Source: Acidimicrobiaceae bacterium (GTDB lineage Bacteria > Actinomycetota > Acidimicrobiia > Acidimicrobiales > RAAP-2). From it: a stretch of 40,040 bases of DNA. Both the position numbers and the translations under genes were made by a program. Every line of letters begins with the position of its first letter. Within the stretch, counting starts at the first letter, position 1. Under the pieces are notes generated by a model. The model had not been told where the DNA came from, did not search any database, and worked only from the letters and a program-made list of their open reading frames with translations. Where the stretch lies: assembly GCA_027315045.1 (NCBI GenBank), contig DAHUZS010000075.1, forward strand, positions 1 to 40,040, read 5' to 3'. This document shows, one piece after another, positions 1-40,040 of this stretch.

Positions 1-140
1 AGGCAATCGAGCTGTGGGTGGAGCACTGGAACGACGATCCGAAGCCCTTCGTCTGGCACGCCGAGGCCGAGAAGATCATCGAAAAGGTCCGACGGGGTCG
101 GGCAACGCTCACCCGAATCAAATCCGCGACGCATGACTAG
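1..140 (+). mobile_element. 3' end of an IS630-like transposase (partial)
   Basis: The reading frame starting at base 3 encodes the last 45 residues of a protein and ends in TAG at 138-140. It contains WN.DPKPFVW followed by a short helix with EKIIEKVRRGRATL, which is the usual carboxy-terminal tail of IS630-family DDE transposases. The catalytic core lies upstream of the window, so activity cannot be judged. Bases 141-388 downstream hold no convincing gene, and I could not define a terminal inverted repeat in them. Confidence 0.7.
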
Positions 141-388
141 CACCGTGACGGGCTGTCGACCCCCATTTCGACGCGCTGTTGGCGAGCGCGGCTCGGCGCC
201 GACCTGCTCGACGGGGTCGTCCGCACCGCCAGGGAACGCTGCGACCGCCGCCGCGATGGGATCGACGTGCTGCCGGCCGCAGTCTTGAGGCCATAGGCCC
301 CTGAGCTGGCCACCACCGTGGTGCCGGGCGGAGCAACCCGGGGATCGGGAGACCCCGGGGGCGGCCCCACGAGGGGATGGCGGGGCTC

Positions 389-394
389 TAGCGT
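389..394 (+). promoter_or_regulatory. -10 box (TAGCGT) of the phosphoesterase gene
   Basis: TAGCGT fits the TANNNT -10 pattern and ends 10 nt before the ATG at 405. No Shine-Dalgarno lies between them, so a leaderless or nearly leaderless mRNA is likely. This favours the 405 start over the GTG at 318. No clear -35 element is seen. Confidence 0.45.
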
Positions 395-404
395 TGCCCC
401 CGCA

Positions 405-1985
405 ATGGCCCTACCGCCCGCTCGACCGCGCCGGCGCGCCGGCGCGTCCGGCCGTCGCCATCGGCTGGCCCTCGGCGCGATCCTCGCCGTCGCGTTGATC
501 CTCCTCACTCCGCTCACCGCCGGCGCGACGAGCACCTCGCCGAGGAAAGCGACCGCCCCATTGACCGGGATCCACAAGATCCGCCACGTCATCATCGTGA
601 TGCAGGAGAACCGCTCGTTCGACAGTTACTTCGGCACCTTTCCCGGAGCCGACGGGATCCCGATGCGTAATGGCGTCCCGGCGGTGTGCGTTCCCAATCC
701 GCTCACGAAGACCTGTGACCGCCCGTACCACGACACTGCCGACATCAACGGTGGCGGCCCCCACGGGTACCGGAGCGCGCTGGCCGACATCAACGGCGGG
801 AAGATGGACGGCTTCATCAAGTCGGCCGAGGGAGCCTCCCGGGGGTGCATCAACCTCAACAACCCGGTCTGCTCCGCGTCGACGACACCGATCCCCGACG
901 TCATGGGGTACCACACCGCGGCGGAGATCCCGAACTACTGGACCTACGCCAAGAACTTCGTCCTCGACGACCACATGTTCGAGGCCGTCAGCTCGTGGTC
1001 GCTTCCATCCCACCTCTACCTGGTCTCAGGGTGGTCCGCTCAGTGCAGTAGCCCGTCGCCGATGAGCTGTGTGAACGACATCGCGGGTCCCTACAACGTG
1101 CGGCAGTTCGACCAGGCCGTCACCCAGGAGCTGACCACCGGGACCACCTCGATCAACCTGGCCTGGACCGACCTGACCTGGCTCCTCGACCACCACCACG
1201 TGAGCTGGGCCTACTACGTCCAGACTGGCACCCAGCCGGACTGTGCCAACAGCCAGGCCGTGACCTGTGCCCCGGTGGTCCAGTCGTCAAAGACCCCGGG
1301 CATCTGGAACCCCCTCCCATTGTTCGAAGACGTCCATCAGGACCACCAGCTGGGCAACATCAAGCGGCTCGACGCCTACTTCCGGGCCGCCCAGAACGGA
1401 ACCCTGCCGGCGGTCTCCTGGCTCGCGCCCTCCCAGGCCGACGGCGAGCACCCGCCGGCGAGCGTCCACCAGGGCCAGGCCTACGTGACGGCCGTCATCA
1501 ACGCGGCGATGGAGAGTCCCGACTGGAAGTCCACCGCCATCTTCTTGAGCTGGGACGACTGGGGCGGCTTCTACGACGGGATCCAACCTCCGAGCGTGGA
1601 CCAGAACGGCTACGGCCTGCGCGTGCCGAGCATCGTCATCTCCCCCTACGCCCGCAAAGGATTCATCGACCACCAGGTCCTGAGCAGCGACGCCTACCTG
1701 AAGTTCATCGAGGACGACTTCATGCACAGCGCCCGGCTCAACCCCAAGACCGACGGGCGACCGGACCCGCGGCCCGACGTGCGGGAGAACGCGCCGCAAC
1801 TCGGCAACCTGGTCAAGGACTTCAACTTCTCCCAGCCCCCCCGGGCTCCGATGCTCCTCCCGACCAACCCGCCCACCGACTCGCCGTCCATCCCCCCGTA
1901 CTTCGTTGGCCGGGGTCCATGCGTCGGGTGCACGACCACGCCACCGAGCGTGGCGGTGCTCCGCCCCGGACGGCGGACGGGCTGA
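405..1985 (+). CDS. Exported phosphoesterase / phospholipase C family protein
   Basis: This 526-residue protein belongs to the phosphoesterase family (PF04185) that includes bacterial non-haemolytic phospholipases C and AcpA-type acid phosphatases, which cleave phosphate esters outside the cell. The N-terminus is Arg-rich (residues 8-20) followed by a hydrophobic stretch ending near TAGA, a Sec or Tat export signal. The family signature is clear: [18 protein letters not shown] at about 62-79, then [28 protein letters not shown] and [10 protein letters not shown], with [14 protein letters not shown] and FIEDDF near the end. An upstream in-frame GTG at 318 would add 29 residues ahead of the signal and is less likely. 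The gene converges on the arylsulfotransferase gene with a 12-bp gap. Substrate cannot be assigned from sequence; a phospholipid or another phosphate ester are both possible. Confidence 0.88.
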
Positions 1986-1997
1986 GCCGCCGGGCGT

Positions 1998-3467
1998 TCA
2001 GGCGCTGCGGGGGGTCGAGATCACGACCGAGGTCGCGAGCACCCGGCCCTCGCTGTCGACGGCCCGGGCCGACACGTAGGCCGGCTGACCCTGGACCCGG
2101 ATCGCCGTCTCGAAGCCGGTCTTCGGGGCCGAGCCCATGAGCGTGAGGCGCCTCGGGGTCCGGCCCCCGAAGACGTCCCAGCTACTCGTCTCGGTGGAGC
2201 CGTTCCAGCTGGCGTAGACCACCCACTGCCCGTCGGCCCGGCGCTCCACGGCGATCGCCGGGGACTCGGTCGGGGTGCCGGTCCAGGGGAACCGCAGGGC
2301 GCGGTAGGACTGGTGGTGCTCGAATCTGCCGTCCATGACCATCGTGCCGTCCGCCCGGTACTCGGTGAAGTAGGGCTCCGCGCCCCAGCCGACGAGGACG
2401 TCGCCATTGGGGAGGATCTGCACGCTGCCCTGGCTGCCGGCCAAAAGCGGCTTGAAGGGGTGCGTGTACTCCTTCAGTACCTTGGCGGTCATCGCCGTCT
2501 CATCGACCTCGAGGACGAGACCCCGGGACTGCTTGGCCTCGCGCGGGTCGCCCTCGTCGTCAAAGACGGTGATGACGTTGTTCGGGTGGCCACGGGCATC
2601 ATGCTGCCAGGCGAAGTGCACGCCGGGCCCGTGCTGGAAGTCGTTCTTCTTCCCTCCGAGATGCCAGATGATGTCCCCGGTCGCCAGATCGATCTTGTAG
2701 ATGGTCCACGTGTTTCGGGCCGAGACGATCAGCTTTCCGTCGGCGGTCGGGTCGATCGAGTTCACGTGGACCGGGTCGAAGGGGACTTTGTGCCCATAGC
2801 GCGAGTAGGACTCGGCGAGCTCGATGTGGTCGGCGCTGTGCCAGTCGAAGACCAGCTCGCCGGTCGCGAGGTCGACCCCCTGGATGGTGGCGTCGAGCAC
2901 CGGGCCCCGACGGGGGCCGCCGATGCTTCGCAGGTCGGTGCTGAAGGTCCGATACGCGGTGAAGTAGGCGATCCCGGCGGCGTCGATGATGAACTCGTGC
3001 AAGTCGGCCTGGAGCCCCTTCTGGGCCTTCACCCTCATGACCTCGCGGTAGGAGGAGTCGAGCATCGTGTACTCACCCGTGAGCCCCACCCCGTAGTGGG
3101 CGATCTTGCCCTGCCACCAGGTGAGCACCGGTTGGCCCTGGTACTGCTGGACCCGGAGGTTTGTCGAGGCGATCGGCACGTTTCGCACCCAGACTGCCTC
3201 GCCGTCGTCGTCGATCATGACCGGACCCGTCGGGTTCACGAAGAGAAAGCCGCTGGCCCGGATCCCGGCCGGTCCGGTGATCGAGAACAACGACGGAGTA
3301 AGGTCCGGACGCGACCGGTAGTGAGCGACGCCGGTGATGGCGGCGGGCGGCGCAGACGAGGACCCGCACGCCGCGAGCGCGACCCCGCCGAGGGCGCCAC
3401 CGCCGGCCACGAGAAACTGGCGTCGCGTGAGCGTCAGCAAACGGTCTCCTCTGCGAAGCGCGCTCAT
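1998..3467 (-). CDS. Arylsulfotransferase-family lipoprotein (ASST-like)
   Basis: The 489-residue product resembles the arylsulfotransferase (ASST) superfamily, beta-propeller enzymes that move sulfate between phenolic compounds. The start carries a twin-arginine motif TRRQFLVAGGG and a lipobox ALAACGSSS, so the protein should be exported folded and lipid-anchored. Downstream segments such as DLHEFIIDAAG, VHVNSIDPTADGKLIVSARNT, GDIIWHLGGKKNDF and FAWQHDARGHPNNVITVFDDE match the repeated propeller pattern and the conserved histidines of the family. The ATG at 3467 is given here. A TTG at 3440 is preceded by AGAGGAG and begins directly before the Tat motif, so it may be the true start. A longer open frame continues upstream but runs through decayed transposase and ABC sequence and is not part of this gene. 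The physiological donor and acceptor are unknown. Confidence 0.85.
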   Translation of the reverse strand: MSALRRGDRLLTLTRRQFLVAGGGALGGVALAACGSSSAPPAAITGVAHYRSRPDLTPSLFSITGPAGIRASGFLFVNPTGPVMIDDDGEAVWVRNVPIASTNLRVQQYQGQPVLTWWQGKIAHYGVGLTGEYTMLDSSYREVMRVKAQKGLQADLHEFIIDAAGIAYFTAYRTFSTDLRSIGGPRRGPVLDATIQGVDLATGELVFDWHSADHIELAESYSRYGHKVPFDPVHVNSIDPTADGKLIVSARNTWTIYKIDLATGDIIWHLGGKKNDFQHGPGVHFAWQHDARGHPNNVITVFDDEGDPREAKQSRGLVLEVDETAMTAKVLKEYTHPFKPLLAGSQGSVQILPNGDVLVGWGAEPYFTEYRADGTMVMDGRFEHHQSYRALRFPWTGTPTESPAIAVERRADGQWVVYASWNGSTETSSWDVFGGRTPRRLTLMGSAPKTGFETAIRVQGQPAYVSARAVDSEGRVLATSVVISTPRSA

Positions 3468-3699
3468 CGTGGTCGGCGTTTCGTGACGGCCGCCGAACCG
3501 AGGATCGCGGTCGGCCGGGGCGTCGAGCGATCCGCACTGCCATGGTCGCCCGCTTGATCGCCGGGCTCCCAAACAAAACGATCCCCCACGTTTATGGTCT
3601 AGCGCGCCTGGCAGGCCAGGTCCGTTCGCTCCGACCCCCATCGCAGGGCTGATCCAGACGGACATCCGCCGATCGCCCCGCCGAATCGCTGGGTAAGAC

Positions 3700-3994
3700 G
3701 GCGTCATGGCGTCATGGCGCCGGCGCGGAACCGCTCCCGAGGCGAACCAGCGGACGACGTGGAACCGATCAAGCACGTGGGTGGCGTGTCCCACGTGCCG
3801 ACGGATCAATCGGTGTAGGGCTCCGATCGGCCGGTCACCCCCTGGCACCACCGGTGGCCCGGAGAGAAAGAAGGGGGAAGGGCCTGCGCGTTGCGATGTC
3901 GCACCATCCCCGGCACCAGGCCGGTCTCCCCCTTCACGAGCACGGTCACGTCGCGATGTCGGCGCCGGAGGCTGGTCTCGTCCACCAGCAGCAC
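3700..3994 (-). pseudogene. ISL3-family transposase remnant
   Basis: Two minus-strand frames together encode a piece of an ISL3-type DDE transposase. One frame (about 3994-3809) gives VLLVDETSLRRRHRDVTVLV then GETGLVPGMVRHRNAQAL. The next (about 3835-3710) gives ALHRLIRRHVGHATHVLDRF followed by HVVRWFA. These match the conserved first catalytic Asp block and the HVLDRFHVVRWF block of the family. The amino-terminal zinc-finger region and the carboxy-terminal half are missing, and a frameshift separates the two blocks. It abuts the decayed ABC ATPase without an obvious inverted repeat, so it appears to be an old insertion or deletion scar. Bases 3468-3700 upstream of the arylsulfotransferase hold no gene. 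Confidence 0.65.
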
Positions 3995-4482
3995 CCGACA
4001 GCGGGCCTGCGGTGGTCCTGGAACACCTTGGCTCGGGCCCGGACCAGCGCCATGACCGGCACCCCTTGGTGCGGCTCGTCGAGAAGCAGCACCTCGGGTC
4101 ATGGAGGAGCGAGAGGTGAGGTTCAGCTTCTGGCCTGTCCCACCCGAGAGTTCCTCGGGCCGACTGGCGCCGGGCGGCGGCAAAGCCGAGCAGTTCGACG
4201 AGCACGGCCAGTCGGTGGGTGGCGGCGAAGTAGCGAAGGTGTTGGTCCACGCTGAGCTTGGGATCGAGGACCGGTTCCTGCGGGCAGTAGCCGAGAGAGT
4301 TGGGGAGTCCGACCCGGCCGCCGTCGCCGAGAACAGGCCGGCCGGGATGCGAAGGAGGGTCGACTCGCCCGATCCGTTCTCCCGACCATCGCGACCAAGT
4401 GTCCACGAGCAACGTCGAATTCCACCTTGCGGAGCACTCGGTGACGGCCGAACGGCTTCTGAATGCCCTGGGCGCTCAGCAC
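3995..4482 (-). pseudogene. ABC transporter ATP-binding protein, decayed
   Basis: An ABC ATPase can be read only by changing frame several times. From the GTG at 4482 one frame gives VLSAQGIQKPFGRHRVLRKV (typical first strand, normally KxFG). A second gives a damaged Walker A, NGSGESTLLRIPAGLF, with Glu in place of the essential Lys. A third gives GYCPQEPVLDPKLSVDQHLR (Q-loop), then the signature ELSGGTGQKLNL, and finally the Walker B EVLLLDEPHQG. The gene begins 10 bp after the TetR stop, so it was probably the TetR-regulated efflux or export ATPase of an operon. The 3' part runs into the ISL3 remnant and no permease gene survives. Several independent frameshifts plus a changed Walker A Lys make real decay more likely than sequencing error. 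Confidence 0.75.
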
Positions 4483-4492
4483 CTGGGGGCAC

Positions 4493-5122
4493 TCATCGGG
4501 ACAACCCGAGGAGGTCGAAGACCGCGGCCGTCGCGGCCGCCAGATCGAGGTCGGGGTCGACGAGACGGTGCACCACCAGGCCGTCGAGCACCGCGGCGAG
4601 AACGATCGCCCCGCCCTCGGGGTCGACCGCGGCCCCGAGATGGCCGGCCTGCTTCGCGGAGACGAGCTTCTCGGCGAGCGCGGAGCGAAAGAGGGTCAGC
4701 ATTTCGTGGAACTGCGCGTTGAGCTCCGGATCGCGCACGGCCTGGACGGTCGCTTCGACCCCCGCCCGGAACTCGACGCTCGAGGGATCCAGTTCCCCCA
4801 GAGCGGCGAAGACGCCCCGGAGGCCCGCGGCCGGGTCCTCCACCTCGAGGAGTCGGAGCATGGCCGACTCGAAGGTCGATCCCATGGCACGAAAGGCGGC
4901 CTCTCGCAGCAACGCCGAGACGCTCCGGAAGTGGTAATGGACGAGCGCCGGGTTCAGACCGGCCCGGTCGGCTACGGCCCGGGTGGTGACGCCACCCCAG
5001 CCGGCCTCGGCCAACAGCTCGACCGCCGCCACGAGCAACCGCTCCCTCGTGGTTCCCCGGGCGGTGCCCGCACCCTCCGACTTCTCCTGGGTCGAATGTT
5101 CTTGGGCAGATGACTTGGGCAT
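4493..5122 (-). CDS. TetR-family transcriptional regulator
   Basis: A 209-residue TetR-type repressor. After a polar leader of about 25 residues it has the usual N-terminal domain, with ERLLVAAVELLAEAGWGGVT (27-46) and the helix-turn-helix TTRAVADRAGLNPALVHYHF (46-65). The remainder is an all-helical ligand-binding domain of ordinary length. The ATG at 5122 is chosen; a GTG at 5152 would add ten residues with no family support. The start codon lies inside an inverted repeat that is a good candidate autoregulatory operator and also sits in front of the divergent amidase gene. The decayed ABC ATPase follows 10 bp downstream, suggesting that the original target was a transporter. The inducer is unknown. 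Confidence 0.88.
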   Translation of the reverse strand: MPKSSAQEHSTQEKSEGAGTARGTTRERLLVAAVELLAEAGWGGVTTRAVADRAGLNPALVHYHFRSVSALLREAAFRAMGSTFESAMLRLLEVEDPAAGLRGVFAALGELDPSSVEFRAGVEATVQAVRDPELNAQFHEMLTLFRSALAEKLVSAKQAGHLGAAVDPEGGAIVLAAVLDGLVVHRLVDPDLDLAAATAAVFDLLGLSR

Positions 5123-5131
5123 TTGCCTAAG
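5101..5131. promoter_or_regulatory. Candidate TetR operator
   Basis: CTTGGGCATTTGCCTAAG at 5114-5131 is an 18-bp near-perfect palindrome with one mismatch. A further direct copy of the half-site CTTGGGCA lies at 5101-5108. The palindrome covers the TetR start codon and lies 75 bp before the amidase ATG, the right place to control both divergent genes. Binding is inferred from position and symmetry only. Confidence 0.5.
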
Positions 5132-5206
5132 ATCCTGCCACAGGTCGGCCACGCCCGGCAGCGATCGGCGTCGACGGACAGACCTCGTCCGTGCTACCCC
5201 TCTGGC

Positions 5207-6616
5207 ATGGACATCGACTTTCGAACCACTCCGCTCACCGACCTGGTCGGAAGAGTCCGGCGCAAGGAGCTCTCCGCCCGGGAGCTGGTCGCCGGGGCCT
5301 TGGAGCGGATCGAGCGGATCAACCCGGAGATCAACGCGTTCGTGGCCGTCGACGGGGAACGGGCGCTCGAGCAGGCCGGGGCGGTGGACCAGATGGTGGT
5401 GAGTGGGGCCGACCCCGGTCCCTTGGCCGGGATCCCCATCGGGGTGAAGGACCTCGAGGACGCGGCGGGATTCCGCACCACCAACGGGTCTCCCCGCTGG
5501 GCCGACGACCCGCCGGCCCAGCGCGACTCGATCCTGGTCTCGCGCCTACGAGCGGCGGGGTGCGTGGTGGTCGGCAAGACCAACACCCCCGAGTTCGGCT
5601 GGACGGCCATGACCAACAACGCGCTCTTCGGAGTGACCAAGAACCCCTGGAACCTGGAGCACTCGCCCGGGGGATCCTCGGGAGGGACCGCGGCAGCGCT
5701 CGCGGCCGGCCTGGTCCCCTTGGCCACCGGCTCCGACGGTGGTGGCTCGATTCGGATTCCGGCGGCGTGCTGCGGGCTGTCGGGCATGAAGACCTCGGTC
5801 GGCCGGGTCCCGGTCGGGGGCCCGACCCCGCCGGGATGGCCCGGGCTCTCGGTGAAGGGGCCGATGACACGGCGGATCGCCGACGCGGTCGTTGCCCTCG
5901 ACGCCGTCGTGGCCCCCGAGCCCACAGACCTACGCTCGCTCCCACGCCCCGAGGCGTCCTGGCTGGCGACGCTGGAGGAGCCCCAGGTACCCGCCCGGGT
6001 GCTCTGGGCGCCCACCCTCGGGTACGCCACGGTCGACGCCGAGGTGCTCTCGACCTGCGAACAGGCGGTTTCGGTCCTCGAGTCCCTGGGGGCTGAGGTG
6101 GTCCAGGTCGACTCGGTCTTCGACGCCGACCCGGTGGCCGACTGGTCGACGCTGATCGCGGTCTTCCTCCTGCGCACCCTCGACGCCCGCTATCAGGGCC
6201 ACTTCGAGGAACTCGACCCGAGCCTGGCGCTCATGGTCGAGCGGGCCGCCAGCATCACCGGGCGCCAGGTGGCCGAAGCCCTCGACGCGTGCCACCGCGT
6301 GAACTACCGCTTGGTCGAGCTGCTGCGCGACGCCCGGATCCTCGTGACCCCGACGTGCGCCGGGGTGGCCCCGCCCATCGCAATGGGCGTCCGGGGGCTG
6401 GTCAACGGGGAGGCCACCCCGAGCTGGGTGGCCTTCACCTATCCGTTCAACATGAGCGGGTCCCCGGCCGCGACGGTGTGCGCCGGACTCACCAACGCTG
6501 GCTTGCCGGTCGGGCTCCAACTGGTCGGGCCGGCCCACGGCGACCTGGTGGTGCTCCGAACCGCCGCCGCGCTCGAACAGGCTCTGGGCTTCGAGCAACT
6601 GGCGCCGATCGGCTAG
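5207..6616 (+). CDS. Amidase signature family hydrolase
   Basis: A 469-residue amidase of ordinary family length, hydrolysing a carboxamide to acid and ammonia. The Ser-cisSer-Lys triad is visible: Lys81 in GIPIGVKDLEDAAGF, the cis-Ser in SPGGSSGGTAAALAAG (153-168), and the nucleophile Ser181 in ATGSDGGGSIRIPAACCG. The carboxy-terminal VAFTYPFNMSGSPAATVCAG is also typical. No GatB or GatC gene is nearby, so a catabolic or detoxifying amidase is more likely than a GatA subunit. The ATG at 5207 is preceded by TACCCCT 5 nt upstream and no Shine-Dalgarno, suggesting a leaderless mRNA. An upstream in-frame start at 5123 would run through the TetR operator and is rejected. Substrate is unknown. Confidence 0.9.
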   Translation: MDIDFRTTPLTDLVGRVRRKELSARELVAGALERIERINPEINAFVAVDGERALEQAGAVDQMVVSGADPGPLAGIPIGVKDLEDAAGFRTTNGSPRWADDPPAQRDSILVSRLRAAGCVVVGKTNTPEFGWTAMTNNALFGVTKNPWNLEHSPGGSSGGTAAALAAGLVPLATGSDGGGSIRIPAACCGLSGMKTSVGRVPVGGPTPPGWPGLSVKGPMTRRIADAVVALDAVVAPEPTDLRSLPRPEASWLATLEEPQVPARVLWAPTLGYATVDAEVLSTCEQAVSVLESLGAEVVQVDSVFDADPVADWSTLIAVFLLRTLDARYQGHFEELDPSLALMVERAASITGRQVAEALDACHRVNYRLVELLRDARILVTPTCAGVAPPIAMGVRGLVNGEATPSWVAFTYPFNMSGSPAATVCAGLTNAGLPVGLQLVGPAHGDLVVLRTAAALEQALGFEQLAPIG

Positions 6617-6778
6617 CGCCACGCCCAACGGCCTTCCTCGCGGTCCCGGCCCGAACGACCCCGGACGACCGGGATCTGGCCTGCGAGGCGCGGCATGGGC
6701 AACGACGGGCACGCTCGATCACGTCCAGCGGAAGCCGCCCGATCCGCACCGCCTCGGGACCGGAGAGCGGGGCCGCGC

Positions 6779-7771
6779 TCAGACCAGGTCGGCCTCCCTC
6801 ACCACGTTCCGGAGCGGTTCGCCCTGCTCATAGCGGGCCAGGTTGTCACTGAACAGCTCGAACTGGCGCCGCACCCGCCGGGCGCTGTTGGCCGAGTCGT
6901 GCGGGGTCACGGTGACCTTGGGGTGGGCCCAAAGGGGGCTGTCCTCGGGGAGCGGCTCGGTCTCGAACACGTCGAGCACCGCCGCCCCGAGCTCGTCGGC
7001 ATCGAGCGCGGCCACCAAGGCATTCTCGTCCACCACCGACCCCCGACCGATGTTCACCAGCAGGGCACCCGGTTGCATCGCGGCCAGGAAGCCTTCATCC
7101 ACTAAGTGCTCGGTGGAGGAGTTGGCTGGGGCGCACAGCGCGACGATGTCGGCCCGGGGTAGCACGGCGGGCAGCTCGGCCGGCGTCACCATCTCGTCGA
7201 CGGGCCCTCCGGCGGCCGCTGACCGCCGGACCCCGATGACGTGGGCGCCCAAAGCCCGGGCCCGGGTTGCCACCGCGGCCCCGATCGAGCCCAGCCCGAC
7301 CACCACCCAGGTGCTCTCGAAGACCTCGGAGAACTCGTGGGTCTCCCACCGACGCGCGGCCTGCGCCACCGACCACGCCTTGGCATCCTGGCAGTGGTCG
7401 AGGGCGGCACGCAGCACGTACTCGGCAATCGGGACGGCGTGGACGTCGGACTTGGTGAAGATGACACCCTTCTTGATGAGCTCGGCGAAGATCGGAGCGT
7501 CGAACCCGGCGGCGGCCGACTGGAACCAACGGAGGGTCTCGCATCGGCGCACGAGACCAAAGAACGGCCGCACCACGGCCCTGTCCTCCCGGTAGAGGTC
7601 GGTCGTGGCCCAGGCCACCTCCACCCCCGAGGCGTCGCGCTCGACCGGGGTTCCCGCGCCCAGGCTGAGCGTCCCCCCGGGCCCCATGGTCACGAGCTCG
7701 ACTCCCCGATGTGCGGCGAGCAACCTCGGACCGAAGGCCCGGGCCGCTCCGGCCGTGAGCAGAATCCGCAC
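6779..7771 (-). CDS. D-isomer-specific 2-hydroxyacid dehydrogenase
   Basis: A 330-residue NAD(P)-dependent dehydrogenase that interconverts a 2-keto acid and a D-2-hydroxy acid. The Rossmann motif is VVVGLGSIGAAVATRARALG at 156-175. The catalytic trio is present: Arg243 in NIGRGSVVDENAL, Glu272 in DVFETEPLPEDSPLW and His291 in VTPHDSA. The GTG at 7771 is chosen because GAGCGAGG precedes it at good spacing and it lies 13 bp after the acyl-CoA dehydrogenase stop. Longer open frame upstream overlaps that gene. The two genes form an operon. The N-terminal substrate domain is divergent, so glyoxylate/hydroxypyruvate reductase or another specificity cannot be told apart. Bases 6617-6778, between this gene and the convergent amidase, hold only a weak GAGCG/CGCTC hairpin next to the stop. 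Confidence 0.9.
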   Translation of the reverse strand: MRILLTAGAARAFGPRLLAAHRGVELVTMGPGGTLSLGAGTPVERDASGVEVAWATTDLYREDRAVVRPFFGLVRRCETLRWFQSAAAGFDAPIFAELIKKGVIFTKSDVHAVPIAEYVLRAALDHCQDAKAWSVAQAARRWETHEFSEVFESTWVVVGLGSIGAAVATRARALGAHVIGVRRSAAAGGPVDEMVTPAELPAVLPRADIVALCAPANSSTEHLVDEGFLAAMQPGALLVNIGRGSVVDENALVAALDADELGAAVLDVFETEPLPEDSPLWAHPKVTVTPHDSANSARRVRRQFELFSDNLARYEQGEPLRNVVREADLV

Positions 7772-7784
7772 GGTTGCCCTCGCT

Positions 7785-9086
7785 CTAGAGGTCCGCGGTG
7801 GCCCGGTCCAAGAGATCGGCGAAACGCTGCTTCGCTGCCTCACGCCGGGCTGGGATGTGCTCGCTCGGCACCTCCTTGGGCGCGTAGTTGCGCAAGGTCC
7901 GCCGGGCGACCGTCTGGCGATGGACCTCGTCGGGGCCGTCGTAGATGCGGGCGGCCCTGGCGGCACGGTACATGTGCTCCAACGGCAGGTCGCAGGAGAA
8001 CCCGAGTGCCCCGTGGACCTGGATGGCCCGGTCGATGACGTTGAAGAGCACGGAAGCGCCGAAGTACTTGATCATGGCGATCTCCATGCGGGCCGCGGAT
8101 GCACCCTCCTTGTCCATCTTCCAGGCGGCGTGCAGCGTCATCAGCCGGGCGGCGTGCATCTCGGCCAACGAGTCGGCCACCCAGTTCTGGACGGTCTGCT
8201 TCTCGGCCAACAGCGACCCGTGGGCGGTGCGCGACACCGCCCGCTCACAGAGCATGTCGAAGGCCCGACGGGACTGGCCGAGCCAGCGCATGCAGTGGTG
8301 GATCCTCCCGGGGCCGAGCCGCTGCTGGGCCAAGACGAAGCCGGATCCCTCCCGACCGATCAGATTGGCCGTCGGCACCCGGACGTCGCGGTAGTAGATC
8401 TCGGCGTGGTTGCCGAAGCGCCCGAAGGTCTCCTCGGGGTGCTCCATGGTGGCCACGTCCCGCACGATGTCGACCCCGGGGGTGTCGGTCGGGACCAGGA
8501 TCATCGACGACCCCTGGTAGGGGTGGACGTCGGGGTTCGTCACCGCCATGACGATGAGGAAGTCGGCCACCGAGCCATTGGAGGAGAACCACTTGTGGCC
8601 GTTGATCACGTACTCGTCGCCGTCGCGCACCGCCCGGGTCTGGAGCAGGGTCGGGTCCGAGCCGGCGGTCTCGGGCTCGGTCATCGAGAAGGCGCTGCGG
8701 AGTTTGCCCTCGAGAAGGGGCTGGAGCCACTGCGCTCGCTGGTCGTCCCGGCCGGTTTCCTCGATCCCGACGGCCAACAGCTCGGCATTGCCGGAGTCCG
8801 GGGCGTTGTTCCCGAACACCACCGGGCCGAGCGCGCTCTGGCCTAGGACCTCGTGCATCAGTCCCAGGCGAACCTGCCCGAAGCCCATCCCGCCCATCGA
8901 GGGGGGGAGGTGGGCCGCCCACAGGCCCCGGAGCTTCACCTCGGTTTGGAGGGGCTCGATCACCCGGAGGAGCGCTTCATAGCCGAGGCTCAGGGTCTCG
9001 AGGGGGAAGATCTCCTCCTTCACGAAATGGCGCATCCAGGCCAGTTCCTCTTCGAACTCAGGCTCGGTCTCGAAGTCCCACGCCAT
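7785..9086 (-). CDS. Acyl-CoA dehydrogenase (ACAD10/11-like)
   Basis: A 433-residue FAD flavoenzyme that introduces a 2,3-double bond in an acyl-CoA. The three ACAD domains are recognisable: the helical N-terminus, the FAD-binding loop FSMTEPETAGSDPT followed by VINGHKWFSSNG, and the helical C-terminus ending ALGFSCDLPLEHMYRAARAA then RIYDGPDEVHRQTVARRTL. The DGPDEVH form, rather than the EGTSEIQ of medium-chain enzymes, is typical of ACAD10/11-like members, which often act on unusual or branched substrates. The ATG at 9086 has a strong Shine-Dalgarno GAGGAGG 7 nt upstream, in contrast to the leaderless genes nearby. It is the first gene of an operon with the 2-hydroxyacid dehydrogenase. Bases 9087-9335 between this gene and bioB hold divergent promoter DNA and no gene. 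Confidence 0.92.
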   Translation of the reverse strand: MAWDFETEPEFEEELAWMRHFVKEEIFPLETLSLGYEALLRVIEPLQTEVKLRGLWAAHLPPSMGGMGFGQVRLGLMHEVLGQSALGPVVFGNNAPDSGNAELLAVGIEETGRDDQRAQWLQPLLEGKLRSAFSMTEPETAGSDPTLLQTRAVRDGDEYVINGHKWFSSNGSVADFLIVMAVTNPDVHPYQGSSMILVPTDTPGVDIVRDVATMEHPEETFGRFGNHAEIYYRDVRVPTANLIGREGSGFVLAQQRLGPGRIHHCMRWLGQSRRAFDMLCERAVSRTAHGSLLAEKQTVQNWVADSLAEMHAARLMTLHAAWKMDKEGASAARMEIAMIKYFGASVLFNVIDRAIQVHGALGFSCDLPLEHMYRAARAARIYDGPDEVHRQTVARRTLRNYAPKEVPSEHIPARREAAKQRFADLLDRATADL

Positions 9087-9335
9087 GTGAGCGCCTCCTC
9101 AGGTTCGTGCCGGGCCCGCTCGGCCCGGTTGCTCGTGCCCGCGACCGAAGCGCAGGTCGAAAGGTGTCCAGAACCTCCCACACCTAGCACCGACGGCGCG
9201 CATCGGCCAGCGGGAGCCCAAACGGCCCCGACGAACCGGGGGCACCCGGGCGGTGCGGCGGCGTGGCTCGGTGCAAGACGAGAGCGCTCCGATCGGGGGC
9301 TGCAGAGCCATCTGCCCGGTTCGAAGCTCGCTCGC

Positions 9336-9341
9336 TATGGT
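9336..9341 (+). promoter_or_regulatory. -10 box (TATGGT) of the bioB operon
   Basis: TATGGT ends 8 nt before the GTG at 9350, with no Shine-Dalgarno in between, as expected for a leaderless transcript starting at the GTG. It supports 9350 as the bioB start over the in-frame ATG at 9263. No convincing -35 is seen. Confidence 0.5.
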
Positions 9342-9349
9342 GGCGCCTC

Positions 9350-10408
9350 GTGAACAAGCCGACGCCGAGATCCACCCCGGTCGTCATCGGGGTCGCCCCG
9401 GACCCGGCTGGTGCCCGCGACCTTCTGAGCCGAGCGTCCAGCGCCCTCCTCGACGAGCGACGCCTCCTCACCGACGACGAGCTCGCCGCCCTGGCCGCCC
9501 TCCCCGACGACCAGGTGGTCGGGCTGGCCGCCCTGGCCCACCAGGTCCGCCTCGCCTGGCGGGGCCCGAGCGTCGAGGTCGAGGGGATCCTGTCGGCCAA
9601 GACCGGGGGCTGCCCCGAGGACTGCCACTTCTGCGCCCAGTCATCCCGGTTCGACAGCCCGGTGAAGGCGACCCCGTTCCTCGACCGCGCCGAAGTGCTG
9701 GCGGCCGCTCGGGAGACAGCCCGCCTCGGGGCCTCGGAGTTCTGCATCGTGTTGGCCGTGCGCGGTCCCGACGCCCGTACCATGGAGCGGCTGAGCGAGC
9801 TCGCCCCCCTGGTCCACGCGGAGACCAGCCTCAACGTGGCCGTCAGCGCTGGCATCCTGACCGACGACGATGCCCGTCGGCTGGCCGAGGCCGGCGTGCA
9901 CCGCTACAACCACAACCTCGAGACCGCCCGTTCGTTCTTCCCGGCAATCGTGACGACCCACCGTTGGGACGAACGGGCCCAGACCTGTCGGCTGGTCAAG
10001 GCCCACGGCATGGAGCTGTGCTGCGGGGTGCTCCTCGGGATGGGCGAGAGCGACGCCCAGCGGCTCGAGCTCGTCGGCCAGCTGCGGGACCTCGAGCCCG
10101 ACGAGGTCCCCATCAACTTCTTGAACCCCCGGCCGGGCACCCCCCTCGCCGACCGCCAGCCGATCGCCGCCTGGGAGGCGATCCGCTGGATCGCACTCTT
10201 CCGCCTGGGGTTACCCGGCGTGATCCTCCGCTACGCCGGAGGCCGGGAGGTCACTCTGCGCGACCTCCAGGCCATGGGCATGACCGCGGGGATCAACGCC
10301 CTCATTGTCGGCAACTACCTCACCACGCTCGGGCGCTCTCCCGACGAGGACCTGCGCATGCTGGAGGACCTGCGCATGCCGGTCGGCGCCCTCTCGGCCG
10401 CCATCTGA
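9350..10408 (+). CDS. bioB: Biotin synthase
   Basis: The 352-residue product is the radical-SAM enzyme that inserts sulfur into dethiobiotin to make biotin. The 4Fe-4S triad is Cys88-x3-Cys92-x2-Cys95 in [17 protein letters not shown]. Other family landmarks are [47 protein letters not shown] and [13 protein letters not shown]. Length and organisation are normal, with a somewhat longer amino-terminus. The GTG at 9350 fits the preceding -10 box. It is followed after 11 bp by a small cysteine-rich gene that matches the actinobacterial BioB helper BsaP, and then by a riboflavin synthase, all on the same strand. No other biotin genes lie in the window, so dethiobiotin must be made or imported elsewhere. 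Confidence 0.95.
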
Positions 10409-10419
10409 GCGAACCGGTC

Positions 10420-10671
10420 GTGACGGCTGCCGGCTTCTGCACCGGGTGCGGCCGCCCCCATGCCCGATGTCCCGGCTGCGGCGTCCCGCTCGATCCGCCC
10501 CGGTTCTGCCCCAGGTGTGGGCGCCGGATGGCGGTCGTCGTCACGCCGCTGTCGTGGCGGGCCCGCTGCGTCGAGCACGGCCAACTCCACGCTGGTCGGG
10601 ATCCTGGAGGGCGGCCTGACGGCCCCGGAACCCCGGGGGTGGCTGCCGACATGCCGGGCGACCTGGATTGA
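10420..10671 (+). CDS. bsaP: Biotin synthase auxiliary protein (BsaP-like)
   Basis: An 83-residue cysteine-rich protein directly after bioB. The block [17 protein letters not shown] followed by WRARCVEHG matches what I recall of the mycobacterial protein encoded after bioB (Rv1590), reported as an iron-sulfur auxiliary protein needed for BioB turnover. Cysteines are at 7, 10, 17, 20, 30, 33 and 50. The last three belong to the shared BsaP block. The first four form two CxxC pairs in [16 protein letters not shown] that look like an extra metal-binding knuckle. The tail from about 60 is Gly/Pro-rich. The GTG at 10420 is 11 bp after bioB and the TGA overlaps the next ATG by one base, so the three genes should be translationally coupled. 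An unrelated zinc ribbon is the alternative, but position argues against it. Confidence 0.78.
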
Positions 10672-11165
10672 TGCGAGAATCCGACCCGGTGGATGTGATC
10701 GGCGTGGTCGACACCATGTTCGCCCGCTACGACATGGGAAGAGAAGCCCTGGCCGAGTTGGCCGAGTGCCCTGGCTACGGGCAGCGCTTCACCACGTTGC
10801 GGCGGACGGTGCCGGGGTTCAAGGACCTCGCGGTGGCCGCTAAACAACTCATCGAACAGGAGCACTGCCGGATCGTGGTCGCTCTGGGCATGCCGGGGTC
10901 GGCCCCCGTCGACAAGACCTGCGCTCACGAGGCCTCTCAGGGGATCATGCTGGCCCAGCTGCTCACCTCGACCCCCATCCTCGAGGTCTTCGTGCACGAA
11001 GACGAGGCCGATGACCCCGCCGTCCTGGCCAAGGTGTTCAGAGAGCGCTCCCGCAAACACGCCCGAAACGCCTACTGGATGCTCTACGAACCAGAACAGC
11101 TGACCGCCCGCGCCGGGCGGGGCGTTCGCCAAGGCTTCGACGACGCCGGCCCGCTCGAGGATTGA
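10671..11165 (+). CDS. ribC: Riboflavin synthase, archaeal type (RibC)
   Basis: A 164-residue protein closely matching archaeal riboflavin synthase (MJ1184 type), a lumazine-synthase-fold enzyme that dismutates 6,7-dimethyl-8-ribityllumazine to riboflavin and is unrelated to the usual bacterial RibE. Diagnostic blocks run the whole length: IGVVDTMFARYDMG (10-23), RRTVPGFKDLAVAAKQL (44-60), VVALGMPGSAPVDK (69-82), CAHEASQGIMLAQLL (84-98), ILEVFVHEDEADDP (103-116) and GRGVRQGFDDAGP (149-161). Bacterial lumazine synthase lacks the HEDEA and RQGFDDAGP segments. The ATG overlaps the bsaP stop (TGATG), so translation is coupled to the biotin genes. No other riboflavin genes are present. An archaeal-type enzyme in an actinobacterial operon suggests old horizontal transfer; base composition looks like its neighbours. 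Confidence 0.9.
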   Translation: MRESDPVDVIGVVDTMFARYDMGREALAELAECPGYGQRFTTLRRTVPGFKDLAVAAKQLIEQEHCRIVVALGMPGSAPVDKTCAHEASQGIMLAQLLTSTPILEVFVHEDEADDPAVLAKVFRERSRKHARNAYWMLYEPEQLTARAGRGVRQGFDDAGPLED

Positions 11166-11193
11166 GCGAAGCGAACCCACCCTGCGCTGAACG

Positions 11194-12966
11194 GTGACCG
11201 GCCCCCAGGATCCCGGCCAGGCCGGGCCCGGACCCGCGGCCGGTGGCAACCCGCCCGAGCTCCCCCCTCCGATCGTGCCCGGCGGGCCGCCCAGTCCCGG
11301 GCCCGCCGAGGGCCCCCGACACGTCGCCACCAGGGGTACCCGCCGGGAGCGACGTCGCGCCCGGGTCCGGGCCCGCAAGCACTGGAAGCTCCGTCGAACC
11401 CTCCTCATCATCGGGGTCGTGATCGTCCTCATCGTTGGGGCTGCCGGGGGCTACGCCCTCTACCTGAACGCCCAGGTCCACCGGATCGCCGTGCGCCACC
11501 TGAAGCCGGCCCCGATCAAGGGCCCGGACCTCGGCACCGAGAACATCCTGATGGTGGGGTCCACGTCCCGCTGCGCGCTCAAGGTCCAGAACCCCGCCTA
11601 TGGCCTGTGCTCCCAGGGGGTGACCGGAGTCAACAGCGACGTGATCATGATCCTGCACCTCAATCCGGCCAAGAAATCCGTGAGCATCCTCTCCATCCCA
11701 AGGGACCTCTTCGTGCCGAACGCCCGGACCCCGAACGCCCAGGTCGGGGCGGCCAACAAGATCGACGCCGCGCTGTACGAGGGCCCGAGTCAGCTGGTGG
11801 CGGCAATCGAGGAGGACTTCGGCATCCCGATCCAGCACTACGTCGAACTCAATTTCGACACCTTCGCCAGCGTGGTCGACGCCTTGGGCGGGGTGAACAT
11901 GTACTTCCCGATGCCGGTCTACGACGCCTATTCGGGCCTCAACGTCCAGACCACCGGCTGCATTCACCTGGACGGCTACCACGCCCTCCAGGTTGTCCGG
12001 GCCCGTCACCTGCAATACAAGGGTCCGGGGGTCACGACCAATGACCCGGCCTACTGGCCCCAGGAGAACCAGTCGGACCTGGCCCGGATCCGCCGTGACC
12101 ACGAGTTCCTCCGGGTCCTGGCCGCTGCGGTGGCCAAACAAGGGCTAGGCAACCCGCTCACCGACGCCCGGCTGGTCTCGAGCGTGGTGGGAGATCTGAC
12201 CGTGGACAGCGGGTTCTCCACCGCCCACATGGTCAACCTGGTCCTCACCTACCACGGCATCAACCCGTTCGACGCTCCCCAACAGACCCTCCCGGTCATG
12301 GTGAGCGACATCAACCAGTACGACTACAAAGGCGGTGCCTACGGCAACGTCGAGTTCCCGATCCAACCCCAGGACCAACAGGTCATCGATCAGTTCCTAG
12401 GGACCACTCCGGGGATCGACACCATCGGCGGCGGACCGCTCCCGACCCCGAGCTCGGTGAGTGTCTCCATCCTGAACGGCTCGGGGACCTCGGATGCCGG
12501 GGTCACGGCCCAACAGGGCCTCGCCGCGCTCGGCTTCAACGTGTTCGGCGTCTCCTACACCCCCTCGGTGGGGGCCCAGGCGGAGACGGTCGTCGAGTAC
12601 TCCCCCGACACCCCGACCGAGGAAGCGGCGGCCCAAGCGGTGGCCCGCTCGCTCTCGGGCCAGGTCATCATGGCCCTCGCCCCGGCCTCCTCGAGTGGTT
12701 CGGGCCTCCCCGGCGGGGCCGAGGTCACCGTCATCACCGGAAGCGACTTCAGCGTCAACCCCCCGGCTCCGCCCCCGACCACCACAACGACGACCACCGT
12801 GGCGAAGGGCCACAAGCAGACCACCACGACGACGACCACGACGGTGCCCCCGACCACCACGACGACGACCACCGTGGCGAACTTCGCCCCGCCGAGCCCG
12901 GCGGTCCAGCCCCTGGCACCCTGGGACCCCCGGTCCTGCACCGCCACCGGCGGCGAGGGGCCGTAG
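11194..12966 (+). CDS. LytR-CpsA-Psr (LCP) family ligase with LytR_C domain
   Basis: A 590-residue membrane-anchored LCP protein, of the family that transfers lipid-linked glycopolymers such as arabinogalactan or teichoic acid onto peptidoglycan. A Pro/Gly-rich cytoplasmic head (1-45) and a basic stretch (48-68) precede one membrane helix (about 69-90). The LCP domain has NILMVGSTSRC, GVNSDVIMILHLNP, SILSIPRDLFVP, NKIDAALYEG, GCIHLDGYHALQVVRARHL and SDLARIRRDHEFL, covering the conserved Arg and Asp residues that bind pyrophosphate. A LytR_C domain follows (SVSILNGSGTSDAG to about 500). The tail is a Thr-rich stalk and a short Pro-rich end. The GTG at 11194 starts 28 bp after ribC. Two Cys pairs in the LCP domain could form disulfides. 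Confidence 0.92.
   Translation: MTGPQDPGQAGPGPAAGGNPPELPPPIVPGGPPSPGPAEGPRHVATRGTRRERRRARVRARKHWKLRRTLLIIGVVIVLIVGAAGGYALYLNAQVHRIAVRHLKPAPIKGPDLGTENILMVGSTSRCALKVQNPAYGLCSQGVTGVNSDVIMILHLNPAKKSVSILSIPRDLFVPNARTPNAQVGAANKIDAALYEGPSQLVAAIEEDFGIPIQHYVELNFDTFASVVDALGGVNMYFPMPVYDAYSGLNVQTTGCIHLDGYHALQVVRARHLQYKGPGVTTNDPAYWPQENQSDLARIRRDHEFLRVLAAAVAKQGLGNPLTDARLVSSVVGDLTVDSGFSTAHMVNLVLTYHGINPFDAPQQTLPVMVSDINQYDYKGGAYGNVEFPIQPQDQQVIDQFLGTTPGIDTIGGGPLPTPSSVSVSILNGSGTSDAGVTAQQGLAALGFNVFGVSYTPSVGAQAETVVEYSPDTPTEEAAAQAVARSLSGQVIMALAPASSSGSGLPGGAEVTVITGSDFSVNPPAPPPTTTTTTTVAKGHKQTTTTTTTTVPPTTTTTTTVANFAPPSPAVQPLAPWDPRSCTATGGEGP
12778..12882 (+). repeat. ACC/ACG threonine-codon repeat in the LCP tail
   Basis: This low-complexity tract encodes runs of seven or more Thr interrupted by VAKGHKQ, VPP and VANF. 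The unit ACGACGACCACCGTGGCGAA occurs twice (about 12788 and 12862). Such tracts often vary in length by slippage and make glycosylatable stalks. Confidence 0.75.
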
Positions 12967-13065
12967 GCCGGAGTGCGGTGGCCCCGGGCCGAGGGTCCAA
13001 AGCCGCCGGAACCTGAGGAGACGGCGGCCCGCTGAGGTCCGTTCGAACGACCGTTACCAAGCGTC

Positions 13066-13980
13066 GTGTCGTGGCTCCGGCTGACAGCGTGGGTCGGGAA
13101 CCTCGCCCTCGCCTTGGGCGTGCTGATACTCCTGTTCGTCGCCTTCGAGCTGTGGGGCACGTCGATCACCACGCAGCTGCACCAGGACGCCCTCCGCCAG
13201 CAGTTCGACCACGAGCTCGCCGGGGGGCCGAAGGACGGCGCGACACCCACCACGGCGAGCGAGCTGCCAACCCCGAACGGGGCTCTCTCCCCCGGTGCGA
13301 GCCCGGCCGAGGGTCAGCCCATCGGGACCATCGACATTCCCGAGATCGGCGTCAACTACGTCGTAATCCAGGGCACGAGCACGACCGATCTCGAGCTCGG
13401 TCCGGGCCACTACATGAACACCCCGCTACCGGGACAGCCCGGCAACGCCGCCATCGCCGGGCATCGGACCACCTACCTCCGCCCCTTCTACAACCTGAAC
13501 GAGCTGACCCCCGGAGACCCGATCTACATCACGACGACCCAGGGTCGTTTCGAGTACGACGTGACCTCGGCCCAGTCGGTCCAACCCACCGACGTCGCCG
13601 TTCTCGATCCCACCAGTACGCCGACGCTCACCCTCACCACCTGCACGCCGCGCTATAGCGCCGCGCAGCGCCTGGTCGTGGTGGCGACGCTCGTCACTCC
13701 GCCGGCACCCGCGACCACCTCGAACCACCCGTTGGACCGGAACCAGAGCGTCCCGATCGCGTCGACCGGCGGGTTGGGTGTCAGGACCGGATGGCCATGG
13801 CCCGCCGTGGGGTGGGGATCGGCGGCGCTCGGCATCGCGACCGCGCTCTTCCGCCTCGGCCGCCGGCGCCAACGTCGGTCCGCCCGGCTCGGGATGATTA
13901 CCGCCGGATTCCTCCTCGCGCTCCTGCCGCTCTACTTCTTCTTCGAAAGCATCACGCCCTTGCTCCCACCGAGCTTCTGA
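13066..13980 (+). CDS. Class E sortase
   Basis: A 304-residue membrane-bound transpeptidase. An amino-terminal membrane helix (about 8-28) is followed by a Pro/Ser linker and the sortase domain: GTIDIPEIGVNYVVIQGTS (87-105), the catalytic His133 in AIAGHRTTYLRPF, Cys193 in TLTLTTCTPRYSAA and Arg202 shortly after. Two further hydrophobic segments occur at the C-terminus (about 240-260 and 275-297), with RRRQRR between them. The TLxTC form is typical of class E, which in Actinobacteria prefers LAxTG-like signals. The GTG at 13066 is preceded by TACCAA 5 nt upstream. The next gene has an AAVTG-hydrophobic-basic tail and is the obvious partner. A second sortase in opposite orientation lies 3.4 kb away. 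Confidence 0.9.
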   Translation: MSWLRLTAWVGNLALALGVLILLFVAFELWGTSITTQLHQDALRQQFDHELAGGPKDGATPTTASELPTPNGALSPGASPAEGQPIGTIDIPEIGVNYVVIQGTSTTDLELGPGHYMNTPLPGQPGNAAIAGHRTTYLRPFYNLNELTPGDPIYITTTQGRFEYDVTSAQSVQPTDVAVLDPTSTPTLTLTTCTPRYSAAQRLVVVATLVTPPAPATTSNHPLDRNQSVPIASTGGLGVRTGWPWPAVGWGSAALGIATALFRLGRRRQRRSARLGMITAGFLLALLPLYFFFESITPLLPPSF

Positions 13981-14053
13981 ACCGCGCCGCAACAACAAGG
14001 CGTGGCGGCGCGCATCCCGAGCAAGGGTCCCCGTTTCCCCAACCCTGGCACCG

Positions 14054-14059
14054 TATGAT
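14054..14059 (+). promoter_or_regulatory. -10 box (TATGAT) of the surface-protein gene
   Basis: TATGAT is a near-consensus -10 hexamer lying 55 bp before the ATG at 14115. The resulting leader of about 50 nt ends in GGGGGA before the start, so this gene uses a Shine-Dalgarno, unlike many neighbours. The -35 region is weak (GTTTCC with a 15-bp spacer). Confidence 0.45.
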
Positions 14060-14114
14060 CGCTCTCTCGGCCGCAAGGATGTCGCGGCTGGGCCAGGGAG
14101 ACGGGGGACATCCA

Positions 14115-14804
14115 ATGAAGCGGCTGGGCGCGTTGGGACTGGCCTTTTGGTGCGCGGGTGCGGTGGTCATGGGCGGAGCCGTCTTGGCGCCGGACGTCGC
14201 CTTCGCTGCCGGGAGCGGTTACACGCCCGGTAGCCCGACGGTGGGCGGGTCCGCGACCGGGCTTCCGGGCACGGTCATCTCCACCACGACCGTCCAACCG
14301 AGTGGCGGGACGGGGACGGGAGCGATCGGCAGCGTGTCCATCGCCGTCACCGTGCCGACCGGCACCTTTGCGAATCCCACCCAAGTGGTGATCACCGACG
14401 CAACGAATTCCCAGGTGCCGCCCAGCAACGGTGGCTCGGTCGTGGCCACCTTCGGAGTCGGCTTCTTCGTCAATGGCACCAAGGTGACCGGGACGTTCCC
14501 GGCGGTCACCATCACGGTGAGCTCTTCCTCGATCCAGGCCGGTGCCACCGTGTACGTCGTTTCCGGGGGCCAGTTGATCGCTCTGACCGGCGCGTCGGTC
14601 AAGAACGGCTCGGCGACCTTCACCGTCACGAGCGACCCCACCATCGAGGTCGTGGCGGCCGTGGCGACGACGACCTCGATTTCGGGGGCCACCGCGGCAG
14701 TGACCGGGAAGCCGTTCGCACTCGAAGAGATCGTGGCCGGAAGTCTGGTCGCGCTGGGCGGCATCGGACTGTTGCTCTTGTTCCGGCGCCAACGCGCCGC
14801 CTAA
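14115..14804 (+). CDS. Secreted surface protein, probable class E sortase substrate
   Basis: A 229-residue protein not assigned to a known family. It has a signal peptide (1-31, ending DVAFAA), a Ser/Thr/Val-rich beta-type body with few charges, and a sorting-signal-like tail: AAVTG at 194-198, a hydrophobic segment about 206-222, then RRQR. The order motif-hydrophobic-basic is what sortase substrates have, and AAVTG is close to the LAxTG preference of class E enzymes, one of which is encoded immediately upstream. GGGGGA lies 8 nt before the ATG. The body contains VAVTVPTGTF and TVYVVSGGQLIAL stretches but no catalytic motif. A structural or adhesive role is inference. Confidence 0.7.
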   Translation: MKRLGALGLAFWCAGAVVMGGAVLAPDVAFAAGSGYTPGSPTVGGSATGLPGTVISTTTVQPSGGTGTGAIGSVSIAVTVPTGTFANPTQVVITDATNSQVPPSNGGSVVATFGVGFFVNGTKVTGTFPAVTITVSSSSIQAGATVYVVSGGQLIALTGASVKNGSATFTVTSDPTIEVVAAVATTTSISGATAAVTGKPFALEEIVAGSLVALGGIGLLLLFRRQRAA

Positions 14805-14808
14805 CGGG

Positions 14809-15547
14809 TTGCGACTCGGAGTCCCCTCGGGCGCACAGCGTCTCTTGTGCATGGCGGCCGTGGCTCTCGTGGGGGGTGCTCTGTTGTCCGCTTGCGGTGG
14901 AGGGTCGCCCTCGGCCACCTCGACCTCCCAACCACACCAGAAGGCAGTCAAGCCGACCTCGACCCTCCCGGGACCCGCCGGACTGGTGGCCGGTGCTCAA
15001 CCCCAGCCGAGTGGATTCATGTGGCTATTGGCCCGGGCGAACGGGGGCACCACGCTCCAAGAACTCGACCTCACAACGGGCAAGGTCACCCAGATCGTCC
15101 CCGTGTCGACCAGCGCCGACTCCGTGTCCCAGTCCAACTCCGGGGTCATCGGTGTCGGCCTCAGCACCGCCACGACCGGCGCCCTGGAGCTGCGCAATGG
15201 CGCGTCGGCGTCGCTGATCGCGGCGGTCCCCATGGGGGCATCGGTGAAGGACGTCCTGGCCGGGGACGACGGGTCCACCTTCTACGTGCTGAACGGCAAC
15301 GCCGCTTCGACCAGCGTCACCTTGGTGAACGCGGCGACTCACGCGACTTCGATCTCGGTACCGGTTCCACTCGACACCATCTCGATCGCAGTGAACCCTT
15401 CGGGTTCTCAGCTTTTCGCACTGCGTGCGGCCGGGGTCCTGGACCAGATCACCATCGCGACCGGGGCGATCACTGGCTCCTTCTCGGTCGGGAAGAACCC
15501 AGTCGGGGTCTTGGTGTCCTCCGACGGCGGAACCGTCTATGTCCTGA
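14809..15547 (+). pseudogene. Beta-propeller lipoprotein, 3' end lost
   Basis: The reading frame from the TTG at 14809 encodes a lipoprotein signal with lipobox LLSACGGGS, then a YVTN-like propeller with repeats such as ADSVSQSNSGVIGVGLS, STFYVLNGNAASTSV and VLVSSDGGTVYVLKK. After about 245 residues the frame changes character abruptly: it becomes Arg/His-rich and continues as nonsense to 16110, while another frame takes over with an unrelated membrane-anchored domain. The propeller is therefore truncated near 15545. It starts 4 bp after the surface-protein stop and was probably in the same operon. Only the amino-terminal part could be functional. Function of the intact protein is unknown. 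Confidence 0.65.
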
Positions 15548-16312
15548 AGAAGGCCGCGCTGGCTTGCCGTCGGGGGGATCGTTCTCTCGTCGATCGCCAT
15601 CGCCGCCATCTTCACGGCGTCGGCACCCCTCAAGGTCAAGATCACGTCGGTGCGAACGACCGGACAACTGGCCACGGTGGTGCAAGTCGGAGTCCGGGTG
15701 ACCAACGAGTCCGGACATCCGCAGAGACCGTCCTTCACACTCGAGAGCTCGGGCCAGATCACCGCGTTCTGGCTCGCCAGAGGGGGACCCGCGGTCATCG
15801 CACCCGGGCACCAGGCGTACTACACGCTCCTCGCCCCGAACTTCTTCGCCCAACCACCGATCACCGGCGGGTTCCAGATCCTGGCGTTCACCACGACGCC
15901 GGGCACCGTGAGCACGAGCGCCGCATACCTGCCCACGACCCTTCACCTCAGCCTGGAACCGAGCTCGGTGAGCCGCGTCGTCCCGGTCGGGCGACCCATC
16001 GTGCTACGAGCCGAGATCCTCGATCGCCTCGATCGACGCATGCACCTCGCCGGCGAGCCCATCTACCTGGGCCAGGTCATCTACGGCCAACACGGGCTGA
16101 TCTTCGGTGAGGCCAGGATCAACCAGGGCCAGGTCGGACAGACACCCGTGGTGGCCTACACGAACGGCCAGGGTGTCGCGACCTTCACGATTCGTGGGAC
16201 CCAGGTGTCGACCGACCCGGTGTACTTCGAAGCCAACCTGGTGAACGCGCACCAGTTCTACCCCTTCGGGTACTCGGAGATCGTCCCCATCAGGTTCGGG
16301 CCCAGGGGATGA
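15548..16312 (+). pseudogene. 3' fragment of a membrane-anchored beta-domain protein
   Basis: From about 15548 a frame with no start codon begins RRPRWLAVGGIVLSSIAIAA, a convincing membrane helix, followed by an extracytoplasmic domain (KVKITSVRTTGQLATVVQVG, VRVTNESGH, SRVVPVGRPIVLRAEILDRL, YTNGQGVATFTIRGTQVS) that looks like immunoglobulin-like or invasin-like beta-sandwich repeats. The first usable start codon is the GTG at 15650, beyond the helix. The 5' part of the gene is therefore missing and the fragment is joined to the truncated propeller gene. Its TGA overlaps the next ATG (ATGA at 16309), so the two downstream genes were coupled in the original operon. Family not identified. Confidence 0.6.
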
Positions 16313-16870
16313 ACGTCGCAACCGCTCTCCCCACCCAGGTCCAGGGTTCATCTATGACTTCGGCGCGGGGTGGGTGGGTTGGCATCCAGACTGTCCGACG
16401 GATCGGGTTCGGTCTGCTCGCGCTCCAGGGTCTTCTGCTCATGGTTTGGAGCGTCGTTGAGGCGGCTCACTTCGCTCTCACCCGGGACTTCTCCATCTAC
16501 TACCAGGCCTGGTGGCTCATCGGACACGGACACCTCAATCCGTTCGACACGCCGAACGGCTTCTATTTCTGGGCCAACCACGGCGAGTTCCTCATGTGGC
16601 CCTTGGCCTTCCTCGGGGCCCTCTGGCCCCACCCCGTGTCGCTGCTCTGGCTCCAAGACCTGGCGCTGGTCGGAACCGAAGCCATCGCGCTCAGCTGGCT
16701 ATGTGACTTCGCCAACACGGTCAAATTCCAACGACCCGCCTCGCGACTCCCCGAGATCCTCGTCGGTCTCGGGGTCTTGCTCTTTGTTGGCGATCCCTGG
16801 ATCTACTCGTCGGATCTGTTCGACTTCCATTTAGAAGTCGTCGGAGTCCTGTTCATCCTCCTCCTCCTCG
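16309..16870 (+). pseudogene. DUF2079-like membrane protein, truncated
   Basis: The first 185 or so residues resemble the DUF2079 membrane family: a helix at about 28-48, then DFSIYYQAWWLIGHGHLNPF, WANHGEFLMWPLAFLGALWP, and SDLFDFHLEVVGVLFILLLL. Family members normally run to about 450 residues or more with further membrane segments. Here the similarity stops at a CTC repeat (16858-16869), after which this frame is Arg-rich nonsense to 17463. A different frame then carries a soluble beta-type domain. The gene is best read as a 5' fragment joined to the 3' end of another gene. The intact family is thought to be membrane glycosyltransferase-like, but its reaction is not established. Confidence 0.65.
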
Positions 16871-17326
16871 GCAGTTCCCACCGTGGAGGCATGGACAGCC
16901 GTGGGGAGCGCCGGCACGGCGATCACTGCCGGCCCCTCGGCCAACTGGCGCGCGGTGTCGAACGGTCGGCCAGGGTACGTCGTCGACCACGACTACTGGC
17001 AGGAGCAGGCCGGGAGGTACGAGGCGACCGTGGCCCTGTCCACTTCGGTCCCGGTCAACGTGGAGGTCTGGGACGCGACCACGAGCACCCTGCTCGCCCG
17101 CCGGAGCATCCCGCCGACCAACGGGCAGGGGACCGTGTCCATGCCGGTGGACCTGGTCAACCCAAAACCGGCGACCCCCTACCGCGGGTTCGGCCCCTTC
17201 ACTATCCAGCCCATACCCCCGACCCCCGGGCACCAACTGGAGATCCGGATCTGGACACCGGGCGGCGGGACCGTCAGCGTCTCGGCCCTGGAGCTCGTCC
17301 CGGCCCGAGCGTCGCGCGCCCGATAG
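16870..17326 (+). pseudogene. 3' fragment of an extracytoplasmic beta-domain protein
   Basis: A frame entered just after the CTC repeat encodes about 150 residues ending at 17326: AVPTVEAWTAVGSAGTAITA, HDYWQEQAGRYEATVALST, NVEVWDATTSTLLARRSI, GFGPFTIQPIPPTPGHQLEI and SVSALELVPA. The pattern of Trp, Asp and alternating hydrophobic residues suggests a carbohydrate-binding-like beta-sandwich at the C-terminus of an envelope protein. The first in-frame GTG is at 16883 and has no Shine-Dalgarno, so I do not regard it as a complete gene. Family not recognised. Confidence 0.5.
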
Positions 17327-17341
17327 CGCCCGGAGCCTCAC

Positions 17342-18593
17342 TCAGCCGGTCCGTTCCATGCTCCAACCGGAGACGACCAGCTGGTCAGCCTCGACCGTGG
17401 CATTCATCTGGATGCGGTAGGTGCCGGCTGCCGCTCCACCCGAGAGCGTCGGCTCGGTCGTGAGCGATGCCCCCGTGAGGTCGGTGCCGGTGACGACGAG
17501 CGCGGGATCGAAGAGCAGGTTGTTGCTGGCCACCGTCGCACCGGCGAGGCCGGCCGCGGCGTTGAACGGGACGGTCGGGGCCAACCGTGACCACCAGGTC
17601 GGCTGTCCCTGCTCGGCCGAGCGCAGTGCGGCGAAATAGAGTTCGAGGACCGCGCCTTCGTCGTCGAGGGGGGCCGTGGATTCCTCCCAGGCCCGGCTCG
17701 GTGTACCCGAGAGGCTCAACGAGCCGAGTGGGGCGGGGTTGTGGGCGAGATCCAGGCCCTGGGCGACGAGCGGCTGGGGCGCCGGAACGATCGGGGGGCG
17801 ACGCTGACCGGACCGGACGCCGCGCTGCCCGCGTAGACGATCCTCGACAACGTTGCGTCGACCTCGTAGCGCTGAGAGGTCAAGAACAGGGCATTGAGCG
17901 GATAGCACGTGACGAGCACGAGTCGTGGGGCAACGGTCTGGTAGATCGGCGAACCGGCGGTGATGACACTGTGGGCTCTGACCGCGTAGAGGAAGGTGCG
18001 GCACGGCGTCACCACCGAGAGGCTCGAGCCGACGGCGAGCTCATCGATGTGACTGAACCACGTGACGTCGTGCGCCACCAGCACGACCGTGCCCGATGTG
18101 CCGGGCCAGGAGCTCGCCGGAACGTGACCCGCGGCGACGCTCAGGACCGACTCGGTCGTTCCGTCGGAGACCGGCGCCTCGAGTCCGATCGATGGCGCCC
18201 TCAAGAGCGCGTAGACCGAAGGTCGGGCGCTCGAAGTCTGTGGGTTCTCGTCACCGGCGGCGAGCCCCGCCCCCAAAGGACCGACGGTGCTGCCGGGGGT
18301 CGCGCCGGAGGATCCAGGGGCGGAGCACCGCACTTTCCGGAGGCTTTGGCCAGGCTCACCGCGTGCTGCTCCTGATGGATGAGCGCGGCACCGGTCGCGT
18401 TCGAGTTCCAATAGAAGAGGTAGACGTGCGCGGCGATCGCGACCCCCGTCGCCATCGACAGGATCGACGCGGTGAACCCCAGGCGGCGCGGCCAGCTTCG
18501 CCGTGCCCTGGGCTTGTGCCGGGCCCGCCGTGTCCGATGCCGATCGATTTCCCGCCGCTCGCCGCTACTCAACACGAAGATCCAGGTCGTCAA
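17342..18593 (-). pseudogene. Second sortase with C-terminal extension, broken by two frameshifts
   Basis: Three minus-strand frames combine into one sortase. The first gives a basic leader and membrane helix, RRLGFTASILSMATGVAIAA, then SLAKASGKCGAPP. The second gives the catalytic domain: ALLRAPSIGLEAPVSDG, a His in VVLVAHDVTWFSHIDEL, and Cys-Arg in LVLVTCYPLNALFLTSQRYE, a class D-like active site. The third gives a 150-residue tail ending VVSGWSMERTG. Each frame change equals one missing base and can be placed in a G run on the plus strand: GGGG at 18317-18320 and GGGGGG at 17793-17798. Restoring one G at each gives a single protein of about 410 residues. It may be a recent pseudogene, a phase-variable gene or a sequencing artefact. 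The start could be the ATG at 18593 or GTG at 18575. Confidence 0.7.
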
Positions 18594-18626
18594 GCAGAGC
18601 CCTCTGGCGCGCGGACCTGGATCTTC
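18576..18626. repeat. 13-bp perfect inverted repeat
   Basis: GAAGATCCAGGTC at 18576-18588 and its exact reverse complement at 18614-18626 flank a 25-bp loop. A shorter CAC/GTG match extends the stem with a bulge. It lies between the 3' end of the PGI/PMI gene and the second sortase, both on the minus strand, and overlaps the sortase start region. There is no T-run, so a classical terminator is not evident; an attenuator, a protein site or a scar are possible. Confidence 0.6.
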
Positions 18627-18670
18627 AAGTGTGGCGCGCGAAGATGCCGAGGTGGTGGTTCCCGGGCGCC

Positions 18671-19765
18671 TCAGCGCATCGAAAGCTCGGAGCCCGGACT
18701 CGGCATCCGGAGGTATCCCTTCATCTCGTCGAGGACTGCAATCGGTCCGGGATCGATCCCCTCGCGCTCGGCGAGGTGCAGCGAGACGAAGTCACCGACC
18801 AACACCAGATCGAAGAACCTGGCGATCGGAGAGTCTCCCTCGGCCCAGACCGAGATCAGGTCACCGACGACCTCGAGCATCAACTCCGAGACCCACTCGA
18901 ACCGTCGGGCCACCTGCGAATGCTCGTCCGCGCTTCGGAGCTCGACGGCGGTCAGGACCTGACGGGTCATGTCCCCGTGCTGGGCCCAACCGGCAATCTC
19001 GTTGTGACAGAGCTCCGGCATGGCCGACCAGAACGCCGGAGCCTTGGCGTTCTCGTTAACCTGGGTCTTCCAACGTGAGGCCGCCACCGAGGCGAGCCCC
19101 TGGGCCCCGTGGACGAGCGGGATGGTCCGGTCGATCCGCCGAGCGAGCTCTCGGGCCGGACTCTCCGGGGAGACGAGCTGGTCCCGCCGGCGGGCGAGGT
19201 GTTCGAGCGATTGGTCGACCTGGTCACCGGCTCCGGGTAACAGCCCCAGGCGGTCGGCGACGACCAGGAGCGGCACCGCCATGGCGCCGATCGCCGCCCT
19301 CGGTTGGGGGATCCCCGCCGGGAGTTCGAGGATCGGGGCACCGTGCTCGCCGACCAGCCGGGCGAGCTCCCCACCACCGGTGATCGCCACCACCGAGGCA
19401 CCGGCGGCCAGGGCCTCTTCGGTGGCGGCCAGCGTCTCCTCGGTGTTTCCCGAGCAAGAGACGCTGAAGACCAGCGAGCGCGGACCGACCCAGGCCGGGA
19501 GCTCGTAGGCCTTCGTCGCCGTCACGGGGAGGGGACAACTTCGCCAGGCGGCGGCGGCGAGGACGTCGCCGGCAAGCCCGCTGCCGCCCATGCCGAGGAC
19601 CGCGATCGCTTCGACCCGGTCGCCGTCGGGCAGTCCCTCGAGGGCTCTCCCGGCCGCAAGCGCGCCGGCCATCTGTTCGGGGAGCCCAGCGGTGGCACCC
19701 CACATCGCCATGGTGTCGATGCCGAGCGGCGAGGGGAACCTTGCCACCTCCTCGGGCTCGTTCAT
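18671..19765 (-). CDS. Bifunctional phosphoglucose/phosphomannose isomerase
   Basis: A 364-residue SIS-domain isomerase of the bacterial PGI/PMI type (bact-PGI_C, PF10432), interconverting fructose-6-phosphate with glucose-6-phosphate and mannose-6-phosphate. The first SIS domain has VLGMGGSGLAGDV (56-68) and SVSCSGNTEETLAA (101-114). The second has NENAKAPAFWSAMPELCHNE followed by IAGW, with the catalytic His, and ends DPGPIAVLDEMKGYL. Its ATG overlaps the stop of the Trm112-like gene by 4 bp (ATGA), and a phosphomannomutase lies just upstream of that, so the operon supplies mannose-1-phosphate and GDP-mannose precursors for envelope glycans. Length and motifs are normal. Confidence 0.9.
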   Translation of the reverse strand: MNEPEEVARFPSPLGIDTMAMWGATAGLPEQMAGALAAGRALEGLPDGDRVEAIAVLGMGGSGLAGDVLAAAAWRSCPLPVTATKAYELPAWVGPRSLVFSVSCSGNTEETLAATEEALAAGASVVAITGGGELARLVGEHGAPILELPAGIPQPRAAIGAMAVPLLVVADRLGLLPGAGDQVDQSLEHLARRRDQLVSPESPARELARRIDRTIPLVHGAQGLASVAASRWKTQVNENAKAPAFWSAMPELCHNEIAGWAQHGDMTRQVLTAVELRSADEHSQVARRFEWVSELMLEVVGDLISVWAEGDSPIARFFDLVLVGDFVSLHLAEREGIDPGPIAVLDEMKGYLRMPSPGSELSMR

Positions 19766-20016
19766 CCGCCGGTGGTCTCGGCTGGCTTACCCGTCTCCTG
19801 AGCTCCCCCTGCCTCCGCCTTGGCCACCAGACGACGATCCTCCGCGTCGTCGACCGCCACCGCCTCGTCGATGAGCATGACCGGGATGGAGTCGACGATC
19901 TTGTAGACGCGCTTGAGACGAGGGTTGTAGAGGATGTCCTCGTCCTCGAAGTAGAACAAGGGGCCCTTGTCCTGCGGACAGGCCAGCAGCTCGATCAAGA
20001 GCGGATCCAGGGGCAT
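19762..20016 (-). CDS. Trm112-like / UPF0434 small protein
   Basis: An 84-residue protein starting PLDPLLIELLACPQDKGPL and continuing LYNPRLKRVYKIVDSIPVML, the pattern of the bacterial Trm112-like (YcaR/UPF0434) family. In eukaryotes and archaea Trm112 activates methyltransferases; the bacterial role is not settled. Only one Cys of the usual CxxC pair is visible (CPQD), so zinc binding may be lost. The ATG at 20016 has a strong Shine-Dalgarno GGGAGGA, and its stop is coupled to the PGI/PMI gene. Placement between PMM and PGI/PMI genes recurs in Actinobacteria as far as I recall. Confidence 0.85.
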   Translation of the reverse strand: MPLDPLLIELLACPQDKGPLFYFEDEDILYNPRLKRVYKIVDSIPVMLIDEAVAVDDAEDRRLVAKAEAGGAQETGKPAETTGG

Positions 20017-20038
20017 CGTCGTCCTCCCGTTCGTCTCG

Positions 20039-21397
20039 CTACTCCGTGCGCCCGACCACCAGGGCGAGCACCTCGGCCACGTGCCTGGCACACACGTCGT
20101 CGCTGCGCGCCTCCACGTTGAGGCGCAACAGAGGCTCGGTGTTCGATGGGCGCAGGTTGTACCACCAATCGCCGTAGTCCACCGTGAGGCCGTCCAGGTG
20201 TTCGATCGCCGCTCCCTCGCCGGCCACCCGCGCGGCGACCAGCTCGACCACCCGGGCCGGGTCCTTCACCTCGGTGTTGATCTCCCCCGAGTCGGCGTAG
20301 CGGCGGTAGGGGGCGAGGAGCTCCGAGAGCGGCTCGGTGGAGGTGCTCATGAGCTCGAGCACGATCATGGCGGCGATGATGCCCGAGTCGGCCCGGAAGT
20401 TCTCGCGAAAGTAATAGTGGCCGGAGTGCTCACCGCCGAACACCGCCCCGGTCTCGGCCATGACCGCCTTCACGTAGGAGTGCCCGACCCTGGTCTTCAC
20501 CCCCACGCCGCCGAGCTCGGCGATGGTCTCGGGGACCACCTTGGAGCAGATCAGGTTGTAGAGGATGGTCGCCCCGGGGTGCTTCGCCAGCATCGCGGCG
20601 GCCACCAGCGCGGTGGTGAGCGAGCCCGAGACCGTCTGGCCCCGTTCATCGACCAAAAAGACCCGGTCGGCGTCGCCGTCGAAGGCGAGCCCCACGTCAG
20701 CGCCCCGTTCGAGGACCGCCCGCTTCAGGTCGACCAGGTTCTCCTCCTGGATGGGGTCGGCCGGGTGGGTGGGGAAGGTCCCGTCGAGGTCGGGGTAGAG
20801 CACGGTGAGCCCGAAGGGCAGCGGTCGGAAGACCATCGGAGCCACCAGTCCGCCCATGCCGTTCGCGGTGTCGGCCACCACCTCGAGGGGCCGGAGCGAG
20901 CCGAGATCGACGAACGAGCGGACGTGGGCTGCATAGGCCTCCAGGAGGTCCAGGTGGTCAGGCTCGGGCCCGGGCGGGCCGGTGGGCGGCTCTTCGAGGT
21001 AGCCCACGGCGAGACGTTGGATCTCGAGCAGGCCGGTGTCCCGGCCGATCGGGCGGGCTCCGGACTGGCAGAGCTTGATCCCGTTGTAGTGAGCCGGATT
21101 GTGCGACGCGGTGAACATGGCCCCAGGGGCGTCGAGTGTGCCCGAGGCGAAGTACAAGAAGTCGGTCGAGGCCATCCCGAGGTCGGTGACCGCAGCCCCG
21201 GCGGCGCGGGCCCCCTCGGAGAAGGCTTTGGAGAGCTCGACCCCCGACGGCCGCATGTCCCGGACCACCAGCACCCGGCCCGCCCCGGTGAAGGTGGCCA
21301 CGGCCGCGCCGATGGCCCGGCAGAGCTCGGCATCGAGTTGGTCTGGATAGGTGCCCCGGACGTCGTAGGCCTTGAAGACGCCTGCAGGATCGCCCAT
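20039..21397 (-). CDS. Phosphomannomutase/phosphoglucomutase
   Basis: A 452-residue alpha-D-phosphohexomutase that interconverts hexose-6- and hexose-1-phosphates. The four domains are visible: AYDVRGTYPDQLDAELCRAI near the start, the phosphoserine loop TASHNPAHYNGIK with Ser98, the metal loop AFDGDADRVFLVDE with Asp240/242/244, the sugar-binding GGEHSGHYYFRE, and the phosphate-binding WYNLRPSNTEPLLRLNVEA. ManB activity is most likely given the PGI/PMI gene in the same operon, but PGM activity cannot be excluded. The ATG at 21397 is preferred over an upstream start at 21481, since the family begins at this point. TACGCT lies 9 nt upstream of the ATG without a Shine-Dalgarno, suggesting a leaderless mRNA. 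Confidence 0.92.
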   Translation of the reverse strand: MGDPAGVFKAYDVRGTYPDQLDAELCRAIGAAVATFTGAGRVLVVRDMRPSGVELSKAFSEGARAAGAAVTDLGMASTDFLYFASGTLDAPGAMFTASHNPAHYNGIKLCQSGARPIGRDTGLLEIQRLAVGYLEEPPTGPPGPEPDHLDLLEAYAAHVRSFVDLGSLRPLEVVADTANGMGGLVAPMVFRPLPFGLTVLYPDLDGTFPTHPADPIQEENLVDLKRAVLERGADVGLAFDGDADRVFLVDERGQTVSGSLTTALVAAAMLAKHPGATILYNLICSKVVPETIAELGGVGVKTRVGHSYVKAVMAETGAVFGGEHSGHYYFRENFRADSGIIAAMIVLELMSTSTEPLSELLAPYRRYADSGEINTEVKDPARVVELVAARVAGEGAAIEHLDGLTVDYGDWWYNLRPSNTEPLLRLNVEARSDDVCARHVAEVLALVVGRTE

Positions 21398-21406
21398 GGC
21401 GAACAG

Positions 21407-21412
21407 AGCGTA
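21407..21412 (-). promoter_or_regulatory. -10 box (TACGCT) of the phosphomannomutase operon
   Basis: On the minus strand TACGCT ends 9 nt before the ATG at 21397. It matches TANNNT and there is no Shine-Dalgarno, so the transcript is probably leaderless or nearly so. Confidence 0.4.
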
Positions 21413-21482
21413 ACCGAGGCCCGCAGGTGGAGACCCTCCCTCTCCGCCCAAGGCTCGGACCGGCGCACGAGGGCCCGCCAAC

Positions 21483-21488
21483 TACGGT
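21483..21488 (+). promoter_or_regulatory. -10 box (TACGGT) of the PPOX gene
   Basis: TACGGT ends 7 nt before the GTG at 21496, ideal spacing for a leaderless start. It fixes the start at 21496 rather than the ATG at 21427. It is divergent from the phosphomannomutase promoter about 70 bp away. Confidence 0.5.
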
Positions 21489-21495
21489 GGCGTCC

Positions 21496-21879
21496 GTGCT
21501 ACAGGACATCACCAAGGAACTGGCCAAGGCCAAGAACTTCGCCGCCCTCACCACCCTGTTCCCCGACGGTCGGCCCCAGACCAACGTGATGTGGGTGGAT
21601 GCCGACGACGATCACATCCTGGTCAACACCGAGGTCCACCGGCAGAAGTACAAGAACGTCCGGCGCGACCCCCGGGTCTCGGTCACCGTCATCGACGCCT
21701 CCAACCCCTACCACTACGTCGAGATCCGGGGCCGAGTGGTCGAGGAGATCCGGGGGGAAGTCGCCCGGGCCCACATCGACGAGCTCAGCACGAAGTACAC
21801 CGGCCGGCTCTATGCCAACCCGGTCGTGAGCGAGCGGGTCATCTTGAAGGTCGCGGCGGAGCGCGAACTGGCGCACTGA
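21496..21879 (+). CDS. PPOX-class F420-dependent oxidoreductase
   Basis: A 127-residue split-barrel protein of the pyridoxamine-phosphate-oxidase-like superfamily. KNFAALTTLFPDGRPQTNVM, then WVDADDDHILVNTEVHRQKY and KNVRRDPRVSVTVIDASNPY are typical of the actinobacterial F420-binding PPOX group; the carboxy-terminal HIDELSTKYTG also fits. Members reduce or bind F420, FMN or biliverdin, and the cofactor here is inferred from the family, not shown. The dimer-forming barrel is complete and of usual length. The GTG start is supported by the -10 box 7 nt upstream. No F420 synthesis genes lie in the window. Confidence 0.85.
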   Translation: MLQDITKELAKAKNFAALTTLFPDGRPQTNVMWVDADDDHILVNTEVHRQKYKNVRRDPRVSVTVIDASNPYHYVEIRGRVVEEIRGEVARAHIDELSTKYTGRLYANPVVSERVILKVAAERELAH

Positions 21880-22039
21880 GGACGAGCCCGGGCCGGACCG
21901 TTCCCCGCCGAGGTCTGCCCATCCCTCTCAGAACGGCCTTCACCAGCCAGAATTACGGAAAACCCTGACGACGGAACGGCTCCGGTGGTGGCCCACGTGC
22001 CGCTCGGGGCCCGACACCGTACGAGCAAGGAGCCGTCGG

Positions 22040-23284
22040 GTGACCTCAGCCGAACAGACGATCACGATCGCCACCAGTGACCACCGGCAGGCGTCCTGGG
22101 GGTCGAACTCGCAGATCGCACTGGCAGTCCTGGCCGGAGAGTGGCTCGCGGTGCTCCTCTACTGCCTGGCGACCCCACGAGGCCCGCACCGCAGCACCAT
22201 CGAGACGGAGGCGCTGATCAGCGCTTTCGTGCTGCTGGCAGCGCTGCCGGCGTCGTTCCGGATGGTGACCCGGAACGGGCGGAACTCCTATGCGCTCTCT
22301 GCCGCCCTCGCGTCGGGCCTCGCCCTGGCGGTCTGCGTCCACCTCGACGGCGGGATCCGCAGCCCGCTCTTCTTCCTCATCGCCCTTCCGGTGGTGGCAT
22401 CGGCGCTCACCCTGCCGGGTTGGGGTGCAGCGACCTGCGGAATCGCCGGGGCGCTCGAGTTGGCCGTCGTCTCGTTGGTCGACCCCAACCTCGGCCACTC
22501 CGGCAGCGAGCTGCTCGTGGGCGCCAGCCTCCTCTTCGGCGTCACGCTGGTCGCTCTGGTGTCGGCCCACTCCCGGGCCCGCCTCGAGTCGCTGAACGAC
22601 TCTCTGCTCGGCCAACTCGACGAGCTGGCCGACACCGACCCCCTCACCGGATGCCTCAACGACCGGGTCTTCACCGCCCATCTGGAGGCTGAGATCGACC
22701 GCTCACTGCGCTACGGCGAGCCGCTCAGTCTGCTCGTCGTCGACGTCGACGGGTTCGGGCAGTACAACGAGACCTTCGGTCACGCCGCCGGGGACGCGGT
22801 GTTGGTCGGGGTCGGGTCCCTGCTCCAGAACATGGTGCGAACCACCGACGTGGTCGCTCGCCTCGACGGCGACCGCTTCGCCGTGCTCATGCCCTCGACC
22901 TCGCTCGAGGACGGCCGGGCCGACGGCGCCGGGCAGGTGGCCAGGCGGGTCATCGCCGCGGTAGGGGCCTCCGACCGGCTCGGTATCGCCCTCAGCGTGG
23001 GGCTCTCCGCCCTCGACATCGACACCCCCTCGGCCGAGCGCATGCTCGAGGACGCCGAGACGGCTCTCGTCCAGGCCAAGAGGGAGGGGCCGGGAGGGAT
23101 CGCCGTGAACCCGCCACCGGGTGTACGGCTCATGAGCTTCGCCTCCGAGCCGGTGCGCGCCGCCTCGGACCCCGCCGGCCCCAACCCCATCCGGGCCCGC
23201 AAGATCTCACGGGCCCGGCGGGCGGTCTTGTGGTCCTGGAGCTCGACGACCCACCGCTCCGCCAACGGGTCGAACGGCCACTGA
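22040..23284 (+). CDS. Membrane GGDEF-domain protein with degenerate active site
   Basis: A 414-residue protein with five or six membrane helices (about 26-175) and a GGDEF domain (about 195-355). The domain has TDPLTGCLNDRVFTAHLEAE, SLLVVDVDGFGQYNETFGHA and GDAVLVGVGSLL, but the catalytic GGDEF is replaced by DGDRF at 276-280, with Asp for the first Gly and Arg for the Glu. The inhibitory I-site RxxD is retained as RTTD at 267-270, five residues upstream. It is therefore likely a c-di-GMP receptor or signalling pseudo-enzyme rather than a diguanylate cyclase. The final 45 residues are basic and disordered. The GTG at 22040 has AAGGAG at good spacing, so this gene is leadered. Bases 21880-22039 hold AT-richer promoter DNA and no gene. 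Confidence 0.88.
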   Translation: MTSAEQTITIATSDHRQASWGSNSQIALAVLAGEWLAVLLYCLATPRGPHRSTIETEALISAFVLLAALPASFRMVTRNGRNSYALSAALASGLALAVCVHLDGGIRSPLFFLIALPVVASALTLPGWGAATCGIAGALELAVVSLVDPNLGHSGSELLVGASLLFGVTLVALVSAHSRARLESLNDSLLGQLDELADTDPLTGCLNDRVFTAHLEAEIDRSLRYGEPLSLLVVDVDGFGQYNETFGHAAGDAVLVGVGSLLQNMVRTTDVVARLDGDRFAVLMPSTSLEDGRADGAGQVARRVIAAVGASDRLGIALSVGLSALDIDTPSAERMLEDAETALVQAKREGPGGIAVNPPPGVRLMSFASEPVRAASDPAGPNPIRARKISRARRAVLWSWSSTTHRSANGSNGH

Positions 23285-23322
23285 CGTCGACGCTCCGAGC
23301 TCGGCGCGCCACGCACTCGGGC

Positions 23323-23336
23323 CCGGGAGAACCCGG
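23323..23336. terminator. Weak hairpin between convergent genes
   Basis: CCGGG-AGAA-CCCGG forms a 5-bp stem with a stable tetraloop between the convergent GGDEF and UppP-like genes. There is no U-run on either strand, so termination is a guess from position. Confidence 0.25.
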
Positions 23337-23375
23337 TCAGCGACCCGACCTCATTGCTGGCTCGAAGCGTGGTGG

Positions 23376-24350
23376 CTAGAAGACCCCGAAGCGGATGATG
23401 GAGGCCACCCCGAAGAGGAAGCACCACGCAACGAAGGGCACCAGGGTACGGGTCCGGAACCACCGGCTGAGGAAGATGACAGCGATCAACGAGGTGGCCG
23501 CGGTGGCCAGCGTGCCGGCCAAGAGCTCCGGACGGATCCCGTGGCCGAGCGGACCCAGTGCGTCGCCGATCTTCAACGCTCCGGCAGCGAAGATCACCGG
23601 CGTCGACAGCAAGAAGCTGAAACGGAGGGCGTTCTGCCGGTTCAGTCGCCGGAAGATCCCACCGGTCATGGCCACACCCTCACGGCTGATGCCGGCCAGG
23701 AGCGCGAGAGCCTGAGCGGCGCCGATCACCGCGCTCGAGATCACCCCGATGAGCGAGAGCTGGTGCACGGCGGCGTCGTCGATCGCCACGATGTGAGTGT
23801 CGCGGAACCGTCGGCGACGCGGCGTGGCCTCGGTAGCGAGCGCCAGATGGCGCTGTCGCCGGGTCTGGATCTCACCGGCGGCCAGGATGCAGCCGTTGGC
23901 CATCAGGAATCCGGCGGCCGCGACCGGCTTGGCGAAGAGGACCCGGAACTGGTGCTCGAAGACCAGCCCCAAGATCCCCACCGGGATCGTCGCGATCACG
24001 ATCAACCAGGCCAGGCGCTCGTCGTCGCTCAGGTTGTGCCGATGGGGGATGGCGGTGAAGAACCCGGTGATGAGACGGACCCACTCTTTGAAATAGAAGC
24101 CGAGCAGGACCACGGCGGTGGCAAGGTGCAGGCCGACGATGAACGCCAGGTACGGGCTCTCGGCCTGGGACTCCTGCTTCACGAGCAGGGCCCAGGTGCC
24201 CCCGAACCACGAGGGGACGAGCACGGTGTGCCCGAGGCTCGAGATGGGGAAGAGCTCGGTCAGGCCCTGGATCAGGCCGATCACGATGGCCTGGAACATG
24301 TTCATCTTGTAGATGCCGACGTGGGCGGCGGCCACGAGCACCTGGGTCAC
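23376..24350 (-). CDS. uppP: Undecaprenyl-diphosphate phosphatase-like protein (UppP/BacA family)
   Basis: A 324-residue polytopic membrane protein of the UppP family, which removes a phosphate from C55-PP to recycle the lipid carrier of wall synthesis. The first active-site motif is IGLIQGLTELFPISSLGHTV, keeping the second Glu and the His but with Gln at the first Glu and Leu for the usual Thr. The second motif, AGISREGVAMTGGIFRRL, keeps the Arg but has Ala for Pro and Glu for the second Ser. FSFLLSTPVIFAAG follows as usual. A basic loop (TRRQRHLALATEATPRRRR) interrupts the middle. The GTG at 24350 has GAGGAG 6 nt upstream. It lies 27 bp downstream of the DedA gene, in the BlaI-M56 operon. 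It is a divergent but probably active UppP. Confidence 0.85.
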   Translation of the reverse strand: MTQVLVAAAHVGIYKMNMFQAIVIGLIQGLTELFPISSLGHTVLVPSWFGGTWALLVKQESQAESPYLAFIVGLHLATAVVLLGFYFKEWVRLITGFFTAIPHRHNLSDDERLAWLIVIATIPVGILGLVFEHQFRVLFAKPVAAAGFLMANGCILAAGEIQTRRQRHLALATEATPRRRRFRDTHIVAIDDAAVHQLSLIGVISSAVIGAAQALALLAGISREGVAMTGGIFRRLNRQNALRFSFLLSTPVIFAAGALKIGDALGPLGHGIRPELLAGTLATAATSLIAVIFLSRWFRTRTLVPFVAWCFLFGVASIIRFGVF

Positions 24351-24377
24351 GGTCGGCTCCTCGGATCGTGGCGGTCC

Positions 24378-25013
24378 TCAACCCGCACTGGAAGAAGTCT
24401 GCCCGAGTAGCTGAGCCCGGCGCCGACGCAGCAGCCACCAGGCGATGACCCCCACCGCCACCACGGCGATGGCGATACTCGTGTCACCGAACGCTGAGGC
24501 GACGTTCGACCAGTTGGCGGCGAGGCCGTAGCCGGCGCCCGCCAGGGCGAAGGTCCACGGCAGGCTGCCGAGCAACGTGAAGAGCGCGAACCAGCCGATC
24601 GGCATCTCGGCCACCCCGACCGGGAGGCTGATGAAGGTCCGGACGACCGGGAGGACACGACCGATGAGCACCGCCACCGCGCCCCGGCGGGCGAAGAAGG
24701 CCTCGGCCTTCTCCAGGTGGTGGCGGCGCACGAAGACGTAACGGCCGTAGCGCTCGACGAGCGGACGACCGCCGATCCGTCCGACGGCGTAGGCGATGAG
24801 CGCGCCAAGGAGGTTGCCCAAGGCGCCCCAGAGCGCCACGCCGACCAGGTTGACCGACGGGTGGCCGGCGGCCAGCAACCCCCCGGCCAGCGCCCCGCCG
24901 AAGAGCATGATCACCTCGCTCGGGATGGGGATGCAGGCCGACTCGAGCACCATGAGCCCGAACACCGCCAGATAGCCGTGGTGGAGGACCTGCGTGGTGA
25001 GCCAATGGGTCAT
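24378..25013 (-). CDS. DedA family membrane protein
   Basis: A 211-residue DedA/SNARE-associated family protein. Landmarks are VLESACIPIPSEVIMLFGGA near the start, LGALIAYAVGRIGGRPLVER, and the conserved FFARRGAVAVLIGRVLPVVR followed by TFISLPVGVAEM. Several membrane segments follow, with a basic RRRRAQ tail. Some DedA proteins have been identified as undecaprenyl-phosphate flippases, which fits the UppP-like gene 27 bp downstream. The ATG overlaps the M56 protease stop by 4 bp (ATGA), giving translational coupling. Substrate assignment to C55-P is inference from family and context. Confidence 0.9.
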   Translation of the reverse strand: MTHWLTTQVLHHGYLAVFGLMVLESACIPIPSEVIMLFGGALAGGLLAAGHPSVNLVGVALWGALGNLLGALIAYAVGRIGGRPLVERYGRYVFVRRHHLEKAEAFFARRGAVAVLIGRVLPVVRTFISLPVGVAEMPIGWFALFTLLGSLPWTFALAGAGYGLAANWSNVASAFGDTSIAIAVVAVGVIAWWLLRRRRAQLLGQTSSSAG

Positions 25014-25987
25014 GGATGCTCGCTCGCTTTCGCGCTGATCGGGGTCGGAGGGAATGGGACCGGTGCCGAGGTGCCATAGGCGCGCTCGGCCCGCTGGAAC
25101 AGGTCGTTGGTCTGGCTGAGGGCGCGGACAGCGGCACCTGCCGGCACCAGCGCCAGCACGGCCAGCGTCGCCGTCAACAGCGTTCGGCGACCGAGGGGGG
25201 GCCGCAGGAGCGCCTCGACCCGCAGGGCCTCCCCCGGGCCAGCCGCGGCCATCGTGGGTGCGGCCGGGATCTCCCTACCGCAGACCCGGGCCACGTGCCC
25301 GATGGTTCGGGCCACCAGGGCGCGGTCGCCGACCAGCCTCGCCGCCCGTTCGTCGGCCCATCGCTCGGTGGCCAGACCGATCGCCCCGCGGGCCGGCCTG
25401 AGCACGGGGTTGAGCGCACTGGCCAGCGAGACCGCCGCCCGGTGCAGCTCGTGGCGCCCGTCGAGATGGGCCTGCTCGTGGGCCAGCACCACCCGGATCT
25501 CCGATGTGCTGAGCGCTTGAAGCAGCTGCTGGGCGGCCACGATCCGGCCCGGCCAACCGGGCAGGGCGAAGACGGTCGGGCGTTCGTCGGGCAGGACCAC
25601 GAGCGCCCCCATCGAGCGACGGGCCAACCGCCAGGCGTCGGAGAGCGCCCGGGCCTCTCGCCAGGCCGCCTGGACGAGCAGCAGCCCCTGGCCAGCCAGC
25701 ACGACGGTGCCCAGCGCGAGGATCGCCGCCGGCACGGTGACCCGGGCCCGAACGAGATGGGCCGACCAGTGTCCCATCGCCGCCACCGGTTCCCACTGGC
25801 CGAGCAGCACCACGAAGAGCACGAGCGGCAAGGCGACCGAGACGGCGGCCAGGACGAGCGAGCCGAGCGACAGGGTCCACGCGGCGAGGCACGCCGGGGC
25901 GCGGCGGGCCACCGAGGGGGCGAGCAGGGCGAAGCCGGCGCACGACACCAGCGCGGCTCCCGACCAGATGAGCAACGAGGCGCTCAC
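25010..25987 (-). CDS. M56-family membrane metallopeptidase (BlaR1-like, no sensor domain)
   Basis: A 325-residue membrane protease with helices at about 4-25, 35-62, 84-107 and 268-290. The zinc motif HEQAH is at 170-174 in VVLAHEQAHLDGRHELHR, with a likely third ligand in the ERWADERAA helix (208-216). BlaR1/MecR1 proteins have this domain plus an extracellular penicillin-binding sensor; here the protein ends soon after the last helix, so no beta-lactam sensor is present. It should cleave the BlaI-type repressor encoded just upstream in response to an unknown envelope signal. The GTG at 25987 overlaps the BlaI stop by 4 bp. A longer open frame upstream is antisense-like read-through of the blaI region and is excluded. 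Confidence 0.9.
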   Translation of the reverse strand: MSASLLIWSGAALVSCAGFALLAPSVARRAPACLAAWTLSLGSLVLAAVSVALPLVLFVVLLGQWEPVAAMGHWSAHLVRARVTVPAAILALGTVVLAGQGLLLVQAAWREARALSDAWRLARRSMGALVVLPDERPTVFALPGWPGRIVAAQQLLQALSTSEIRVVLAHEQAHLDGRHELHRAAVSLASALNPVLRPARGAIGLATERWADERAARLVGDRALVARTIGHVARVCGREIPAAPTMAAAGPGEALRVEALLRPPLGRRTLLTATLAVLALVPAGAAVRALSQTNDLFQRAERAYGTSAPVPFPPTPISAKASEHP

Positions 25988-26343
25988 CGCCCTCCCTCCC
26001 CCTCGAGCGCCTGCCGGAGAGCCTCGAGCGCCCGACGGTCCAGGCCGGCCACGAACTGGCTGAGGACCCCGGTCCGGTCGCGCTGGTCCTCGAGCAGTGC
26101 CCGCATCCGGCTGGCCACCAAGCCGGCCTCGTCGAGGACCGGACGGTAGACGTAATTGCGACTGACGAGCTCCCGGATCACCGCGCCCTTGGCGTGAAGG
26201 CGAGCCAGGATGGTGCTCACGGTCGTGTGCGCGAGCCCGCCCCCGAGGCGTACGCGCACCTCCTCGGCCGACACCGGCTCGGGAGATGCCCACAGCACCG
26301 CCAGCACCTCGGCCTCCAGCCTGCCCGACGCCCGCCGATCCAT
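25984..26343 (-). CDS. BlaI/MecI/CopY family repressor
   Basis: A 119-residue winged-helix repressor. RLEAEVLAVLWASPEPVSAE, EVRVRLGGGLAHTTVSTILA and RLHAKGAVIRELVSRNYVYR match the DNA-binding domain of BlaI; the rest is the helical dimerisation domain that M56 proteases cut (FVAGLDRRALEALRQAL). The ATG at 26343 is chosen, preceded by AAGGAAAGG; an upstream ATG at 26406 would lie across the operator. A CTACA-N4-TGTAG palindrome sits 35 bp before the start. The gene heads a four-gene operon with M56 protease, DedA and UppP-like genes. Confidence 0.92.
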   Translation of the reverse strand: MDRRASGRLEAEVLAVLWASPEPVSAEEVRVRLGGGLAHTTVSTILARLHAKGAVIRELVSRNYVYRPVLDEAGLVASRMRALLEDQRDRTGVLSQFVAGLDRRALEALRQALEGEGGR

Positions 26344-26378
26344 GGCCCGAACCCTTTCCTTCTGGGGCCCGAAAACTA

Positions 26379-26392
26379 CTACAGGGATGTAG
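26379..26392. promoter_or_regulatory. BlaI-type operator
   Basis: CTACAGGGATGTAG is a perfect 5-bp palindrome with a 4-bp centre, matching the TACA/TGTA core of known BlaI/MecI operators. It lies 35 bp upstream of the repressor ATG, where it would block transcription of its own operon. Confidence 0.65.
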
Positions 26393-26506
26393 AAGAACGA
26401 GCCCACCAGGGCGCCCGGCCGACTGCGTCAGCCGAAGGGACCTGGTCGGGCCGCTGCCGTGCTCCTTCGATACGGAAAAGGACCCAGGGTGGATAGAACT
26501 CGGCAA

Positions 26507-26773
26507 ATGTCGTTGCTCCAATTTCGCTCCGCTGAGGCCCCGTTTGGCGATGCCCGCGTGGCCGGGGAGGCGGCCCGGCTGCTGGCGCTCCTCGAGGCGA
26601 TCGGCGTCTGGCACCCGCGCGCGGTGGTCGACAACCTCGGGGCCACGGTGTTCAGCGAGGCACTCGAGGCCCTCGCCAACCGGGACGTCGGCGTCACCGC
26701 CCCGTTCGAATGGAAGTCCCACGCCGAGGAGGGGCCAGAGGAGTTCGCCCGCTGGATCAGAACAGGTCCGTGA
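26507..26773 (+). CDS. Unknown small protein upstream of the toxin-antitoxin remnant
   Basis: An 88-residue protein from the ATG at 26507 that I do not recognise. It is mostly helical, with GEAARLLALLEAIGVWHPRA, VVDNLGATVFSEALEALANR and EEGPEEFARWIRTGP. Its TGA overlaps the antitoxin GTG (GTGA at 26770), so it is translationally coupled to the antitoxin and may be part of that system. TAGAAC lies 7 nt before the ATG and could be a weak -10. An in-frame start at 26459 would add 16 residues without support. Coding potential is moderate. Confidence 0.55.
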   Translation: MSLLQFRSAEAPFGDARVAGEAARLLALLEAIGVWHPRAVVDNLGATVFSEALEALANRDVGVTAPFEWKSHAEEGPEEFARWIRTGP

Positions 26774-27119
26774 CGACGTGGCCGCTTCCCCCGTCCCCGA
26801 CGCCGAGCTCCCGGCTCGACGACCTCTTTGGGACTGCTCGGCTGGCCGCCTACCTGGGAGTCGCCGGCTCCAGCCTTCGCCGGTACTTGGGGGGCAGCGT
26901 GACGTCCCCGACGACGTGGCGCTTCGAGCCCATCTGGTCGCCAGAATCGTGGGCGACCTGGCCGGCTCCTACAACGAACGGGGAGTCCGGAGGTGGTTCG
27001 AGCGCCCGCGGACCCAGCTGTCCGGACGCGCTCCCGAAGAGATCCTGCGCGCTCGGTGCGCACCCGAGGACAAGGACGTCGTCACCATGGGCGACCTCGC
27101 GGCCGCCCTCACCATCTGA
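26770..27119 (+). pseudogene. Xre/MbcA/ParS-type antitoxin, frameshifted
   Basis: From the GTG at 26770 one frame gives a helix-turn-helix, LDDLFGTARLAAYLGVAGSS then LRRYLGG. After GGGGGG at 26889-26894 the family match moves to another frame: DVPDDVALRAHLVARIVGDL, SYNERGVRRWFERPRTQLSG and EDKDVVTMGDLAAALTI. The second part is the toxin-binding domain of MbcA/ParS antitoxins. Adding one G to the run gives one protein of 116 residues with no stop. The antitoxin normally neutralises a RES-domain toxin, and remnants of one follow 1 bp downstream. Whether the frameshift is real decay, slippage or a base-calling error cannot be told here. Confidence 0.75.
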
Positions 27120-27120
27120 G

Positions 27121-27672
27121 GTGGCCGCCGGGGACCAAGCGCGACCGACGACCCTCGCGTACTGCGCCTGCGACCGCCGATATCCGTTCGTGTGGACCGG
27201 CTCCGAGCAGCCGGCCGGACGCTGACATGACCGGGGTGAGGGCCCGTGCCACTACCTCTCGACCACGGCGAAGGGGGCCTGGGCCGAGGTCATGCGCCAC
27301 GAGCAGATCACCGACCTCCTCGACCTCTTCGACCTGGAGCGGTCGCTCTGAGCTGTCGAGGTGGCTCGGCCCGACGCGGTGCCGCTGCTCGGCGAGGAGA
27401 TCTTGACCGACGGCCCGAGCTCGTATCCCGCCTGCCGCGCCGAGGCTCGCCGGATCCGAGCCGGTGGGGAGACCGGGCTGCGCGCGCCATCGGCCGCGGT
27501 GCGCTCGGGCCGAGCCGAGCGCATCCGATTGGACCGCCAGGGGCGGTTTGCGATCGAAGAGGTACGGACCGAGGTGCTCGTGGTGTGGGGCGACCCGCAC
27601 ACCCTGGGCGGCATGCCGCTCGCCGACGGCCACCCGGACCCAAACGCCCTCCTCGATGTTCGCCCGCTCTGA
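27121..27672 (+). pseudogene. RES-domain toxin with two in-frame TGA codons
   Basis: A single frame from the GTG at 27121 to 27672 reads as a RES-family toxin (MbcT-like, NAD-degrading family) apart from TGA at 27223-27225 and 27349-27351. Segments are YCACDRRYPFVWTGSEQPAG, then GEGPCHYLSTTAKGAWAEVM and RHEQITDLLDLFDLERSL, then AVEVARPDAVPLLGEEI, SSYPACRAEARRIRAGG and ETGLRAPSAAV. Both TGA codons fall where Trp is expected (the GRWH-like and SLWAV-like positions), each a single TGG to TGA change. With the frameshifted antitoxin upstream the cassette is probably inactivated. An internal GTG at 27361 could in principle start a 103-residue fragment. Confidence 0.7.
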
Positions 27673-27767
27673 GTCGTCGTAATGACCGGCCCGTCCCGGC
27701 GGCACACCGCGGCGAGGCGCTTAGGCCCAAATCCCCCGGACCCGATCGGCGTGGAAAGGTGTGCCCG

Positions 27768-28334
27768 ATGAGCGTCCAGGTGGTCTTCGAGACCCACTCG
27801 ATCAGCGAGGACAACGAGGCCGGGCGAGCCTCAGGGTGGTCGCACAGTCGCCTCTCCCCGCGCGGACGACAGCTCGCGGCCGAGCTCGGACGACGACGTC
27901 TGGACGACGGCCTCGTCGCCGTGTTCTGTTCGGACCTCAACCGCGCGGCGGAAACGGTGCGCCTGGCCTTCGCGTCAGGCGGTCCACCAATCTTCTTCGA
28001 CTGGCGACTGCGGGAGTGCGACTACGGCGAGCGCAACGGTGGTCCCGTGGCCGAGCATGCGGCCACCCGGGGGACCTTCCTCGATACCCCGTACCCGGGT
28101 GGGGAGAGCTGGCGCCAGGCGGTGCGCCGGGTCGGTGGCGCCCTGGTCGACCTCGGCTCCCGCTGGGACGGCCACCGGGTCCTGGTGGTCGGCCACAACG
28201 CGACCCATTGGGCGCTCGAGCACTACGCCATCGGCAGGCCACTCGAGGACTTGCTGCGCGCCCAGGGTGCATGGCAGGAGGGTTGGGAGTACTCGATCGC
28301 GTCGACGCGCATCGCGCTCGAACCCAGACCCTGA
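27768..28334 (+). CDS. Histidine phosphatase family protein, ETHS variant
   Basis: A 188-residue member of the phosphoglycerate-mutase-like superfamily. The usual RHG motif is replaced: VVFETHSISEDNEAGRASGW keeps the phospho-accepting His (residue 10) but has Thr and Ser around it. Later landmarks are SRLSPRGRQLAAELGRRRLD, VFCSDLNRAAETVRLAF, RLRECDYGERNGGP with the catalytic Glu, PYPGGESW, and LVVGHNATHWALEH with the second His. I recall a group of bacterial family members with this ETH form; substrate is unknown. GGAAAGG precedes the ATG at 27768. The gene is not overlapped by its neighbours. Bases 28335-28565 downstream contain no gene that I can support. Confidence 0.85.
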   Translation: MSVQVVFETHSISEDNEAGRASGWSHSRLSPRGRQLAAELGRRRLDDGLVAVFCSDLNRAAETVRLAFASGGPPIFFDWRLRECDYGERNGGPVAEHAATRGTFLDTPYPGGESWRQAVRRVGGALVDLGSRWDGHRVLVVGHNATHWALEHYAIGRPLEDLLRAQGAWQEGWEYSIASTRIALEPRP

Positions 28335-28565
28335 CCGGGCCGGGCGCAACGAGGAGCTGGTGGCGTCGCTTCGAACGGCGCCTAACCTCGTCGGGAACCG
28401 GTGACCGAAGACCCAGCGGTCACACGATGACGTCGAAGCAACGGAGTCGTCATCCGCTCGCCCTTGTCGGAGGGCCGGGCGAGACGGACACTCGCGTTGC
28501 CCAGTTCCGTGTCCTCGGTCCGCCGAGCCCCGGTGAGACCGCCGAGCCAGCCGCCAGAGGTTGTC

Positions 28566-28892
28566 ATGCCGACCTACATCTCGCTTCTCAAACTGGGCCA
28601 CCAGGGCGTGACCTCGATCAAGGAGTCGCCCTCCCGGCTCGACGCCGCACGTGAGCTCCTGCGCAACTTCGGGGTCGAGATGAAGGACGTCTACCTCACG
28701 CTGCTCGCGGTCTCGGCTTCGGGCAACGTGACCAGCGAGACCCTGCGGGCCTTCCGGGAGGACGAGTACCGAGACGTCGTCGGCGCGATCCAACCGGCGG
28801 GAGAGCATCCGGCTTTCGCCGCCGCCGAAGCGGTCCGCCAGAAGTTGGTCGAGTCGCTCGAAGAGCTGCAGCGAGCTCTCAGGCGGGACTGA
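28566..28892 (+). CDS. GYD-domain protein lacking the central GYD segment
   Basis: A 108-residue protein whose start PTYISLLKLGHQGVTSIKES and PSRLDAARELLRNFGVEMKD are clearly the first half of the GYD domain, and SGNVTSETLRAFREDEYRDV resembles its end. Between them, where members have about 20 residues including the GYD motif and an EAPDDE-like strand, the protein goes straight from VYLT to LLAVSASGNV. The gene thus appears to have an in-frame internal deletion. A helical extension of about 33 residues follows (FAAAEAVRQKLVESLEELQR). Its 3' end overlaps the convergent membrane-protein gene by 14 bp. Function of GYD proteins is unknown. Confidence 0.75.
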   Translation: MPTYISLLKLGHQGVTSIKESPSRLDAARELLRNFGVEMKDVYLTLLAVSASGNVTSETLRAFREDEYRDVVGAIQPAGEHPAFAAAEAVRQKLVESLEELQRALRRD

Positions 28893-31287
28893 CCGGCACC
28901 TCCCGAGCCCGGCGGCGGTGTCTCCCCCTCCGGTGCCGGCGCTCGAGGAGGAAGCCGGCCACCGCCAAGACGATGCCGGCGGCGGTGACGGCGTCGCCCA
29001 GCCTCCCGGCCGATCCCTGACCGTAGGTGAGGGTCACCTGGTGGCTGGTCGGGACCACCACCATCAGGTTGGGGGTGACCCGCCACGGGCCCTCCGCCCC
29101 GCTCGTCACCCAGTTGGGGAAGTAGGAGGTCTTGACCAGGACCGGGGAGCCGGTGCGCTCGACGTGGAAGCGGATCGTGTCGGTCCCCTCGACGATGTGG
29201 GTCACCTTGGCCGGCGCCACCGGGATCCTCGGGGGTAGCTGGCCGGCCTTGACTCGCGGCCAGTCGACCGGGCCGTCGGCGGCGAGCTCGACGGCCCAGC
29301 GGGCCGGATCGAGGTACCAGGACTGGGCGACCGGCAGCCAACTCGGTTGGGCCTGACCGACCCCTTTCACGACGGCCGGACGATCGTGGAGGGCGACGAC
29401 GGGGGCGGAGTCCGAGACCTGGAACACATCCCAGGTGATCGAGAGCGCCTGGTTCCCGTAGAAGGAGTGCCAGGGCCCGGTGGTGGCCACCAGGTGGAGG
29501 GCCGGGTCAGCCAGCGCGGCGTCGATCACCGAGGTGGTGTCGACCATCAAGTAGCGCACCCCGAGCAGCTGGAGGTGTTCGACCCCGAGGGGGACGTCGA
29601 CCGGTCCGTAGTCGAGGCCCACCATCGGCTCGGAGGGTGCGGGCGACAGCTCGGCCTGGTTCAAGAAGTGGTAGGGGGTCGTGGCTGAGGACTCGAAGAG
29701 CAACCCCTCCATGGAGTCGATGCAACCGCCGGTGAAGTACGGCAGGTCCATGAGCGCCTCGGGGGTGCCGAAACGGTTCTCGTTGGCGTCGTACTCCCAC
29801 ATGGCCCGCCCGCAGCCGTGGTGCTCGCCGACATTGGTCATGGTGGCCATGAGCGCCCGGAACTCGGGGTACGCCGGCGCGCCCTCGAAGCCCTGGTAGT
29901 TCCATGCCGCCCAGTAGGTCACCTGTTCGGCCCCCGGGGTGACCGGCAACGCGCTGGCCGGCAGGATGAAAGGCGGGATCACCACCGCCAGCGCGCCCAG
30001 CAACACCGCGAGGGGTCCGGCGACGGCCGCCGGAGCGAAGCGGTAGCGGCGCACCACCGGCGGGACGCGCAGCTCGTCGGCTGATCGGCGCCAGTTCCGC
30101 CAGGCCAGCACGACCGCGCGGATGACGACGGCGGCCAGCCAGCCGACCATCAGGTCGACGCAGAGGAACCACAGCGGGAGCAGCCGGACGTTGTAGAGGG
30201 CACCTTGAGGATCGAAACGGACACCGAGTGCCGCGCACCCGCCGAGCACGGCGAAGAGGATGCCGAAGCGGCTCCTGGTGGCCAAGGCCACCAGGACCGC
30301 CACCCCGGCCAAGATCAATGCCCAGAGATCGGCCCTCGGAAAGAACAGGGTCACGAAGGTGGTGATGTTCACGTACCCCATCTGGGTCGAGTAGCGGAGG
30401 TCGAGGACGAACGGCACGAGCCACCAGGCCGAGAGCGCGAGGCCAAGGCCGACGGTGGAGGAGCCCCACCACAGAGCCCGCAGCCGCCACCGGCCGGAAC
30501 GGTCGGGCATCGCGTCGTCAGCCCGGACGACGTCACCCAGCAGTTCGAGGACCACCAGCACCGCCGCACCGGCCAGGGCCATGAGGGCCGGGATGACGTG
30601 GGTGACGATGCACAGGGCCAGGACCACCGCCGCCAAACCCCGCCCCCGCCCGGTATGCAGGCCCCGGGCGAACAGACCCAGGAAGACCAGGGCCAACGGG
30701 ACGGCCAGGGAGAAGGCGTACTCACCGGCCAGGGTGGAAAACAGGTTCCCCCCGTAGATGGTCCAGGTGTAGTCGAAGAGGAAGGGCAAGGTGGCCGCCG
30801 CCAGGGCCGCCGGGCCCGGCGAGCGGAGCCCGAAGAGGCGTCCGCAGGCCCAGGCGCCGACCGGCATGAGCACGGAGCCGAGGACGGTCATGAGCTTGAA
30901 GGCCACGCCGTAGGGGATGAGGTAGCTGAGAAGCGCGGCGATGAGGTCGGGAAGGACGAAATAGAAGGTGTAGATGGGGTAGCCCGCGTACCAGCCGGGA
31001 TCCCAGCCGGTGAGCCTGGCGTTCGAGAGCAGATGGTTCCGCAAGAAGGCAGGCATGATGAAGTGCGAACCGGTGTCCCCGCCGGTCGTGGTGGTGTTGG
31101 TGAGCAGCAGGTTGAGGTGCATCTGCCACAGCACCACCACGATCACCCCCATGATCACCGCCGCGCTGGCGACACGCGGGAGCCACCCGGGAAACGACGA
31201 CGACGGGGTGAGCACGGGGGCGGGCGGCTCGGGGTGGATGTGGACCGAAGGCGACTCGGTCCCGAGCCCGGTGGACCCGAGGTCCAT
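28879..31287 (-). CDS. Large polytopic membrane protein, YfhO/GT-C-like
   Basis: An 802-residue membrane protein. A Pro-rich cytoplasmic head (1-35) precedes about 12 membrane helices between 38 and 460. A motif near the start, GGDTGSHFIMPAFLRN then GWDPGWYAGYPIYTFYFVLP, resembles the first extracytoplasmic loop of GT-C and YfhO-type membrane glycosyltransferases, where an acidic residue is catalytic. A large extracytoplasmic domain follows (about 470-760), with AWNYQGFEGAPAYPEFRALM, YDANENRFGTPEALMDLPYF and TIRFHVERTGSPVLVKTSYF then PNWVTSGAEGPW; this last block is typical of the C-terminus of YfhO-like proteins. A last helix and a basic tail end the protein. The ATG overlaps the CPBP stop (TGATG). 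A role in envelope glycan assembly is inferred. Confidence 0.8.
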   Translation of the reverse strand: MDLGSTGLGTESPSVHIHPEPPAPVLTPSSSFPGWLPRVASAAVIMGVIVVVLWQMHLNLLLTNTTTTGGDTGSHFIMPAFLRNHLLSNARLTGWDPGWYAGYPIYTFYFVLPDLIAALLSYLIPYGVAFKLMTVLGSVLMPVGAWACGRLFGLRSPGPAALAAATLPFLFDYTWTIYGGNLFSTLAGEYAFSLAVPLALVFLGLFARGLHTGRGRGLAAVVLALCIVTHVIPALMALAGAAVLVVLELLGDVVRADDAMPDRSGRWRLRALWWGSSTVGLGLALSAWWLVPFVLDLRYSTQMGYVNITTFVTLFFPRADLWALILAGVAVLVALATRSRFGILFAVLGGCAALGVRFDPQGALYNVRLLPLWFLCVDLMVGWLAAVVIRAVVLAWRNWRRSADELRVPPVVRRYRFAPAAVAGPLAVLLGALAVVIPPFILPASALPVTPGAEQVTYWAAWNYQGFEGAPAYPEFRALMATMTNVGEHHGCGRAMWEYDANENRFGTPEALMDLPYFTGGCIDSMEGLLFESSATTPYHFLNQAELSPAPSEPMVGLDYGPVDVPLGVEHLQLLGVRYLMVDTTSVIDAALADPALHLVATTGPWHSFYGNQALSITWDVFQVSDSAPVVALHDRPAVVKGVGQAQPSWLPVAQSWYLDPARWAVELAADGPVDWPRVKAGQLPPRIPVAPAKVTHIVEGTDTIRFHVERTGSPVLVKTSYFPNWVTSGAEGPWRVTPNLMVVVPTSHQVTLTYGQGSAGRLGDAVTAAGIVLAVAGFLLERRHRRGRHRRRAREVPVSPA

Positions 31288-32189
31288 CAGTGGACGAGCC
31301 CCGCTCGGCTGGAGACGATGGCGAGCACCGCGACGAGGTTGAACGTCGCGTGGGCGACCATGTTCATCCCCAACCGACCGGTCCGCAGCGCGACCGCGGC
31401 CAGGATGCACCCGAAGACCGCCAGGCCGGCCAGCTGCTCGAGCTCGGCGTGAGCGAGGCCGAAGAGCAGCCCGTCGGCCACCACCGCCACGGCGATCGTC
31501 CCCGCCTTAGCCCCGGCCTGCCTCAGCCGTGAGCCGGTCGCGCCGAGGAGCCCGAGGAGGCCCTTGAAGAGGACCCCACGAAAGAACAGCTCCTCGAAGA
31601 ACGGTGCCCCGAGCACGGTCATGATGGCGATCACGGCGAAGGAGCCCCCGTGCGCCCCCCCGGTGAGCTTGGTCGTGGGGGCCTGGAAGTTCTTCAGGTG
31701 CGAGACGAACGGGAGGTAGAGGAGGGTCACCAGCACCTGCCCGCCGATGCCGATCGCGACGCCGGCCACGTCGACCGGGCGGAACGAGATCCCGAGGTCG
31801 GAAACCAAATGCCCGCTCCCGCGCGCCCGGACGGCCAGGACCGGCGCAACGAAGAACCCCACCCACAGGCCCACCAGCCCCGAGCCGATGTACCAGGCCG
31901 GCGGTGCGGCCAGCTGGGAGATCGCGCTGAGCCGAACTCCGTTGCCGGTGATCGATGCCACCAGGTCCACGGCGATCAGGGCCACCACCTGGCCGACGAC
32001 GAAGCCGATGGCGGCGAACACCACCCACCAGCCGGCATCGGCGCGTGAGGCCGGAACGGTGCTCGGCGCCTCCCCGGGCCCCGGGGCCCACCAGTGCCCC
32101 GGGCTCGATCCGGGCGACCACCACTTCGCTCCGTGCTCCGGGACTCCGGGGCGGACGTCGCGCCCCTCGTCGTCGCCGGAGGAGGCCAT
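31287..32189 (-). CDS. CPBP-family intramembrane metalloprotease
   Basis: A 300-residue CAAX-protease/bacteriocin-processing (CPBP, Abi) family protein with about eight membrane helices. The active-site motifs are present: Glu199-Glu200-x3-Arg204 in GAPFFEELFFRGVLFKGLLG, His247 in LLFGLAHAELEQL and His280 in NMVAHATFNLVAV. A Trp/Gly/Pro-rich cytoplasmic segment of 50 residues precedes the first helix. The ATG at 32189 is chosen because TATCGT lies 6 nt upstream on the minus strand, the pattern of a leaderless start; in-frame starts further upstream lack support. It is translationally coupled to the large membrane-protein gene and divergent from ftsH. Substrate unknown. Confidence 0.88.
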   Translation of the reverse strand: MASSGDDEGRDVRPGVPEHGAKWWSPGSSPGHWWAPGPGEAPSTVPASRADAGWWVVFAAIGFVVGQVVALIAVDLVASITGNGVRLSAISQLAAPPAWYIGSGLVGLWVGFFVAPVLAVRARGSGHLVSDLGISFRPVDVAGVAIGIGGQVLVTLLYLPFVSHLKNFQAPTTKLTGGAHGGSFAVIAIMTVLGAPFFEELFFRGVLFKGLLGLLGATGSRLRQAGAKAGTIAVAVVADGLLFGLAHAELEQLAGLAVFGCILAAVALRTGRLGMNMVAHATFNLVAVLAIVSSRAGLVH

Positions 32190-32195
32190 CGAGCC

Positions 32196-32201
32196 ACGAT
32201 A
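32196..32201 (-). promoter_or_regulatory. -10 box (TATCGT) of the CPBP gene
   Basis: On the minus strand TATCGT ends 6 nt before the ATG at 32189, with no Shine-Dalgarno. The spacing predicts a leaderless transcript. Confidence 0.5.
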
Positions 32202-32225
32202 CTGCCGGGGTTTTGTCATCTTGGG

Positions 32226-32239
32226 GCGCTCAGGAGCGC
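32226..32239. promoter_or_regulatory. Palindrome in the CPBP/ftsH divergent promoter region
   Basis: GCGCTCAGGAGCGC is a perfect 6-bp inverted repeat with a 2-bp centre, located between the divergent CPBP and ftsH genes, about 25 bp upstream of the CPBP -10 box. It could bind a regulator of either gene; the binding protein is unknown. Confidence 0.35.
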
Positions 32240-32324
32240 AGCCGCGGGCCTCGGCACGCGTTCTTCCAGCGTGGAGCCAATCCGCGACGGGCCCGGCCGG
32301 TACCATGGCTCCGGCACCGGCGCA

Positions 32325-32330
32325 TAGCAT
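32325..32330 (+). promoter_or_regulatory. -10 box (TAGCAT) of ftsH
   Basis: TAGCAT ends 6 nt before the GTG at 32337, with no Shine-Dalgarno between. It fits a leaderless ftsH transcript. Confidence 0.5.
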
Positions 32331-32336
32331 GGCCGG

Positions 32337-34466
32337 GTGAGTCCGTCACGGCCGGACCGGCCGAACCGCCTGCCGAACACCGGCGGCGGGAACAACCCGA
32401 ACCCCGGCAACGACCAGAGCTGGCGCTGGATCTGGACCGTGCTCATCGTCGCGGTCCTGGCCGTGCTCGTGGTCCCCTCGCTCCTCCCCCACTCCTCGGC
32501 CACCTCGATCAACTACGCGAACTACCTGAAGGACGTGAAGGCCGGCCACGTCGCGACCGCCACCATCGACAACTCGACCGGGGTGATCACCGGCAAGCTC
32601 ACCGACGGCGCCAACTACACCAGCCAGGGCCCCAACCCCTACAGCCAGACCGACGTCAACGCGATGCGCAAGGACGGGTTGGCGGTCAACTTTTCCCAGC
32701 CCTCCTCGAGCATCCTCTCGGCGATCCTCCCGTACGTGCTCCTGGTCGGCCTGTTCGCCGCGGTCATGTGGCTCATGACCAGACAGGCCCGGGGACAGAT
32801 GTCCGGAATCATGTCGATCGGTCGCTCGCGAGCCCGGATGTACAGCGCCGAACGGCCCTCGACCACCTTCGGTGACGTCGCCGGCTACAACGGCGTCAAA
32901 CAGGAGATCTCCGAAGTGGTCGACTTCTTGAAGACGCCGGCCCGTTTCAAGGAGATCGGGGCCAAGATCCCCAAGGGGGTCCTCTTGGTGGGCCCGCCGG
33001 GGACCGGCAAGACCCTGCTCGCCCGGGCGGTGGCCGGCGAGGCCGGCGTGCCCTTCCTCTCAGTCTCGGGCTCGGACTTCATGGAGATGTTCGTCGGCGT
33101 CGGCGCCTCACGGGTGCGGGACCTGTTCCAGACGGCCCGCAAGCAGGCCCCGGCCATCGTGTTCGTGGACGAGATCGACTCCATCGGCCGAAAGCGGGGC
33201 GCCGGGCTGGGCGGCGGCCACGACGAACGGGAGCAGACGCTCAACCAGATGCTCTCGGAGATGGACGGGTTCGACCCGGCCGAGGGCGTCGTCATGATCG
33301 CCGCTACCAACCGGCCGGACATCTTGGACCCTGCGCTGCTCCGACCGGGCCGGTTCGACCGCCAGATCGTGGTGCCCCTCCCCGACCTCGACGAGCGCCT
33401 GCCCATCCTCCAGGTGCACTGTCGGGACAAGCGGATGAGCCCCGACGTCGACCTCGACCTCGTGGCCAGGGGCACCCCGGGGATGAGCGGGGCCGACCTG
33501 GCCAACCTGGTGAACGAGGCCGCCCTGCACGCGGTGCGGCGGGGCTCGCCCTCCATCGCCATGGCCGACTTCGAGTCGGCCCGAGACCGGGTGCTCATGG
33601 GCCAGCGACGCGAGTCGTTGATCCTCTCGGACGACGAGAAGGAGCGCGTCGCGTACCACGAGGGCGGGCACGCCGTCTTGGCCTACGTGCTCGAGAACGC
33701 CGACCCGGTGCACAAGGTGACCATCTTCCCCACCGGAATGGCCCTCGGCGTTACCCAGCAGCTCCCGATGGAAGAGCGTCACATCCATCCTCGCAGCCAC
33801 ATCGAAGACGCGTTGTGCGTGCGGATGGGCGGCCGGGCGGCCGAGCTCCTCGTCTACGGCGACCTCTCCACCGGGGCCGCCAACGACCTGGTGGGCAACA
33901 CCGAACTGGCCCGCAAGATGGTGCGGGAATGGGGCATGAGCGAGGACATCGGCCCCATGGCCTGGGGCTCCCAGGGCCAGGTGTTCCTGGGCGAGGACCT
34001 CATGCACACCCGGGACTACTCCGAGCACACCGGTCAGATCATCGACGACGAGGTCGAACGGATCCTCCGGGCCCAGGAGGAGCGGGCCTTGGAGGTCCTT
34101 TCCCGTCACCGCAAGGGGCTCGACGCCGTGGCCAAGGCCCTGCTCGAGGACGAGACCATCGAGGGGGCGATGGTCGGCCGGCTGGTCGACGACGCCTACG
34201 GACGGCCCGTGCACGCCACTGGCAAGAAAGCGGCCCCCACCTTCAACGGGAACGGCTCCCGGGCCGAGGCCTCCGAGGCAGCGGCCGGCGAGGACGAGCC
34301 TGTGACCCAATCCGAGCCCGAAGCGGTCCAGACCCACGCCGCCGCGCTGGCCGCACAACCGCCGGCGCCCCGGGGCACCACCCCGTCGGGCTGGCCCGCA
34401 CCCCAGTGGCCACCGCCGCAGTGGAGCCCACCCCCCCAACCCGCACCGGGCCCGGGCGAGAGCTGA
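32337..34466 (+). CDS. ftsH: ATP-dependent zinc metalloprotease FtsH
   Basis: A 709-residue membrane AAA+ protease that degrades misfolded membrane proteins and regulatory substrates. Order of parts: a Pro/Asn-rich head, first helix (about 30-50), an extracytoplasmic domain, second helix (about 126-147), AAA+ module with Walker A GPPGTGKT (219-226), Walker B IVFVDEID with Asp278-Glu279, the second region of homology [20 protein letters not shown], and the zinc protease motif HEGGH at 441-445. The carboxy-terminal [20 protein letters not shown] follows, with the third zinc ligand Asp. The last 90 residues are Pro/Ala-rich and disordered, as in other actinobacterial FtsH. It converges on the DUF5719 gene with a 6-bp gap. 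All key residues are intact. Confidence 0.97.
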
Positions 34467-34472
34467 GCCGGC

Positions 34473-36029
34473 TCAGCCGGAGGCCCGACCCACCGCCGGC
34501 AACGACACCACCCCGGCGGTGGCCGCCGGCACCAGGTCCTCGAGAACTAAGAGCGGCTCGCTGGCCGTGACCACCAACGCGGCGAGGCCCAACCCTCGGA
34601 GCCCCGCGGCCTGCTGTACCCCGATGGAGGCCGTCGCCGCCAGGCTGACGGCACGCCCTGCCGCCACCTCGGCCCGGGCCGCCCGGACGAGATGGCTCCC
34701 GCGGACGGCCCACACCGTGGCCGACAACCCCCGCGCCCCGGGGTTGTAGAGATCGAGGGTCGCCACCCCGGCCCCGGGAACGGCCGGGTCGGCATCGGTG
34801 CCGGGCCCGGGCAGTACGGCACTCATCGCGCCGGGGGTCCCACTTGGCAGGCCGAGCGCGCTCATCGCTCCGAACTGGGGCCCGCCGAAGGAGCTCGGGG
34901 CGTCCACGCTGCGGTCGACCACCACGCCCGCCCCTCTCCCGACCACCCGCACGGTGGCCAGGAACGGGATCGCGTCGGGAATCCGGTTTTGGCCGCTCGT
35001 CTCCAGCACCCACGCGCTGGTCGGCGCGACGAACTGGGTGAAGGAGGCCGGAGGGGAGCGGAACGGCCGCACGTCGATCCGGACCCGCTCGCTCCGGGAG
35101 GTGGGGTTGAAGACGGTGAGCACGCTCAGCCCCCCGGTGAGGTCGATCGAGCGCGGGAGGGCCCAGGCCCGCTCGGGCTCGGGCGAACCCAACCGCACCG
35201 AGAGCCCGTGAGAACCATTGGACGAGACCGTCTGCAGCGCCGCGGCCACCACCGAGCCGGTCCGGACCGAGACCACGGTCGAGACCGACCGGGCGTCCTG
35301 GACGTAGCGGTCGATCTGCTCGACCGCCAGGCTCCCCGGCGCCACCACGATGCCCTCGAATGGCTGGGGCTGCGAAATGCCCGAGGGGGTGGCGAAGGTC
35401 ATGTCCACCACGGCCACGGTGGAGGTCGGGTTGTACAGCGAGATGGCCAGTGTCCCAGCGTTGACCGTCGAGCCCGAGGCGAAGTACCAGTCGGTCGCGG
35501 TGGCGCGCGAACAGGGGGTCGCCGACCAGCCGAGCGGACCGGCCACGGACTCGGTGACCAACACCCCACCCCCGGCCACCGTCACCGTGGCGGCGACGAA
35601 CGCGCCACCGGCGAGGGCACCGGGGACCTCTTCGATCTGGGTGAACGACGGGATCACCACCCGCTCGCTCTTGCGGGCCCCGGTGTCGCTCACCGCGCTG
35701 AGGGTGGCCGTCGCCGCGTGGTCGGTCGTGTTCAGGAGGTGGAGGGTCTCCTGGGCGGTCGAGCCGTTCGCCGGCGTCCCGCCGGCGCAATACCCGGCGG
35801 AGGACTCGACGGGGGCCGGCGCGATCTCGTTCGGCGGCACCCCAGGGGGCTGGATCGGTGCGGGACGGGACACCACGGCGTTCACCACCCCCCCGGCGAC
35901 CCCGGCCGCGACGATCGCCAGCACCAAGACGAGGCGATAGGGCGACCGGGGCCTCGGGGCCGGCTCGGAGGCATCGGCGGGCGTGCCGTCGGTCCCGTCG
36001 TCGAAGAAGCCGGGCGGGCGGGTGCTCAC
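34473..36029 (-). CDS. DUF5719 family secreted/anchored protein
   Basis: A 518-residue protein with a short cytoplasmic head, one membrane helix (about 31-54) and a long Ser/Thr/Val-rich extracytoplasmic part made of repeated beta-type units (NTTDHAATATLSAVSDTG, YNPTSTVAVVDMTFATPSG, FNPTSRSERVRIDVRPF, YNPGARGLSATVWAVRGS). This is the layout of DUF5719 proteins that follow large GT2 genes in Actinobacteria. The repeat NPTS-like turns suggest four or more related domains. Its GTG overlaps the glycosyltransferase stop by 4 bp, so they are coupled and probably work together at the envelope. No catalytic motif is seen. Function is unknown. Confidence 0.8.
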   Translation of the reverse strand: MSTRPPGFFDDGTDGTPADASEPAPRPRSPYRLVLVLAIVAAGVAGGVVNAVVSRPAPIQPPGVPPNEIAPAPVESSAGYCAGGTPANGSTAQETLHLLNTTDHAATATLSAVSDTGARKSERVVIPSFTQIEEVPGALAGGAFVAATVTVAGGGVLVTESVAGPLGWSATPCSRATATDWYFASGSTVNAGTLAISLYNPTSTVAVVDMTFATPSGISQPQPFEGIVVAPGSLAVEQIDRYVQDARSVSTVVSVRTGSVVAAALQTVSSNGSHGLSVRLGSPEPERAWALPRSIDLTGGLSVLTVFNPTSRSERVRIDVRPFRSPPASFTQFVAPTSAWVLETSGQNRIPDAIPFLATVRVVGRGAGVVVDRSVDAPSSFGGPQFGAMSALGLPSGTPGAMSAVLPGPGTDADPAVPGAGVATLDLYNPGARGLSATVWAVRGSHLVRAARAEVAAGRAVSLAATASIGVQQAAGLRGLGLAALVVTASEPLLVLEDLVPAATAGVVSLPAVGRASG

Positions 36030-39000
36030 GGCGGTCCCCCGACCCGTTCGCGCCGTCGGCTCCTCTCCGACGCGGGCGCGGCCGGCCGAAGGATGGTCTC
36101 GCTCGGCTGGGCACTGGCCAACGCCCGCACCCGCCCCCGCAGGGCGAAGCGCCGGTCGAGCAGCAGGCCGACCACCAGCACCCAGAGAACGAGCTCGAGG
36201 GCGGCCCCGATCCCGGCCAACGGCACGGACGAGAACGCGAGCATCCCAGGCCCGGCGCGGGCCACCTTGAACTGGGCCGCCCAGGAGAACGCCGGGGCGA
36301 CCGGCAGGGACGTGCCCCCGACCGTGAGGTGGAAATCACCGGCCGGCGCCATGCCGGCATAGAGGGTTCCTGCACCCACCGATCCGGTGTAGCCGGAGCC
36401 CGAGTTGGTCCCGAGCGCCGGGTGCCAACCCGAGAGGTCCCCGGGCGAGGGCACCGTCAGGCCGGCGGCGGGACCGGACGTCGCCCTGGTCTCGGTGACG
36501 AGCCCGGCGGTGCGGGTCGCCCGTTCGGGGATGGTCGCGGTGTTGTCGTAGACCAAGAAGCCCTCCCCGCCCGGAACCTGGCGGAGGTCCCCTTGCTGGT
36601 CGAGCGAGGAGACCACGTCTGCGGGGACCGGGTAGGAGACGGCGGCGCCCAATCCGACGGCGCTCGGGGCCAGGTTCTCCACCACGACCACGTAGCGAAC
36701 GGCCTCCGGGGCCAGCAGGCGGCCGAGGTGCACGGTCTTGCCCGCTCGGGCCAATTCGACGGCGGTAGCCAGCTGATCAGCCGGACCCGGCGCGGCCGGG
36801 GCATAGAGGTCGGCCGCGCTCGGCGGGCCGGTGTCGGTGGTGGCATAGGCGAGGCCGGGCGAGATCGACCACGACCCGAGCGGCAACGCGGCGGGGTCCC
36901 CCAGCCAGAGCACCCGGTAGGAGTCGCCGCGGGGGGTGGCGATGAACTGCAGCGAGCGCTCGTAGCCGTTGGCGGGCAGTCCGAAGCTCCCGTTGGTCAC
37001 CTCGGCGGCAACCGGGAGCATCCCGAACGCCGCCGCCAGCATCATGAGCGAAGTGGCCAGCTGGCGCCAGCTGAAACGTTGGCCGATGAGGTCGGTCTCG
37101 AACGCGGCGACGCCGAGGCCCACGCCCGCGGCGACCGCGACGGCCGCCGGCACCAAGAGGACGTCGACGCCGGGGGCGAAGGAGCCGGTCCAGCCCCGGT
37201 CGACCACGAGCCCGAGGCCGAAGGAGACCAACGCCATCGTCCACAGCCGGGCAGCCCAGGCCAGCCGGGGTCCGGCCCCGACCAGGACCGGGAGGAGGCC
37301 GGCGACCGGCAGCAGCCAGCTCAGGCCCGACCCCCCGACCGGGCCGAGATCGAAGCGGAGCAGGGCGGACCAGCCGACGGCACGCGACGGCGCGGAGGGC
37401 AGCCCGAGCACCCCGAGGGCATGAGAGCCCGAGAGGGCGACGCCGATGACCCACGGTGCGCACAGGACGAGGGCGACGCCGATGCCACCGAGGGCCACCC
37501 GAACGGCCCGCACCGCCTCGGCGCTCGTCTTCGAAAACCACGACCCCAACCACAGACCGAACGCGCCGATCGCCACGTCGACGACCATCGCGGGAACGAA
37601 CGCGATGCCGATGGCGATGAGGACCCCAAGGCCGAACAGCTGGCTCCGCGGCTGGCGCCCGTGACGGCCGAGCGCCGCCACACCGAAGGGTTCCAGGGTG
37701 GTGGCCCGCATGAGAGTCGAGATGATCCACGGGGCCAGCGCGTACGCCACCATCGCGTCGAGGCGCCCCCGGGCCAAGGCGTCGTAGACGAGCGGGAGGC
37801 CCAGATAGGCCGCCGCCCCGAACAGCCGGCCCCGGCGCGAGCCGAAGGGGCCCAAGAGGCGGGAGACGCCCCAGGCGCCGACCGGCACACAGCCGAAGAT
37901 CAGCACCTTCTGGGTGAGCCCCATGCCGCCCAGGAGCACGGTGGCGAGCGCGCCAAGGGCGGCGTAGGCGGGAGACGACGGGGCGGTGGTCCCGACCCCC
38001 TGGGCGTGCCAGCTGGCGAAGAACTGGTGCCAGGTGGCCGGCCACGACGAGAGCGGGAGGAACTGACCGATGGCCGGGAAGGCGCCGCCGATCAGATGAC
38101 GCACTCCGATCACGAGCAAGAGGGTGATCACCAGCGCGCTCAGAAGCCGGGAACGGCGGCTGGCCAGGAGTCGCGAGCGGCTGGGACCACGCGGAGCCAG
38201 CCGGCCGCGGTCGTCCCAGTCCTCGTCGAAGGTGTCGTCCTCGGAGAAGGCGCCGGCGATGGAGCCGGTCAGCTCGGGCACCTCGGTCTCGTCGTCCCGG
38301 GAGAGTGCCCCGACCCGGGCATGGGTGGCCTCGAAGCCGAGATGGCTCACGTTGGAGACGTACTCGGAGAGCCGGGCGCTCCCCCGCAGCTGGTTCCGGC
38401 GGACCTGGTTGTCCGAGGCGGCTCGGGAACGCTGCACCCGCCGGCGAGCGTCGAGGAGCTCGGCTCGACGGGCCAGGTTCCACCGCCAGGCGCCGAGGAC
38501 CGCTCGGACCCGTCCTCGGTCCCGGGCGACCGAAGCGACCATGACCTCGCCGAGATTGAGGGCCGCGACCTGGGGCAGAACCCGGAGGAGGTGCAGGGAG
38601 CTGTAACACTTAAGCACGGCGCGCAGCTCGTGGCGGCGCTGGAGGGCCTGGAGGGTGGCGCTGGCGTCGGCGCCCGTCAGCACCGGCTCGACGCCCGGTG
38701 CGATGACCTCCAGGTGCCGGACGCGGGCGTCGGGGGCCACGATCACCCGGGCCCCGGTCACCTGGGCCCGCCAGCACAGGTCGAGGTCCTCGGCCATGGC
38801 CACGATCCCGGGATCGAACCCGCCGAGCTCGGTCATCAGGTCAGCCCGGATCAAGACACATCCGCTCGGGGCGACGAAGACGTCCCGCACGCCGTCGTGT
38901 TGGCCGTGGTCGATCTCGGGACTCTGGACCCGGTCCACCACGGCGCCGGTCTTGTCGGCATTCATGCCCACATGCACCAGCATGAGCGGGTCGTCCCAGC

Positions 39001-39364
39001 TGACCATCTTGGGGGCCACGACCGCCGCGTTGGACCGGAACGACTCTTCGACCATGAGCCGGACGGCCGACGGGTCGGGGGCGCAGTCGTCGTGACAGAC
39101 CAAGAAGAAGGTCGCCCCCTCCACCATGCCGAGGACCTGGTTTGCCGCCGCGCCGAAGGCGAGGGGCTCCTCGGTCGCCCGGACGAAGGCGTCGGGGAAG
39201 ACCCGGCCCACCCGTTCGGTCGGGTCCGCGCCCCCCGCCGCCACCACGACCACCACCAGCTCGGGATAGTCCTGAGCGGCGAGGGCCCGGAGGGTCCCCT
39301 CGAACCACGGCCCGGGGTCCCTGGTGACCACCACCGCCACCACCGCAGGCGCGCGGGTGTCCAC
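36026..39364 (-). CDS. GT2 glycosyltransferase with large membrane domain
   Basis: A 1112-residue protein. The N-terminal third is a family 2 glycosyltransferase: VVAVVVTRDPGPWFEGTLRA, the nucleotide-sugar motif HDDCAPD with Asp92-Asp93, and the acceptor-side AEDLDLCWRAQVTGARV. A basic cytoplasmic linker follows with several Arg-rich stretches, then a membrane domain of about 12 helices (from about 410 to 800) and a C-terminal extracytoplasmic domain (YRVLWLGDPAALPLG, GLAYATTDTGPPSAADLYAP) ending in a last helix and a basic tail. The architecture matches actinobacterial GT2-plus-membrane proteins paired with DUF5719 and believed to build envelope glycans. The GTG at 39364 has TAGCCT 9 nt upstream, a leaderless pattern. 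Sugar and acceptor are unknown. Confidence 0.88.
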   Translation of the reverse strand: MDTRAPAVVAVVVTRDPGPWFEGTLRALAAQDYPELVVVVVAAGGADPTERVGRVFPDAFVRATEEPLAFGAAANQVLGMVEGATFFLVCHDDCAPDPSAVRLMVEESFRSNAAVVAPKMVSWDDPLMLVHVGMNADKTGAVVDRVQSPEIDHGQHDGVRDVFVAPSGCVLIRADLMTELGGFDPGIVAMAEDLDLCWRAQVTGARVIVAPDARVRHLEVIAPGVEPVLTGADASATLQALQRRHELRAVLKCYSSLHLLRVLPQVAALNLGEVMVASVARDRGRVRAVLGAWRWNLARRAELLDARRRVQRSRAASDNQVRRNQLRGSARLSEYVSNVSHLGFEATHARVGALSRDDETEVPELTGSIAGAFSEDDTFDEDWDDRGRLAPRGPSRSRLLASRRSRLLSALVITLLLVIGVRHLIGGAFPAIGQFLPLSSWPATWHQFFASWHAQGVGTTAPSSPAYAALGALATVLLGGMGLTQKVLIFGCVPVGAWGVSRLLGPFGSRRGRLFGAAAYLGLPLVYDALARGRLDAMVAYALAPWIISTLMRATTLEPFGVAALGRHGRQPRSQLFGLGVLIAIGIAFVPAMVVDVAIGAFGLWLGSWFSKTSAEAVRAVRVALGGIGVALVLCAPWVIGVALSGSHALGVLGLPSAPSRAVGWSALLRFDLGPVGGSGLSWLLPVAGLLPVLVGAGPRLAWAARLWTMALVSFGLGLVVDRGWTGSFAPGVDVLLVPAAVAVAAGVGLGVAAFETDLIGQRFSWRQLATSLMMLAAAFGMLPVAAEVTNGSFGLPANGYERSLQFIATPRGDSYRVLWLGDPAALPLGSWSISPGLAYATTDTGPPSAADLYAPAAPGPADQLATAVELARAGKTVHLGRLLAPEAVRYVVVVENLAPSAVGLGAAVSYPVPADVVSSLDQQGDLRQVPGGEGFLVYDNTATIPERATRTAGLVTETRATSGPAAGLTVPSPGDLSGWHPALGTNSGSGYTGSVGAGTLYAGMAPAGDFHLTVGGTSLPVAPAFSWAAQFKVARAGPGMLAFSSVPLAGIGAALELVLWVLVVGLLLDRRFALRGRVRALASAQPSETILRPAAPASERSRRRERVGGPP

Positions 39365-39373
39365 GAGATGGTG

Positions 39374-39379
39374 AGGCTA
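39374..39379 (-). promoter_or_regulatory. -10 box (TAGCCT) of the glycosyltransferase gene
   Basis: On the minus strand TAGCCT ends 9 nt before the GTG at 39364, with no Shine-Dalgarno in between. It resembles the other leaderless starts in this window. Confidence 0.4.
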
Positions 39380-39425
39380 CTGGTCCCGCGCCACCACCGG
39401 CAGGAGCCCCCGGAACCACGAATGC

Positions 39426-39454
39426 TTGCAACTGTTATACACACGCGATACAAT
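39426..39454 (+). promoter_or_regulatory. Near-consensus housekeeping promoter
   Basis: TTGCAA at 39426-39431 and TACAAT at 39449-39454 are separated by exactly 17 bp, in an AT-rich island unlike the surrounding DNA. This is the best sigma70-type promoter in the window. It should start transcription near 39461, giving a leader of about 40 nt with AAGGAGG before the ATG at 39500. Confidence 0.75.
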
Positions 39455-39499
39455 CGTAGGCAGATCAGGCACGAGACCAACATGCTAAGGAGGCTCACC

Positions 39500-39901
39500 A
39501 TGCCCGCCGACTTCACCGACCGTGACGAGATCGCCCGCTTCGGCCGATTCACCAAGGGTGCCGTCGACACCGCGGTCGGCTTCGGCGTGCTGGGCCTCCA
39601 GCGGCTCCAAGTCGGCCGGGTCGCGCTGAGCCGGCGCCTGGCCAGCCACGAGACCTTCGGGCCGGGTTACCTCGCCATGCGTACCGAGGCCGTCCGTCGG
39701 GCCGGTCAGGTGGACCGCTTGTTCACCGAGGCCCTCCGGACCGTCGGGTCCACCCTCGAGCCCATCGCCGAACGCCTGCCCGAGCCGGCCCGCCAGGTGG
39801 CCACGGTCGTTCAACGACGCTTTGACGAGCTCCACGCGAAGGTGAGCGAGCACCTGGCCGACGCCCGGGCCGACGGCCAACACCCGACCGACACCGACTG
39901 A
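39500..39901 (+). CDS. Unknown 133-residue helical protein, strongly expressed by prediction
   Basis: I do not recognise this protein. It has no signal peptide, no cysteine and no membrane helix, and appears mostly helical: DRDEIARFGRFTKGAVDTAV, GFGVLGLQRLQVGRVALSRR, RRAGQVDRLFTEALRTVGST, LEPIAERLPEPARQVATVVQ and RFDELHAKVSEHLADARADG. The amphipathic pattern is loosely phasin-like, but that is only a resemblance. The ATG at 39500 has the ideal Shine-Dalgarno AAGGAGG 6 nt upstream, and a near-consensus promoter lies about 45 bp before it, so high constitutive expression is expected. It is divergent from the glycosyltransferase gene and ends 9 bp before an IS110-type fragment. Confidence 0.75.
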   Translation: MPADFTDRDEIARFGRFTKGAVDTAVGFGVLGLQRLQVGRVALSRRLASHETFGPGYLAMRTEAVRRAGQVDRLFTEALRTVGSTLEPIAERLPEPARQVATVVQRRFDELHAKVSEHLADARADGQHPTDTD

Positions 39902-39910
39902 ATGACGCTC

Positions 39911-40040
39911 CTATGGCGCGTCAAATCCCACTGATGAGCCTTCGAGGACACGGAAGAGCTGACGCGCGACGTAGCGCTTGAGGCATCGCTTGATCTCTCG
40001 GTCGCTCTTGCCTTCGGCCCGACGACGCTCGACGTAGGCA
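39911..40040 (-). mobile_element. 3' end of an IS110-like transposase (partial)
   Basis: The minus-strand frame entering at the right edge encodes the last 42 residues of a protein: AYVERRRAEGKSDREIKRCL, then KRYVARQLFRVLEG and a stop at 39911-39913. R.RAEGKS.RE....LKRY.AR matches the C-terminal helix of IS110-family (DEDD) transposases. The rest lies outside the window. IS110 elements lack long terminal inverted repeats, so the boundary cannot be set here. Confidence 0.75.

Follow-up and report, generated by a model that had tools for sequence, protein, structure and literature searches.

The operon described here is probably the complete local form of a regulon in which a BlaI repressor and an M56 protease control C55-P recycling in Actinobacteria, a reading based on gene content, operator distribution, the M56 clade and catalytic residues. 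The operon lies in a stretch of 40,040 nucleotides (the window) from a 2.3-Mb Acidimicrobiaceae assembly (147 contigs, 93% complete). A preliminary description of the window had proposed that the four genes sense envelope stress and boost C55-P recycling. BlaI-M56 control of this recycling is well supported by gene neighbourhoods, by the exchange of UppP for PAP2, by the M56 clade and by operator-led finds, but the exact four-gene order turned out to be sporadic.

The operon, its operator and its products

Genes for BlaI, M56, DedA and UppP were recovered on the minus strand with Pfam matches, as described beforehand (Table 1), and the 4-bp overlaps said to couple the first three are present (GTGA at 25984-25987 between blaI and m56, ATGA at 25010-25013 between m56 and dedA). 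The first GTG of uppP lies 27 bp past dedA, its likelier start being an ATG 45 nt further in, at 24305. Sigma-70 promoter and terminator scans gave no match. Nearby, a GGDEF protein gene (window 22040-23284, plus strand) converges on uppP, and a phosphoglucomutase/phosphomannomutase gene lies at 20039-21481 (minus strand); neither shows any sign of operon membership. The blaI gene of the operon is the only one in the source genome, which holds two UppP copies, the second 48% identical to that of the window, and three DedA matches. Since UppP and DedA also occur together, some 1.3 kb from each other, elsewhere in the genome (G000:C117) and in congeners, the window dedA and uppP are additional copies.

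Table 1. Features of the operon, in window coordinates.
Feature	Position	Strand	Description
blaI	25984-26343	-	119 aa winged-helix repressor; Pfam Penicillinase_R 2e-19
m56	25010-25987	-	325 aa sensorless membrane metalloprotease; Pfam Peptidase_M48 (M56-type) 9e-10
dedA	24378-25013	-	211 aa; COG0586/UptA-like predicted C55-P flippase; Pfam VTT 2e-23
uppP	23376-24350	-	324 aa; UppP/BacA undecaprenyl-diphosphatase; Pfam BacA 2e-57
BlaI-type candidate operator	26377-26394		minus strand reads TTCTACA-TCCC-TGTAGTA; 13/14 fixed bases

The BlaI-type palindrome noted earlier ahead of the operon (26379-26392) is confirmed as the core of a larger site, which departs from TACTACA-N4-TGTAGTA by one mismatch, is unique within the window and recurs unchanged in the congener L248. 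Every other site in the genome has at least three mismatches, and shuffled windows are expected to contain 0 such operators. Diverged versions are kept before the operons of L027, L028, L036 and L039. The half-site consensus was derived by visual inspection of a palindrome scan and then tested genome-wide; a literal operator regular expression and a generic palindrome score were dropped as not discriminating. The most likely start of BlaI is the ATG at 26343, which places the operator some 35 bp ahead of the coding sequence. The protein is predicted to have a palindromic operator ahead of its own operon, as is typical of the BlaI/MecI family. The other family trait, a Penicillinase_R winged-helix domain across the whole protein, is also present (residues 7-114, 70.5 bits against a cut-off of 22.6). 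The full-length protein contains no cysteine and thus has no CopY metal site: the C-terminal CxCxxxxCxC motif is absent from it, and the CopY model TIGR02698 scores 27 bits against a cut-off of 122. Alignment by eye places a conserved Phe (QF or RF; QF-V in the window protein) at the equivalent of the cleavage site, which in staphylococcal BlaI is N101-F102 (PMC9834060).

Pfam assigns the protease to M48, not M56. It nevertheless has the traits of the M56/BlaR1-MecR1 family, being a membrane gluzincin with HExxH, a downstream Glu and a BlaR1-like fold. HExxH and ExxxDE are invariant in its clade, corresponding to H170, E171, H174 and E208 (also D212) in the window protein. When its AlphaFold model (pLDDT 82) was compared with the PDB by Foldseek, BlaR1 was the best match, with a probability of 1.00 but an E-value of 0.09. 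In this model, the chain runs on for only about 19 residues past its last helix, in a low-confidence tail, indicating that the BlaR1 penicillin-binding sensor domain is missing, as had been claimed, and that the protein is not a BlaR1 sensor-transducer proper.

The window DedA is a predicted C55-P flippase. Its best NCBIfam model is UptA (1e-36, 127 bits, under the model's cut-off of 250), it carries the acidic pair in the first re-entrant region and the RxxxxxR motif in the second that mark COG0586, and residues E24, E33, R119 and R125 agree with the key residues described in PMC10127716. The window UppP matches the E. coli UppP structures 5oon and 6cb2 and has the catalytic motifs (E/Q)xxxE, SSxGH and SR, which are kept in all intact relatives compared; the Gln replacing the first Glu (QxxxE) is common to most of them. 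In one congener, the UppP orthologue (L242, G004:C10) consists of two short pieces in different frames and is apparently a decayed copy.

Conservation across Actinobacteria

A conserved BlaI-M56-DedA-UppP neighbourhood had been anticipated, and a DedA-led search of public genomes, yielding 43 loci, recovered this order besides the window in L026/L248, L028 and L039, four genomes in all, with BlaI-M56-DedA in L027 and L036. The order is thus real but sporadic, and the conserved unit is gene content plus operator. Within the window genus, M56 is present in two of seven genomes, and other congeners have an orthologous UppP or DedA alone, without the operator. Across a range that spans Acidimicrobiales, Actinospica, Actinoallomurus and Streptomyces, related BlaI-M56 pairs adjoin DedA and a C55-PP phosphatase of one type or the other, UppP or PAP2, in no fewer than four arrangements. 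Actinocrinis and Actinospica have PAP2-DedA-BlaI-M56, and one Streptomyces has the divergent M56-BlaI<>DedA-PAP2; PAP2 follows BlaI-M56 in L061 and is divergent from these genes in L027. PAP2 and BacA/UppP both act as C55-PP phosphatases but belong to unrelated families (PMC9876793), and fusions of DedA with PAP2 are on record (PMC9876793, PMC10127716). That two unrelated families of the same activity are interchanged suggests that their shared function is selected and that the link to BlaI-M56 follows function.

When 298 genomes of the taxonomic order of the window were scanned from the BlaI side (about 88 BlaI genes), seven BlaI genes had UppP at a distance of up to about 4 kb, against 0.3 expected (P ~3e-8), and three had DedA nearby, against 0.5 expected (P 0.015); both estimates use rough copy numbers and background rates and ignore kinship, the loci compared being phylogenetically non-independent. 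A separate BlaI-M56-UppP association occurs in L188, L206 and L232, with UppP of the EGxTE type in the first two and a fragmentary match only in the third. As their M56 proteins fall elsewhere in the tree described below and no operator is present, we treat these loci as an independent recruitment.

A tree of 84 M56 rows groups the lipid-linked members of these lineages in a single 11-row clade (UFBoot 100/SH-aLRT 99), in which L230 is the sole member without lipid-gene neighbours. The clade grows to 23 rows in a quick tree of 133 rows (SH-aLRT 99), taking in Streptomyces proteins that adjoin TerD/TerB, while L322 (G578, BlaI-M56-DedA) and L342 (M56-PAP2) lie outside it. Clade membership is associated with lipid genes at a Fisher p of 3e-7 with all members and of 0.009 without those reached via the DedA query, as several lipid-linked members were. 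Neighbouring M56 clades are found mostly beside copper genes (DUF305, multicopper oxidase, CopC/D, P-type ATPase).

Other BlaI-M56 loci came to light alongside this clade. Among the BlaI loci L159-L214, many BlaI-M56 pairs adjoin copper genes, some with Lgt, and TACGACA-N3-TGTCGTA-like palindromes were seen by eye in a few copper-linked loci (L090, L200). A distinct BlaI-M56 clade of the order (L211, L212, L218, L220, L226, L231, L233, L235 and L237) is accompanied by genes for TlpA/AhpC-type redoxins and for an unassigned protein of about 290 aa, joined in some loci by a pyridine-nucleotide disulphide oxidoreductase, and is probably another rewired BlaI-M56 regulon. In Streptomyces (L323, L325-L331), BlaI-M56 genes of the lipid-linked M56 clade adjoin TerD/TerB in several loci, and TTCTACA-N4-TGTAGAA-type sites lie right ahead of TerB or TerD in L325, L329 and L331, pointing to a possible BlaI-controlled Ter stress regulon.

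The regulon was also approached from the operator, with a search blind to gene content (TWCKACA-N4-TGTMGWA, at most one mismatch) in 12 genomes carrying these systems. The pattern occurred at 62 sites and its reversed form at 11; in shuffled sequence, sites of at least 13/14 occur at 0.006 per 10 kb. In Actinospica, the known locus has three sites and a divergent DedA, and further sites precede DedA (L360), PAP2-BlaI-M56 (L362) and a stand-alone UppP (L363), with a fourth near a phosphodiester glycosidase gene (L361). In the L027 genome, sites lie ahead of BlaI-M56-DedA, PAP2, a glycosyltransferase gene and a separate BlaI-M56-UppP operon (L359). One site separates DedA-PAP2 from BlaI-M56 in Streptomyces TRM68367 (L392), two lie between divergent PAP2 and BlaI-M56 in Actinoallomurus (L394), and a 14/14 operator immediately precedes DedA in the DedA-UppP locus L055. 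No site of 12/14 or better was found at 18 loci with DedA/UppP genes and no adjacent BlaI. Several others of the 62 sites have neighbours that are unrelated or outside the examined set, and the TTCGACA-type sites look like chance occurrences. A strict search across the phylum returned only nine sites in 396 genomes (control pattern, six), indicating that the TTCTACA-type operator is rare; the nine include that of the window and several that accompany the Ter-linked M56 subclade in Streptomyces, where TerB/TerD are adjacent wherever neighbours were identified.

Two further kinds of gene recur at these loci. Glycosyltransferase genes lie behind or next to operator-controlled PAP2/DedA (L027:8374-9732, L394:1053-2261), which hints that the regulon includes a polyprenyl-linked glycan. 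Zip or OFeT/GDT1-type metal transporter genes adjoin DedA/UppP/PAP2-linked BlaI-M56 loci or operators (L028:2481-3359, L061:3467-4306, L391:4832-5590, L394:4369-5145).

Candidate mechanism and alternative readings

Drawing on what is known of these families for repressor binding, BlaI cleavage, flipping and dephosphorylation, we infer the following scheme. BlaI dimers would bind TACKACA-N4-TGTMGTA operators and repress blaI-m56-dedA-uppP and, elsewhere, PAP2 genes, a separate uppP or a separate dedA. Once activated, the sensorless membrane M56 would inactivate BlaI, probably by cutting its C-terminal region at the conserved F-V site, and loss of BlaI would derepress the operon. On the outer face of the membrane, UppP would dephosphorylate C55-PP, and DedA would return C55-P to the inner face, the operon supplementing the other genomic copies with an inducible set. 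We think that the inducing signal is most likely damage to the envelope or a disturbance of the C55 lipid pool. More tentatively, and with the balance tilting against it, the sensorless M56 itself may sense C55 carriers, through a shortage of C55-P or a build-up of C55-PP/lipid II; the system would then be a feedback circuit, with recycling capacity set by the lipid pool through BlaI cleavage. The copper-linked sister clades and the Ter-linked Streptomyces loci indicate that the BlaI-M56 pair is not intrinsically a lipid-carrier regulator and that the inducer could differ.

Indeed, these copper-linked relatives, with the transporter genes near L028, L061, L391 and L394, keep metal stress as the chief rival: the operon would respond to copper or a similar metal, DedA and UppP would form one arm of metal tolerance, and BlaI-M56 would sense metal-induced envelope or redox damage, as the sister clades probably do. 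The names of several carriers likewise suggest acidic or metal-rich habitats. However, no copper-gene family searched for was found closer than 4 kb to the window operon or to the clade members linked to DedA/UppP, the operator is confined to this operon in the source genome, the Actinospica operator-led finds are UppP, PAP2 and DedA and include no metal genes, and the window BlaI is free of cysteine. We therefore consider the metal reading unlikely.

The closest solved structure to the window BlaI is 2g9w, which we take to be Rv1846c of Mycobacterium tuberculosis, and this, with the BlaR1 match of the M56 model, would suit a BlaR1-type beta-lactam resistance operon in which DedA and UppP are accessory tolerance genes and sensing occurs in trans, for example by a PASTA kinase. 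The M. tuberculosis BlaR1 homologue is sensorless too, and a kinase has been suggested as a substitute (PMC9834060). By contrast, the window M56 lacks a penicillin-binding sensor, and neither a beta-lactamase nor a PBP gene was identified at the locus or among the operator-led finds, which leaves this reading improbable. Slightly less credible still is chance or ordinary clustering, with BlaI-M56 merely transcribed beside DedA and UppP and not regulated with them as a unit: the sporadic presence in the genus and the orthologous DedA and UppP found without BlaI in relatives would fit, but the 4-bp overlaps, the repeated independent association with its phosphatase swap and the enrichment above expectation speak against it, and the operators right ahead of separate UppP, PAP2 and DedA genes already disfavour it.

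Comparison with known systems

The supply of C55-P limits cell-wall building and is a target of bacitracin- and amphomycin-type antibiotics. The window system draws on the enzyme families of known recycling, UptA/DedA flippases and UppP/PAP2 phosphatases, with key residues kept, but places an additional copy under a dedicated repressor-protease pair. The open-access full texts searched contained no report of BlaI controlling UppP, PAP2 or DedA, most subscription papers being outside this scope. The parts are known, and, in agreement with the preliminary description, we found no account there of one operator joining C55-P recycling genes to BlaI and a sensorless M56.

The staphylococcal BlaI-BlaR1 (bla/mec) system likewise comprises a BlaI-family repressor, with Phe at the cleavage position, and an M56 membrane zinc protease, and its operator is a palindrome of the same TACA/TGTA type. 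It differs from the window system in the penicillin-binding sensor domain, absent from the window M56, and in its targets, beta-lactamase or PBP2a instead of genes for a C55-PP phosphatase and a C55-P flippase. The copper-linked BlaI-M56 loci of the same order share the regulator families and, in some of them by eye, a related half-site (TACGACA-N3-TGTCGTA), but have M56 proteins of other clades and other target genes. M. tuberculosis BlaI is known mainly via the beta-lactamase BlaC. With its BlaR1 homologue Rv1845c, Rv1846c forms a pair of an actinobacterial BlaI and a sensorless M56 like that of the window (PMC9834060), but unlike the latter showed no UppP/DedA/PAP2 operon link in our analysis. 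In many Actinobacteria, the BlaI-M56 pair appears from gene content and operators to have been rewired to switch on lipid-carrier recycling genes, and the system also offers a handle on what BlaI-linked sensorless M56 proteases, such as that of M. tuberculosis, respond to.

Follow-up and report, generated by a model that had tools for sequence, protein, structure and literature searches.

The regulator MLDSR controls MLDS, the major lipid-droplet protein, and its binding box in Rhodococcus jostii is given as GNT(T/A)GCTNNTGCTANC in the accessible part of PMC5504291. A likeness of HBHA, which we group here with MLDS and TadA, to apolipoproteins is also stated in the accessible part of PMC6176652. 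In the open literature, as judged by titles and abstracts, we found no work tying MLDSR to the Acidimicrobiia, and a search joining Acidimicrobi- with heparin-binding hemagglutinin returned nothing.

Acidimicrobiia, which are actinobacteria of soil and water, are difficult to culture. They are rich in the neutral-lipid synthase WS/DGAT, with 3.6 homologues for each genome of Ilumatobacter and 10 in 'Ca. Microthrix parvicella' according to the available sections of PMC10351704, which, where they touch on Acidimicrobi-, lipid droplet and triacylglycerol, describe no coat protein. Our open-literature search likewise returned no described droplet coat protein of this class. Here we analysed one stretch of acidimicrobial DNA (the window, 40,040 nucleotides in full), near the end of which lies a small gene under a conserved promoter. 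We think it fairly likely that its 133-residue product is a neutral-lipid-inclusion coat of the Acidimicrobiia under MLDSR-type control, doing the job of MLDS, TadA and HBHA.

The locus and its protein family

An earlier note, made from the letters of the window, had described a TTGCAA-17-TACAAT promoter, an AAGGAGG ribosome-binding site and a 133-residue open reading frame, and all of these are present where it had placed them (Table 1). The note had also called the promoter exceptional. It is the only sigma-70-type site in the window with 9 of 12 matches: a scan against shuffled sequences gave one such site in positions 20041-40040 (0.3 expected) and none in 1-20000 (0.7 expected). The promoter score by itself is no evidence, since shuffles yield about one such site per 40 kb, so that the count stands at chance level. 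We take the promoter as real because it is conserved upstream of homologues beyond chance. The very high expression that the note derived from these signals stands as a prediction.

Table 1. Coordinates of the features at the locus, in window positions
Feature	Position	Strand	Remarks
-35 hexamer TTGCAA	39426..39431	+	TTGC in 59/59 rows of the position weight matrix (PWM), the rows having been picked by that pattern
-10 hexamer TACAAT	39449..39454	+	17-nt spacer
Operator-promoter core TGCTTGCAACTGTT	39423..39436	+	MLDSR-type half-sites around the -35 hexamer; covered by the PWM
Position of second half-site	39434..39440	+	GTTATAC in the window, degenerate; GTTAGCA in many relatives
Third half-site GTAGGCA	39456..39462	+	just 3' of the -10 hexamer and 22 bp beyond the second; many relatives have G(T/C)TAGCA
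Ribosome-binding site AAGGAGG	39487..39493	+	6 nt 5' of ATG 39500
Gene of the family, 133 aa; product amphipathic and helical, specific to Acidimicrobiia, a proposed coat of lipid inclusions	39500..39901	+	stop codon 39899-39901
Hydrophobic helix with glycine motif near the N-terminus, containing TAVGFGVLGLQRLQV; about residues 17-40	39548..39619	+	most conserved part of the family in the alignments
Giant GT2 glycosyltransferase	36026..39364	-	divergent, conserved neighbour
DUF5719 protein	34473..36029	-	next in the GT2 module

Two further open frames border on or overlap the gene. A frame of 1347 aa (35858-39901, plus strand) runs antisense to the GT2 gene and continues in frame into the small gene; GC-rich codon use seems to account for it, and it does not look like a gene. 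At the contig end a partial frame (AYVERRRAEGKSDREIKRCLKRYVARQLFRVLE..., 39914-40039, minus strand) occupies the place where relatives carry an epimerase gene downstream of the small gene. It has no Pfam match and presumably resembles the C-terminus of an IS110-type transposase.

The protein itself has no Pfam or NCBIfam match above cut-off, in agreement with the note's view that its family is unassigned. The note would have been refuted by a lack of conservation in relatives, but the gene is found by tblastn in 34 of 61 genomes (the window's own and its relatives, with all seven of the genus) and by profile search, within the order, in 169 of 298. Profile searches gave a match at E 0.01 in 58 of 148 genomes drawn from the class, a draw that included the same order. 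Of 396 genomes drawn from the phylum, 41 matched. Phylum-draw matches outside the class reach E 6.6e-6 at best, cover the profile partially and fall mostly on its C-terminal half; we take them as chance. Judged from these searches, the family appears to be new and confined to the class Acidimicrobiia, with the proviso that the class-wide signature proteins described in the accessible part of Hu et al. 2018 (PMC5962788) could include it. Named records come from Acidimicrobiaceae or Acidimicrobiales metagenome genomes; the other labels are Actinomycetes, Actinobacteria or Actinomycetota, with one Acidimicrobiia and one Acidobacteriota.

Compared with its closest relative, the gene has 16 synonymous and 17 nonsynonymous codon differences, with 11, 6 and 20 differences at the three codon positions. 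Two alignments were used: A1, which left out 4 of 30 loci (L007, L015, L021, L030), and A2, which left out 14 of 65 named members (L058, L065, L073, L075-L077, L090, L092, L096, L098, L099, L104-L106). In G067, a single-contig genome of 2.2 Mb, the A1 profile found nothing. In one family of the order (L150, L151, L153) the members are shortened to 74-84 residues, with N-terminal helix and GT2 neighbour both retained. In some other homologues (L152, L138) repeated acidic-proline motifs (DLPKFDMPEID-like) extend the protein at its N-terminus, ahead of the conserved helix.

The operator-promoter element and its proposed regulator

The pattern TGCTTGCAAnnGTT, with at most two mismatches, stands upstream of 58 of the 65 named homologues, and the reversed pattern upstream of none. 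TAnnnT follows the -35 hexamer by exactly 17 nt in 49 of these 58, compared with a mean of 0.30 and a maximum of 6 at other offsets. Additional half-sites occur among the 59 PWM rows, GTTAGCA at offset 11 in 13 rows and G(T/C)TAGCA at offset 33 in 19. Read by eye, the core is present with at most two mismatches in all 12 loci of other orders (L138-L149). Among four distant loci of the same order it is present in L152 and absent from the upstream stretch examined in the three with shortened members (170 bp in the case of L150, in G167). Exact sites number 55, in 44 of the 61 genomes (nine for the reversed pattern), and by coordinate comparison 33 of them lie directly upstream of a family gene; the window's genome has a single exact TGCTTGCAANNGTT site, at this locus. 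A longer form of the pattern gave sites in G038, G049 and G019 that pointed to divergent homologues not picked up by the first protein search.

The element lies anywhere from 39 to 228 bp ahead of the start codon, in contrast to the fixed -10 spacing, and there are no Rfam matches; a riboswitch or leader RNA was rejected on these grounds. Left of the element, towards the GT2 gene, there is no conserved signal (maximum 0.51 bit), and a bidirectional promoter also serving GT2 was therefore rejected as well.

The element, TGCTTGCAAnnGTTAGC, is laid out 6-4-6, as is the published MLDSR box. Counted by hand, its common form in the family, GCTTGCAACTGTTAGC, agrees with the box at 10 of the 12 specified positions, and the copy in the window at 9. 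The same element also stands at three mycobacterium-like hbhA loci (L221, L223 and L224). There an XRE gene immediately precedes that of HBHA, and operators GCTTGCAAAAGTTAGC, GCTTGCAATAGCAAGC and GCTTGCAAAAGCAAGC precede it by about 73-76 bp from its start (hand count), with one or two mismatches to the published box in the better orientation. Two of these mldsr-hbhA promoters also read TTGCAA, 17 nt, and then TAGTGT or TACTCT. Among 47 loci of the phylum (L184-L230), the pattern occurs in these three alone, the second matches in L223 and L224 being the same palindromic sites on the opposite strand. By comparison of sequences, then, the promoter of the window gene appears to bear the operator of a lipid-droplet-protein regulator, and not merely to be a strong promoter. 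Two other regulators were rejected because their motifs, compared by eye, misfit the element: McdR (AATnACAnnnnTGTnATT, from the accessible part of PMC9040748) and WhiB2 (cGACACGc).

The XRE regulator of mlds is MLDSR (RHA1_ro02105; Rv0474). An orthologue was found in 56 of the 61 genomes, as a rule one per genome and in most with 46-62% identity; three of the 56 matches (G040, G045, G052) are weak and probably paralogues. The window's genome encodes a regulator with 56% identity (G000, contig C51, 5718-6053, minus strand). Over the helix-turn-helix stretch compared with the mycobacterium-like XRE protein, 48 of 67 residues are identical, and the core reads SNPYLSQ(I/V)ERGLR(K/R)PSA. Unlike MLDSR, whose locus adjoins mlds or hbhA, the acidimicrobial orthologue has a glycosyltransferase gene nearby in 28 of 30 loci, presumably of the MshA type, and 29 of the 30 have no operator at two or fewer mismatches, L239 having one at two mismatches. 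In G000 the regulator and the family gene, which is on contig C78, are not adjacent. Since the regulator is encoded elsewhere and the operator is not repeated at its locus, the window gene is apparently a trans-regulated target of it, and a principal one. Across genomes, exact site and regulator do not co-occur significantly (p 0.13 and 0.11), and G008 and G039 have the element with no regulator match at E 1e-10.

Protein character and gene neighbourhood

Residues V26, G27, G29, V30 and G32 are invariant across the 52 members of alignment A2, and in several distant members the N-terminal helix is the main conserved part. This helix is hydrophobic (Kyte-Doolittle below 1.6 in 63 of 64 members). 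The remainder is strongly amphipathic, with a mean moment of 0.37 as against 0.19 in shuffles; for the C-terminal part this held in all 60 members, each with at most 2 of 50 shuffles reaching the observed value. AlphaFold models of two members have three helices at low confidence (mean pLDDT 61.5 and 56.2).

The Pfam family Apolipoprotein (PF01442) is touched by 37 of the 52 members (best E 5.9e-8) and, in a comparison of ten, by 8 real sequences as against none of the shuffled ones. The window protein has no PF01442 match at E 0.5. The gathering cut-off of 90 bits was not reached, the best of ten members scored singly giving 24.3 bits. The amphipathic part of the family also matches apolipoproteins A-I and A-IV by profile, reaching apoA-IV in the PDB at E 5.6e-12. 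We read these matches as marking a helix type rather than kinship, because PF01442 matches many unrelated bacterial helical proteins (found in 91 of 198 genomes of actinobacteria and in 7 of 14 controls, in no case over cut-off). The likeness is thus taken to denote lipid-surface-type helices, arrived at convergently, and neither ancestry nor membership. Other Pfam and solved-structure matches of the relatives are weak and of a generic amphipathic or coiled-coil kind. 

These features can be compared with those of the known droplet proteins. MLDS, TadA and HBHA share with the window family what looks like the same promoter-operator type, the presence of an orthologous regulator gene, a hydrophobic N-terminal segment, and amphipathic helices that Pfam places nearest to Apolipoprotein A1/A4/E (for HBHA itself at E 3.8e-4). 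In contrast, MLDS and HBHA have about 200 residues as against about 120-145 in the window family, their gene forms an operon with that of the regulator and does not stand beside GT2, and they end in a Lys-rich PAKKA tail that the window protein lacks. No homology to HBHA was detected, with hhalign probabilities of 1.9% (A2) and 1.3% (A1) against an HBHA side of three sequences from one genus, so shallow an alignment that a remote link may have gone unseen. The protein thus probably works like MLDS and HBHA, not being a demonstrated member of their family. What is new, as far as sequence comparison can tell, is probably that a different protein family is the target of a known regulator-operator type and a candidate inclusion coat.

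Because its type of regulator is the one that controls MLDS, the protein could also be a droplet- or membrane-associated nucleoid or stress protein, for which genome protection would be the main task and lipid binding a secondary one. MLDS binds DNA through its Lys-rich tail and so ties droplets to DNA (PMC5504291, accessible part). The window protein, however, is without such a tail and has a net charge of 0, and we hold this role to be quite improbable.

The neighbourhood bears on a second alternative. The divergent GT2 gene adjoins the family gene in 62 of 66 loci and keeps this place in all 16 distant loci; DUF5719, of which our open-literature search found no account, follows GT2 in both loci annotated, and an epimerase gene and GT4 genes also follow at the locus. 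This constancy favours an envelope accessory, that is, a peripheral membrane scaffold for the GT2-DUF5719 glycan machinery, serving polymer elongation or septal placement. The MLDSR-type site would then be there because the regulator controls envelope or surface proteins more widely. In three actinobacterial genomes outside the Acidimicrobiia (G461, G448 and G485; loci L214, L218 and L220) whiB lies upstream of the same GT2 on the same strand, on the flank that the divergent small gene occupies in Acidimicrobiia, and WhiB2 controls division according to the accessible part of PMC9040748, which is a further point for an envelope role. Against such a role, GT2 was found in 23 of 24 genomes picked for having no detected homologue of the small gene, and is thus independent of it; the GT2 side of the element lacks any conserved signal; and an operator of the MLDSR type is known to mark a lipid-droplet protein. 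An envelope function therefore seems unlikely to us, and we prefer a coat of fat droplets because what looks like the same control element governs the droplet coat of Rhodococcus and mycobacteria.

Storage-lipid genes and the proposed function

WS/DGAT is present in 54 of the 61 genomes, with two copies in that of the window. Where it is missing the regulator tends to be missing too: the 7 genomes without it and the 5 without the regulator overlap in three, G018, G048 and G051 (one-sided Fisher p 0.0087 over 61 genomes and 0.0054 over the 48 at least 90% complete, counts which ignore shared ancestry, the three genomes belonging to three families). In these three the exact element is absent too. 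Two of them, G018 and G051, nevertheless keep a form of the gene, the copy in G018 (L154) being divergent and still beside GT2. Four others, G004 (95% complete), G034 (97%), G028 (84%) and G036 (64%), have the gene and the regulator and no WS/DGAT match; the occurrence of the gene in genomes without the synthase is a point in favour of the envelope role considered above, and against a droplet coat.

The earlier note had suspected a granule-associated protein and had proposed phasin-like binding. The first part stands as the best-supported class of function, for reasons other than those the note gave. A phasin coating polyhydroxyalkanoate (PHA) granules would also be small and helical, like the granule-coat proteins of PF05597 and PF09361, and its promoter could be conserved in the same way; six of the 52 members match PF05597 weakly, with E 0.004 at best, none over cut-off and the window protein not among them. 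Yet the PHA synthase (PF07167, PhaC_N) is found in 5 of the 61 genomes and not in the window's (93% complete), although the gene is widespread. In G045 and G049 the small helical gene that adjoins PhaC is another one, accompanied by an XRE paralogue of its own. For most carriers, which have no PHA synthase, a phasin role on PHA is refuted, and we consider it extremely improbable for the family.

Distant XRE paralogues were seen near a small helical gene at L261, L262, L263, L266 and L268. The genomes concerned are G045 and G049, where paralogue, PHA synthase and small helical gene stand together (as at L261 and L262), and G054, G060 and G040, where a small helical gene lies near the paralogue. 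Six phasin-size neighbours of such paralogues gave no Pfam phasin match. These loci are possible phasin operons of the Acidimicrobiia.

The preferred reading, a coat of neutral-lipid inclusions, could work as follows. The gene would be transcribed from a sigma-A promoter whose three-half-site operator covers the -35 hexamer, the spacer and the start region, and an XRE protein of the MLDSR type, a repressor-activator whose gene lies at another place in the genome, would bind there. On droplets of triacylglycerol or wax ester, the phospholipid monolayer would carry the short hydrophobic glycine-motif helix together with the two long amphipathic ones, and the protein may be abundant there. By analogy with R. 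jostii, the droplets may soak up the regulator and in this way set the amount of coat protein.

A broader reading, which we hold tentatively and at slightly less than even confidence, is that the MLDSR-type regulator and its TGCTTGCAA-N2-GTTAGC operator form an ancient lipid-inclusion switch of the Actinomycetota that has outlived its target: it would act on MLDS or HBHA in mycobacteria and Rhodococcus and on a sequence-unrelated coat in Acidimicrobiia, with paralogous regulators for phasin-like genes in PHA-forming Acidimicrobiia. Under this broader reading, coat proteins of storage inclusions could be found by their operator where sequence search fails. A coat specific to the class, under a regulator-operator pair that mycobacteria share, would in itself provide a first handle on the fat inclusions of the Acidimicrobiia and a marker for the class. 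It would also be a case of a promoter element traceable over a wider range than its protein; search by the element was enough to find the three divergent homologues.
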